64,000 nt of DNA from Apostichopus japonicus (lineage: Eukaryota > Echinodermata > Holothuroidea > Aspidochirotida > Stichopodidae), in assembly GCF_037975245.1 (NCBI RefSeq), contig NC_092577.1, positions 14,344,513 through 14,408,512 on the forward strand. The letters run 5' to 3'. The notes below the pieces were generated by a model that saw nothing but the letters and a program-made list of their open reading frames with translations, did not search any database and had not been told where the DNA came from. The position numbers were made by a program, and so were the translations under genes. This document shows positions 1 through 64,000 of the stretch, in pieces (the stretch's first letter is position 1; each line of letters opens with the position of its first letter).

Positions 1-145
1 TTACTCATGCTGTTGTACTCGTTTTAATGCTATTGTACTCCTATAAATGCTATTTTACTAGTACTCATGATGTTGCACTCGTTTTAATGCTATTGTACTC
101 CTATAAATGCTATTTTACTAGTACTCATGCTGTTGTACTCGTACT
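1..145. repeat. 60-bp minisatellite, about 2.4 copies
   Basis: The unit beginning TACTCATGCTGTTGTACTCG recurs with a period of 60 bp at positions 2, 62 and 122 with few differences. The array probably continues to the left of the window. Confidence 0.85.
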
Positions 146-275
146 ACAAGTCTGCTACCTAGTTTGATACCTTCCCCCATTTCAAATGAACACATTTTCT
201 CCAGCCCATGCCCTTACTTGCATCAGTGTTGGCACGCGGAGATGGGTCTACTGATGGTGAACATCACGTGATTTC

Positions 276-329
<54 letters not shown>

Positions 330-1900
330 GGGGGTTTGGGGTGGGAAGGAGGGTAAAATTATAAATACCCACGTGGTCGTTGAATCAGACTTTCATGTTA
401 GATTAGGTATATAATTAGAGTTAAAACAAAATGTTGTGCTAATAAGAAATAGCCTTGAATTTTCCACCCTCTCATCACTTTGACAATCCTAACTTGACGT
501 AATAGGCATGCGACCAAACTAGCTTCGTATGACGAGTGTGACATGCATATCTGGTATATGCCCCAATTTGCACCAAGTTTTTACTTAATTTTAAAGTCTA
601 TGCCTTTATCTTAGTTTGCCTTAGATATTCTTATTAAGTCTGTGCTCGTAATAATACCAAAAGAAACGAAAAATAACTGATTTTCAACTTACGATGGGTT
701 GCCGCTTTATCCTTCCTAAGATTTTATACGACTGAGTAGTAGATTCTTCAAATTCTTATTCCAGAATTGTCTCTCAATCGGAATGCTCTGTGTGTATTAA
801 CGTCACCGTTAGCACTCACGAAGAACGACGAACGTCAAACGACAAACTTTGTATAGGCTTTGTATACACACCTGTCAGGTAACTATAGTCTATTTAACAT
901 GTCGTGAGTTGCATAACAAACGCATTTTCGGATCCAGAGAAGAACAAAACTCTGCTTGGATGTCGACACTTTAGTCACTGTAATTTTACTTTCTGGGGCT
1001 TATTAGAATTGATCACCTTTAAATATGCTTTCTAGTCCGGTCGAGGACAACAGGGTCGATGAAAATCACCTTCTAAAGTTATCGACTGGAAGATTTTCAC
1101 AGGAAGGAAATGAGTGGAACTGATCCTAAAAAAAAATATATTAAAAAAAAAATAACCTCGTGCTTCCAAACAATTCCAAATATAAGAAACATATTACGAA
1201 CATCCCTGTAGATTGACTATTTGTTACCAAATAATTTCCGCGGATTGTAAAGGAAACGTGGAAGGATAACTTCACGTTTGTCTGATTCGACCGAAGCCAT
1301 GCAGTTAACGTCCAAAATCAAGGCCATACAATAGGCTATAGGGTATATAGCTAGTTATTAAAGACATGTACAGTCAAGTGTGTTTTGATGTACTGTATGA
1401 GCATATGGATACATACAACACCTTACTGTGCGAAAAATTAAGATAACCTATAGTCATGTTATTAGTGAGTGTTTACCGTGCTATCCCGTTAAGTGGTGTC
1501 GCGATATAATCTAAAGCCTGTAGTTTGTATTTACTCTTCGTACACTGACGTTATCAATTGTCAACATAACCACGGTAGTTTGGATTTGACCTCGTCGAAT
1601 CAGGTAGAATTACAGGAGCGTCAAATTGATACGATGGCTACGTGAAGTTACAATCCTTTTGGGGAGGTTACACAATTGATAATAACATCTTTCCGTATAT
1701 AGAATTCATCATCACCCTCGGGGTATTCATAAATGATTTCTAAGCAATATGATCATAAAAATAATATGACCTAATAAACGTTAGCGACAATAATAGTGTG
1801 CGTTTTGTAACCACAGAGATATACGGTTATTTCTTTAACTTGGCTATAGGCAATATAGTTTCCAGCTGTGGGTCGATGTATCTGTGCTAACTGTGTCGTA
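146..1900. other. Intergenic stretch without recognised gene
   Basis: A (TA)n tract lies at about 281-327, followed by a short G-run. The remainder is AT-rich unique sequence. I see no exon with coding character, no RNA gene and no clear transposon. Confidence 0.5.
281..327. repeat. (TA)n microsatellite
   Basis: Uninterrupted alternating TA of about 45 bp. The short Tyr-Ile ORF across it is an artefact of the repeat. Confidence 0.95.
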
Positions 1901-1917
1901 CAATGGCAGAGTCCAAG

Positions 1918-1945
1918 CAGGGAGTTGTTATTGAACAACTCCCTG
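1918..1945. repeat. Perfect 12-bp hairpin, copy 1
   Basis: CAGGGAGTTGTT, a 4-base loop, then AACAACTCCCTG: a perfect 12-bp stem. The same stem with a different loop recurs at 10163-10191, so this is a dispersed hairpin repeat and not a chance palindrome. Confidence 0.8.
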
Positions 1946-2289
1946 GTCCGAGGACGTATGGATATGGAACACAAGCTATTATCAGGTATCAATCGATAAA
2001 TGGTATGCAAGTTATCAAAACAAAGTTGCACCCTACATTCAACCCAATTGGGGCAATGTTTTTCTATACTGTAGTGTTATGTCCCGCTTCAGAGCACTGG
2101 TATTGTTAGTACGAGCAGTATGAATATCATGTTTCTACCAGATCAAGGTCAGGAACTGTTTGTACTGTCAATACCAGTGCTTTGAGAGTATGATATTGGT
2201 AAACAGTTTCGAGGGGTATATAGCATTTGGAAATTGTCACAAACTGGCTCCAATCGCCGTTTGAATGCTGACCTGGAAGCCGTACAATA

Positions 2290-2530
2290 AATGACGTTAA
2301 TATAGTCAGAGTTTATGGGACGCAGTTTCTGGGTGTAGTTATTGATCATAAACGGAACTGGAAAAAAAAATCACATGAAGATATTATCAAACAAACTTTC
2401 TAAAAGTATCGCAATTTTACATCATAACACGTGCGAGCCAGGTTTTCAAAAGTGATGCACTATTTTATACTGTGCAATTTAACCTACCATCTTTTACATA
2501 TTTTGCTGAAGTATGGGGTATACAAGTCTC
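2290..2530 (+). mobile_element. Decayed LINE reverse transcriptase relic
   Basis: Conceptual translation with frameshifts gives fragments typical of the C-terminal part of non-LTR reverse transcriptases: QFLGVVIDHKRNWKKKSHED near 2320-2380, then a degraded stretch of the kind KLSKSIAIL, then a tail resembling YFAEVWG near 2500-2520. The frame is broken several times, so it is dead. Only a few hundred bases of the element remain. Confidence 0.6.
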
Positions 2531-2599
2531 ATCTTTCGCCGTTATTTTAAAGAAGAAAAAGTTCATCCGTATCATATATATGAAATTAACACATTGTCA

Positions 2600-2802
2600 A
2601 TGGAACGCGAAAAGGGCAACCATATTTCGTTGTCTAAACTAAGTTTGTTGTTGTCTAAACTAAAGTTGTTGCTGCTGTTTTACCACGCTGTTGCTCAAAC
2701 TCATGTTGATGTCTAAAATTCCGTTGTCTATACTTACGTCGTTGTCTAAACTTACCTTAAACTTATAGCAACGAAATATGTTTGCCCTTTTCGCGTTCCA
2801 TA
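2600..2802. mobile_element. Short MITE with about 30-bp terminal inverted repeats
   Basis: The left end ATGGAACGCGAAAAGGGCAA is matched in inverted orientation by the right end TTGCCCTTTTCGCGTTCCAT. Seven bases, ATTGTCA, flank both sides (2593-2599 and 2803-2809). The interior is a degenerate GTTGTCTAAACT-type repeat with no coding capacity. The 7-8 bp duplication would suit hAT-type transposition; the family assignment is inference. Confidence 0.7.
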
Positions 2803-2809
2803 ATTGTCA

Positions 2810-3985
2810 CCTTCCTTTCACAGTTATTTCTTTTAAGCATCAAATTATAGATGCAATAAAAAACAAAGAAATCATTTTATGCACAAAATATGTAAGAAAT
2901 ATGGGGGAAAAAATTGTATTTCTACTTGGTCAAACTTGAAATTCATTTGATGATAACACTGTTATGTTCTCAACAATAGGTATTGTTTTCTTGATTAGGA
3001 CTCCCTCTATTAATTGCTTTTCATTGATTAATATCCTAGAGATAGACCTTGATTGTCTTATAACTACATAAGCTTTGCAGAGATGGATTAAAGGCATAGA
3101 AGACTCGCCCCAAACCGCGTGCTGCCATCTGAAAAAGTTAACTTTCTGTTGCTTGCAAGTGACGTTTTATTCGTGTCGCTACAAAATGCAGACAGTAATG
3201 AAACGTGATACCGTACCTTGTTATCTTTAGCTGGACCTGAGATGTCCATCGCAGTATCGTTTGCACACTTTGCTGTGGGTATATTGACCGCAGCTGTATG
3301 TACTGACTGTACACTAGTGTCTAATTACCGATGGTAGCAAGCTGTGTGTGTATTTTCTGGGATCGATGGTGGTGTTTAACACTTCTGTTACACCTCATTC
3401 GAAACTAGGTCAAATTAAACGTTTCTTTTTGCGCGAGTCTTCACACCCTTTAACCTTCCTCCTGGCATGGTTGTCTATAGCAGGCAATCTTGGAAGGGTG
3501 CTACAAGGGTTAAGGATGAGATATGTGATGGATGGCTACTGGTTGGGAAAGAATTTTAACCAAACTTTCATTTTCACAATTTTGGCAATTGTAACTTGTT
3601 AAATATTTTCACAGAAATTGGCACACAACCCGTCTTTTGCAAATTTTTTAGTGTTGGCAACATTTTCTCAAAATCGGTAAATCAAGCCTGGTAACCGTTT
3701 CTTATATGTTCACAATGGTGAACTTTTTTTCTGTGAATTTGTTATGTATTTTATCAAAGAACAAGCCTGCTTATGTTTCTCATTGAATCGTCAGTTTAAT
3801 TTAGTGCATGTACAAATTGCTCATGCATGCTTTATGTAACACTAACTAGTCTTTGTTCTATCAAGGAGGAAGTTCTACAAGCAAGACACCCTTTGGTTGT
3901 ACTATAATTCTGTTAAAGTTGTTACTTGCTGGAAATGAATGAATGTATGAAATTCTCATATTCTTGACAGTCTTTTTAAAGTGGC
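2810..3985. other. Intergenic stretch without recognised gene
   Basis: AT-rich sequence with no supported gene. A short ATG ORF at 3243 encodes a hydrophobic, signal-peptide-like stretch (MSIAVSFAHFAVGILTAA) followed by GTATGT, but its phase does not fit the Ig exon downstream, so it is not called. Confidence 0.4.
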
Positions 3986-3989
3986 TAGT

Positions 3990-5560
3990 GGCGCTTAAAA
4001 GGTACAGGTGTACCACCAGGTACCCAAGTACGCCTACGTAAAGTGGTAAGCGAAGAAGGGCGGGGGAGGGGGTGGTCATGCCTCCATCTCCGATCCTCCG
4101 GGCGGGTAAAATGGTTCAGTCGGGGGGGGGGGGGGGGTGCGTTCAACCGGGGAAGTATGGGACCACTATACTACGGGCGTACAATCCCCACCCGCTTTTC
4201 TAAACCTCAAACATTTAGTATGTATTAACCAACACCTTCCAATTTGGGCTATTTATATAGACCTAATTTATAGTCTAAATATACCTCAGAATGCACAAAC
4301 TGACTTCTATCTGCGAGAGGAGCCCCCCCCCCCCCCACCTTCCTCCTTTACATACGAGACGGCTTCAATGACACCATGGCAACCCCCTCCAACATAAACT
4401 CCTTCATTCACATATGGCCCTCCTCCCATAAAGATTTGTAGGTTTGTAGTTATCATTATGTATATGCAAACCTTCCGTTAACAACTACTTATAAAGTCAC
4501 CTAAATTTATAGTCTGAATATCAAGGCCGCAAAATGCACCATTTGATTTCTATTTTGTTTCCCCCGGAGTAGCCCCATGACCCCCTACATAAGAGTCGAC
4601 TTCAATGACTGGCACATCTCCTTTATAACTTGACATTCTTAATTCTCCTCTGGTCCTTCCATAACAGTTTTTCCTAAATTATTCGGGGAAATTTTTTAAT
4701 TCCCACCACACTAACCTTTGAGATCCTGTATATGCTTATATACGTATAGTCACGTGAAAGGCACATGGCAGCATTACTATAGCGTTTGGTTTCCTCATTA
4801 TGTTAAGAAAATTGGTTACTTTCCAATTAACGCTAAACAAATTTGCTGAAGAAGAACCGCAAAACAAGGAAAAGCAGAAACAAACAGACAAATTTCCGGT
4901 CAGAAAACCGACTTTAACAAGTTCAAAGACCTGTAGAAAACCGACTTTAACAAGTTCAAGGACCTGTAGAAAACCGACTTTAACAAGTTCAAGGACCTGT
5001 TCTGAAGAAGATAGCGGCAGAAGTAGGCCTATACTGAGGCCACTGTTTTCTAGGAGTGTATTGACTTACATATATTTAAGGGACCGGTCGATGGCAGCTA
5101 TATGTCAAACCATGGAGTTAGAAGAGAACTTCATGGTATAATACATAGCATGTACGGAAAAAAATATATCCCACACTGCTAGAGAAATCACTTTCTCATA
5201 GCATACATTTCTTCCCTTCATATTTTGTGATATTGTGAATGCATCTTGCAACAAACATGGTAATTGAGCTGAAAATGTGTTTTTTTTCCTTTATTTGTTC
5301 TTGATTTCTTTATTTTATTTCTGAGTATAGAAATATTTCTACAGAAAAGTGCATTTTTGTATAATTCTACATAAACATGGGAACATCGACAGTTATGCCA
5401 ACATTCTAAATATATATGGAATCAACAAGAGAAGTATCATAAGAATTTTACAGATGACTTTAAAATAGGAAAATTATTTTTCATATGCCGATATAGACCG
5501 TTTAAGAAACAATGCTTTCATCGGTTAAGCTTGTATGTATGTGTACCACTTTTTAATTTT
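3990..5560. repeat. Dispersed repeat copy A
   Basis: The left part (about 4010-4440) matches about 8015-8440 in the same order: the ACCAGGTACCCAAGTACGCC segment, a G-run after GGTTCAGTCGGGG, and the GAGACGGCTTCAATGACACC segment. The right part (about 5400-5530) matches 8690-8770. Copy A carries roughly 740 extra bases (about 4650-5390) that copy B lacks. The element is noncoding with long homopolymer C and G runs. Related GTTCAGTCGGGG pieces occur near 35650 and 45600. Confidence 0.7.
4800..5141 (+). CDS. Uncertain 113-residue ORF with an 11-residue repeat
   Basis: An ATG ORF lies in the segment present in repeat copy A but absent from copy B. It holds a 33-bp unit repeated three times (about 4903-4998), read as RKPTLTSSKTC-like units, preceded by a Lys/Gln-rich stretch. 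The unit length keeps the frame open. No family is recognised, no splice or promoter signals support it, and it lies inside repetitive DNA, so it may not be a gene. Confidence 0.15.
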   Translation: MLRKLVTFQLTLNKFAEEEPQNKEKQKQTDKFPVRKPTLTSSKTCRKPTLTSSRTCRKPTLTSSRTCSEEDSGRSRPILRPLFSRSVLTYIYLRDRSMAAICQTMELEENFMV

Positions 5561-6010
5561 TTGGCACAAAAGACAGTTTAATTTTAATAACAGATCACTA
5601 ATTTGATATAATACACCACAACGGTGAAACAAGGAAGGGATTTCTACATTTAAATTGCTGCATTCTCAATAATCCATATATATCCAGGCTTATTAAAAAC
5701 CCGTTATTTCCTTAACCTATTCAGAGGGGACTCCCCGAATTCACAACGACGTCATTTGTTCTCAGAATTGTATTTGTCAGATGCATAATTCTTTGATTTG
5801 TTATTCAGAGAAAAGTCTCGCCCAATTAGGACAATGGACCTGAAAGGTATTTTGTCATAAGTAATACACAATATCTTTCATCTATATCATTAAGACCTCA
5901 GGTTTGTCTTGGTTTTTTTTTCATCTCTCAAGACAAGTTATAATGTGGCAAGTTGCATTGCCTCAATCAGTACGGTATTGTATGATACTACATGTGATGC
6001 AGTTTTTCTC

Positions 6011-6043
6011 GGGTTAGGGTTAACCCTAGGGTTAACCCTAACC
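6011..6043. repeat. Palindromic telomere-like repeats
   Basis: GGGTTAGGGTTAACCCTAGG followed by GTTAACCCTAACC: TTAGGG and CCCTAA units alternate head to head. This is a very short interstitial telomere-type block. Confidence 0.8.
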
Positions 6044-6531
6044 TATGGTTTCCCCGGTCCACAAGATACATCATTCATTGTTATGGGCTGTATCATGCAT
6101 GATGACATTGCTCGACATATTAATCTGTGTACAAAACGATTCTCTTGAGAAATACTGTCACGTGGGGGAGGATTGGCTGCTAAAATGAAGAACTTCATAT
6201 ATCATGCTTTCATTTCCTTACAGTGTGTGTTCCATTGTTGTGAAGAGTGTCACTTGGTTTATACAACAAGTTTGAGAGAGGGTATACCAACTGGCTGGTG
6301 TAGGACATCCTTTGGCTTTCATGCTTTGCTACACTGTGTTTCATGATTTTCAATATTACCGGTTTGATGAGGACCCTTCATATACTGTGGTTCTGTTGTC
6401 TGAGAAAAGAAAAACCTTGCTTACTTTAACTATACTGACTATAAATTGCATAAAAAACACTTAATTAACAAGCAGTCCATCCTCAGGTGATAATTAAGTT
6501 GTAAAACTGGTGTTGCTTGTTCTATACACAA

Positions 6532-7620
6532 CAGTGGCGGCGGAACCAGGGGGGCTTGGGGGGGCTCAGCCCCCCAATGAAAAAGTTGCGGGGGCAAATG
6601 CATGATAAGCCCCCCCAATCTTTACCAAGGCTCCGAAACGTACATCTGCCCATTTTTCAATGCATACTTGTCGATCTGTCCGATGCACACGTATACTATA
6701 TAGGTGTAATAATTTTAGTAATTGCTGGGGGACCCTCGGCCCGTCCCCTGGCTATAGACTACATTGTCACCCCAACCGCGTCTTCACGCCCCGTGAAAAG
6801 TGGAAGCAGTGAGTGTGAGTACCGGTAAGCGTAACACAACTTCGTCTTAGGCCAATGACTTGCCTTATTTGAGCCAGTTCTCCAACATCCCCTTACTTAG
6901 TGGCGGAGCGTTCATATATACAGTCAGGGGGCGGATGCCCCCCCCCCCCGGACGGACTCAAATGGACTGCTGGCGCCCTTTTCAGCGTTTCACTACTTTT
7001 TACTTATTCGCGATTATTGACTATTTTATTGCGCTCTCATATACCTATTGACATTTGTCATATTCTGTTGGTGTAATTTTCCGACAAAATGGCGACGACA
7101 CCTATTTATTCTCCGTTTATCTGCAAATTAGCAAGGCCCGGAAAGGGTCATTTCCTGCAATCTAGGGAGTATCTTTACTCAGAAATTTTCTGTACGCTCC
7201 GCGCCAACCTGTGGTGGCGCTCCGCTTAGATAGTGTCGAAAGCGCCCTACAGACCATTCTTGCCCCCCCCTGTCCAATACCCCTAGCTCTGCCACTGCCC
7301 TTACTACACTCAAAAACGTCTTTGCGAGTACACTACGAGTAATAGCTACTCTCTTAAAACACCATCGAATATACAAATTACAATGTTTTTACAGACTTTT
7401 ACGTGCAATCTGAGAAATTGCAGGCTTGAGACCCATATTTAAGGGCTAGGTATTCGCAGCATAAAACACTCGGGAAGTGCCGTTTCCGGCCATCTGGGGG
7501 TTTGAAAAAAAACCAAAATTTTCTTGTACGCTCCGCGCCAACTGATGGTGGCGCTCCGCTTAGATAGTCTCCACACATTAGCCCCCCCCCCCCAATAATT
7601 TTTACGTTCCGCCGCGCCTG
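6532..7620. mobile_element. hAT-type non-autonomous element (outer)
   Basis: The left terminus CAGTGGCGGCGGAACC pairs imperfectly with the right terminus GTTCCGCCGCGCCTG. The flanks ATACACAA (6524-6531) and ATACACAC (7621-7628) match at 7 of 8 bases. No transposase is present. A second element (6898-7297) is nested inside. The right end carries the hairpin motif CGCTCCGCGCCAAC...GGTGGCGCTCCGC near 7528-7560, also seen in the nested element and at 50460 and 51335. Confidence 0.7.
6898..7297. mobile_element. hAT-type MITE nested in the outer element
   Basis: The left end is TAGTGGCGGAGC and the right end GCTCTGCCACTG, which form inverted termini of the CAGTGGCGGAGC kind. A perfect 8-bp duplication, CCCTTACT, flanks it at 6890-6897 and 7298-7305. 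Length 400 bp, no coding capacity. The 8-bp duplication and CAGTGG termini are characteristic of the hAT superfamily. Confidence 0.85.
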
Positions 7621-7699
7621 ATACACACTGCATATAGGCTATACTATATACCATTCATAAACTAAGCACTACAACTAATTAGGTCTAAAGTATATTCAA

Positions 7700-9400
7700 A
7701 ACAAAACATAGGCGCGTGCGCCAACGCCCACACTCACACCTGCGAACACAAACGCCCGGTCACCAACACGCACACTCCGGTCACTATTTCTGGTAAATTT
7801 CGACATCGTAGGCCTATACTGAAACACAAGCAAGATATTTGTTCCTCTTATGTTCCAGGTTCTGTTAATGTTCAGGGTTCTTTGGACAGCCCTTGCGTGA
7901 AGTTTCAAATACCCAAATACAATAACTTGTTTTGAGACCGAACGGCAGAACAATCTGTAGTAGGCCCTACATATTTTCTTGGTTTTATTAAAAGTTTTTA
8001 AAAGATATAAGTGTCTTACCAGGTACCCAAGTACGCCTGCGTAAATTGTTATGAGCAAGAAGGGAGTTGGGAGGGGGACGGGTGGTCATACCTTCATCTC
8101 CGATCGTCCGGGCGTGTAAAATGGTTCAGTCGGGGGATGTTGCGCATTCAACCGGGGAAGTATGGGACCACTACAACGGGTGTACAATCCACTCAACCTT
8201 TCTAAACCTCACCGAAACATTTAGTATTTATGAGCCAAAATCTTCCATTTGGGCTATTTATAAAGACCTAATAATGTTCCTCAAAATGCACAAACTGACT
8301 TCTAGTTTTTTTTTCTACGAGAGAACCCCCCCCCCCCTCCTCCTCCTCTTCCTTTACATACGAGACGGCTTCAATGACACCATGGCAATCCCCTCCAACA
8401 TAAACTCCTTTATTCACATCTGGCCCTCCCATAAAGATTTGAAGGTTTGTAGTTTCTTATTATGTATAAGCACAACCTTCCGTTTACAACTACTTATATT
8501 ATGGCCGGTCAAAATTTATAGTCTGAATATCACGGCCGCAAGTAGCACCAATTTAATTTCTATCCCCCCCCCCCCTGGAGGAGCGCCATGCAGACTCCCC
8601 TACATAGGTATCGACTTCAATGAAAAGTGCTTTTTCTTAAAATTCTACATACAGAAAACATCAACAGTCAAACATTCTAAATATATAGGGAATCAACAAG
8701 AGAATTATGATAAGAATTTTACAGATGACAAATATTTTTCATATGCCAACATAGACCGTGGAAAAACAATGCTAACGGTGTCGTTTGTATGTATATACCA
8801 CTATTTAATTTTCTGAACAAAACACGCACACCCCGGTCACTATATCACGCACACCCCGGTCACTATATCACGCACACCCCGGTCACTATATCACGCACAC
8901 CCCGGTCACTATATCACGCACACCCCGGTCACTATATCACGCACACCCCGGTCACTATATCACGCACACCCCGGTCACTATATCACGCACACCCCGGTCA
9001 CTATATCACGCACACCCCGGTCACTATATCACGCACACCCCGGTCACTATATCACGCACACCCCGGTCACTACATCACGCACACCCCGGTCACTATATCA
9101 CGCACACCCCGGTCACTATATCACGCACACCCCGGTCACTATATCACGCACACCCCTGTCACTATTTCTGGTAAATTTCGACATTGTTGGCCTTTACTGA
9201 AACACAAGGAAGATATTTGTTCCTCTTTTGTTCCAGTTTCTGTTAATATTCAGAGTACTTTGGACAGCCCATGGGTGAAATGTTCTTTCGAATACCCATA
9301 GCCTATAAAAGTTTGAGGCCGAACAGAACGAATTTGTAGCAAATATTTCCTTAGTTTTGTTTAAGTTTTTGGCAACGACCTTATCTCCTCTAAAAGGTAA
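7700..9400. repeat. Direct repeats flanking dispersed repeat copy B
   Basis: The segment at about 7760-7990 (CACGCACACTCCGGTCAC, then TTTCTGGTAAATTTCGACAT and AACACAAGCAAGATATTTGT) recurs at about 9145-9380. Between them lies dispersed repeat copy B (about 8000-8820). The arrangement is a long direct repeat around an internal body, caused either by tandem duplication or by an LTR-like element. No reverse transcriptase is visible. Confidence 0.65.
8823..9167. repeat. 23-bp minisatellite, 15 copies
   Basis: The unit CACGCACACCCCGGTCACTA(TAT) is repeated 14 full times from 8823 to 9144 with almost no variation, plus a final variant copy. Because 23 is not a multiple of three, one ORF reads through all three frames of the unit (a His/Pro/Thr-rich 23-residue period); this is not evidence of a protein. 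A single related unit stands at about 7768. Confidence 0.95.
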
Positions 9401-11070
9401 TTTGTTTGACACAAGTTATTCTCCAGTGTTTTTTTTTAATAGAACGAAATGTGTAGCCTATTCTCATAGTATTGTCTTTGAAGGGCGGAAAATCCTGAAA
9501 ATGCTGCCATAGTTCGTAGTTATAGACATATATAGTGGATTGCAATACGACAGACAAATCAAAGCCAATGGCGGAATAGGATCATTTTAGAGAATCTTCA
9601 AGCGACTGCATGATTTAAAATTCTGAAACACATTCGCACAATCACAACGCATGAAGTGATCTTTATTCTTACAGGGAATTATAATTGGACAACGAAAAGC
9701 GTGAATTATTGAATGGATATAATCGTGAATCTACGGCTTTTTTCCTAAATAATAATTCTTGTGTCAGGAGGTCAGTAATCATTTATAGATTAATAAGTGA
9801 AAAGAATCAAACAAAATGCAGCTGTGATTGTCTTTAATTCAAGAATTATCTTTGATTATACGATTGAGTTTGATAGGATTTCGTTTGATGCTGCAATGGA
9901 GTTAGATGCGTAGCCGTATACTACACTCGATGGTGCTATATCGGTTTTTTTTTCATGTTGCTATGGAAACGTTTAAGGTGCCGTCACTTAAAGGTTAAAG
10001 TTAATACAGAACTGGCTCAATGATATTACAATGTCATTCCCCTATTTAAAGCTAGATTCGTTAAGTATCGCTCGCACACTCAGTTCATTTTCGTATGTAT
10101 ATGTAATGTGCACAAACAAAGGTTAGTGAACGACATACAGTCACGTGTGGGTTTGGTGTAAGCAGGGAGTTGTTTCCATAACAACTCCCTGGTGCAAGTC
10201 TATACCAATGAACAGAAAAAAAAAAACTCCGAACACGTTCGATATAGTCTGTAATCATGTAGTCCTATAGGCTGTTATACTTAACGAGTTTCTTGAAGGT
10301 ATAAGCCAAGATAATCTAACCCGCGTAATTTACTATTGACTAAAGCCACTGCTACGATTAGTGAATCCGTACTGTATTGAAGTTAATTGTGTGCGCCCTC
10401 TTTTCAATTTTACACTCAGATATATCAAATGCAGTTATCGGCACAACCTTGCGGAACAGCCTATACCTAAGTTAGAACCTCATTAAAAGACTAAAACTGC
10501 CTCTGCATACAAAATTTCACGCCTTATGTTTTTTTTCTGGTGGATTCCGCTTCAACGATTCACACCCCCCCCCCCTACATTTGAAAATGATTGATATGCC
10601 CCTGGTAAACAAATCACTAAAATTTTTCTGTTAAACAATTTGACTGTTTGAGGGTACGACTTAGCAACGACTTATCTACACACATCCACCTCCTTTTTTA
10701 CTTCAGTCATGTCAAATTTGTGTTTCGCATTTGCATTGCCGAATAGTGGGCCCCCAATTATTGCCCGATACGTTTGGAAATATATATCGAGCATATCGTA
10801 TTTGATGGCCATGGAAGTACTATTATTGTTTACAATTTTGCAATAGCGCCCTCTCTTAAAGAACTAAAACTTTATCTCGCCATAAAGCAAGGCCCTTTTT
10901 ACATTGCAGTTAGTGTTACAACACGTGATAAGACTCATTGTAAGCTCATATCACATTTGAATCTAGTACAGAGGTTAACAGTAGGAGACTCGCGAGTTAA
11001 TTAAAGCCAACCAGCGAAAGATTTCAGTCTGGACCCCGACAAAAAACACACACAAAAAAAGGCTCACAAT
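9400..11070. other. Intergenic stretch without recognised gene
   Basis: AT-rich sequence. It contains the second hairpin repeat at 10163-10191. I recognise no exon or RNA gene. Confidence 0.4.
10163..10191. repeat. Perfect 12-bp hairpin, copy 2
   Basis: CAGGGAGTTGTT, a 5-base loop, then AACAACTCCCTG. The stem is identical to that at 1918-1945, and the flanking bases AAG before and GGT after are shared. Confidence 0.8.
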
Positions 11071-11087
11071 CTTGCAGCGTACGGGAA

Positions 11088-11341
11088 GCTTAATTTTTAT
11101 TCTTAGGACGAATAAGGGTTTCAGGTTTTTCATGAATTTACAAATTCTTTTGAAATCAGAGTTAGGGTTTAGAAAGTGGGTTAGGGATCCAGTTCCTGTG
11201 AAAATGAAGGATTGTCGGTCATAATCTGGGGTCAAAACTAGGAAAAATGAATCAGAACATGTTTTTGAAAAAGCGTCACATGTTTGGAATCCAGGGATTT
11301 GATTGGCCGATGCCCTTATTCGTCCTAGGAACAAAAATTAC
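11088..11341. mobile_element. MITE with 11-bp target-site duplication
   Basis: The termini GCTTAATTTTTATTCTTAGG and CCTAGGAACAAAAATTAC are imperfect inverted repeats that extend inward through GACGAATAAGGG / CCCTTATTCGTC. The direct repeat GCGTACGGGAA flanks it at 11077-11087 and 11342-11352. It has no coding capacity. A duplication of 9-11 bp is usual for Mutator-like elements; this assignment is inference. Confidence 0.75.
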
Positions 11342-12075
11342 GCGTACGGGAATGCTGTCTCATAAACTCCGTCAAAATACTGGCCTTCCCTGCACATTGT
11401 TCGATCTACACATAGGCAATATAGTCAGATTTGTACATCCTGGGTTTTTTGCTGTAACCAATGTTTCTCTCCGACTCTGATAGAAAGTTAATTTATAAAA
11501 CAATAAATCATGAATTCTACGTATCCGAGACAAACGAGAGTGGATACTGAGCTTACTTTTTCAGTATAATGGAACAATATATGCCTTAATTTTGTGGATG
11601 GAAAACTATGTTTTAATATTTAATTGTCTCATTGAGTTCATACCGCTTTGCTTCTGACATGCCTAGTTTCCATGGAAACCATACAGGAGACAGCAATGAT
11701 GTACTACAACCAACACAGCAAACAATCAAATATATTCACATTAAAATAATTACATGAATACCTCCCTCTTCAAGATATTAGTGGTTAGCTGGTTAAATGA
11801 CTACACTATCAAGATATAATGTATTCGGTGTTATTATAGCGTGTAACCTTCAACAGTGTTATTAGGGTCGTACCTGCGGTTTACGAACGTTTAACTCTTT
11901 CAGCATGGCCCTCAATAACCACACAGATATCAATACAACAATGTTAGGCTCGGACAATGGATTTATCTATCGGTTCATTTTTAATGAAGCTCTGGGTGTA
12001 TTGGTCCATTCATATATGCATTGGTAGGGGGTAAGGGTAGTTCACGTCGGTCGGCGATTTTCAACAGACTGTGGT

Positions 12076-12205
12076 AAATTCGACCTCCGATTTCGATATG
12101 ACGAAATCTGAATTCGACATGACGAAAGCTGAATTCGACATGTCGAATGCTTAATTCGACATAGAGTGTTCAGTATTCGACATAACGTATGGACAATTCG
12201 ACATT
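12076..12205. repeat. Degenerate repeat of about 21 bp (AATTCGACATGACGAAAGCT)
   Basis: About six diverged units, each containing ATTCGACAT. The hAT-type element at 12264 lies just to the right, and a related GACGTC/TCGACCT stretch continues beyond it. Confidence 0.75.
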
Positions 12206-12263
12206 CCTGGACATAATCTAACATATACCTTCGGGTGATATCCGACATGCCGTCGGTTATTGT

Positions 12264-12760
12264 CAAGGGCGGCGGAACCGGGGGAGGGGCACATGGGGCA
12301 TGTGCCCTCACTTTTCCTCAGGTTAAAAATGTGCCCTTTTTCTACATAAAAACTGTACTCTTGATCACCTTATTAGGTCAGCGATATTTCAGTAAGAGAT
12401 CTAATCCTAATTTAGAACTATTAATGAATTTCTGTGGGTCAAACTCAGAGCTATTTCGAATGTAAACAATTTGTTAAGCTCTTAACAAGAAATAAACTCT
12501 AATGATTTCACCTCATTTTGTCTCGAAAGTAAACTTGTTCCTTGTTTCCCTATTTGCAGTGCTAGTATGCATTTTTTCCTTGAAGGGGGGGGGGGGGCGG
12601 CGTTGATGGAGTGATGCGTATACGCAAATAAGATAATACAATAAGAGTTACAATGGGTTCTAAATATCAGGCTGCGTCAGTCCAATCGAATTTCTGCAAA
12701 GTGCCCTTCGACGTCAGTGCCCCCCCCCCCCCCAGATTAAAAGTGCTTCCGCCGCCCTTG
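12264..12760. mobile_element. hAT-type MITE with perfect 8-bp duplication
   Basis: The ends CAAGGGCGGCGGAA and TTCCGCCGCCCTTG are perfect 14-bp inverted repeats. GTTATTGT flanks both sides (12256-12263 and 12761-12768). It is 497 bp long with internal G and C runs and a CACATGGGGCATGTG palindrome, and no transposase. It lies about 600 bp before the first detected exon of the receptor gene. Confidence 0.9.
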
Positions 12761-13389
12761 GTTATTGTCGACCTAAAGGATGTAGTCTGCGTATCGGTCG
12801 ATTGATAACAAATTTAGCTTTATTTGTTTTGATCCGGCTTCCAGTAAATTAAAAACATCTTGATAAGAGGGTTGCAGAGGGAGACCATCCAGGTGCATCA
12901 TTCAAAGAGTTCACATTAATACATCAGATTAATTGCAAAATGCAATGCCCATGAAAGTAAAGTCTTTTAAAACTAATGCTATATGGACTGATTCGACATT
13001 ATTCGTAAAGAGATATAATTTAACTCATATAGGTTGTGCTCAATAGAATATACTTTCCACTATGTCATGCAGACAATTTATCAAAATTGTTATTTAAACA
13101 ACAGATTATTCAAATGAAAATCTACCATCGAAATGTCTCACAGAGGACTTAAGCTATACACATTGAACGTAACTCAAATACTTAACTTGGGTTAAAATTA
13201 GAAGAGGATATGGGGGGGGGTGGGGGTGGGGGTGGGGGAGTGAGAAAATTGATGTACTATTCTACCAACACCGATGCAAGTTGCAAAAACTTAAAACAAG
13301 GTGTCATCTTTGTCAAGTCCTTCACAGATATGGAAATTATTTGTTGGTAACTTTATTTTCCTTTTTTTTTATTGTTTTTATTTACGCAG

Positions 13390-13701
13390 TACCTCCAACG
13401 ATGTCGCTAAAGGTCAACGGAGTTTCACTTAATCAATCTTCATTCTGGGTTCCCCAGAATGAACTAATGGTTATAACGTGCTTTGCTTGGGACGCGAGGC
13501 CGAAGGTGAACCTTTCCTGGGTTATAAATGATCATGATAGAATCTATACACAAACTAATGTAACAGAAGGTGATAGATCAACGTATAACTCAACATCACT
13601 GCTGGAACATACACCAACAAGTGAGAATGAAACTATTATCTGTTATGGTAATAGCGTGACGTCATCAGAGTATAACGTGGGAGTGTCACTCTATACATAT
13701 G
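13390..13701 (+). CDS. Receptor exon: Ig domain 1
   Basis: 312 bp, phase 1 to phase 1, between a T-rich tract with acceptor TTTACGCAG and donor G|GTAAGT. It encodes about 103 residues with the Ig pattern: first Cys in [11 protein letters not shown], core Trp in NLSW, second Cys in ETIICYGNS. Several N-glycosylation sites are present (NQSS, NLSW, NVTE, NSTS, NETI). A 1-1 phase exon is typical for Ig domains. The open frame continues upstream to an ATG at 13281 with a hydrophobic run, but that run is the polypyrimidine tract translated, so I do not use that start. Confidence 0.9.
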
Positions 13702-16700
13702 GTAAGTTAATATCATCAAGTATCACAACACCCTTGATACAAATCACCTGAAACACACAGAAAACACAGTTACTACTGTAAATCTTAAAGTTGTGTACCA
13801 AGTGAACACTGGATTGTGCTACAAATATGTAGCATGTGCTATTAGGATTACAGTAAGAACTGAGGATATATGTAATCCCAACAAATCCAGTTTGATGCAT
13901 TTGTTGGGATTACACGTATCCTCAGTTCTTACTGTAATCCTTATAGCACATGCTACCATTTATCATATTTATCAGTAGTACAGTAGTTACTGTAAACACT
14001 GTGTGAATTGGCTGTAAAAATCATAGCATCACAAATAAAGTATCAGAACACACTTATGGTAAGATTACAGTATCAGCTATCAAGTGCCAAATATACGTAC
14101 ATACATTTTGGTAAGACCAGGAAAAATGTATATGTTGACGTGTGACACGATCAGACAAACTTGATATTGACTCGAGGAATAAGTATATTGTAGTGTCCAG
14201 ATCGTTCTGCGATAATCAATTACACTAAAGCTTTGCCGGAGACCGGAATATGTTAATATTCATAATGATGGCAATATATTTATGTTCTACGCGAAAATAT
14301 AAGTAGCACATGATGGTATATACCAAACCTTTGAAACTTTTTCACGAACATGACGGATGAATGTTTTGGAATGTCGCAGATGATGCCAAGCAAAACACTG
14401 TTCAATGTAAAACACTGAACTTAGTCTATATATGTTTTAGCACATTATTTAGTATGTTAATGTTTTCATAGCGTGAACACATTAGTTCGCTTGATCATCA
14501 TTCTTAATATAATATAATAATAATTAACAATTCGCTGTTTAAGGTTATAATCCGAAACATAACTGGAGAAGTATCGCTATTCCCAGTCTGTTACTGTCTG
14601 AATTATTATTTTTTTTTTCGTTCAAGTCCACAATATTCAAACTAAATATCAATTATCCTATTCATTTCTACTTTAAACGAGTGAAAATATAACAATAAAC
14701 CATGTTTAAGGTGTGTCTGATCAAGCTAATCAATACTTACTAGATGAAAGAGTTAATTGTGTTTAATCTTTTGGTTGATGAAAGTCTTTCCAGAGCTTTA
14801 CATAACTTTGAATGGAGAAAGAGTCGAGAAGAAATATGTGAATTCTGGAGAGAATTTGAATGTAACTTGTCATGCTGTTGGAGCAAGACCTACAACATTG
14901 TTATCATTCAACGACCGCAATGAAGTTGTGACTGAATTGCCCCCACCGAGCACAAGTACGTCCACGTCAAGAATCTCGTTTCTTCTGATAAAACGGCTGG
15001 AAGAAGAGACTATTACATGTACGAGTACACAAGGACGAGAGAGTGAATCTGATCTCACGACATTTGTCACGGTGACAGTTACTGTGTCCGGTAAGCGCAC
15101 ATCCCCCCCCCCCAAAAAAAAAAAAATCCACCACATTATGTAGACACAATATGTCATTCTTTAACGTTGTTACCAACTGAAAGTCTTAAATAGACAGTCT
15201 GTACTTCGAGGCGAATGATCTCAGGGATTCATATTAAAATGGTGTGCCCTTTCAAGGAGGAAATTCAATATGCGAGGGTTTTTCGATTATACATGAACAT
15301 AATACAACCAATGTCAGAATAAAGACGCTATAGGTGACGAAATCGTTTCTTTTTAATGTATTTAAATTAAGGCAGTTGGGAAAGTTAGGAAGAGTACAGC
15401 ACATTGTAATAGAAAAAACTACGCGTACGGAGTTTCAAAACTAAGTTTAAATTTAAATGTCGAATATGAAGTAATGCTACAAATTTTGCTTTTCCGCGTT
15501 TCCCACATGATTTCTGTGTTTCTACAGTGTCTATTTTTAGCTTTAGCTTTTCAGAGCATGTCTTTATGCAGAATTATAGATTTGATCTTTGCAGAATTAA
15601 TTCTTATGCAGAATTATAGATTTGATCTTTTCATAACTATGTTATAGTTCAAAGACCAAGAAAGTAATACCTAATAATGACTGCTAGTAATATTTTCATA
15701 TCTATCATGTCTTCAAGATATACGACTTTAAATCTATGGAAATTCCTCGTTAGGGCTAAATGGAGGATGACGTCGGCTCCTCATTAAATGCGCTATAATG
15801 TTACAGTTAATACATTGTTGTAATAAAAGTCCAATAACTCAACCAGAGCATCATTTGATACCATTCAGCACATTAATTTGTCCTTGCGCAATTTGTAATA
15901 CTTAATAATAATAACAATTTAATAATTTGTAATATAATGGTGTAAACATTCCATTGGAGGCCATCAAAGTCTTCTGATTACCCACTGAGTCTTGTATTGC
16001 ATCTGAGGAATTGTAATATTGGTCTGTGTATTAGACTGCATAGTTCAGTCACTTTAATCGAAGTGTTTAAAGGGAATTTATATATATATATATAATAAAG
16101 ATATTATATAATATACAATATAAAATTAAGATATCATAAAAAAGTGGTATATAAGTAAAACATGATAATAATATCAGTGTTTTCTAATTGTATGTAAACA
16201 TATCGATGTTAGGTATGTCCCTCAAGTCATCTCTCAATATGGAAAGTCCACCTTATGATCACATTTTCAAGAGCACATATACCTCAATATGGTTTTCCTT
16301 TGAGTGATGGAAATAACTCAAAACGTTTATTAAAGTATACATTCATTTCATTCTCTGCTGTCTTTCAGACGAGTCGACCACACAAACAACAACGGCTGCC
16401 GGTTTGTATTATCATGAGTGATTTATTCCATAACTTATGAATTTTTACCCGATACACATAGAGAATACAGTTACTACTGTAAATCTTAAAGTTTTGTACC
16501 ACAGTAAAAACTGGACCGTGCTATAATTCGGTAGCATGTGCTATTAGGATTACAGTAACAACTGAGGATATGTGTAATTCAACAAATCCAGTTGTTCGGG
16601 ATTTGTTGGGATTAAAAATATCCTCAGTTCTTAATGTAAACTTAATAGCACATGCTACCGATTTATCATATTTGTCAGCACGATCCAGTATTTACTGTGG

Positions 16701-19700
16701 TACAAAACTTTAAGATTTACAAAAGTTACTGTAATCTCTGTGTGAATCGGCTGGAATTTTACGTACGATACGGGTTCTTGTTACAAGAAAACAAAAAACA
16801 CTACAAAACGCTAAAAAGCTCCCAAAAAGTCTATCAATGATGATCTATGATAAAATATATGATTTTTTGCTTTTGTATTATTTTGACTAATTTGCATATT
16901 AATATTTGTTTGTTTGTTTGTTGTTTTCTTTCATTGTTTTGTTGTCGCTATGGAATGACCAATCAGTCATCATCTGATTGTAATATATAGACTGTACACC
17001 ACAAAATTATGTTTAATAAAATCACCCTTTGAATTCATTGAAAATGTATTATTTCAAAGTTCTGTCTTGTCTAATTCTTGCAATTAATTCTTTGAAATTA
17101 ACCAGCTACAAAGTATCATCGATTTTAATCTTTAAAAAAAAAAATAAAAACGGTTTCCATTTTGCATTTCATGAAATATTACCATATATACTCTTTCAGA
17201 TAGGCGAACAACAGCACCATCATCTTCAGGTTTTTCATTCAAATATTTATGTAATACTAATGAATACAATTAATTAAGAATGGTGTATCATTAGCAAATA
17301 ATGAGATAGAAGGGAATTTTATTGCTTATTATAAGATTTGGAATATCGCTAACTACACCCTCTATTTCTAATACCTTTTTCTTCGCTTTTCTTACTTTAA
17401 TTATCATACTTTTGTTACCTTAAGAGTTATACTTGGCAAATATAGAAAATATAGGAGTTAAGCGAACCTCTCACGTTATTCAACGTTTCGTTTTGTTAAT
17501 CTATTCCTTTTGTTGGTACAAGGGGATGCACTACTATGTGAAAATAATGTAACATAAATTAACATGTCCGTGATTGTATTGTAGGATGTGATAAGTGATA
17601 TATGATATAGAACCATGTTTCCATACATCTGTTAAGATATTTAGGTAATTCTTTATAATTTCTTTCCAGAATTTGACTATCTTCAATGGGCCATTCCTAG
17701 TTTCGCTGCTTTGTTAACATGTTTCGTGGTTTTCTGTACCTATAAGATTACCATCAAGATCCGAGGTAAGTTAAGTTGTTTAATCTCAACCTGGTAAGCA
17801 TGCGTAAGGTACAACTGTCATTAGTTGCTCATTAGTTGCTCTGCGGGTAAACGGTGCTCACTTACCTTCGTTAGAGTGCTTGTATCATGAGAGGGTCAAC
17901 AATAAAGTGAAACAAATCATGCAAGACCCAACACACCCCTTGTTTGAGCACTATATTTACAACCGCTCTGGACTGCGTTTATGCCCACCACGTACATTTA
18001 GGGCCCGCTACAGATATTCATTTGTGCCTAATTCTATCCATATATTTAATTCACAAGTGAGAAGATAAGTTTCTTATTTGTAGGACTTGCTGTTATTATA
18101 TTTGTATTACTGTATGTGTTTCGCAGTCTATTGATACTATATATACTATTGCTTTTTTTTTCGTTTACGACCTGTGTAAGCCGAATTTCCGATTGTGGAC
18201 AATAAATTCAATTCAATTAGCAGAAGAAAAAAAAAACATGATTGTGTTTGTACTTTATAAACCAATGAAAAGCACTAATTTGAAGTAGTTTAACGAAATA
18301 TCCATAGTAGATAATGATAGATAATTTATGCATGTGTAACATGACATTTTTCAATGCTCATTTATAGATCCATTCAATATCCAATAAATAAAGAACAATT
18401 TCCGTGTTGACGTTTTTAATTATTCTACATTTTTCTCCTTCCTTACAAATAGCTTCGATGTCGGCTAATTTGTCAACGTAAGACTTGTGTGTTGTTTTTG
18501 TTTCTTATTATTGTTTACATGCTTCTAAACTGCCGACTTTACTACATTGAGAGAAGCTTAAGTTTGTATTTAACTTTAAAATTGATAGTCATTCTCAGCA
18601 AAAAAGAACCAAACTTGGAATTATGGCCGTTATTGGTTGGCTATATGGATCAGTTTGATGTGGACAATTTATATTACATTGGTCAAGGGTGGTCACGTGA
18701 TTGAGTTATGGTTTATTTTATAACAAATACATGTTCATCCTTTCTATGGATCTGTAAATTGACCAATGGTTCTAAACATAAGGTCGAATGAATACACTGT
18801 TGATTTGAATTTGTAATTAATATTTATTTAGTTATCAGATTATTTCTACTGTTCAAACCTGCAAATAATTCTAAGAGAAGGTTTTTGATTTGGAGGATAA
18901 AACCTAACATAATATACGTTTTAAGGGAAACTGAATATTCCACAGCCAATAAAAAACACAAAACATACCTGTTATTCATATAGAGATGCAGATACAACGC
19001 CCGCTGGTACAACTCAACTACAACTCAACACCTTGCCGGCTGACCAATCACGTAAGTTCAAAAAGAAATATTTAATCTGTATTAGATATATAGAAATTGT
19101 TGATATGTTGATGATATCTCCTTGACTACTACATTTCTGTCTTTATATTAGTTTTACAGAAGCCGCCACAAGGGACTCTCCAGCACAAACAGAAGTAAGG
19201 ATGTTAAAGCATAAAATCAAACGCAATTGATAATCTAGGAATATAAATGATTATTTTTGTTTTTATTTTTATTTTTATTTTTATTTTTATTTAATTTTTT
19301 ATTTATTTATTTTTTTTTTGGGGGGGGGGGCAAAATTTAGAAAGCTGCATTAATGATCTGAATAAGTTAATTGAGGTTCGTTCAAGGGGCTGATTAATAC
19401 ATTTTACTGCAGACCTAACATTTTCTGTTAATATTTGTTATCACAATACCACATGTTACGTTAATGATGTTGTTTTAATTACCGAGGTATAACCATAATC
19501 GTGTATAACGTAAGCGGTGTATTCTGTATAAATTTGTAATATAAATGCGTTTGTTTAATTCACTTTCGAGTAGTTCAGACAGCTGGTGATAAATTTCTAG
19601 TTAACATTGTTTAACCTTCTTCTTCAACACAGGTAAGTTATGTTATGAGATCAATAATATCACCATATTTCTGTATTTTAATTTAGATCAGATCTTCCAA

Positions 19701-22700
19701 GTATTCCGAGCGAGGAAAGCAATTCCATTCATTCTAGCGGCAGTGAAAGCAGTAAGTTGATTTTAATTGATGCTAATTGATGCAAAGTGCATAATTTTAA
19801 ATTCTAAATGAAGAATGAAGACCAACATCAGTATCGGAGCTTTGTATTTTTAATGTTACATGTATCTGACAACATGATAATACAAATAACATGTTACATA
19901 AAACACAATGTTATATACCCTGACAGACATGTAACATTTAGATATAATTATGTACTATGTCCTCGAACAATGGTATGATTATCTCATGTCTTCTCGGCCT
20001 TTTGGCTAAGATCATGTGTAGTATCTGTTCCCTTTCGAGGGGAATGGTGATACACACCCGACGATGATCACACAGTCACAGTCTCGATGCAAGGGGACAG
20101 TCGTTCGGTAGTTTGGTTTTCGTGCCCAGGTTCTTTCCTGGGCGACTCTTTCTTAAAGAGTAAGATTATCTCATGTCTGATTCTTACTGTTAATATGTAT
20201 ACACTCTATGACCAAATATATTATATCAAAAAGTATATCGCAATTGATATATTTTCACTGGCTTATTTACCTAAGACACGTTAACGTGTTTTTCTTCTAA
20301 CGCTGCACGCTGCTATATATTTTACTTTACAGATTATTACTCTGCTGCCAAGGTAGGAGGGGCGAAGGATAGGATATTTAGTGCTAATGAGTTCTGCATC
20401 TTATTAAGTATAAAGGAAGGAACAATATACAATAGATGGATGGGTACTATCAAAATTTCCAGTGACGTCAAAAAATGCGCTGTCCTAACGACGATCGCAG
20501 GTAAAGTCGCAGCCTTATTGGTGTATACCTTTATGGTCAGCTGCGTGTTTCAAGGGTAAACAAAACTTCCGCATGTATTGAAGTATTATTTGCTAGGAAC
20601 GAAAACAGCGAATTGAAAGGTTTTAAAGCCTCATAATCTTAATAATATTCAATAGTCATAAGCCAAATTGGCCCGTTGACCTCCTCGAAGATTATACACA
20701 TTATGAGGTTCACAGCACTTAATAATATTAATCCGACGTCTGCCATCATTTTTTTGTTTAATTATAAATCTTTTAACTAACATATAAATGTTCCTTTCTA
20801 ATTGCTAACATCATGTGATATAAGTAATGTACTGCAATGTGCCCAACGTTGTTTAGTTTCTAACCCTGTTTTTTTTTCTGCATTAAGAGGGAGTTACGAA
20901 GAAGAAAATTATCCACTGGGATGCATTTGTTAAACGCACACTTGACCTGCCTAAGACCGATCATCTTACGAAAATTGATGGAATAGGAGTCGACAAAAGT
21001 GAGTTATTCTATTCCATCGCGTGGATGCCTATATATACGTTACACCTCCATACTAGTACAAGCCTACCACGTTAATATTGGCGATATCATACAGCAATGG
21101 ACTGGTGTAGGCCTAATACAACACTTTTTAACTCAACTTGCCATTAAAGCGTTTTCATTTAATAAATGATTAAAGTAAAATTTCGTGGCTTGAGAAATGT
21201 TGAATTCACGAGGTATTGCATAATTAATTTCTACAATTATTGAAATATTCATGATCTAGGTTTCTCAGTTTCATCAATAATTGCAAATCGTATTTGATTA
21301 GTAATCGCTACCACCGATAAAATTATCGGCCAAACGCAGAACCCTGTATCCAAGGATCTCCTACTATGTGTGTCATGTAGCATGTTATTACGAAGCATTT
21401 CCAATGACAAATCTCTAGGCCTATACCTGTTAGTTCCACCAAGTGTATTAACGGCGTGTAAGAACTATATCAACATAACATTAAATGCAAGATTGATCCG
21501 TCAGTGTAATGAGCCAGAAATTACTCTTCTCTGGGTTATACCTATATAGGCAATGGGAACTATGTAACCATAACAATCGAACCTGCGCTATGTAATATCA
21601 TCAATCATACATCACATTAGTAGTATGTTAATTCCTTCAGCCACCCTTTACCTCATCACTGAACACACTGTCTGTGAGACATTGGACAGCCGTCTTACAT
21701 TTGACCCGAGTTCACAAAGCAGTCCATTTTCAGTTTCGGATGTCATGAAACATATCGCTTCCATTTTGGAAGGACTAGAATGTTTGCAGTCGTTTGGGGT
21801 GAGTCGGCTGTATGGTCATGTATCAATATTAAAGCTGCTTATAAATGGAATTTTTACTAACAAAGTTGTATTATGATTCAAATTATTTAAGAATTACTTC
21901 GACGCTTGCGTTAGTGTGACAGTTGGGTTGTCGATTATGTCAACATAAAACAATCAACAACAAAGATGCCACACGAATATTTGAAGGGAAAACAATGTAT
22001 AAGGTTTAATGTATGAGCCGCATCGCATAGTCTTTTGGCAAATATGAAATTATTTGTGACGGCCATATTTAAGCAGTTCTTTGCGGCCAGAGTGTATGAT
22101 GACGTTTTTATAAAGACCGGTTTGTTCACAGCCTCATGGCAATTGTACAAATCTCTATTTCATATGCCCCTATAAATATGTTAGTTCATTGTTTTATTTA
22201 ATTATTCGTATTTTATCTTATATTCGAAAGATTCGATATAATTTAATTTTTCAATACATATCTGGTCCAATTAACGTTTAACAGTTTTTACATCCGGGGT
22301 TATCAACTAAGAAGATTTTATACACAAAGGAAGGAATCTGTAAATTATATGATTTCTGCCTTGCTGAAGATGCACCGAAGATAGTTGCTCTAAAGAAAAC
22401 ACAGGTGATGACCTTCTTAAACCAATTTTGAACGTCTAAATGAAGTCATAGTAATCGTTAATAATTAAAATAATTTTCAAAATATATTTTTTTTCTTGTT
22501 TAATTCCACCTCATGTATTGAACGAAGTAACATATACATGAAGAAAATCACGTTTAAGTCTTTATCAGAGTTAATCAATATTTCCGTGCAAACTAAAAGT
22601 TGTGGGCAACATATTTCATTAATGACCAAAAAAAAGGTGCCCTTCAAAGTAGAAAGAAAATATGAAACAATTTCCATCTTGGTTGCAGCTGTTAATTATT

Positions 22701-25172
22701 CAAGGTGGTTTCCAATTGTTTTAAACATATGAAAACAAAATGAAACAAAGGAATTAAAATTTAATACTATCCTTTTCAGTTGTAACTATACTATGAACCC
22801 AATGAAGCCAGAAAGATTGAATCATTGTAACAACTTTTAAACTTTCTTATTTTTGCCAGGTGAAAACATTCACCTTAAATCAGTTTCCTCCAGAATCTTA
22901 TTTCCGTAATGAATACACTGCTGAGAGTGATGTATGGACCACAGCTGTAGTAATATGGGAGATATTATCAAGTGGTAAATAAAATATACAAATATATTAT
23001 GTTTATCGAGACGTATCCTAAGCTTTGATCGTTATCATAATATAACATTGCTAGCATTTGTGTATGTAAGGAAGAAACATTTTGAAAAAAAGTTACAGTT
23101 CTCCGAACAAGATATGATTTATGTGACATGACGAACGAACGATGGCAATATTAGGATTTTTTATTTTCATTTATTTATTTTTATTTCCAAAGTTTCATAG
23201 CTGATTTTAAGACTATCAGTAAAAGCATCGTCTGTTAAAAGCGACCTACAACCTTTCCTTCGATCTAGAGAATAAAGTTTATGTTCCTAATATCTTAAAA
23301 CGCAAAATAATGTAGCTTCCGAAAGAAGCTGTAAGGGAATCAATGGTGTATCATGTTAATTCCATGCTTATTAAAATTTACGAATTTATTGTCGTAAATT
23401 TGTTTCCCTTTTGCAAATGATTAGATATAATATTTTGTCTTAAAATACAAAATAACCAGCTAAATATAAGTGACGATTCTCCGAAGAAATAGCATTTGTC
23501 ATATTTTATCTTCGGTTTTTTTTTAAGGAGAATCTCCTTTTCCAGTTGATGAAGATATTAAACCCTGTCAAGATGTTAAAGCACCGATGTTAACTTGGCC
23601 TCAGAATTATTTACAGCTAAGGTATTATTTGACCTACAAAATTAACTTAATATCATACCAATCGTTAATCATTTATTTTATCGAATTTAATATCAATCAT
23701 GTTAAATTATTGCAATAATTCACATGGAAATACGATATAAGAATAAATATATCATTCTCCCTTTCAACAATTGACTGGTATTGTCAAATACAAAGAACAG
23801 ACAAAAAAATCATGCAACCATGTTCGTACTTACGTGGTCGTACGTGAACATTTTTTACATGAGCACTATAACGCGACATACGTAAATGACCACCAACGTA
23901 TACAGTATAGTGAAACGATAATTATCATTCGGTTCAACCAAAAGCTTGTTTCAACTGTAATGCATGAAATGGCATATTTATATTAAAATTTAATAGGACT
24001 AAATATATGTTTTTTAGAACATAACTATTGGCAGTGTCTTGTACTGTAATAGCGGGGTGAAATCATAACCATTAACATTGTTTACCTTTGTTTAGTAATA
24101 CAGTCTGAAAGATATATTAAAATGACTTCTATACGATAAGCTTTGATCGCTTTGCAAACCGTTTTATTCCTAAGGTAGATAACGATAGCGTAGTAAAGGT
24201 ATATGCCATAGTAAATAGTACGTACAAAGGTAAACCAAAAGTTATATACATAGTAAAGGTATCTGCATAGTAAATAGTACGTACAAAGGTAAACTAAGGT
24301 ATTTATCATAGTAACAAATATGAACAAAGGTGAATCAAGGTATATGCATAGTAAATAGTACGTACAAAGGTGAACCAAGATATATATCATAGTAAAAACT
24401 ATGAACAAAGGTGAAACAAGGTATACACATAGTAAAGGTATATGCATAGTAAATATTATGCACAAAGGTGAACCAAAAGTTATTTATATAATAAAAGGTA
24501 TATGCATAGTAAATAGTACGTACAAGGTATAAACATAGTAAAAGTATATGCATAGTAAATAGTACGTACAAAGATGAACCAAGGTATTTATCATTGTGTA
24601 TTTTCTTACGGCAGAAACTTGATACTATTTGATTGTTGGAGTCAAACATGTTCTCTCAGACCTACAATTCATCATCTCAGAGAATCATTCAAAGCGGTAA
24701 GTAAAACTGTTAACAAAGTTATGTATTTATTTCAGAGGTATATAAAGACTTGTGGAATACACACACAAAATACAGTTTCATTTTTTTAACGTCCTAAAGA
24801 AAATATTACGTCCTAAAGAAAATATATAACTTGCAATTTTTATACCATCCAAGCCAATGTTTACGACAACCAGTTTTAATAAACGTGTGAATTATTTTCT
24901 CGAACAGTAAACTCTGCATGCTAATACTTTGTATCGTGGGGCGGGGGAAGGGGGGGGGGTCGAAAATGACACTTACCACGAGCCGATCAATATTCTTAAT
25001 TACTTAAAGATTTTCAGAACTAAGAGAAAAAAAGCTTTTGTTATAACCAATGGCCACCAATACATGTCATATCTTTTTGTGTTCGCAGATCTTCGAAACT
25101 TTAGTAGAAAACAGTTTCTACGAGATACCACTTTCCGAATTATACATACCAATGAGTGGAACTACTAATTAA
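13390..25172 (+). CDS. Ig-domain receptor tyrosine pseudokinase (gene span, 5' end missing)
   Basis: Seen: coding exons for two Ig domains, a Thr/Ser-rich stalk, a transmembrane helix, a short juxtamembrane part and a kinase-like domain with a 28-codon terminal exon. All eight kinase-region exons join in frame. Relative to active tyrosine kinases, VAIK reads CAVL, HRD reads HPG, the catalytic-loop Asn is Lys and DFG reads DFC. The glycine loop is not recognisable. PPES (for APE), SDVW and CW....RPT are kept, which places it in the tyrosine-kinase group. Known: such changes abolish or strongly reduce phosphotransfer, as in ErbB3-like receptors. Inferred: a cell-surface ligand-binding scaffold that signals through partners. 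The C-terminal tail has YEIP and YIPM; the latter is a YxxM PI3K-SH2 type motif. The signal-peptide exon was not found; it should lie upstream and end in phase 1. The FGFR/VEGFR-like Ig-RTK class is the nearest fit, but no orthologue can be named. Confidence 0.85.
13754..14005. mobile_element. Foldback MITE, copy 1 (receptor intron)
   Basis: The ends CACACAG...TTACTACTGTA and TACAGTAGTTACTGTA...CTGTGTG are inverted. The centre forms a very long stem: GTAGCATGTGCTATTAGGAT to its complement near 13955, about 60 paired bases around a GTTTGATGCAT loop. A diverged second copy lies at 16454-16744 in the same gene. Confidence 0.85.
14006..14793. other. Receptor intron between Ig exons
   Basis: AT-rich intron sequence after the foldback element, ending in the acceptor TCTTTCCAG. 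Nothing else is recognised. Confidence 0.6.
14794..15090 (+). CDS. Receptor exon: Ig domain 2
   Basis: 297 bp, phase 1 to phase 1. The Ig pattern has first Cys in [11 protein letters not shown] and second Cys in [11 protein letters not shown]. The usual core Trp is replaced by Phe (LLSF). The ARP after the first Cys is shared with domain 1 (DARP/GARP), suggesting the two arose by duplication. Donor G|GTAAGC. Confidence 0.9.
15091..16368. other. Receptor intron
   Basis: AT-rich, with a poly-C/poly-A stretch just after the donor and a 24-bp direct repeat (TTATGCAGAATTATAGATTT) near 15566 and 15604. No exon is seen. Confidence 0.5.
16369..16401 (+). CDS. Receptor small exon: Thr-rich stalk, part 1
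   Basis: 33 bp between CTTTCAG and G|GTTTGT, phase 1 to 1, read as [12 protein letters not shown]. It is short, but phase and composition fit an extracellular stalk between Ig 2 and the membrane. Confidence 0.65.
16454..16744. mobile_element. Foldback MITE, copy 2 (receptor intron)
   Basis: Colinear with the element at 13754-14005: the ACAGTTACTACTGTAAATCT start, the GTAGCATGTGCTATTAGGAT arm, the AACAAATCCAGTT centre and the CTGTGTG end. It is slightly longer and more diverged. Confidence 0.85.
17200..17229 (+). CDS. Receptor small exon: stalk, part 2
   Basis: 30 bp between CTCTTTCAG and G|GTTTTT, phase 1 to 1, read as DRRTTAPSS. The same phase as the neighbouring exons means it can be skipped without frame change. 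Confidence 0.6.
17670..17765 (+). CDS. Receptor exon: transmembrane helix
   Basis: 96 bp between TCTTTCCAG and G|GTAAGT, phase 1 to 1. It encodes [20 protein letters not shown] and then [12 protein letters not shown]: one hydrophobic helix followed by a basic stop-transfer sequence, which sets the N-out orientation. Confidence 0.85.
17833..18225 (+). mobile_element. LINE 3' end (receptor intron)
   Basis: An ORF at 17880-18068 reads like the end of a non-LTR reverse transcriptase: [20 protein letters not shown], then [10 protein letters not shown] before the stop. It is followed by an untranslated tail ending CAATAAATTCAATTCAATT, a typical LINE terminus. It is 5'-truncated, as usual for LINE insertions. 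Confidence 0.75.
18453..18477 (+). CDS. Receptor small juxtamembrane exon (may be optional)
   Basis: 25 bp between ACAAATAG and AC|GTAAGA, read as ASMSANLST. It changes phase from 1 to 2. The next exon offers two acceptors 8 bp apart (18983 and 18991), one fitting inclusion of this exon and the other fitting its omission. Confidence 0.5.
18984..19051 (+). CDS. Receptor juxtamembrane exon
   Basis: Read as [20 protein letters not shown] then QS, ending C|GTAAGT in phase 1. With the upstream 25-bp exon included the acceptor must be TAG at 18981-18983; without it the acceptor GCAG at 18991 keeps the same frame. Confidence 0.6.
19160..19194 (+). CDS. Receptor small exon, phase unresolved
   Basis: 35 bp between TTTTACAG and GTAAGG, read as [12 protein letters not shown], phase 1 to 0. 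The next certain exon (19687) cannot be entered in phase 0, so this exon needs a further microexon, such as 19601-19632 (phase 0 to 2), or is skipped with use of the acceptor at 19691. Confidence 0.4.
19687..19751 (+). CDS. Receptor exon: acidic Ser-rich juxtamembrane
   Basis: Read as [20 protein letters not shown] then S, ending A|GTAAGT in phase 1. The frame is fixed by the following kinase exon. Two possible acceptors, TTTAG (19686) and ATCAG (19691), give entry in phase 2 or phase 1. Confidence 0.75.
19992..20163 (+). mobile_element. U2 snRNA-headed SINE, copy 1
   Basis: The start CTTCTCGGCCTTTTGGCTAA, continuing GATCATGTGTAGTATCTGTT, matches the first 40-odd bases of U2 snRNA with about one mismatch. 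It then diverges into a non-U2 body and ends in a CCCAGGTTCTTTCCTGGG hairpin and a short tail. GATTATCTCATGTCT is duplicated at 19977-19991 and 20164-20178, the mark of target-primed retroposition. It sits in a receptor intron in sense orientation. Other copies: 34536, 30135 (minus) and 46985 (minus). Confidence 0.88.
20333..20500 (+). CDS. Receptor exon: kinase N-lobe 1
   Basis: 168 bp, phase 1 to 1, acceptor TTTACAG, donor G|GTAAAG. It encodes the start of the kinase fold. The glycine-loop position reads [13 protein letters not shown] with no GxGxxG, and the beta-3 lysine position reads CAVL, with Leu encoded at 20485-20487 in place of Lys. Confidence 0.85.
20501..20887. other. Receptor intron
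   Basis: AT-rich intron with no further feature seen. It ends CTGCATTAAG before the next exon. Confidence 0.6.
20888..20998 (+). CDS. Receptor exon: kinase N-lobe 2 (C-helix region)
   Basis: 111 bp, phase 1 to 1. It begins [20 protein letters not shown], corresponding to the C-helix region. Of the two AG options at the acceptor, only the one at 20886-20887 avoids an early stop. The conserved C-helix Glu that would pair with the beta-3 Lys cannot be placed confidently. Confidence 0.8.
21641..21798 (+). CDS. Receptor exon: hinge to helix E
   Basis: 158 bp, phase 1 to 0, acceptor ATTCCTTCAG, donor [24 protein letters not shown] matches the beta-5/hinge pattern (LYLITEY...L) of tyrosine kinases, and [12 protein letters not shown] matches helix E before the catalytic loop. 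Confidence 0.9.
21799..22284. other. Receptor intron
   Basis: AT-rich, nothing recognised; ends TTTAACAG. Confidence 0.6.
22285..22404 (+). CDS. Receptor exon: degenerate catalytic loop and DFG region
   Basis: 40 codons, phase 0 to 0. [12 protein letters not shown] stands where active kinases have FIHRDLAARNVL: Arg is Pro, the catalytic Asp is Gly (22297-22299) and the metal-binding Asn is Lys. YDFCLAED replaces ADFGLARD; the Asp is kept and the Gly is Cys (22357-22359). These are the main proof of pseudokinase status. Confidence 0.92.
22860..22974 (+). CDS. Receptor exon: activation segment end to helix F
   Basis: 115 bp, phase 0 to 1. [20 protein letters not shown] then [12 protein letters not shown] aligns with W-APES...YT..SDVWSFGVLLWEI of receptor tyrosine kinases. 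The structural Glu of APE and the Asp of SDVW are kept, so the fold is under constraint although catalysis is lost. Confidence 0.92.
22975..23527. other. Receptor intron
   Basis: AT-rich, with no repeat or exon recognised. Confidence 0.6.
23528..23621 (+). CDS. Receptor exon: helix G region
   Basis: 94 bp, phase 1 to 2, after TTTTTTAAG, donor GTATTA. It reads [20 protein letters not shown] and then [11 protein letters not shown], matching the G-x-PYP...LxxG.RLxxPxxCP-type segment in position, with WPQNY in place of the usual RPxxC. Confidence 0.88.
24190..24592. repeat. Degenerate tandem repeat of about 40 bp (receptor intron)
   Basis: Diverged units of GCATAGTAAATAGTACGTAC AAAGGTGAACCAAGGTAT recur about ten times. 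The long Tyr/Leu-rich minus-strand ORFs here result from the repeat. Confidence 0.85.
24615..24696 (+). CDS. Receptor exon: CW...RPT helix H-I
   Basis: 82 bp, phase 2 to 0, acceptor ACGGCAG, donor [26 protein letters not shown] matches the M..CW...P..RPTF pattern of tyrosine kinases, including the structural Arg. Confidence 0.92.
25089..25172 (+). CDS. Receptor last exon: C-terminal tail with YEIP and YIPM
   Basis: 28 codons with stop TAA, entered in phase 0 after TTCGCAG. It encodes the end of the kinase fold and a short tail, [23 protein letters not shown] (25143-25154) fits the YxxM consensus for p85 SH2 domains, and YEIP (25119-25130) is another possible SH2 site. The phosphorylating kinase would have to be a partner. 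Confidence 0.88.
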   Translation: MFETLVENSFYEIPLSELYIPMSGTTN

Positions 25173-25269
25173 CATTAATTAATTAATTAGAGGCAGGACG
25201 AAGATAGAAGGACAATTCCAGATGATAGCGGAACGATTTAGACAAATACCGACAAAACTCTGTATGCAT

Positions 25270-25640
25270 GTGAGGGCGTTGTGGTCAAGTGGTTAAGGCA
25301 GTGGACTAGGGATCTAACATTACAGGTGCGAGTCCTGGCCAGATCATTGCGTTGTGTCCTTAGGCAAGGCGCTTTATCTCCATTGCCTCTCTTCACCCAG
25401 GTGTATCAATGGGGACTTGCGAGGTAACTTGTAAATATAGTTGCGTGCGCCGGTTTGTGGCTGCACCCTATGGGAAGTTCCCCGGGGGACACGTGGTTGT
25501 GTTGCACTGTGGTGCCCCAGGAGAGACTGATTGAATTGTGCACACTTTGGTGTGTAGGTGTGACAAGTTACCAATGACCAGGGTTAAGTTGTAAAGTAGT
25601 GTGAGAGGGCCTTGGCCCCGAACAAGACTGTAAACCTAAA
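25270..25640 (+). mobile_element. tRNA-derived SINE in the receptor 3' region
   Basis: The head GTGGTCAAGTGGTTAAGGCA has a tRNA A-box, and GGTGCGAGTCC near 25325 is a B-box. The body GTGTCCTTAGGCAAGGCGCT ... CACCCAGGTGTATCAATGGG resembles a core seen in many deuterostome SINEs (from memory, not searched). It ends in an A/T-rich TATA tail. Confidence 0.8.
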
Positions 25641-28400
25641 TATAAAAAAATATATATATATTAAAATGTTAGTCACTACATGCAGTTAAAAAACAAACTT
25701 CAATTTCTCCTTAAAAAGAGAAAGGAAAAAATTGATGATCATTGCACCAAATTCCTTGCAATTGATAGCCTGATGTTAACACAATCTTTGACTGTATAGA
25801 GAAATGTCTTTGCAACTGGAGGCGAAAGTCACAGCAGAGGAATGCGTATGTTCGTTTGGCTTGAACAGTGCGAATCGATATCATTTTGGGTGTTTATGTT
25901 TATGTTTATGTTTGGTTTGTAGATTAGATAGCTATATTAAAGAGATGGTTAACCTAAAATATCCATGAATTAATTAAACTGATTATCGCGGGCAATACAT
26001 TTTAACTTTTACTATGATGTGGTCTAGTCAATGTCACAAGGCTTATTTCATGTTTGTATATTAAAAATGACTAAATATTGATTAAATAAACTGTGTTATA
26101 ATGGACTGAAACCTGTTAACCCCATGGCAGTTTTTAAATTGTCATTAAGAAATCTTTTTTGCATACAACCATATTAGTACTACTATTGAACAAGTTGTAT
26201 GGGTTTGAAGCAGATCAAATTTCCGAGTTTTAGTTCTGTTTATTCATTGCTCGAATCATAAATGTAGGATTTAGTACGGTCATTATTACAACAAGTTTGT
26301 ATATACATCACATAGGCCTACTACTGTTAGGTAAGCTATAGTATAGTACAGTCATTATTACAGCAAGTGTGTATATTCCATCATATAGCCTACTGTTAGG
26401 TATAGTTACACACACAGGCTTGGACAAAACAAGGAAATGAAACTCTAATCAGTAGTAACCTTAAACATCTCGAGTTGAATGAATTTCTCTGTCAATATAG
26501 AGCGAAACGAAAATGAAAGCACTAAACACTTATGATGCATTGTAATGGCACCGTGCATACGACAGCGTTAACAACAGACTACTTCGGCGAACGAAGTTAA
26601 CATTTTAATACCAATGCACTGTGTAGTGCATAAGCCTGGTTGCGTTCGGCACGTACAGCTGCTATGCTGCTAAGATGCTATTGAGCTTACAAGCAGGTTA
26701 CAATTATTACTGTGATGTAGCGTGAATTATACGTATGGGACATTACATAAAACAAAGATGTTGCCTTAGCCATATGCATGTATACAACATATAAATTAAT
26801 AAGTAAATGGATAGGAAATATGATCTTGAAAAGAGAAACGAGTTGCTTCTAACTAGTCTATTTTATTCGCATGCCAAAACTGTGGGTATCAAAAAGGGAC
26901 AGCGAACCTTTTATATGAAATACCGTCAAAAGCTTAGAAGGCGATGAACTTAAATCTAACTAGGTGATGAACAACTTTTTTTTTCCAATCTCTATTTTGA
27001 ATGTTGAGCAATTTTGAGCCTACTGTTAAGTTTACAAAGTTAAATGGACAATATCAGTTTGGCTTTTATTCAATTAAAAAGACAAAAATATTGGTAAATA
27101 TTAAGTATTTTACGTTTCTGCTCATATAAAAATAAGTAAAAAAATCGGGTTGACTTTCCTCGAGCATGGGCATCCGCCACAAGGGAGGGGTGTGCTGTGT
27201 CCCTGGACAGCGGTGTAAGTAGGTCAATGCATACGCTGCGGCCGCCGCGGCCAGGTGACCAAGTACCGAAAAATAAAAAGAACACAAGCGCTGGAGCTGG
27301 CTCACTAAATGTCTCTCCCGATACTCACTGAAATGAGAAATGAAAAAGAACCTTGTCTTCAACATGGAAAAACTGAGTGCCATGTCTGTAAGTCTAGAGG
27401 CGCCCAATAAATAAATGTTGACTCTCCTTTTGGGGCCATTTTCATTTCTGTACAGCTCCGTTCTACGCCACTTCCCTATTAACCGGTTCACATGTGATTC
27501 TTTTGACAGTTAACCAAGTATTGTGCTTCCCAACCCCCCCCCCCTGGCCCCTCCCCCGCCATTTGTAGTTTGTTCTGCTAACGAGAGAGAAATAAACGAA
27601 TACAAAAGATATTTTCATGACGAAAATTACACTTGCAATACCTTGCACGATAATGTGTAACATTAACAACAATTCCAATTAAAAGAGTATTATCTGATAA
27701 CATTGAATTTTACAGGGTGCCTCAATTTAAGATTGAAAGCGCAAGTAGGTTCTTGCATTTGACATGTATGTCGTCTTGGCGAATGTTGTGTAATGCACGA
27801 GTCTTGAGAAACAAGCATATCTTGTTTATTATAGTTGACAGATGTATCTACGGAAAGGAATAAAGAATTGGTGTCTAAAAGAATCCACTAAAACCAAACG
27901 TATATAGGCAAAATATGGATATATGATAATCATTTGTTACTCTCTGAGACGAAAGTTATACAACTTAATGGCGTTTTGATGAACAATAAGTAGAGAAATA
28001 TTTAGTGTTCAGTCAATGCTTACGAATTCAAATGTTCAGATTGAGTTTTATGAATTAATTCTGAAAGCATCACCTAAAACATGATAATCCTACAGAAATA
28101 ATGTTTACTTAAAGGTTGCTACATATGACATAATACCTTATAACAAACGAGATATCTAAGTGCATAGCATTCGAATGCGTATAGCTTTACTTTTGGTTGA
28201 TAACACTAATAACATGCTACATAAACATTATGAGGCATTTTTGCTTCTCGAAACTTTGATTATTAATAGCTGTGACTGATTGAAAGAAAATACTACTGGA
28301 TAGGCTACAATAATTATTATGAGGATATTATTTTCTTAGATGCAGATGAGAATTAGCTCAAATTGCAGCATAATCAATAAACCTGCATAAATTATGCTTC
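25641..28400. other. Intergenic or 3' UTR stretch
   Basis: AT-rich. AATAAA at 26085-26090 is a possible poly(A) signal for the receptor gene, about 0.9 kb after its stop codon. A direct repeat of a CATATAGGCCTACTGTTAGG-type segment lies at about 26300-26400. Minus-strand ORFs at 27066-27680 look like chance frames. No gene is supported. Confidence 0.35.
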
Positions 28401-28410
28401 AAATACTCAC

Positions 28411-28499
28411 CTCAATATCAAAGAAGGTGCAGGGAGAGAGAGAATCTGTTTTGCGCTTTCGTGAGTAAATTCCACCAAATAGGTCATACTGCGACTTGG
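28411..28499 (-). CDS. Isolated exon-like segment
   Basis: On the minus strand an 89-bp segment lies between acceptor AATTTTACAG and donor GAG|GTGAGT. One frame (phase 1 entry, phase 0 exit) reads KSQYDLFGGIYSRKRKTDSL then SPCTFFDIE. The splice signals are good and the composition is protein-like, but no partner exon or family is recognised. Confidence 0.3.
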
Positions 28500-29074
28500 C
28501 TGTAAAATTAACGATGAGTAGTTGAACTTACTGTTAACTGATACCATATATATAACAAACTTGAAAATGTAAACATTCTTTTTAAATTTCAAGCAAAACT
28601 TCAACTAGTCTTCCATTATTCGAAAAGGTTTCGCTTCTTCATCGCTTACAGAGGGTAAGAACGTATACACAGATAGCTATAGGACTTATAGCGGGAATAC
28701 TGTTTCTCTTAAGAATGTCAAAAATCATGGCGATATAAATTCAAAAATAATGTAACGTTGAAGCTGAATCACTCAACTTAATAATTCGCAACAATGGTTC
28801 CAAATTATCTCTGTAATTATTGTAAAAGTAATAATTTCTTGTAGCTATGTCGATTACAACAGGGTGACGAACATCACAGGGATCACCCTACGATTGAAAA
28901 CAACACTACGCAACTGAAAATATAGATACATTATCAGAAACGAATGTTGAATAAGAGGGCGTTGTTCTGCTTTACAGGGAGCCTGCGAAAGTGCAACTAA
29001 ATGTCATGCCGTGTCCTGGCTGTGACCTTTGCTATGGTACTGTAGTGAAAGTGAGTTATAGTATACAACCGTAT

Positions 29075-29401
29075 TTGGCAAGCGGCAAGCCACATGTGCA
29101 ATAATTCCATAAACCGAGTTGATCGCCGTTAAACTCTGTTTTTCGATCGATAAACTGAGTTTATCGACTGGATAACCGTGTATTTCGCGATAATCTCAGT
29201 TTATCGAGCGAAAGCAGAGTTGACGGCGATAAACTCGGTTTATCCAATTATTGCACATGTGGCGTGCCATATCCAATTCGATAAACTAGGTTTATCGAGC
29301 GATAAACTCAGTTTATCGATAAACTCAGATTATCGATCGAAAAACAGAGTGCAACGGCGATCAACTCGGTTTATGGAATTATTGCACATATGGCTTGCCA
29401 T
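29075..29401. mobile_element. Foldback element of palindromic arms
   Basis: The left arm GGCAAGCCACATGTGCAATA ... AACCGAGTTGATCGCC ... TTTTTCGATCGATAAACT is matched in inverse at the right end (29317-29401) over about 80 bp, and again in the middle (29195-29275). The flanks AACCGTAT at 29067-29074 and 29402-29409 look like an 8-bp duplication. TTTATCGA-type palindromes fill the interior. Confidence 0.8.
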
Positions 29402-29409
29402 AACCGTAT

Positions 29410-31430
29410 GCGCGAATTTCTCTGACGTAATGTATCATGTATTTACTCAAGTCAAACAGTAGAGGGTAGATCACTGACCAACCTTGAACCTGGTCATGGT
29501 TAAGTATGTATTCCCTTTAAAGGGACTCGGCATTATCACTTATCGATGCTTTAACTATCACAGGAGCTGTACTATATCTGAGTGGAATAACCTCAGAAAA
29601 TCGTGTGTAGGCACACATAGTAGATGTACTTGTTCTTGGCAATGGGCCTATACACAATCAATCACTATCCTGATAAAGGAATCTTCCAAACAGGGATAGG
29701 CTTCAATTGAGCAGGTGGGATCTTGCAGTTAGGCTTGCCTACCACAAGGCAAATATGACAGGTGTTACAAAATTGTGTTACATCCTGCCTTAGCTTTGCC
29801 CAGAAGAAATTGATTCAATATTTTGAATGTGTAGGCTACCGGCGACGATTGCATTTCAAAAGTGTGTGTGTGGGGGGGGGGGGGGCAAAAGGCTTAGATA
29901 TACTTAGATCTTCCAATTTCCACACTTCTACAGAACTAGGCTATATTGTACACACAGCAGACACCATGCCACAGGCCTAGCCGTCAGTCATTCGTGCACA
30001 TCATACCAGGCTACAGTATAGCTCAGGCCTCACTTAGGTTCTGGAAGTTTTGAAGGCCTATGCTAACTGATATAGTGCATTTGTTGGGAATACACATATC
30101 ATCTATGTACATTTAACTATGGTACTAAACTTGAAAAGATATTTTTGAAGAAAAAATCAACTAGGAGAGAACCTGGACACGAATACCCAAACAACGAACT
30201 GACTGATCCGCTGTCAACCCCAGACACCTTACATCGAGATTGTGACTGTGTGATCGTCGTCAGATGTGTATCACGATTCCCCTGGAAAGGGAACACAATG
30301 CTACACATGATGCTAGCTCCTCTGTCAGTATCGAGTGAATAAAAACGGGAAAGCAAAGTTCTCTGTCACATGTTATAATAATAATTATAATCATCATCAG
30401 TTATTGTTAAGACGCTTAAGCGACCACCATTGTGGGAGAAGCCCGCAAGGGCTTATGGATTATAATTTACACGTCGGGTGGCTTCCAATTCAAGAGTTTA
30501 ACTCAAATTTGTCAAAGTCATTTCAGATGGGAAAACCGTTGATTACTCTTGAATGAAAATCCCACCTTATGCATGACCAGGCTGGGTATCGAACCAAGAA
30601 CCACCAGAATACTAATCATCATTGCTTCAAATGCTGTCACCGCCTGTATCCATTCGGCCAAAGAACTGGCCTCTGTGTCTCTGTACATTTCACATGCGCA
30701 GGGTGTCAGTCATGCGATCGCTAGTTAGCCTAGCCTATGTAGTCCAATTGTTCGATGTTGACATTCAAACCCATGGCGTCGGCACTGCGTCAATCCATTC
30801 CAGTAGATACTGTACGTGCCTATAATACATATGACATATTCGAAATACACTACAATTTCTACTGGCAAATTAATTAACAGTATGAATAGTTTCTACTGTA
30901 CCTGACTAGGTAGATCGGGTGTAGTTTAAAATATGTCACATTGTTGATCAATGTGACTCAGGAATGACAAAAGTAGTAGACATACTTTATGAAATAAGAA
31001 GTGTATAAATGAATATATATTTGGTATACTTAACTATAAAATTTTCCTTGTTGGGGTGTTCATGTTACAGGTCTGTGGGAGTATGATCTGCATAACCAGT
31101 ATTAGTTCATTCCTATTTGTATATTTCTCAAAATATTTAGAATATATCTTGTTTGGGTAACAGCGTGCATTTTAGAGTCAGCGTTTATTATAGGTGGTCT
31201 TATTGTTAGTTTCTCCACATGTTCGTCAAATGCAAGTATTTAACTAAACATATATTTCAGAGAGCTTAAAAATTGTTTGATGACAGTTTGTTAAAACAGC
31301 TTCATATTTGGAGTGATTTCTTGTCGAGTTTAGTGATAGTAATTTATGCAAATTAGTTTTGAAAATGTTTTGTAAACATAAAAAAAAAAAATTACACAAC
31401 AAATATTATATCTGATAACTTCACACTTAA
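29410..31430. other. Intergenic stretch between the receptor and OATP genes
   Basis: It contains a G-run at 29870, a degraded fragment related to the foldback MITE centre near 30078-30110, and the minus-strand U2-headed SINE at 30135-30322. No gene is seen. Confidence 0.45.
30135..30322 (-). mobile_element. U2 snRNA-headed SINE, copy 3 (diverged)
   Basis: Reading the minus strand: a degraded head AGCTAGCATCATGTGTAGCA, then CCCTTTCCAGGGGAATCGTG, GATCACACAGTCACAATCTC, GGGGTTGACAGCGGATCAGT and the tail TTCGTGTCCAGGTTCTCTCC. It is colinear with the copies at 19992 and 34536 but has lost most of the U2 part. Confidence 0.8.
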
Positions 31431-31503
31431 GCTTTAATTTGATACCAAATTTGTTTTCATGTAACAATTTTGTAAACAGGGTGGTCACGTCCATAAATCA
31501 TAT

Positions 31504-31509
31504 TTTATT
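31504..31509 (-). terminator. Candidate OATP poly(A) signal
   Basis: TTTATT on the plus strand reads AATAAA on the minus strand, about 90 bases after the OATP stop codon. Confidence 0.4.
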
Positions 31510-31578
31510 GACATCGATATATAGTACACACTTATATCAATCTGTGTTGTATTTGTGGAGTGTTCTGATTCTTAACGT

Positions 31579-31609
31579 CACTTCCGGTTTGTTCTTTCGT
31601 CACTTCCGG
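31579..31609. promoter_or_regulatory. Two ETS-type motifs at the OATP stop codon
   Basis: GTCACTTCCGG occurs twice, 22 bp apart (31577-31587 and 31599-31609). On the minus strand this is CCGGAAGTGAC, the strong ETS-family core. The second copy contains the OATP stop codon. Whether it is regulatory is inference. Confidence 0.3.
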
Positions 31610-31888
31610 TCTGGTTCTACTGGCTTATAAAGGTAGAGAGAACACATAAGGGCAACCATAGTTCCAATCATTAAAAATTCACTGAGTATTAGCATCCGCC
31701 ATGACAGTTTGTCAGCATCGTAAATCCAACAAGATCCATTTCTAGTTCCCTCCTCGTCCGTCTGCCAAACGACGCAGGTACTGTCAAAGATGGCGCCAAA
31801 AATGATAGGCGCAGGGAAAGAACCAAATATCTTGGCGATTACATTTGTTAGACCCAGCGAGAAGGAACGTTGACTTTCTGGTACACAC
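31600..31888 (-). CDS. OATP exon 7 (last)
   Basis: 289 bp entered in phase 2 after TTTTACAG. CVPESQRSFSLGLTNVIAKI and GAIFDSTCVVWQ match the conserved OATP segment of helices 10-11. It ends ...YKPVEPDRK with TGA. Confidence 0.95.
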
Positions 31889-34800
31889 CTGTAAAAGAAG
31901 AAAACACATTTTAAAGATATTAAAGTTTATAGGTCTTATAACGTCATAGTTCGGGTGAGAGTTGATACCCTATTGTTTACGGCTCCTCATCCCCCTCCTC
32001 CTCTCTCTCTCTCTATATATGTTTTTTTTTCTGCGGACAACTGATTTAACTCATACTTAGACAAACAAAGACGTTTTCAATTATAATGCCATTATCACAA
32101 CATTTACTCTGCTGTTGCAAGATGCATTACTTGCATAAAAGATCTCAAAATTTGAAGAAAAAAAAATAATATCTTTGCTATACAAAATGCTATGAAGATG
32201 CAGTTTTGACCTAAAGATGCAGAAAAATTTCCAGGAATTTTTGCCTCCCCCACTTCTCGCCCTTCCCAAATTTAAAAGTATTAGCACAGCCTTGCGTATT
32301 GATCTAAATTTAAATCCAATTTATAGCTTAGATATGCCTCAGAATGAGTTTCTCTCAAGTCTGTTTATTTTATGATGTGGGCCGGCAACATCCCAAAATG
32401 TACTAAATGTATTAGTCTACATAGTCCAGTCACTTTAACTGATAAATCTCAGCTGTTTAAAGGGTGATTTCTCAATAATTAAATGTGCTATAAGGAATAC
32501 CACATAGACTGATGCAAGACTTTTTAATGGCATACAACAATAACTAATTTTGCGCCTAAAGACTTCATTTAAATATTCCTTTTAAAAGAAAAAAAAGGAA
32601 TATATACAGCCCGGTTAGGGGCAAACCAACCTGAGGGAGGCATGTAATCCGGGGATCGTTGGGAGGAATCCACTCATTATAATGAGAAACAGACCGACAA
32701 TAAACATATAAAGCTGAGGACAGGTCTTGGCTTCACACGAGCCCTTCAGTACAACAGTAGTATCTGGAACACACAGACATCCGCCATACGTCTGAAATAT
32801 GGAGAAGAGCCAAAGTTAAGAACGCAGTTACTAATAATCTGTCAATTTCATAATCCACAGAGAACGGTATAGTGGTTATACGAGTAAGGTCGATGGAAAA
32901 CCATGATTGAGGCGAGAATGACAGCATAGGAGTCGGGGTGGGATGGGGTGGGGGCGATGATTTAATGTATACGCGTGAAGGAAAGTTTCAAAACGGTATG
33001 AAGTCAATTTGAAAAAAAAATGAAAAACATTGTTGATGGATATAATATGAACAATCGCGTCATGTATAACATTAAAAACTGTAGGATAAACGGTAGAGGA
33101 GAAAATCAAACGTCACTATTTCGGTACTCACGTCGTAAAGTTAAGTAAGATGGAAGCAATATTGAAAAAAGTTTTTAATGTGAGCATGTGGATATTACTA
33201 AAGAAATGTCGGGGCGACGAAATGTGGAAAAGTGGAATATATTATTAAATTACTGTTAATGAGGATATTTAAAAATTCTTGCCATTGTTTGCAATATTTA
33301 CTTAAATAATCATAAGTATATATATGGTTTGGTAAGTTTAGTTGGAGAACAAAGGCAAAAAGAGAGCCCTAACACAAACAAACAAACACACGCACGCGCA
33401 GCTGTTTTTTACATTCAGACCGAGGACCACCTTTTTTTCATTGTTCAAATCCACTTACCCTTACCTTAAAATTACCCCTTAACAACAGAATTCTTGGACC
33501 TGTTTTCTTTTGTTCAAATCCTTAGTGACTACAAAACAAACGCACTCAAATACACGCAAGTGTGCTTTACATTTAGACTGAGGATCCCGTTTTTCAATTG
33601 TTAAAATCCACATAACCTTAACAATACCCCATAACGATAGAATTCTTGAGAGGACGTGGTGATTCTTAGAAATCACATCCGAGGACCCGGAAGTCTTTTG
33701 TTCAAGTCCTCAGTCAGAATACAAAACAAACGCACTCAAATACACCCAAGTGTGCTTTACTTCCAGACTGAAGATCCCGTTTTTTCTCGAAAACATATCT
33801 TCTGAGGACGTGGTGATCCTTTTTCAAATGACATCCGAGGACTTGGAATATATATAATCGTGGGAAGACCTGTTAATTTTTGTGTCAAAAGTCTTAAGGA
33901 AATAAATGCATATTCATAAAATTAAGTGTTTCTTGGGGCTGATTGGCCTTTTTTGTTTTATGCGTTCAACTGTCAACATTTTTAACGTTTTCTTTTTCGT
34001 CGAGTATGAAGCGGTATTTATGACATGACGAAATTAATTACGCATGCGGGAACTCCGATTTAAGGAAGAAATCTTGGCTATAACAATACGCCGCCAATGT
34101 ACCCCAATTAAAAATGCATAGTTAGTTATATTTAATAAACACTCTAATTTAAAAAATATCCACTATAAAATTTTAAAAGAAAAAGTGTTAATATTCGAGT
34201 AATATCTCACATCATTCTTCAAATCTACGGTGCAACCTGCATGACAAGGGCTGAAATATTCCAACTGGCCGTCCAGATAACATACAGGATAATGCTTTTG
34301 TGTGTCGCAGCCACAGCTACTAAAACATCCAGAAGAGAAACTGAGGAAGAAAAAAAAACATTTTGCTTGTTGTGATGGGGCTATTAAAGAAAATAATACC
34401 TGAAAACTTCCGTTTAATTTGAAATTATCGTGATAACTATATCAACATATTCAACGCGACATAAAATAAGAAAACTGCACATTTTATTGACCACATATAT
34501 GACATCAAGTTTAGTGTAGCAAAGATGTTAAAGGTGCTTTCCTGCCTTTTGGCTAAGATCATGTGTAGTATCTGTTCCCTTTCGAGGGGAATGGTGACGC
34601 ACACCCGACGATGATCACACAGTCACAGTCTCGATGCAAGGGGACTGGGGTTGAGAGCGGATCAGTCGTTCGGTAGTTTGGTTTTCGTGCCCAAGTTCTT
34701 TTCCAGATGACATTTTCTTCTCATGTCACCCTACCCACTATTCTTATTGTTCTCATCCCATCGCAGATAAGAACATCAAACTATTTATTTTCATTTTTCA

Positions 34801-37214
34801 AGTAGGTAATTAGAAACCGTTGACCCTGAATATAATTTTGTTAAGTAAATCGCAATGTCTACTGACCTATCATTCATCATTGACGGTGTCGATATATCGA
34901 CAAGATTCTCATTGGGGCATCGTAGCAATAGTGACAAAAGTACCAACATTGAAAATATCGATACCGCGATACAATATAATAGGTTGGATCGTATATCCCA
35001 TCGGAATTTCTTGACAAGCCATCCGCCGAAGATGTTACCACTGCAACCCCCTAAGATAATGGTCGCTCCTATGAAAGATAAATAAAACAAAGCCAAAATA
35101 CGCATGCGTGATTGGTGATTCTAGCGGTTTTTTGTTTTTTTTTACTTTTTTTTATTAAATTACTGCTTATGAATTTTACCATATGAGTATATGGACTACA
35201 CGATGTCTTTAGAATCACAAGAAATTACAAATAACTTGTGAAATAAACCTAATTTTTTTTTTTGGGGGGGGGGGGAAGTGAACTATATTGTATTGGTTTG
35301 ATGTATATAACTCGTAGTTGTTCTTTTCGATTAGTTTGGTGCACGCTGTATATGTTTAGTGTATGTATATTCACACGAAGTATACTACATGCTCTAAGAT
35401 TTGCGGACGGGAAAATGTTAATCTTGAATTGCTTTGAATATATGAATAGATACAAAACTAAGACTAAAATTGGCTGGAACTATTTTAACAGATATTCCTC
35501 TGTTACTACAAATATAATAAGTTCAGCAACTACTACTGGCATGCCCACTCCACGCACAAATCGTATACGTAACTCAACAACGTAAAACTGACCAATTGTG
35601 TGTTTGGGGTGGGGGGGGGGTTGGCACACCTCCTTTGGGGGAAAGCGTTCAGTCGGGGAATCACTTGCGTTCAGTCGAGGAAGATTTCGACAACCCCAAC
35701 GCGCCCAGGACGCCCTTGTGCGCGGATACAAAATTCAGAATGTGTATATAGTTCAGATACACTATTCTGGATTTGCACTCCAGCAACAATATTACTTCAG
35801 AAGAAATAAATTTTATATTCTACAATTATATCTATGTCTCGAGTTTCTATTTATCTGCTGTCCTACCTATTTCATGATTGAGCCCTGAAGTAATTGAGCC
35901 GGAGCACCCAAACGTAACATGTGTGTATGGGGTAGGGGAGGGGGGGGGCTTATACATCTCCTCTTCAACCTCATAAAAAATGGTACCATTTGAGCCCCCT
36001 TACATGCAGCTTGCCTTCAAAGACCCAAGCTACACCACTCAAGTACAAAATCCTGGACCCACCTCTGGCCCTTCCATCCATAACGGAGAATTAATTGCCC
36101 TACCTAAATCATTCGGCACTTTCATATTACATATAGTCCCGTCCTAGAAGGGCATTTGGCCCATAATTTTGACATAATACTTTTTTTAAATATTTTCACT
36201 AAAGATTAAGTCATGTACTGATACAGGTTGTATTTCGCAACGTCGACGGAAAAATCTGTGCAAAGCATCTGTAACATTCATAACATACCACGGCGCCACA
36301 TTTGTGCAATGATCTACTCAAACTGCAGAAAACATATCATGAAAACACGTCCTCCCCACCCCGCTCATACCCGACATCAGAGACGGCGGCCCAAAAGGGT
36401 TCCATCTCAGGGAGGGGTATGGAGAGTAGGTTGAACTTCGTAGGGCAATTGGACAAAATGTCTCGACAAAATAGAAACTCTCTTCATTCTGTTGCACAAA
36501 TGTCAGAATTTGAATGTTTTTTCAACAAAAGAGCATTTTTTTATTTGCTCTTTGTTTGAATCTTTTAACCAAAAGAGCACATTCGTAATTAAAACTGCTG
36601 TTATTCAATTTCTCAGCAAAACTTCACATCATTTTAAATGACAACCATGCACTGTTATGTTACAAAAATATAAAGATTAATGGTCCTTTTAATTTACAAA
36701 AACTTGCACTTTTAGCTTATAAAATGGAGCACTTTGATTTTTTTCTCGTAAAACTTGGGGTACTTTTCAAACTTCAACCCACCTGATGGCTCTCACCCCC
36801 TGTACAAAAATTAGCTAATTATGGAATGGAGGTATGCTGCCAGTATTACGGTTTTAAAAGGAACGACAGCATCATGGCACTTACCAACCACCGTAGCTGC
36901 AAACGAAGACGTCTGTCCAAATAGAGTTTCGACGAGTTTTGGTAAATAGGCGGCAAACCCAATTATGATCATAGCCTCGAAAATGGACACCACATTAAGG
37001 AACATCATCGTCGGATTACGGAGCAGCAATTTTAAGGCAATAAAGAAATCCATCGGTTTTTTACCAAAATCTGCTCTTGTCGATAAAATATCATCGCCTC
37101 CATTTTTGTGTGCTACGGATACTTTCCTTTCCCGTATTTCGGCAGTACCTGAAAATAATCAACGTAATACAATAATTAAAGAAGTTGTTTGTCGTTTGGC
37201 TGTGATTGACTTAA

Positions 37215-37296
<82 letters not shown>

Positions 37297-40200
37297 GCAC
37301 ATACTTTACACACAGAACCTAAGTCTTGTACTACCCACAATCTATGATGAAAAGTTTCACTAAAACCAGCATGTCCTCATTGCAGTATTCACAATATACC
37401 CACAGTATATGTTACACACATAACCACACGACACATACCTCAAATGAACCAGTACCCAAGTAATCACAGTTACATCACAAACAAACCGATACCAAAGATG
37501 TCAAATCACGGAGGAAAGTAAATCATAGTTGATCTTTTTCTTTAATTATGCGACACTGGTCTTTTTCGTCTATTTATTCTAAATTCAATTTAAGGGGTAT
37601 ATTTTCTTTTATTTGGGGGGGGGGGGAAGCGGGGTCGTCAATATTTTATTGCTGTTGTTAGGAAGTTCAATTTGGTAAGAAAACGTTATCACGACCCCGC
37701 GAATCTACATGATTCGTCGATCACTGTTATGACGCTTAAGACGATTTCGTTGAGAATTATTAAGTGTGACATTTGTTGATAAACTATATAATGATGTAAA
37801 TCAAATAATTGTATATTCTCTTTCTTCTTTAATTCAAAGGGAATGGGAAATATGGAGACGTATTGGCTTAAAGGAAGAAGGAATCTGACAGCAATTAGTC
37901 CTATTCCACAAACATCAGAAATAATCATCGGTGAAATAACAGCAATAACAGTTCATTGAATCAACGAAGTTTCTGGCACCCAACCGACTCTCCTTTTCCC
38001 CTTCCAAACCGATTCTCCCCTTCCCATATCGAATCGACTCTCCTCTTCCCCTTCCCATCCGATTTCCCCCTTCCCATATCCAATCGACTCTTTCCTACCC
38101 CTATCCAATCGACTCGTTCCTGCCTCTATCCAATGGACTTTCCCCTTCAGTGGTTTTTCGTCTGTACCTGCAAGATTCCAGACATTCTGCTACCAGTGCT
38201 TGTGTGTCTATCCTGACGTTTGTTAAAACGTACCCGCTCAAAAATTAACTCTTTCCTTTTCTTCATTGGTTCAAATTTAAGTTACGTGATGAATATTCAT
38301 GTAGAATTGAATGTATGTGGTTGTTATTACTTTATTTCTATGGCTTATATTCCGACTGAGCGTTGTGGCGTGCGCTTGTAATCCAGCTACTTGGAGGTCG
38401 GAAGTGCTGGATTGTTTGAGTTCGAGACCACTGAAGGTCGTCGATGCTATGGCGATCAGGCGTCCACGTTAAGTTCCGCATCAACATGGAATTCCGTACG
38501 GAGGTATGGCGTTCCAGGTTGTCTAAGGAGGGGCGGATCGGCCCAGGGCGGGAACGCAGCAGGCAAAAGTCCCCGTGTGGAACAGTAATGGGATTGCGCC
38601 AGTGAATAGCAGGCGGCCAGCAGCTCGGACAATACAGCGGGACACGCTTCCTTTTGCATATATTTTCTCTCTTATTTCGCGTTTTGCAGGAACAAAGATG
38701 TCTTCATTCTTATTTTAGGTGAACAAATTGATAAAATATAACCTTCAATGAACTGTTTCTTAAATTATGTCAAACTCTTATTCATCACGACTTGATTCAA
38801 TATCTTATTAAGTCACACTACCCAACCAAGTCTCCCCTCCCCCTACCGAACCGACTCTCCCCTTCCTTTACCCAACCGACTGTCCCCTGCCCCTACCGAA
38901 CCGACTCTCCACCTCCCCTACTCAACCGACTCCCCCTTCCCCCTACCTGACTAACTCTCCCCTCCCCTACCTAACCGACTTTCCCCTTCCCCTATCTAAC
39001 CGACCCCCCACCCTTCACCTACCTAACCGAGTCTCCCTCCCCTACTTAACCGCCCCTCTCCCCCTTCACATATTCTAACCGAATCTCCCCTACCAAACCG
39101 ACAACCCCCCCCGTCCCCCGGAGACGGGAAAGAGAAGGGTGCAGTCAATATGCAAAACAGGTAACATTTAATGTCCGTGGAGGATGAAACAGAACAGAAA
39201 GAGAAACATTGGTTTAAAGTTAAAACAGTTTGAGCCTGCCACGAACAGCAAACCAATCAATCAGACAACGATAGAATCTGGCAGCACTAAACCATTATCG
39301 TATCAGGGTAGCCGTCAGATAAATGGATAAAGTAAGGACATTAAAGGGGGACACAAATGGTGGACTGCATTCTGTATTCGGAAAAATCATGTATTGCTTT
39401 GAAAGATTAAATCTATACGCAAGGGGATTAACTAATATTCGATGTCAATTCGGTTCACGTGCACGTTGAAGTTTGTTTCAGTATTGTAATACAAGAGCTA
39501 TGTTACTTAGAATTTTAAGACATCTTTTATGCATCTTGTAAATAAATCCCCTTCCGGCCAATTATAACAAAGGCAACATCTACCTTAATCTGCATAAATC
39601 GTCATAAATAATAAATAATATAACAACTTACCGGGTAATTCCTTAGGAAAGATTGACAAGAAACAGGCCACTGCTAATGCAACAGGGGCAGCTAACACCA
39701 TCCCGAGCCACCAGGCACCAACCCATCCAGGATCCCCTGGTTTCAGGATTACCGTTTTGACCGCTAAAAAGTCCGTGTAGAATTGTAAAAGTACGCCACC
39801 AGTGATGTAACCCACGGCTGGGCCAAGTGTTGCAAATGCATAGAAGATACCTAGATAAAGTCCAGATTTGTGAACGCTAACGTTTTCGTCCAGGTAGGCG
39901 ATACCAAGGGTGTACAAGGGTGCTGATCCGAGACCGAGAGCGATTTGCGCAGCTATGAAGAAATACAGGTATTGAGAGTCGTTCTGCGTCGGTGTGTCCT
40001 CGGAAGGATCCATGACGTCACCATCTATGACGCCATCACCTGATTTACATAGTGATGAATATTCGTCGCTAAGGCTATATTGATAGATTCCGGATATGAA
40101 ATGCGGCAAAGAATATATTAAGGCACCGAAAGCGTATATAAGCATTCCACCGGCTAGCCATCTCGCCTTGTGACCACGCCCACCGATGTACGCTACAAAG

Positions 40201-42565
40201 AGATTCACGAAGATGCCGGTGAAGAAGTAGGTACTGACTATCACACCAGACTGTGTACTGCTCAGTTTAAAACGGCGTTCAATAGATGTCACACTGGTAT
40301 TAACTATTCCGTCAGTTATAACACCCTATATCGATATGTGAACAGAAAGAAGAAGCTTTATTATAATATATCCCGTATAATCGAGATCAAATTTTTGCGA
40401 AAAGAAGAAAGAAAATATCACAATATAGAACACCGAAAGGATTGGAAGCACTGACGCTCATAGTCCTATCTATACCTTTCATCTCAACAATATTGCCCTA
40501 TGGTCAGTCATGTTCCTCCGTTAGTCATATGATAGTCTATCTGAGCCCTCCTCAATGTGAGGGGGTAATTCGACAAGTTACATCCTCTATAGGAGACTAT
40601 GCTTTCAAAAACGTCTAAACACTGTTAAAATAAGCCGTAAATTAAAGGTGAAATGTTGACGTAATATTACTTTGGCACGCCGTTTGTACAAATTATCACG
40701 GTTTTGTAAGGCTAAACTGACGTTATCTAGCGTTATCTAGCATGTGTATTCATCGTTATAGTATACGTTCACTGCATGTTCTGTAAATATAACAGCACGT
40801 CAAGAACGTAAAAGTACCGTAATACCGTAAACCAACATTCGCTATTTGTTGTAGAATAACAGTTGAACGCACTTTTAATTGTATAACGTTTATTATGCAT
40901 AAACTGTATTTAACTGTGGGTAATAATGACTTAACATGCATTATGTAACGTTTGTGTGAATGCACTGTTACATCCTTATTACCGTTTTGTATCATTTACC
41001 ACACATAGGGACACTGTCAATTTGCATATTCATTGTGAAGATGTTATCCAAAAGTTTGTGGGTTACATTCTTGTTTGAGGTGCCTACGTATGCACATAAT
41101 GTGTCTAATAAATTATGTAAGTTGTTAGAAATGTTTCATATGAATGAATGTATTTTATTGCGTAAAACTGTCGCTGTTTGTGCTAAAATTAAAAGTGAGA
41201 GTTTTCACAATAGTCGCAAATACACACAGTTGGTATATATACTTAACTTACCGTAGACTATAGATAATTACATCTCATCAAGGTGTAAATCTCCTTCAAT
41301 TAAGAAGTCACAGATTAACCATTTGCGGTATCCACTGGCCTGTGGTATTACCGACTTATGAATATAAAAGTAAACACAAAACTCCATACCGATGAAAGGC
41401 GAAAACTTTGCGTAAGAGGAATTTATTATTTAACCAAGAAAAAAAGACGTGAGTTCACGGCTTCATTGCGACAATTGTGAAAACCATCATTTTAAGTTTA
41501 GCACAAACAGCAACAGTTTTTCACAAGCCACTGTTAAATTACGTCATAACGCAGGTGTTTTCAAATTTATATAACAATGTCGCCAATTTAGCATGCTAAT
41601 GATGGGGTTCCATTTTTATTTCATGTGTGGCGCTTACAAATTCACACATCACAACCTCGTTTGTCGAATATGTTTAAAGTTTTGCTTAAAATAACTAAAA
41701 GCTTGGCACTGCAGTATAATTTCTGTTTGTGTCTTCTAAACCTATATTGTAACTAATCTTAGTGAAACAGACGATCGAGATAAGGAATTGTGTGTTAAAT
41801 TTAACTTGCTTTGAGTCCTATTTAGAGTTTGAAGGATTTTACGGTGGATGAAGATTATTTTTTCTTAGCAAAATTGCAAAACAAATTTTACATCTTCAGA
41901 CGAAAAAACAACATTCCTTATAATATTTTGTATCCGGAAAATGTTCCATTTCTAATCCTTTTCAAGTTTTGTGATATTTTGTAAATGTAGCCTATAGGCC
42001 TAAGGCAAGAGGAGAATTGATGATGTAATTAGGGCACTAATTAGGCTGAAAATGTCTTTGTTTTCCCTCATATTGTCAATCATGTATGCACAGAGGGAAA
42101 AAAATTCTACAAAAAAAGATACATTTTGATGAAATTTTAAGTACAGAAATTCCAAATGTATCAGGTTTCAAGGATAAATTAACAAAAGGATTATATAATA
42201 GCCTTAGTAAAGCTTTTGGGGAGCATTTGCCTAGATGACGTCACAGACCTTTTACCGTGATCCAATGTTTTTAGGTTTAGAAATTTAAAATTAAACTTAT
42301 AACATACTATCATTTTCAAATAACAATATATATTGTGTTTTAACTACGTGAAAATATGAAATATTATTCTCTTCCATATAAGTGTCACCATTGTTTGTCA
42401 CCAGAAAATCATATTAACATCAAAACAAAAGTTTTCACTACATTCGTATTCCTGATCCAACGCGGACAAGCCACTTAGGTTACTTGAAAGTAACAGAAAA
42501 ATCTGATTTCCTTTTGTGAACTGAGCTACCACGCAGTTCTGCTAAGATTTTTTTATATCTTACTT

Positions 42566-42600
<35 letters not shown>

Positions 42601-42615
42601 ATATATATGTATATG

Positions 42616-42667
<52 letters not shown>

Positions 42668-43021
42668 TTGTTTTTCTTAGATTTATTCATATTATGATAT
42701 TAATTTCATTAAAATATAGCCTCCCCTTTTACATCATCTATAGGTTTTTTGTGTGTAGAAAACAAAACAATAAACAGACAAACAATCAAATGAAAAACGC
42801 AACAACATTAATTAATTTAAATTTAAAGGACTAACCTGAGCAAAACTCGCTAACGAGACAGCGAGTAAAACCCAGCGAGGTTTGTGCAATGCTTTGAAGC
42901 AACCACCCTCGCTACATGATGTCTTCAAAGATCGCTTCTTGATTTCTTCGGACGTGGTGGCGTCGATGTCGCTATCTCCGGGCGGCGGGACCAGCGTAAA
43001 GCTGATGTCTGTTTTACTCAT
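31600..43021 (-). CDS. Organic anion transporter, SLCO/OATP family (gene span)
   Basis: Seven coding exons join in frame from ATG at 43021 to TGA at 31600-31602, giving 642 codons (641 residues), normal for the family. Exons (minus): 43021-42836, 40325-39632, 37148-36885, 35068-34867, 34340-34211, 32791-32631, 31888-31600. Family marks: FAQGVITDGIVNTSVTSIER in the first membrane region, DPGWVGAWWLG (the GAWW signature, with Gly where the consensus has Arg), a Cys-rich Kazal-like extracellular loop, and CVPESQRSFSLG near the end. Known role: sodium-independent uptake of amphipathic organic anions (bile salts, conjugated steroids, thyroid hormones) at the plasma membrane through 12 helices. SLCO4-like features (RGHKARWLA, ERRF) suggest that branch, but the exact substrate and subfamily are not determinable here. 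Confidence 0.95.
32631..32791 (-). CDS. OATP exon 6
   Basis: 161 bp, phase 0 to 2, acceptor ATTTCAG, donor AG|GTTGGT. It encodes the end of the Cys-rich loop (TYGGCLCVPDTTVV ... CEAKTC) and a membrane helix (YMFIVGLFLIIMSGFLPTIP). Confidence 0.93.
32792..34210. other. OATP intron 5 with long tandem repeat
   Basis: The intron holds three diverged tandem copies of a roughly 175-190 bp unit at 33361-33860, marked by ACAAAACAAACGCACTCAAATACAC and GACTGAGGATCCCGTTTTT. The rest is AT-rich with no feature. Confidence 0.75.
33361..33860. repeat. Tandem repeat, about 175-190 bp unit, three copies
   Basis: Each copy has a CAAACAAACGCAC start, a TGTGCTTTACATTCAGACTG middle and a TCCACATAACCTTAAC...ATAGAATTCTTG end. 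The third copy is truncated. Confidence 0.8.
34211..34340 (-). CDS. OATP exon 5: Kazal-like loop
   Basis: 130 bp, phase 2 to 0, acceptor CTTCCTCAG, donor GTGAGA. CFSSCGCDTQKHYPVCYLDG then QLEYFSPCHAGC is the Kazal-like Cys pattern of the large extracellular loop between helices 9 and 10, diagnostic for OATPs. Confidence 0.95.
34536..34715 (+). mobile_element. U2 snRNA-headed SINE, copy 2 (OATP intron)
   Basis: GCTTTCCTGCCTTTTGGCTA, then AGATCATGTGTAGTATCTGT, followed by the same body as copy 1. It keeps a CTGGGGTTGAGAGCGGAT block that copy 1 lacks. It is inserted antisense in OATP intron 4. No clear target duplication. Confidence 0.85.
34867..35068 (-). CDS. OATP exon 4
   Basis: 202 bp, phase 1 to 2, acceptor TTTCATAG, donor AG|GTCAGT. 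GATIILGGCSGNIFGGWLVK is the GG...G-rich helix-8 region, followed by a hydrophobic helix and the start of the large loop. Confidence 0.93.
35069..36884. other. OATP intron 3 with dispersed-repeat fragments
   Basis: It contains a T/G-run at 35250, a GTTCAGTCGGGG fragment near 35650 related to the repeats at 4118 and 8127, and another GC-rich repeat piece around 35920-36120. No exon is seen. Confidence 0.5.
36885..37148 (-). CDS. OATP exon 3
   Basis: 264 bp, phase 1 to 1, acceptor TATTTTCAG, donor G|GTAAGT. It encodes the cytoplasmic loop before helix 7 (RERKVSVAHKNGGDDI), then RNPTMMFLNVVSIFEAMIII and YLPKLVETLFGQTSSFAA, a conserved OATP stretch. Confidence 0.95.
37216..37292. repeat. (TA)n microsatellite (OATP intron 2)
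   Basis: About 75 bp of nearly pure TA with one ACA interruption. Confidence 0.95.
37960..38150. repeat. CT-rich minisatellite (block 1)
   Basis: Units of the form CCAATCGACTCTCCCCTTCC repeat about eight times with variation. A second block of the same unit lies at 38818-39110, with the 7SL gene between them. Confidence 0.8.
38354..38655 (+). ncRNA. 7SL (signal recognition particle) RNA gene
   Basis: About 300 bases, the usual 7SL length, colinear with animal SRP RNA from end to end. The Alu domain has GTGGCGTGCGCTTGTAATCC AGCTACTTGGAGG, with the UGUAA motif. Helix 6 has CCGTAC-GGAG-GTATGG, the GGAG tetraloop bound by SRP19. Helix 8 has GGCCCAGGGCGGGAACGCAG CAGG with a GGGA (GNRA) tetraloop and the SRP54-binding asymmetric loop. 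The 3' part has GGGATTGCGCCAGTGAATAG. A TTTT run at 38652-38655 fits Pol III termination. The compensated stems argue for a working gene more than a pseudogene, but one or two Alu-domain bases are missing relative to vertebrate RNA. It lies in OATP intron 2, antisense to OATP. Confidence 0.88.
38818..39110. repeat. CT-rich minisatellite (block 2)
   Basis: About twelve units of CCTACCGAACCGACTCTCCC type, 22-25 bp each, related to block 1 at 37960. Confidence 0.85.
39632..40325 (-). CDS. OATP exon 2 (largest)
   Basis: 694 bp, phase 0 to 1, acceptor CGATATAG, donor G|GTAAGT. It covers helices 1-6: GVITDGIVNTSVTSIERRFK, YIGGRGHKARWLAGGM, an acidic extracellular loop, LGLGSAPLYTLGIAYLDENV, and GWVGAWWLGMVLAAPVALAV. 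The Pro-x-x-Trp-Val-Gly-Ala-Trp-Trp block is the OATP signature. Confidence 0.97.
40326..42835. other. OATP intron 1
   Basis: 2.5 kb, AT-rich, with (TA)n tracts at 42567-42663. I see no exon, RNA gene or transposon. Confidence 0.6.
42567..42663. repeat. (TA)n microsatellite with TATG interruptions
   Basis: About 95 bp of alternating TA with a few TTTA and TATG interruptions. Confidence 0.9.
42836..43021 (-). CDS. OATP exon 1 (start codon)
   Basis: 62 codons ending exactly in phase 0 at CAG|GTTAGT. It encodes the hydrophilic N-terminus MSKTDISFTLVPPPGDSDID then the Cys-containing segment and KPRWVLLAVSLASFAQ, the start of helix 1. A possible 5' UTR acceptor (TTTTTTTGTTGGTAG) at 43058 suggests an upstream untranslated exon. 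Confidence 0.9.
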
Positions 43022-43169
43022 ACTTATATCGAGAAACAAGAAGCTTCAGGCCTTAACCTACCAACAAAAAAAGAATTGTAATAATCCGAAGTTGATACGT
43101 TTTTAATAAAAAATAACGAATTAAAAGCTGACATGTGTGATGTCGTTATATATATAACAATCTCGACAT

Positions 43170-43195
43170 AATTTATATATATATATATATATATA
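43170..43195. repeat. (TA)n microsatellite
   Basis: About 26 bp of TA, upstream of OATP exon 1. Confidence 0.9.
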
Positions 43196-43496
43196 GTAGT
43201 TGGGTTTAACATATACCCTGCCTATAGTGCCTACACCGTATGCGGAAAAAAGCGTTATATACACTGTTGAGTGAGGCTCAGATTTGCACTGAAAATGCTC
43301 CATATAGCTAGAACATACAAACAATTCTAAGTTAAATTCTGATAAATACCATCATGTTGGCTACATTTGAAGTGAAATTTGTTTGGTAATATATCCGACT
43401 TATGTGCACCAAGAAGTTGGTAAACATATACCCAAGCATAGGCCACAGCTACCATGCACGAATGTAAACATATGCCTGCATTGATAACTATATAAG

Positions 43497-43690
<194 letters not shown>

Positions 43691-43984
43691 TTATATAAAA
43701 ACTTCTGCTCAATTCAGCAGAAATCAGTAAGTCGCTTAGGCTTTACAACCATGCCGACATCTTCTCTATAAAATAGTTTCTATTCCTGCTACTCCTTGTC
43801 ACTTTCGGTGATCATGCACTGAAGAAGAGCTAGTTTTGCTCGAAAGCTCTGCAAAAAACAAACATTCGCTGTTTTACTTCCAATCACTTACCTAATTTAA
43901 TTAGTGTATCTCACTCGAGATCCAGCCTTTCTCTATACATGCAGCATAGTTGTATTAAAGTTCTTCCGTTATTCCTATGTATAT

Positions 43985-44290
43985 ATATATATCAAATATT
44001 TAGGTTTAATTATTGATGATCGCCTATCCTGGCAGCATCATGTGTGTAACCTTTGTAATTACTCTCTGGTTAAAAACACTGGTATTCATTTTTATCGCAT
44101 TAATGATATCCTTCCTAATTAAAACGGCAATTCAAGTTTACTACTCTTTTACAGCATATTCTAAAATATCAAATGTTATTGAAGTCTTTGATATTGCTAA
44201 TAAAAGTATGAGGCCCTTTTCAGTTATGCAAAAGTTGTTAAATTTAACTATTTACTGGCAACCACCGGCACTTTCCCACAAATTTACTTT
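43985..44290 (+). mobile_element. Decayed LINE reverse transcriptase relic
   Basis: KYLGLIIDDRLSWQHHVCNL followed by a short in-frame stretch and a stop at about 44120; the next fragments are in other frames. The YLGxxIDDxLSW pattern is typical of the C-terminal RT region of non-LTR elements. It is broken and 5'-truncated. Confidence 0.65.
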
Positions 44291-46980
44291 ACATGAAATA
44301 TAATTTGTTACAAGTTAGTGGTATATTCATATACGTGCTGTGTTTGTAGCATGATTTGCAAGTATTGTAAGGGTATGCTTCCGCCTGTTATATCCATTTG
44401 TACATAGAGTGCGTAACAATATAAATTATGATATAAATACAAGTAATTTTAATTTATTTCGATGACCCGACATAACACCCAAACATGGAATACTACTTCT
44501 AAATACTTTTTTTTTTAAATTTTGTAAGACATCCCAAGTCTAATTAAATCATGTTATTTTCTACAAAAACCTTAAAACGACAGTTAATAAATCAGTATTC
44601 CCCGTAATGTGTTCTAGCGAGGTTACCCCTTCCGCAGTGACTTAACCTTTCTTATTCTGACTCCTCTATCCATCATATGTTTATATATTCTGATTATTGC
44701 ATATCATTTATTATATATAAGTATATTAATTTAATAATAATCATATTATAAAATATAAATTAATGATGATGGTACAAAGAAACTTGAAATAAACTTCCAT
44801 ATTTTCTCCTTGTCCTACATGGTTGTATTTTTATTTGTTTTATCGTTTTCTTCCTTATTATTGTTTGTTTAGCCTTTCTCTTTTTCAATTGGTCACTATA
44901 GTTTTGATAAATATTCTTGTTTTTTTTTCTTCTATTGCCCATCATGATGTGTAAACTATATATTATAATAACTTGTTTTCTTTTTACCATTTTTACCATG
45001 CATTACTGTAAAGCATATGTTAAATCAATTGGAGTTTGAATTATATCACCCCCCCCCCCCTGGAATATATTGTGCGATTCCGACGTTTTTACACCGGCTT
45101 TCTTTTAGGGAGCATATCCTTACCTCTCACTTACCAAAACTGACCCACACGTGTCCTCCTGTCACCCATACTTGTCAAATAATAATGTATCGGGATTTTG
45201 AAAAATGTATAGTTTACAAGTCTGATTTATACAATCGTTCATATGTAAACAAACTAATTACTAGGGTGACTAGAACCGTTTTCAAATCCTCAAAATATAC
45301 ATCTAGTTTTGGAAGACGGACACCGTTTTACTAACTAAATAATGAAACAGAGGTAAAACTTAACCCTCGGGAATAGTGACGTGGGAAGGGGTGGGGGCAG
45401 GGGACGGGGAGGGGTGGTGAGAGGAAAGGAGTTAATGATGAGGGGCCTGTCACCCAACCCATTTCACTCGCCAATCGGGAGTAAGAGCGTTAAGTGGGGT
45501 CTGGGGTGGAGATATATAAATACATTTCGTTTTTCATTCGGTCGGTCAAGCATCAGACCACTTCTTCGGGCCCCAGGATACCCACTTCAATAAAAGGTTC
45601 AGTCGGGGAGGGGGGGGGGGGGATTTAGAATTTGTAGCCCATCCTGATACCTTTGAAAATTCTCTGTTCGTCACTGTCCTAAACCAGGGCTTCAAAAGAT
45701 ATTGTCAGATTCTCCTCACGAAGGGAAAAGAAGAGGCAAGAAAAAGGAACGCAAAGCCTATATACAAACACTTTCAAATGAATACCCGATCAAGCGAAAC
45801 ACTACAGCGTTATGCTATACTGTTGATGGATTTGTTACTCCTTTCAGAGTATAATCGTTGCCGATAAGGGTTAACAAAGGGTTACTAAAGGGTTAACAAA
45901 GGGATAAGGGTTAACAAAGGCTACAAAGACTTTCTCGAAATGAAGACACAAAAAAAAAACTACAGTAAAAGTGTTACAGTAAAAGAAACCTACTGCGATG
46001 GATGAGCAGTTTTTTGTTTGGTTATCAAAGCTCCCATGCATGACAAGACAACTTGCTCAAAATTCGTTTTCACTTCTTTTTCAAATATACTTTGTCGGTT
46101 TTAAAACGGTTAAAAAAAAGGATCGAGTTATGTCGGTCCCGTTGATTTTGAATGCAGAATATTTTGACTTTTCGTTTACAAAAAAAATTGACGCAAACAA
46201 TATCAAATTTTGACTAAGAAATTTAAAATGACATTGAAAATTACATTATACACATGTCAAAGTATTACTCAATTGAATAATCAATAAGGCCACTTTTACC
46301 ATGCTATACAGTAACGGCAAATATGCATTATTCATCCAGTTATTCTAGGTTATGATTATGAACCTATATCGTATATCTTTTAGCAGGAAGTAATATTTAA
46401 CTTGATTGATAAAGAACTGAACAATTTATCTCAACTTGAAATATTAAAATATTGATGGAATCGCCTAGCAGACTAGGGCTGGCCGGACTCGAGACCAAGC
46501 GAGTTCGAATCCAGAAGTCGTCATGAAAGGGGTTCTAGTTTGTTACATTAAAACAACATGTTTGCATATAGGCTATTGGAGTTAATTCATTAAACAGATT
46601 GCATTGATTACTACAATGCATTGTTCTAAGATTATAGGAATGCCAAGAAGTCATCTATGGAAGAGACATTCTATTTTAAAATCGAACGAACGCACAAATA
46701 TCTAAACCGGAATAGTTGTGGAACTATCACTTCCGCGTTGGAATTAACATTTGCCCTCGTACTATATGTCCAAAAAACAATCATTTTAAAGAGCATTCCA
46801 TCTTGAAAATCCAAAATAACTAGAATTAGCTGTAGTTAGCTGAGTTAGCTGTAGTGAATATCTCATATCGTTGCTCTCCTATGATATATAATGTTAAACT
46901 TCTGTAAAAATCTTCACGTGACTGATATCGTTATTGGCTATAAAAAAAATTAAAAAACCTTCTGATTTTTTATACAGGGG
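44291..46980. other. Intergenic stretch
   Basis: AT-rich. It holds a GTTCAGTCGGGG-G-run repeat fragment at about 45595-45625 and a short GGGTTAACAAA minisatellite at 45868-45915. No gene is supported. Confidence 0.4.
45868..45915. repeat. Short GGGTTAACAAA minisatellite
   Basis: About four units of GGGTTAACAAAGGGTTACTA type in a row. Confidence 0.7.
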
Positions 46981-46984
46981 TATA

Positions 46985-47060
46985 CTGTTTAATAAAAGTC
47001 AACCAGGAAATAACCTGGGCACGAAAAACCAACCAACCGAACTACTGATCTTTTATACTA
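46985..47060 (-). mobile_element. U2 snRNA-headed SINE, 3' fragment (copy 4)
   Basis: On the minus strand GATCAGTAGTTCGG ... GGTTTTTCGTGCCCAGGTTA TTTCCTGGTTGAC matches the last 70 bases of the other copies, including the CCCAGG..CCTGG hairpin. The U2 head is absent. Confidence 0.75.
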
Positions 47061-50000
47061 CTGATTACTGAACTACTGATTATTTTATAGTTGTACATTA
47101 TCAGTCACTATGTTGACTTATATCTCAGCATGTTGTGCAGTAGGATAACAATTTGACGATGTCAATATCAATCCCAACATTGTATCGGAATGTGTTGGCA
47201 TCTGTTTCATTATAATATATTGTTACACCATTATTTGTTGTAGTACGTTATAAATGAGGCGACATCCATCTCAGCATGTTGTGATATACGATAACAATAA
47301 CATGGTGTTGACTTAAATCGGTGAACACATGGTTATGAACATCTGTATGGCAAAGCTACTTTAGGCACGTATAGCACAACGTCTGTAATACGTATTTGTC
47401 GAAGCTTGAACACTATCGGGTCAAAAGTTCAAACCTATGTGTTTTTCAACAGCAAAAACTTGCATTATACAGAGTCAACGAGCATCCTGTGTATGTTTCC
47501 TCTTTAAACATGAATATTGTTCAATTCCTACGAGGAGACTACTAAACACATACCGTATCACATAGAAAACTATATTACTTAATTTCAAATTGTTATCGGC
47601 TCGAACGAATTCAAACGAGCCGTCCAAAGTTCATCGCTTGAGATGCTATCAAAGGTACGAGCTTTTGTGTGGGCCGGGGAAAAACAATGAAACTATGAAA
47701 TGTTAAATTTCACAAAAAAAACCGTTTTCAATTAAAAATAAAATTGTTGCGTATATTCCTATGCAGCAGTATCTTTAACAAACTTTCATCAATTTATGAA
47801 ACAGACATTTGAGAAAATTTTGCATAAATTTAAATACCGTTTGCAATATTGATACTACACGAAAGCACACTATCCATATGCATCTTCTCTTTTTTTTTCT
47901 TTTTTTTTGTATACTGAAAACTTTTTCCAGGGCAGAGGCTAAGAGGTAAACTTCAAAAAAATATAACTGTCATTAACCAAATTGATCACTGAATCGTTGA
48001 CTTTCCATAATATAATAATTTCCATAATCTTTTTAATATTTGACACCTTTTGCTAATTCTTATTTTTTTTAAATAATTTCTATATTTTTATAATTCTTAT
48101 ATTTTAGATTATTCTTATATTTTTGATAATTCTTTTATTTCCATTTTTATCTATTTTGTAGTTGTCTCCACTTTACAGCTTGAATGGTTTTGTATCTGTA
48201 CATTTAGTTGTTTTTGTATTGCTATGTTTTACTTTAATTTTATGTATAACGTTTAATGTAAAAAGCAGGGCCTTATTGGAAACCAGCCTTCCAGCCTTTG
48301 CTGAATAAGCAACCCTGGATAAAAATGCGAATAAATAAATAATATGCCATGATATTAATATGTCATTGACCTAAACCTTCCCTATTTTAAACTTGTTTGA
48401 TTGCATAATAGTGAGCTATATATTACACTATAGACTTGATTTAGCGCAAACAATGAAAAGAAGGTAATCTCGTGCATTTTGTGTGTGTGATCAAACAGTC
48501 CAAGGGCGAGGCAACCCACACGCCTGACCCCCCCCCCACCCCCTCCCTCCCTTCTCCCACACAACTATTGGCAAACTTCATTTTTTGACACTTAACTGGC
48601 TATATAGCCACTGGTGGTTTTTCTGAGAAACATACGATATGTGAAGACTGTTACATTTTTTTCTTCTTCAAAATCGATCACTTGAAATCGAAGGCATCTC
48701 CCCAAGGAAGTGGAAATTTGGGTTACATTAGGGACTAAAGAGATTGGTAGTATTATAACAGTATTTTACGTCTAAATTCTAATTTGAACAAAATAGGGGT
48801 TTGGGGGTAGGGAGGAAACACCCCTCCAAAGTAAGGCCAACCTTGATCTAGATGGCTCCAGCCCTAGTGCAGGCTACACCCCTACCAGTCCTCATTGAAA
48901 TACACTGGATATGTCCACAGAACAAATTGCATTTTAAGGCAAGAGTTACAGCATATTTGTACAGACGAAAAATGACTGCTTTACGACTGATGATGACAAA
49001 GCTGGTCATTTGTTTTAATGTCTTTAAGAATCTTGAAAATTAACATTGAAACGGAAGCATTGCCATATTGAGCCTTATACCAATGTTATGTGAGCTAGGT
49101 AGAAAAGAGTGCAGTTATACGGGTGATACATGTAAGCGATAGGTGGATGACATTATACCGGTAATATATGGTTTGATTGCGTGAAAACCAAAATGTTTTT
49201 TTCTTTACAGTTTTAGAAATTATGTAGATCTGTACACCTCTAAAACAGTTGGCCAAATAGTTTACCCAACACGTACTGAGTACCTATATATGCTATGTAT
49301 CTAATCAAATGTTGGGTAAAGTTTTGCTCTAAAACGCAGGCAATCTTGACCAACCTATTATTTCTTAGCAATTAAATTAGTTCAACTTGGGTCAAATCTT
49401 GACTCAACGTTGGTCGGATATATAACCTATATACGCTCTTAATGCCGAGTACGTATTCTATACGTATTGTTGCTATATATTCAGTTACATTTCTGAGGTA
49501 CATGGGAATTTTTGTGACCACCAAATTCCCCACCTCCTATCCTCTCAATCCCCTACCCTCTCACCCCTCCCCCACCCCCGAACAGATTGTTGCATTCCAT
49601 TTATATCGAAGGCATACACTATAGTACCGTATACCAATGTGCCGACCACCCCCCCCCCCCACCCCAACCCCCCGCCCCTCCACCCACTCCACTAGACGTG
49701 AAAGAAGCTTGAATGAGAGAACCAGGTCCCGTTCATGTTTTACACAATGTATGGTTATGTCATTGTATTGGTTATTCCTCGTGTCAATACTTCCAACATT
49801 TGACTTTTACGGCTATGGTATCTGATCTATTTGGTAAATATGCAAGGGAAGCTATGTGTATTGCTTAATAGTGTTACATCTCATTCATAGATTGGTAAAG
49901 GCGCTAGAGCCCTACGTTACCACTACATTTGTTCATATACATACACACACACGCGCACATATACGTGACTTCCTAAAATAGAAAAACTTTCTTTGATTAA

Positions 50001-50380
50001 CAATAGGACCTTTTAACAGTGACTGAGTGAATGAACTTACAAGCTTGTCAAAATGGATAATAACAAGTTAGATATATAAATTTATTCAAAAATATAACCT
50101 AATATTTCGGCTCCTTGTTGTTTATACTTCTTATACAGTTCAGTCGAACAATGTGCTGAATATATACGAACGAGTCGTGTAGACTTACTGTGTATAGGTT
50201 CCTATAGCCTAAGTGCAAGGTCCTTTGAGATACAAGAATAGCAATCCTTGATTTATTCAAACAACCTTCGTAAGCACATCCACTTTGTAATGATGTCTTC
50301 TAACTGTTGACCACTCTTCTATGTCATTCATTGGAGCATAGAGTGGCCTAAAGGTTCTTACACTATTAGAGTTTGTTCGA
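47061..50380. other. Intergenic stretch
   Basis: AT-rich sequence with several C-runs (48530, 49650) and a CA/GC-rich tract at 49930. No gene or clear transposon is recognised. Confidence 0.4.
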
Positions 50381-50392
50381 CAAACTTCCAGG

Positions 50393-51635
50393 CAGGGGCG
50401 GCGATCTGTTTCAAATATTGGGGGGGACATTTGCTTGGGTGCAGGCGAATTACTATCAAAGCGGAGCGCCACCATTGGTTGGCGCGCAGCGTACAAGAAA
50501 ATTTCTGGTTTTGATAGCCCCCCAGATCACCGGAAATGGCACTTTTCGGGCTTGAAAATGACCAACCAGATGTACACTTTTGCCTGAGAACCAACTTTTT
50601 CCTAATAGTTTTTTTTTTCTTCATTCATAACCTTTTTTCAAGATTGTCACCATTCACACATCATGTTCGACCTCATTGCATCTCCTGTGGATCATTGCTT
50701 TTGTAGGTTATTCTACGTAACGCCCCACGATACCCGTCAGCCCCACTTTTCAAGGTTTTAAGCCCATTATTTGTTCAGAATTTGAATAATAAATTCACTT
50801 CAAAACATACCCATAATGTTGCACAAAAGTTCATCTATGAACAACCAATATAGAAAAAAACCTCAACCCCTAACAGACCGGTCAAAATTGAACGAGTAGA
50901 GGGAAGTATGATGAAGAATGTTGGTCAAGGAATTTTCGAAAATTCAGACACAGTTAAATTATTGGTGTACAAATATTAAAACCTCTTATAACGGCTGCTA
51001 TAAAACTTCGATATCATAGAAAATACATAAAAAAAATATGCTTGAAGGGGAGGGGCGGTCTCCACCCTTCGCCCCCCCCCCTCCCTTGGCTACGCACCTG
51101 CGGTTAGAAGTCATGTAGGAAACAGGCCAAATGGAAACCCAGTGAACCCATATCGATGTGGATCATATATTGTACGTACTTATTTCATTACGGATGCGGT
51201 CCGTCTAGCTATTCATTTCGAAAAAAAGGAAAAACTACTTTCGGTCATATATAGTAACAAATTATGACACGGTTAGACAGGCGCCTTGCGAGGAATTTGC
51301 CAAGGGAGGGGCAAAGCTTGTACCCAGACATTCTAAGCGTAGCGCCACCATAAGTTGGCGCGAAGCGCAAAGGAAAATTTTCGCCGAAAATGCCTCCCAG
51401 ATCGATGGAAATGGCACTTCCCAGGCCTTGTCAGTTGCATCTAAGCATTTTCTATTTTGAAATTACTAGCGATATCATAAAAAAATACAAAACATTTGCT
51501 TATAAAAAAACTATGCCACCAAATATTGGGGGGATATTAGATACTATATCCCCCCCACCTAAAATATTGGGGGGGGGGGGGACATGTCCCCCCCCCCCGT
51601 CCCCCCCCCCCCCCCCCCCATGATCGCCGCCCATG
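50393..51635. mobile_element. hAT-type element with perfect 8-bp duplication
   Basis: The ends CAGGGGCGGCGATC and GATCGCCGCCCATG match as inverted repeats at 13 of 14 bases. CTTCCAGG flanks it at 50385-50392 and 51636-51643. It is 1243 bp with long G and C runs and no transposase. It holds two same-direction copies of the GGAGCGCCACCATTGGTTGG CGCGCAGCG hairpin module (about 50459 and 51335), shared with the elements at 6532-7620, suggesting a composite. Confidence 0.88.
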
Positions 51636-54263
51636 CTTCCAGGGTCACCGATGTAAATGCATTTGGAATTAGAAAGAACAAAACACATCGCTCCAAACAA
51701 AATGTCGCTCCAACAAATCCAATGGTAGATGGTTAAGTTGTATTTTGTATACGAAGGGGAAAAACACTGGTCTGGTAATGTTGACAATGCCCCGTGACGT
51801 ATAGTTATGTTTTGTTATTGGTATATCAACCTCTATCCTTTTGGATAAGTTTTCTGAAATGTTTCTACAGGAGCCTGAACAAACGTGTTCATATAGGATA
51901 GGTATACACTAAGTCATCGGTGCCGCAATCAATATCGTCAATTAATTACTTCAGCAATGTCTAAGAGCACGCAGCTCGGATATAACTTTAACCTCTTAAG
52001 TAAGAATCACGCATACGCACATACATACGCACATACATACATACAAACTATTCGTTCAACAGTTCATTTTAGTTATCTCATTGTCAATGATTTACTATAA
52101 TTATGATTTAAATTAAACTGTATATGAAGCTTTATCGATTCAGCCACAAGAAAACTGTTTGTCCAGGACCAAAGTCCATCGGGTTTATTACATTAATCGG
52201 TTCAAGTCGTCGGAAACAATATTTCTGTGTGGCCTTTTCTAACGACTGATTAGTCTGAGTGAGTTCACACTTATGATGTTGAAATTATGTAATATATCAT
52301 ACTGCAGCTTCCAAGTAACAATATCGAATTTAGCTTCTGACAATCGACATAACGTTTCTATAAATTTATAAACATACTCAATTCGCATATTTTACATATG
52401 TGCTCAATTATTGTCAAAATAAGCGCGGACTGATATCAAATGTAAAATTCATGCATTTACTGAGATTAATAAGAACAATTTTCATGATAAATAAAGAGCA
52501 TAAACCTATAATACAACGCAAAAAAAGGTACAAAAGAGGGCTTCAGAGAAAAGAGACAGAATACATATAATCATTGCAGTGATCAATTGCTTAACTTAAG
52601 AAAATACTTTCTTGTTTTAACGTTAAAATTGCATTCCTTTGATACAAATTCACGCACGACACAAATATAATTTGTCTTAACAAATAAATGTTATTTCTGG
52701 GAAAGCTAGATTCTTATTCATATTTGAATGTATTGCATATTTGTGTACATGCGAGCTGTGTCACGACAACTTCAAACATGCCAAAACAAATAAATAAATT
52801 AAGATACGAATTTAAATCACAAGTTACTGTAAATAAGCCGGTTCTAATCATACAACATCTGCTATCAAGCCCGTAGCCAAGAATTCCGTCATGGAGACAC
52901 AATATTTGTGTGCTGTAACTTGTGACGTTATATCTGATACAGAACTACATCATTGTACTTGTGGTGAACTAATGGTAAACAGTGTCACTATTCGACAAGC
53001 AAGAAAATGATGAATTATAAAGCATACAATCCAGCAGATACTATGGCTTGATTCTGGTTTTTAAGATCAGTGCAATCGATATCGCTACGGTACTGTACCT
53101 GTACCATCATTACAAATAAATTGTTTGAAACATGACAATGGTAGGAAGCCCCAGGATGACTACATGGAGTAACACCTCCTTGACTAGTGCATGTAGGACA
53201 GGAACAACTATAACATCAAATTATATGACCTACCATGCATTTGTTTATAACAGTTAACCTTTCCGACCTTTTTTAACCTCAAAGTAAAAGTACATCTCTC
53301 TTCTTCGCGTGCACCTTGTAGCTGGTTTATTGAAATCATGCATGATGCTCTTCTTTAAGTTTTTGTTCTCATCAAAGAACAGTTCTTTTTCTAATAATGC
53401 ATTCAATCCAACTTTGATTAAAACAATTAGTTAGTTCTTACAGCCATTAATAAAGAAACTAAATGGAATATTTAAAACACAACAGAAACTTTATTAATGA
53501 CGATATTTTCCCTTCGATTTTAGTTATCGTGAACAGGTATTACTATCGAGCGACTTAGGCCTATACTTAATAGACTACTAAAAGAATGGTTCTTTAATAT
53601 CTCTTTGCTGCAGTTGCCAATGGATACATGGTACATTGTGCTAAGAAAAAACGCACTTTATTAATTTTAATGATCGCAATCAGTGGCGAACCAAAAATTG
53701 TCAGTTCAGACGGGCTGGGGGCAGGGACGTCGCTAGGGGGTGTCTCACCCCCCCCCCCAATCTTGGTAAAACTGACGATAGTTGGAAATTTGAGTGCGAC
53801 AGTCGGAAATTCCGACTGTCGCACTTTAATTTTCATATATTCTTGTAATTTGTGAGTGACCTAAAACTTTCATAGAAATCAGTCATATTTACCACGTTTT
53901 CCTTGTCATATTGAGAAATTGTATCTCGCGATCCTTATACTCCACCATACAAAACTTCGTATGATTTTGAATACTCTAAAAAAAAAAACCCAATACGTCT
54001 ACTGTACAACGTTCGCCATCTTCAATTTGGATAATTTATGTATTGGTGGGTTGACCCTGTTCGCTAGCTTCAAGTAAGTTCAGGATATACATTTTCTCTA
54101 TGGCATACAATTAAAACACTCAATGCTAATCTACGGAAGCTTACTAGTGCCATCAACATAAGAAAACCTTTGCCCCATAAGTTGACATTTTTCAGTAAAT
54201 TGTTTAGATAACAAGATAAAACCTTATCAAAAATCAGAAAAATGTTGGATTGCTCAGTTGCTA

Positions 54264-54505
54264 TAACTGAGCAATTGAACAATTTTCTGAAAAATGTTTA
54301 ATTGACAACTTATCATATCTCGTCAATTGGACATTTTGCTGCAAATTGTTCAAATGTTCACTTCATTCCATCTGAGCAATTGAAAAATTTTCTGCAAAAT
54401 GTTGAATTGACAACTTATCGTATCTCGTCAACTCAACATTTTTCTGCAAAATGTTTAATTGTTCACTTCATTCCAAATGCTCAGTTAGAATGAAGTGAAC
54501 AATTG
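54264..54505. repeat. Tandem repeat of about 110 bp with terminal palindrome
   Basis: Two copies of a unit starting GAGCAATTGAACAATTTTCT and ending GTTCACTTCATTCC. The right edge has TTGTTCACTTCATTC and its inverse GAATGAAGTGAACAA, forming a hairpin. Confidence 0.8.
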
Positions 54506-55779
54506 ATTTGTTTTTCATGATGAGAGATGAACAGCCCCCCCCCCCCCTAAAGAAAATAATATTAAGCGCGATGGGAAAAAGCACTTTATTTTTTGGTAAT
54601 TCACTATGTCGTCGAATATAATTTGTTGAAAAAAAAAAAGTTTTCCCCCTTGTTACATTAACATAGCTTTTGTAGTCAGTAGTCTATGTAGCCTTCAAGC
54701 AGATAACTATACTCATATGCGTAGGAGCCCAATTGATTTAGGAGGGCTGTAACGAGTTGCCCGAAAAATATAACCAAAAATAACCTTTACGTCCTTTTTT
54801 ACCCTCAATGTAAAAGAACTTCTGCCTTCTTCGCGTGCACCTTGTAGCTGGTTTATTGAAATCATGCATGATGCTCTTCTATATGTTTTTGTTCTCATCA
54901 AAGAACAGTTCTTTTCAAATTATGAATAAAATCCAACTTTGATTAAAACGATTAAGTAGTTCTCATCGCCATTAATGAAGAAACTAAATGGTATATTGAA
55001 CACAAAAGAAGCTTTACTAAAGACGATATTTTCCCTTCGATTTTAGTTATCGTGAACAGGTATTAATACCGAGCGACTAAGGCCTATAGTTAATATAATA
55101 CTAACAGCATGGTTCGTAACCTCTTTGTTGCAGTTGCTAATGAATATGTGATACATTGAACTACGAGAAATCGCGCTTTATTAATTTTATTGATCGCAAT
55201 CAGTGGCGAAACCAGAATTTTTCAGTTGAGGCGGGGTGGGGGATGGGGGGGGGGGGGAGTCTGGGGGCCAAAGAGTTCAAATGAGGGAGCTTCGCACACG
55301 AAACTTCGGTCCTGCTAGGTACCATTGCAATATGCCTCATTCCCAAAATACTAGTAACCATGAAAACGGTACTGTTATGAATGTTTTTTTCACCCAAATT
55401 GAACAGTTCATTCCTGAGTTCCATCCGCTTAGTTGTTGAAGGTATAGTCTAGCTAAACATTTGATACTCGGTATATTGTTGGGAAAGTTACTATATTCTT
55501 AGCTGATAACCCCGTGTGCTCTGTTCTCATACTCTTTACAATAAATAAATGTATCGCTCAGACTTTGATTACAAAAGCCTATGAATTTCTTTATAATTGG
55601 ATGATTAATTTTTCCAGTTAAATTTCTGATTCGCCGAATCAAATTTCGAATTTGGATCAAATTAAAAAAATCAAACTTACTATAGCGATGGGACTTTAAA
55701 ATTGCGTTCAATTTTCTTCCTTTTAACTGTTTTGTCTGAAGTTTTCAGTTTGGTCTCATCTGGAGTGTTAGCTCAGTTA

Positions 55780-56062
55780 TGGAGTGCAAGCTCAGTGTTA
55801 GCTCAGTGGTTAACGCCGGTGCCTTTTAATCATAAGGTTCCGGGTTCGAGTCGCTCCAAGATTAATGTATATCGTCCAGTTACATAGTTGTTGACAATTG
55901 ACAATTCATAATCATGGACGTTAAATATGAATCTAAGAGACTGACTTCGGTCAGCTTGCGGCGTTGATAAGCCAATGATGGCTTCTTCACGAGTCCCTGC
56001 TTGCAGGAGGATCTCAAATACATACATATATACATACATACGTACATACATACATACATAAA
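55780..56062 (+). mobile_element. tRNA-derived SINE with (CATA)n tail
   Basis: The tRNA-like head (55795-55859) has A-box TAGCTCAGTGG and B-box GGTTCGAGTC. The body follows with GACTGACTTCGGTCAGCTTG and CTGCTTGCAGGAGGATC, and the tail is CATACATA repeats. It is inserted between duplicated units C and A; the A-box region itself is partly doubled. Confidence 0.8.
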
Positions 56063-59000
56063 TACAAACTATTCGTTCAAAAGTACAGTTTAGTTATCTC
56101 ATTGTCAATGATTTACTATAATTATGATTTAAATTAAACTGTATATGAAGCTTCATCCATTTAGCCACAAGAAAACTGTTTGTCCAGGACCTAAGTCCAT
56201 CGGGTTTATTAATTTAATCGGTTCAAGTCGTCGGAAACAATATTTCTGTGTGGCCTTTTCTAACGACTGATTAGTCTGAGTGAGTTCACACGTATGATGC
56301 TGAAATTATGTAATATATCATATTGCAGCTTCCAAGTAACAATATCGAATTTAGCTTCTGACAATCTATATAACGTTTCTATAAAGTTATAAACATATTC
56401 AATTCGCATATTTTACATATGTGCTCAATTATTGTCAAAATAAGCGCGGACTGATATCAAATGTAAAATTCATGCATTTACTGAGATTAATAAGAACAAT
56501 TTTCATGATAAATAAAGAGCATAAACCTATAATACAACGCAAAAAAAGGTACAAAAGAGGGCTTCAGAGAAAAGAGACAGAATACATATAATCATTGCTG
56601 TGATAAATTGTTTAACTTAAGAAAATACTTTCTTGTTTTAACGTTAAAATTGCATTCCTTTGATACAAATTCACGCACGACACAAATATAATTTGTCTTA
56701 ACAAATAAATGTTATTTCTGGGAAAGCTAGATTCTTATTCATATTTGAATGTATTGCATATTTGTGTACATGCGAGCTGTGTCACGACAACTTCAAACAT
56801 GCCAAAACAAATAAATAAATTAAGATACGAATTTAAATTACAAGTTACTGTAAATAAGCCGGTTCTAGTCATACAACATCTGCTATCAAGCACGTAGCCA
56901 AGAATTCCGTCATGGAGACACAATATTTGTGTGCTGTAACTTGTGACGTTATATCTGATACAGAACTACATCATTGTACTTGAGGTGAACTAATGGTAAA
57001 CAGTGTCACTATTCGACAAGCAATAAAATGATGAATTATAAAGCATACAATCCAGCAGATACTATGGCTTGATTCTGGTTTGTAAGATCAGTGCAATCGA
57101 TATCGCTACGGTACTGTACCTGTACCATCATTACAAATAAATTGTTTGAAACATGACAATGGTAGGAAGCCCCAGGATGACTACATGGAGTAACACCTCC
57201 TTGACTAGTGCATGTAGGACAGAAACAACTATAACATCAAATTATATGACCACGCATGCATTTGTTTATAACAGTTAACCTTTCCGACCTTTTTTTAACC
57301 TCAAAGTAAAAGAACATCTCTCTTCTTCGCGTGCACCTTGTAGTTGGTTTATTGAAATCATGCATGATGCTCTTCTTTAAGTTTTTGTTCTCATCAAAGA
57401 ACAGTTCTTTTCTAATTATGAATAAAATCCAACTTTGATTAAAACGATTTATTAGTTCTCATCGCCATTAATGAAGAAACTAAATGGTATATTGAACACA
57501 AAAGAAGCTTTATTAATGACGATATTTTCCCTTCGATTTTAGTTATCGTGAACAGGTATTACTATCGAGCGACTTAGGCCTATACTTAATATACTACTAA
57601 AAGAATGGTTCTTAAATATCTCTTTGCTGCAGTTGCCAATGAATACATGGTACATTGTGTTAAGAAAAAACGCACTTTATTAATTTTATTGATCGCAATC
57701 AGTGGCGAACCAAACATTTTCAGTTGAGGCGGGTGGGGTGTGTGGGGGGGGGTGTGGGCGCCAAAGATTTCAGGTGGGGGAGCTTCGCGCACGAAACTTC
57801 GGTCCTGCTAGGTACCATTGCAATATGCCTCATTCTCAAAATATTTGTAACCATGAAAACGGCACTGTTGTGTTTTTTTCACCCAAATTGAACAGTTTAT
57901 TCCTGAGTTCCATCCGCTTACTTGTTTAAGGGATAGTCCATCTTAAATCTGAACTTGGTATTTTGTAGAGAAAGTCACTATATATGTTTAGCTGATAACC
58001 CTGTGTGCTCTGTTCTCATACTCTTTTCAGTAAATAAATGTATCGCTCAGACGTTGTCTACAAAAGCGTATGAATTGCAATAAAAATTGGATGATTAACT
58101 TTCCCAGTAGAATTTTTTATTTGCCGAATCAAATTTCGAATTTGGATAAACTTAAAAAATCGAAAATGCTATAGCGATGTCATCTTGACAATTGCGTTAA
58201 ATCTTTCGTTCTGTTAATTGTTTTGTCTGAAGTTTTCAGTTTGGTCTGGACTATTCGTTCAACAGTACAGTTCAGTTATCCCATTGTCTATGATTTACTA
58301 TAATTATGATTTAAATGAAACTGTATATGAAGCTTCATCCATTTAGCCACAAGAAAACTGTTTGTCCAGCGCAAAAGTCCACCGGGTTCCTAACAATAAT
58401 TGTGTTTAAGTCGTCGGAAACAATATTTCTGTGTGGTCTTTTGTAAGGACTGATCAGTCTGAGTCAGTTCACACGTGCGATGTTAAAATTGTGTAATAAA
58501 ATCATACTGCAGCTTCCAAGTAACAATATCGGATTAACTTCTGCAGATCGATATAACGATGGTATAATGTTATAAACATACATATTGGGCATAACTTAGA
58601 TTGTACTCAATTATTGTCAAAAATAAGCGAGCACTGATATTAAATGTAAACATTCATGCATCAACTAGTACGTGTTCATAAGGAAATATCTTCATGATAA
58701 ATTAAGAGAATGAATCTATAAACACATCACTGAAAAGTACAATAGAGGGCGTCAGAGGAAAGAGACAGAACACATTTAAACATTGCAGTGATAAGTCGTT
58801 ATGTTAGGCAAAATGCTTTCTGGTTTTAACGTTAAAATTAGATTCATTTGATACAAATTCACGCCTAACACAAATACAATTTGTCTTAATAAATAAAATC
58901 TTATTTCCAGGAAAGCTGGATTCTTAGCATAACATATTTTAATATATTTCATATTTGTGTACATGCGAGCTGTGTCACAACATCTATTTTTGGCAGACTG

Positions 59001-61742
59001 TCAAAAATAAACACAAATTAATAAATCAACTAAAAGTTGCTGAAATATTCCGGTTCTAGTTGAAATCAGGATTTCGCACTCGGTCACCAATTGACAATTA
59101 TATTTTCTGTCCGGGAGGTGCTCATCACACCCATTGTATATTACCTATTTTCAAGCTGCTCTGAATAGATTGATTACGAAACAGAACAAAAACACGAAAA
59201 AAGAATTGTGTAGCTCAGCAGTCTATATTATGACATTGTATTGAATGTAATTTTTCGAATGTTAGCTTCTACCTGTTTCAGACCCGGCCAGTACTCGCTA
59301 TGTAGCTGAAGTTTGGGTAAGGTTGTAGCCTTGTATCAACTCAACCAAGTAATATCAAATGGAATGTTCTATACACATAGTTAATACATCTGTATCAATC
59401 TACATGTTATGAAATCTTTGTCGTTAGAGTTCAATGTTATCTAGTAAGTTTCGCATACGATCAAAGGAAATTAAAAGCTAAAGAAAATCCAAAATGTTCC
59501 TTTACATTCAATATTAATTTCTTCATCCTCCATTCGAAGACATGTTTTCAGAGTAAATCCATAGTTTCCGTTTTGAAAATTTGGACTATACTCAGAGATC
59601 TTATTCTAAGTTCTTTCTCTTCTCTTTACAGACTAAACCCTTCCTCTGTAACTTAACAAAAATTGTTGTATATACAGTGAAATACATGTGGCCGTGTTTA
59701 GGTGATCCGAAATCAAGCCTTTGGAAGTTTCGTATTCGTGATACGATTTTCTTCAGGTAGCACCCAGTACTTGACTGATAAATGACATAACAGTTTGTAA
59801 CGTCTGCTACATCATACGTCATATAACGTATATGCTAGCGAGTCCGTGGTCAAGAATTCTGACATGACCACAAATAGTTGTGTGCTGTACCTTGTAAAGT
59901 TATATCTGATACAGAACTACATTGTTGAACTTCAGTGAACTAATGGTAAACAGTGTCACTATTCGACAAGCAAGAAAATGATGAATTATAAAGCATACAA
60001 TCCAGCAGATACTATGGCTTGATTCTGGTTTGTAAGATCAGTGCAATCGATATCGCTACGGTACTGTACCTGTACCATCATTACAAATAAATTGTTTGAA
60101 ACATGACAATGGTAGGAAGCCCCAGGGTGACTATATGGAGTAACACCTCCTTGACTAGTGCATATAGGACAGAAACAACTATAACATCAAATTATATGAC
60201 CACGCATGCATTTGTTTATAACAGTTAACCTTTCCGACCTTTTTTAACCTCAAAGTAAAAGTACATCTCTCTTCTTCGCGTGCACCTTGCAGTTGATTTA
60301 TTGAAATCATGCATGATGCTCTTCATTAAGTTTTTGTTCTCATCAAAGAACAGTTCTTTTTCTAATAATGCATACAATCCAACTTTGATTAAAACGATTA
60401 GTTAGTTCTTACATCCATTAATAAAGAAACTAAATGGTATATATAAAACACAACAGAAGTTTTAATAATGACGATATTTTCCCTTCGATTTTAGTTATCG
60501 TGAACAGGTATTACTATCGAGCGACTTTAGGCCTATACTTAATATACTAGTAAAAGAATGGTTCTTAAATATCTCTTTGCTGCAGTTGCCAATGGATACA
60601 TGGTACATTGTGCTAAGAAAAAACGAACTTTATTAATTTTAATGATCGCAATCAGTGGCGAACCAAATATTTTCAGTTGAGGCGGGGTGGGGTGTGGGGG
60701 GGGGGGTCTGGGGGCCAAAGATTTCAAGTGGGGGAGCTTCGCGCACGAAACTTCGGTCCTACTAGATGCCTTTGCAATATGCCTCATTCTCAAAATATTA
60801 GTAACCATGAAAACGGTACTATTATGTTTTTTTCACCCAAATTGAACAGATATCGCTACGGTACTGTACCTGTACCATCATTACAAATAAAATGTTTGAA
60901 ACAGGACTATGTTGGTAGTTCTGGTAATTGGTAGGGAGCCCATGAGACTCTTCATGGGGTAACACCTCCTTGACTAGTGCCTGTGGGAAAGAGACAACTA
61001 TAACATCAAATTATATGACCACGCATGCATTTGTTTTATAACAGTTAACCTTTCCGGCCTTTTTCACCATCAATTTAAAAGAACATCTCCCTTCTTTGCG
61101 TGCACAGTGTAGCTGGTTTATTAAAATCATGCATGATGCTCTTCTATAAGTTTTTGTTCTCATCAAAGAAGAGTTCATTTTCAAATTATGCATACAATCC
61201 AACTTTGATTAAAACGATTTGTTAGTTCTCACCGCCATTAATGAAGAAACTAAATGGTATATTTAAAATACAAAAGAAGCTTTATGAAAGACAATATTTT
61301 CCGTTCGATTTTAGTTATCGTGAACAGGTATTACTATCGAGCGACTAAGGCATATAGCCAATATAATACTAAAAGAATGGTTCTTAAATATCTCTTTGCT
61401 GCAGTTGCCAATGGATACATGGTACATTGTGCTAAGAAAAAACGCACTTTATTAATTTTATTGATCGCAATCAGTGGCGAAACCAGAATTGTTCAGTGGA
61501 GGCCGGGAGGGATGGGGGGGGGGGGTCTGGGGGCCAAAGAGTTCAAATGGGTAGCTTCGCGCACGCAGTTCCGTCAGCTATGTACCTTTGCAATTATGCC
61601 CCATTCCCAAAAGTTTCTTTCTGAGTCCCATCCGCTTACTTGTTGAAGTGATCATCCAACTAAAAATATGAACTTGGCACTTTGTAGAGAAAGTCACTGT
61701 ATTCTGAGCAGATAATCCTGAGTGCTTTGTTCTCATACCATC

Positions 61743-62045
61743 AGCGTCAATAGCTTAGTGGTTGGGGTGTCAACATATAAAACGGGAGGCCCGGGTTCGA
61801 ATCTGGAGGTTTTTCCCTGTTCTGGATTTTCCAACTCATTACGTTTTCAATTATACTTCAATTTTTTCAATTATATATATATATATATATATATATTACT
61901 TTTGTACATATTCTTCATTATAAAAGTAAATTGTAAATTGTAAATAAAGTAGGAGGCCCGGGTTCGAATCTCCGTGCAGGTTGGAAAATTTTTCACTGTT
62001 CTGGTTTTTCCAACTCATTGCAATTCAAATGTATTTATATTCATT
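61743..62045 (+). mobile_element. tRNA-derived SINE, one full and one partial copy
   Basis: The head 61743-61809 has A-box TAGCTTAGTGG and B-box GGTTCGAATC. The tail includes (TA)n at about 61875. A second partial copy starts at 61948 with GGAGGCCCGGGTTCGAATCT and repeats the TTTTCCAACTCATT body. Confidence 0.75.
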
Positions 62046-63525
62046 TGCCTTAGTCGTTTATTTCCATTTTTGTAACAGAGTTTGTTCAAAGCATCTCTTT
62101 CGAGATCCGTCGTTAGGATTCACAAATGATTTGGTGAGATTCAGTGAGCATCATGATTGATCTCTAGAGTAAGGTAAAAATATGTCACCAAAACAGGACT
62201 AGCTGTGTTCGATACATTCCACGCAACATTAAGTTTTCAACATTTACTTTACGATATGAATTCGTGTAAAATGGTACGTATTTTATATTCCCTTTAATTA
62301 AAGAAAACTTATACATGTGCTATGAGATGTACATTAATTAAACTCCATTGGGTTAAAGATAATTAAACGATGATTCTTTCCAGACACTAAATATATTCCT
62401 AATCAACAGTGGTATAGTTCCAGAACTCGCAACTCGAAATATGTATTTTATATAATAAGACTAGTTACAAGGTACAGCAAATTGTGTGTGACAGTATAGG
62501 TTATACATTGCGATAAAAAATATTACACTGTTGTGTAAAAGCGTCAAGTTTAGATATCCCCATTGAGGTATACCAAATATGACTAACTTAATGCAGCAAT
62601 CTGAGCAAAACGAGATCTCTAAAAAATTTGGCAATTACCTACGTTGACAAAATGTAGGTTATATTCATGAATACGGTTTGGTTGGTTTAAAAATTTACTT
62701 AATTTATTTAGAGATATTTTGATAAAAACAAAATTGTAACTTGGACGTTAAAGAAGGTAATTTTTGTTTACTACAATTCCTACATGAAAGGGTAATCATA
62801 TCGTCATAATTTAACCAATTAACTGAAAGTTGCTCCTAGCAGGAAACCCACAATATACCCCACCGTCAAGAAAGACGTAGGCATAAAAAATGGAAATAGC
62901 ACAAGCTTTGGCTTAATCAAATGAAACTTCTGAATACAGAAAATATAGAGAAATCTTAAGATAGAGATATATATCTACTGTTAAGGTGTTTGGTGAAATA
63001 CTCATTGCACTATTTTAGGAACAAGTATCAACTTTTGACATATTGACCTTTCCAACATTGAATTGAATTTCTTCCAAATGTTTCTTTTTATAACCACTAT
63101 AAGGACCACTTTTTATCTACATTATTTTGGTATAGTGATATTTGTGTAAAAAGAATGAATTTGAAAGTGTAAGCAAAACTTGGCTGCACATTAAAAAAAA
63201 ACTTTCATTAAACTTCCAAGTCAGTTCTCTTTAAAGATTTGCTTCAATCTGTTTTATTATTATTTTAATATATCTGCATGAACCAGTCACTCTATTGAGA
63301 GTCATTTTATTGCTTACATATGATAATGTACTGCAACTCTACGCACTTCTATCATATAACGAGATACCTAAATATAAACCTATGTGACAAAGGTGGTATT
63401 CCGTCAAATAAATGACGTCGTCGCAATGTCGCTGTACGATTCGTGCTCTGATATTGATACTTATTCATTTCGTCCAATCAGCTTTAAACTAATGCATATA
63501 CATATATGTTGAGACTCTATTACGT
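62046..63525. other. Intergenic stretch upstream of the right-edge gene
   Basis: AT-rich with no repeat or gene recognised. The last 100 bases should hold the promoter of the next gene. Confidence 0.5.
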
Positions 63526-63531
63526 AGTATA

Positions 63532-63539
63532 TATATAAA
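63532..63539 (+). promoter_or_regulatory. TATA box of the right-edge gene
   Basis: TATATAAA lies about 85 bases before the ATG at 63620; transcription would then begin near 63560. Confidence 0.5.
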
Positions 63540-63588
63540 GACATCAAATGATCCAACTCAGTCAATCAAAGCCTAACGGAGAACATCA

Positions 63589-63612
63589 ATGACAAGTAGA
63601 ACGGTCAACTAA
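63589..63612 (+). promoter_or_regulatory. Upstream ORF in the leader
   Basis: ATG ACA AGT AGA ACG GTC AAC TAA: seven codons and a stop, ending 7 bases before the main ATG. Such a uORF could limit translation of the main frame; this is inference. Confidence 0.5.
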
Positions 63613-63619
63613 AAACACC

Positions 63620-63689
63620 ATGAAGAGAAAGAAATTGTTTCAGCTTTTCCGGTTGGTCCTAATCATCATCGATACGACGGAAGCCGGAA
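63620..63689 (+). CDS. First exon of a secreted or receptor protein (continues past the window)
   Basis: The ATG is followed by MKRKKLFQLFRLVLIIIDTT then EAG, a classic signal peptide: basic start, hydrophobic core, small residues before likely cleavage. The exon stops in phase 1 at GGAA|GTAAGT, the phase used by the Ig exons of the receptor at 13390. A second receptor of the same family would fit, but no later exon is in the window to prove it. Confidence 0.6.
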
Positions 63690-64000
63690 GTAAGTATCTT
63701 TTTTGTTCGATTTACCATTAACAAAATAACAATATTTCTAGTCCTTTAAAGTCTCCAGTGGAGTGGTCAGTTTGTCTGGGTCGAGGGGTTTGGTCATACG
63801 TATACTACATCCTGTCCCCTTGAAATTGTGTTTCTGTTCTATGTAGACTACTACTTCTTCTATGTCGCATCCATCTTAGACAAGATTTTCTAATGGCCCA
63901 TTTTAAGCAATCTTGTGAAATAAGAGCAACGTGAGCAAGGTAATTTTCACCAAATTTCACAAATGTCGAGAGAGGATTCTGCACGAATAATTCGAACAAT

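Follow-up and report, generated by a model that had tools for sequence, protein, structure and literature searches.

A putative receptor pseudokinase with a conserved YxxM tail is one of at least 69 related loci in the Apostichopus japonicus genome

When a receptor gene keeps the fold of a tyrosine kinase and loses its catalytic residues, is it decaying or has it been kept for another use? The question is raised by a locus of Apostichopus japonicus in a 64,000-nucleotide stretch of contig NC_092577.1 (assembly GCF_037975245.1, positions 14,344,513 to 14,408,512, forward strand), here called the window and numbered from its first base. The initial annotation of this stretch described one gene at 20333–25172, an Ig-receptor tyrosine pseudokinase with YxxM in its tail. 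In our model, 16 exons (window 13390–25172, + strand) splice into a single open frame of 622 amino acids ending at 25172, with AG at 16/16 acceptors and GT at 15/15 donors. The eight kinase and tail exons at 20333–25172 stand as annotated: their junctions are AG/GT, their phases match and no stop interrupts them. The Ig assignment held in part: the Ig domains are real (Pfam C2-set_2, 41.9 bits against a cut-off of 21, in two stretches) but lie outside the annotated interval, at 13390–13701 and 14794–15090. The kinase exons are preceded, in order, by two Ig exons, a short stalk exon, the transmembrane exon and four short juxtamembrane exons; the two extracellular Ig exons and the single transmembrane exon are in frame with the kinase exons. 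The protein thus runs from two Ig domains through a stalk, a transmembrane segment and a tyrosine-kinase-like domain to a tail. The exons, compared where indicated with paralogues from a set of eight (P1–P8), are:

13390–13701 (+): Ig domain 1 exon (Ig1), phase 1-1; AG/GT; C2-set_2; 71–77% protein identity to Ig exons of P2–P4
14794–15090 (+): Ig domain 2 exon (Ig2), phase 1-1; AG/GT; second C2-set_2 stretch, Ig_2 and Ig_3 below their cut-offs; 67–68% identity to P2–P4
16369–16401 (+): short Thr-rich stalk exon, tentative; frame kept; covered by DNA similarity to P2 and P4; weak donor (gtttgt)
17670–17765 (+): transmembrane segment exon; AG/GT; conserved in P2–P4
18453–18477 (+): juxtamembrane exon j1, 25 bases, tentative; AG/GT and frame kept in the window gene
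18984–19051 (+): juxtamembrane exon j2; AG/GT; present in P2–P5, weaker in P7
19152–19194 (+): juxtamembrane exon j3, 43 bases, tentative; AG/GT and frame kept in the window gene
19687–19751 (+): juxtamembrane exon j4; AG/GT; present in P2–P8
20333–20500 (+): kinase exon k1, beta 1–3 with degenerate glycine loop, Lys lost
20888–20998 (+): kinase exon k2, alpha-C, Glu replaced by Arg
21641–21798 (+): kinase exon k3, hinge to alpha-E
22285–22404 (+): kinase exon k4, HPG..K for HRD..N and DFC for DFG
22860–22974 (+): kinase exon k5, PPES and SDVW
23528–23621 (+): kinase exon k6
24615–24696 (+): kinase exon k7, DCW..RPT
25089–25172 (+): last exon k8, YEIP, YIPM and stop

For the window gene we found no signal peptide exon. 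In P2 and P3 such an exon exists and also encodes a further Ig-like domain, and an additional Ig exon lies on the 5' side of Ig1. No counterpart of these exons was seen in window 1–13388, and a genome search with them matched, near the window, Ig1 only; the 5' end of the window gene has thus diverged, been lost or gone unrecognised. Near the place that the 5' Ig exons occupy in P2 and P3, the window has a tandem repeat (8830–9170, HAHPGHYIT-type in three frames). Two similar stretches with inverted repeats (13760–14010 and 16460–16740) look by eye like mobile elements, a U2 snRNA-like match lies in the intron before k1 (19986–20062, +, 51 bits against a gathering score of 46), and directly 3' of the stop codon is a repeat that by eye is SINE-like and tRNA-derived-looking (25280–25640). 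Farther downstream, the window holds a full-length match to metazoan SRP RNA (38355–38653, +, 244 bits) and an OATP-type organic anion transporter (31600–40325, −), of which the open reading frames 31600–31926 and 39585–40325 match Pfam OATP and those between resemble additional exons.

The kinase domain matches Pfam PK_Tyr_Ser-Thr (PF07714) at 97.8 bits against a cut-off of 23.1, and the fold motifs PPES, SDVW and DCW..RPT are present as annotated. Its best solved relatives, by single sequence and by a seven-member profile, are FGFR1–3, a best-hit result rather than a phylogeny; in this alignment DFC stands opposite DFG, ten other residues stand opposite HRDLAARNVL, and the tyrosines of the activation loop are missing. 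To call residues we aligned the domain with L001–L003, three kinases from this genome in which Lys, HRD, Asn and DFG are intact. By this comparison the beta-3 Lys is replaced by Thr (Leu if the strand shifts by one), HRD by HPG, the catalytic-loop Asn by Lys and DFG by DFC, which bears out the four losses originally described, and the alpha-C Glu, which the initial annotation had passed over, is replaced by Arg. By its loss of the beta-3 Lys, HRD Asp and DFG Gly, together with the Asn and the alpha-C Glu, the domain classes by sequence as a pseudokinase. In the glycine loop the middle Gly alone is retained; glycines one and three are Lys and Tyr.

The window gene was taken for a single gene, but it belongs to a family that numbers at least 69 loci. 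A protein-level search of the genome (671.6 Mb, 35 contigs) gave at least 133 exon matches, of which at least 69, the window included, span k4; these 69 loci lie on ten contigs, 35 of them on C12, and the counts are lower bounds, 128 of 920 candidates having been scored. The catalytic Asp, loop Asn and DFG Gly are absent from all 69 k4 exons read, and a search for paralogues with a restored catalytic set among them found none. Where HRD has its Asp, 62 of them have Gly, six Cys and one Ala; the loop Asn is Lys throughout, and in place of the DFG Gly 68 have Cys and one has Tyr. These exons comprise 63 distinct DNA sequences, and at the His, Pro, Lys, Asp, Phe and Cys positions synonymous codons replace one another without a change of residue. 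Stop codons occur at two loci, in k4 of L049 and in k3 of P5. Because the loss is common to all 69 loci, the family probably inherited its inactivity from an ancestor that predates its spread. The search picked loci that resemble a dead query, and a divergent active sister could have escaped it. Among the 21 of 150 PF07714 places that were read for such a sister none was near, the best scoring 60 against k4, compared with 142–211 for dead members on the same matrix (a rough comparison of gapped local with ungapped scores).

Other kinase arrays in the genome have HGD for HRD (HGDLAARN) and keep the Asp (L079 at C18:8.72, L080 at C19:9.05 and L081 at C21:13.35 Mb), and many places in the PF07714 genome listing are similar to them. 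In paralogue P3 (C16:40241000–40246000) exon Ig1 is present twice, and at C16:39.94, 40.05, 40.08, 40.20 and 40.22 Mb there are pairs of V-type Ig and Ig0 exons with no scored k4 exon nearby. COX1 is present as a full gene on contig C35 and as fragments on C29; the C35 copy reads with table 9, with AAA at an expected conserved Asn and AGA at an expected Ser, which marks the animal as an echinoderm. Full-text literature searches found no paper on such a family, which does not prove the absence of a prior description, and a term search of a paper on the holozoan tyrosine kinome (PMC8662651) gave no mention of echinoderms.

Could these domains be catalytically active through an unusual mechanism? 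The DFG Asp is retained in 68/69 loci, and the Lys at the first glycine-loop position, invariant among the seven aligned members, recalls WNK kinases, which have a relocated Lys. With the catalytic Asp, loop Asn, beta-3 Lys and alpha-C Glu all gone, we regard activity as hardly credible.

Constraint on the kinase exons bears on decay. Over about 305–309 codons, dN/dS between the window gene and P1–P8 is 0.13–0.33, not relaxed to neutrality: 0.26–0.33 against P2–P6 (dS 0.30–0.35), and 0.13–0.16 against P1, P7 and P8, for which dS exceeds 1 and is near saturation. Fisher tests of synonymous versus non-synonymous changes gave p values of 3e-11 (P3), 4e-8 (P6), 3e-36 (P1) and 2e-30 (P7). Close pairs of the C16 group have higher dN/dS, up to 0.49 (P2 versus P4), and constraint may therefore be weaker on young copies. 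The kinase domain, on these substitution rates, is still constrained despite the stops at two loci. A decaying gene or pseudogene would account for the lost catalytic residues, the stops in P5 and L049 and the missing 5' end of the window gene, but it sits badly with sixteen exons in frame, with this constraint and with the same substitutions at 69/69 loci, and we judge it very improbable. Chance substitutions are excluded because 68 further loci share them and dN/dS is well below 1. The comparison thus supports a receptor pseudokinase with a conserved YxxM tail rather than a pseudogene. Two other ideas fell to the same measurements. P1, 45–49 kb upstream, was rejected as a recent tandem copy (dS 1.3 against 0.30–0.35 for P2–P6), and a hypervariable ectodomain is unsupported, as Ig1 (dN/dS 0.29–0.32) and Ig2 (0.43–0.64) evolve no faster than neutral between the window gene and P2–P4.

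The tail is the second conserved element. The last exon carries YEIP and YIPM as annotated, and we resolved 19 tails, namely those of the window gene, P1–P8, six loci found by tail query and four of six distant members. Recognition was not blind: P1–P8 were recognised by likeness to the window tail and six loci by the tail query, and candidate tails of the distant six were picked with a filter of motifs, YxxM among them. All 19 tails keep the Tyr and the Met of YxxM, with Tyr encoded by TAT in ten and TAC in nine and six different residues at the position after it. Pro precedes Met in 17/19. The upstream Tyr of YE[I/V/T]P has the same spacing in 18/19, the remaining tail (L096) reading YQVR. 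Of the two other distant members, the one at C16:41.7 Mb offers no more than an ambiguous candidate, in which YEKM occurs, and for the one at C12:24.92 Mb the motif filter gave no tail candidate.

A tyrosine followed at +3 by a hydrophobic residue in a C-terminal tail also fits the AP-2 (YxxPhi) sorting signal, and the family could consist of endocytic or scavenger receptors in which the dead kinase is merely structural. AP-2 YxxPhi signals accept several hydrophobic residues at the last position. Here all 19 tails have Met there; Leu, Ile, Phe and Val do not occur, whereas hydrophobic residues elsewhere in the exon vary, and the kinase domain is more conserved than a mere spacer would be (dN/dS 0.13–0.33). 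We therefore consider a sorting role unlikely. The receptors might instead be decoys or dominant negatives: by binding ligand or dimerising with an active kinase they would dampen the latter, and the tail would matter little. Many copies of a dead domain with intact fold motifs would suit such a role; a pure decoy has no need of an invariant YxxM, which makes this explanation distinctly unlikely.

Because the dead domain and the short signalling tail both stay conserved, the receptor has probably been kept as a scaffold. The fuller account that we favour, and hold to be moderately likely, is that the gene belongs to an expanded echinoderm Ig-receptor family whose kinase domain was inactivated before the family spread and was then retained as a scaffold recruiting PI3K. 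The dead kinase domain would serve as a binding platform, a use suggested by its conservation over dS above 1. On engagement or clustering of the ectodomain, an active kinase would phosphorylate the tail tyrosines; it would have to act in trans because the receptor cannot phosphorylate itself. The phosphorylated YxxM would dock the SH2 domains of p85 and so recruit PI3K, and the neighbouring YE[I/V]P may dock another SH2 protein. Docking of p85 is favoured because the +3 residue is Met in 19/19 tails, where an AP-2 signal tolerates several hydrophobics; the genome has two matches over the cut-off to p85 inter-SH2 exons. Against the scaffold reading stand the stops in P5 and L049, the fit of YxxM to the AP-2 motif, the one ambiguous and one unfound tail among the six distant members and the missing signal peptide exon.

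The proposed scaffold recalls several known receptors. In ErbB3/HER3, likewise a receptor pseudokinase, YxxM sites of the tail serve PI3K; of that mode of action we see here the conserved motif and, in the genome, a p85 gene. ErbB3 is a lone gene whose product combines an EGFR-type ectodomain with several YxxM; the present family numbers at least 69 loci, has an Ig ectodomain and a single YxxM, and shows a heavier loss of catalytic residues. The ectodomain of the window gene is Ig and not of the ErbB type, and its kinase domain is by best hit nearest the FGFRs among solved kinases, not ErbB. With receptors of the FGFR/VEGFR/PDGFR type it shares an Ig ectodomain, a single transmembrane segment and the tyrosine kinase fold, but it has lost the catalytic hallmarks listed above and the activation-loop tyrosines. 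PTK7, RYK, ROR and EphB6/EphA10 are also evolutionarily conserved receptor tyrosine pseudokinases; they number few genes per genome and are not known to form a big lineage-specific array. CD28, ICOS and CTLA-4 are Ig receptors whose short YxxM tail recruits PI3K, and unlike the window gene they are without a kinase-like domain.

Receptor pseudokinases are typically single genes. Here, one genome carries at least 69 loci for dead receptors whose inactive site is itself conserved (HP[G/C/A]..K and DF[C/Y]); they would amount to a natural experiment on kinase domains that do not phosphorylate, and a deep alignment of the family would help to locate the kinase-domain surfaces that matter. More tentatively, the sequences could reflect a lineage-specific repertoire, immune-like in copy number and variable Ig-exon number, with a kinase dead before the expansion, a PI3K output through the invariant YxxM and activation by shared active kinases. 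If the PI3K link is true, ligand sensing, catalysis and output would be split among different proteins, as in immune receptors.
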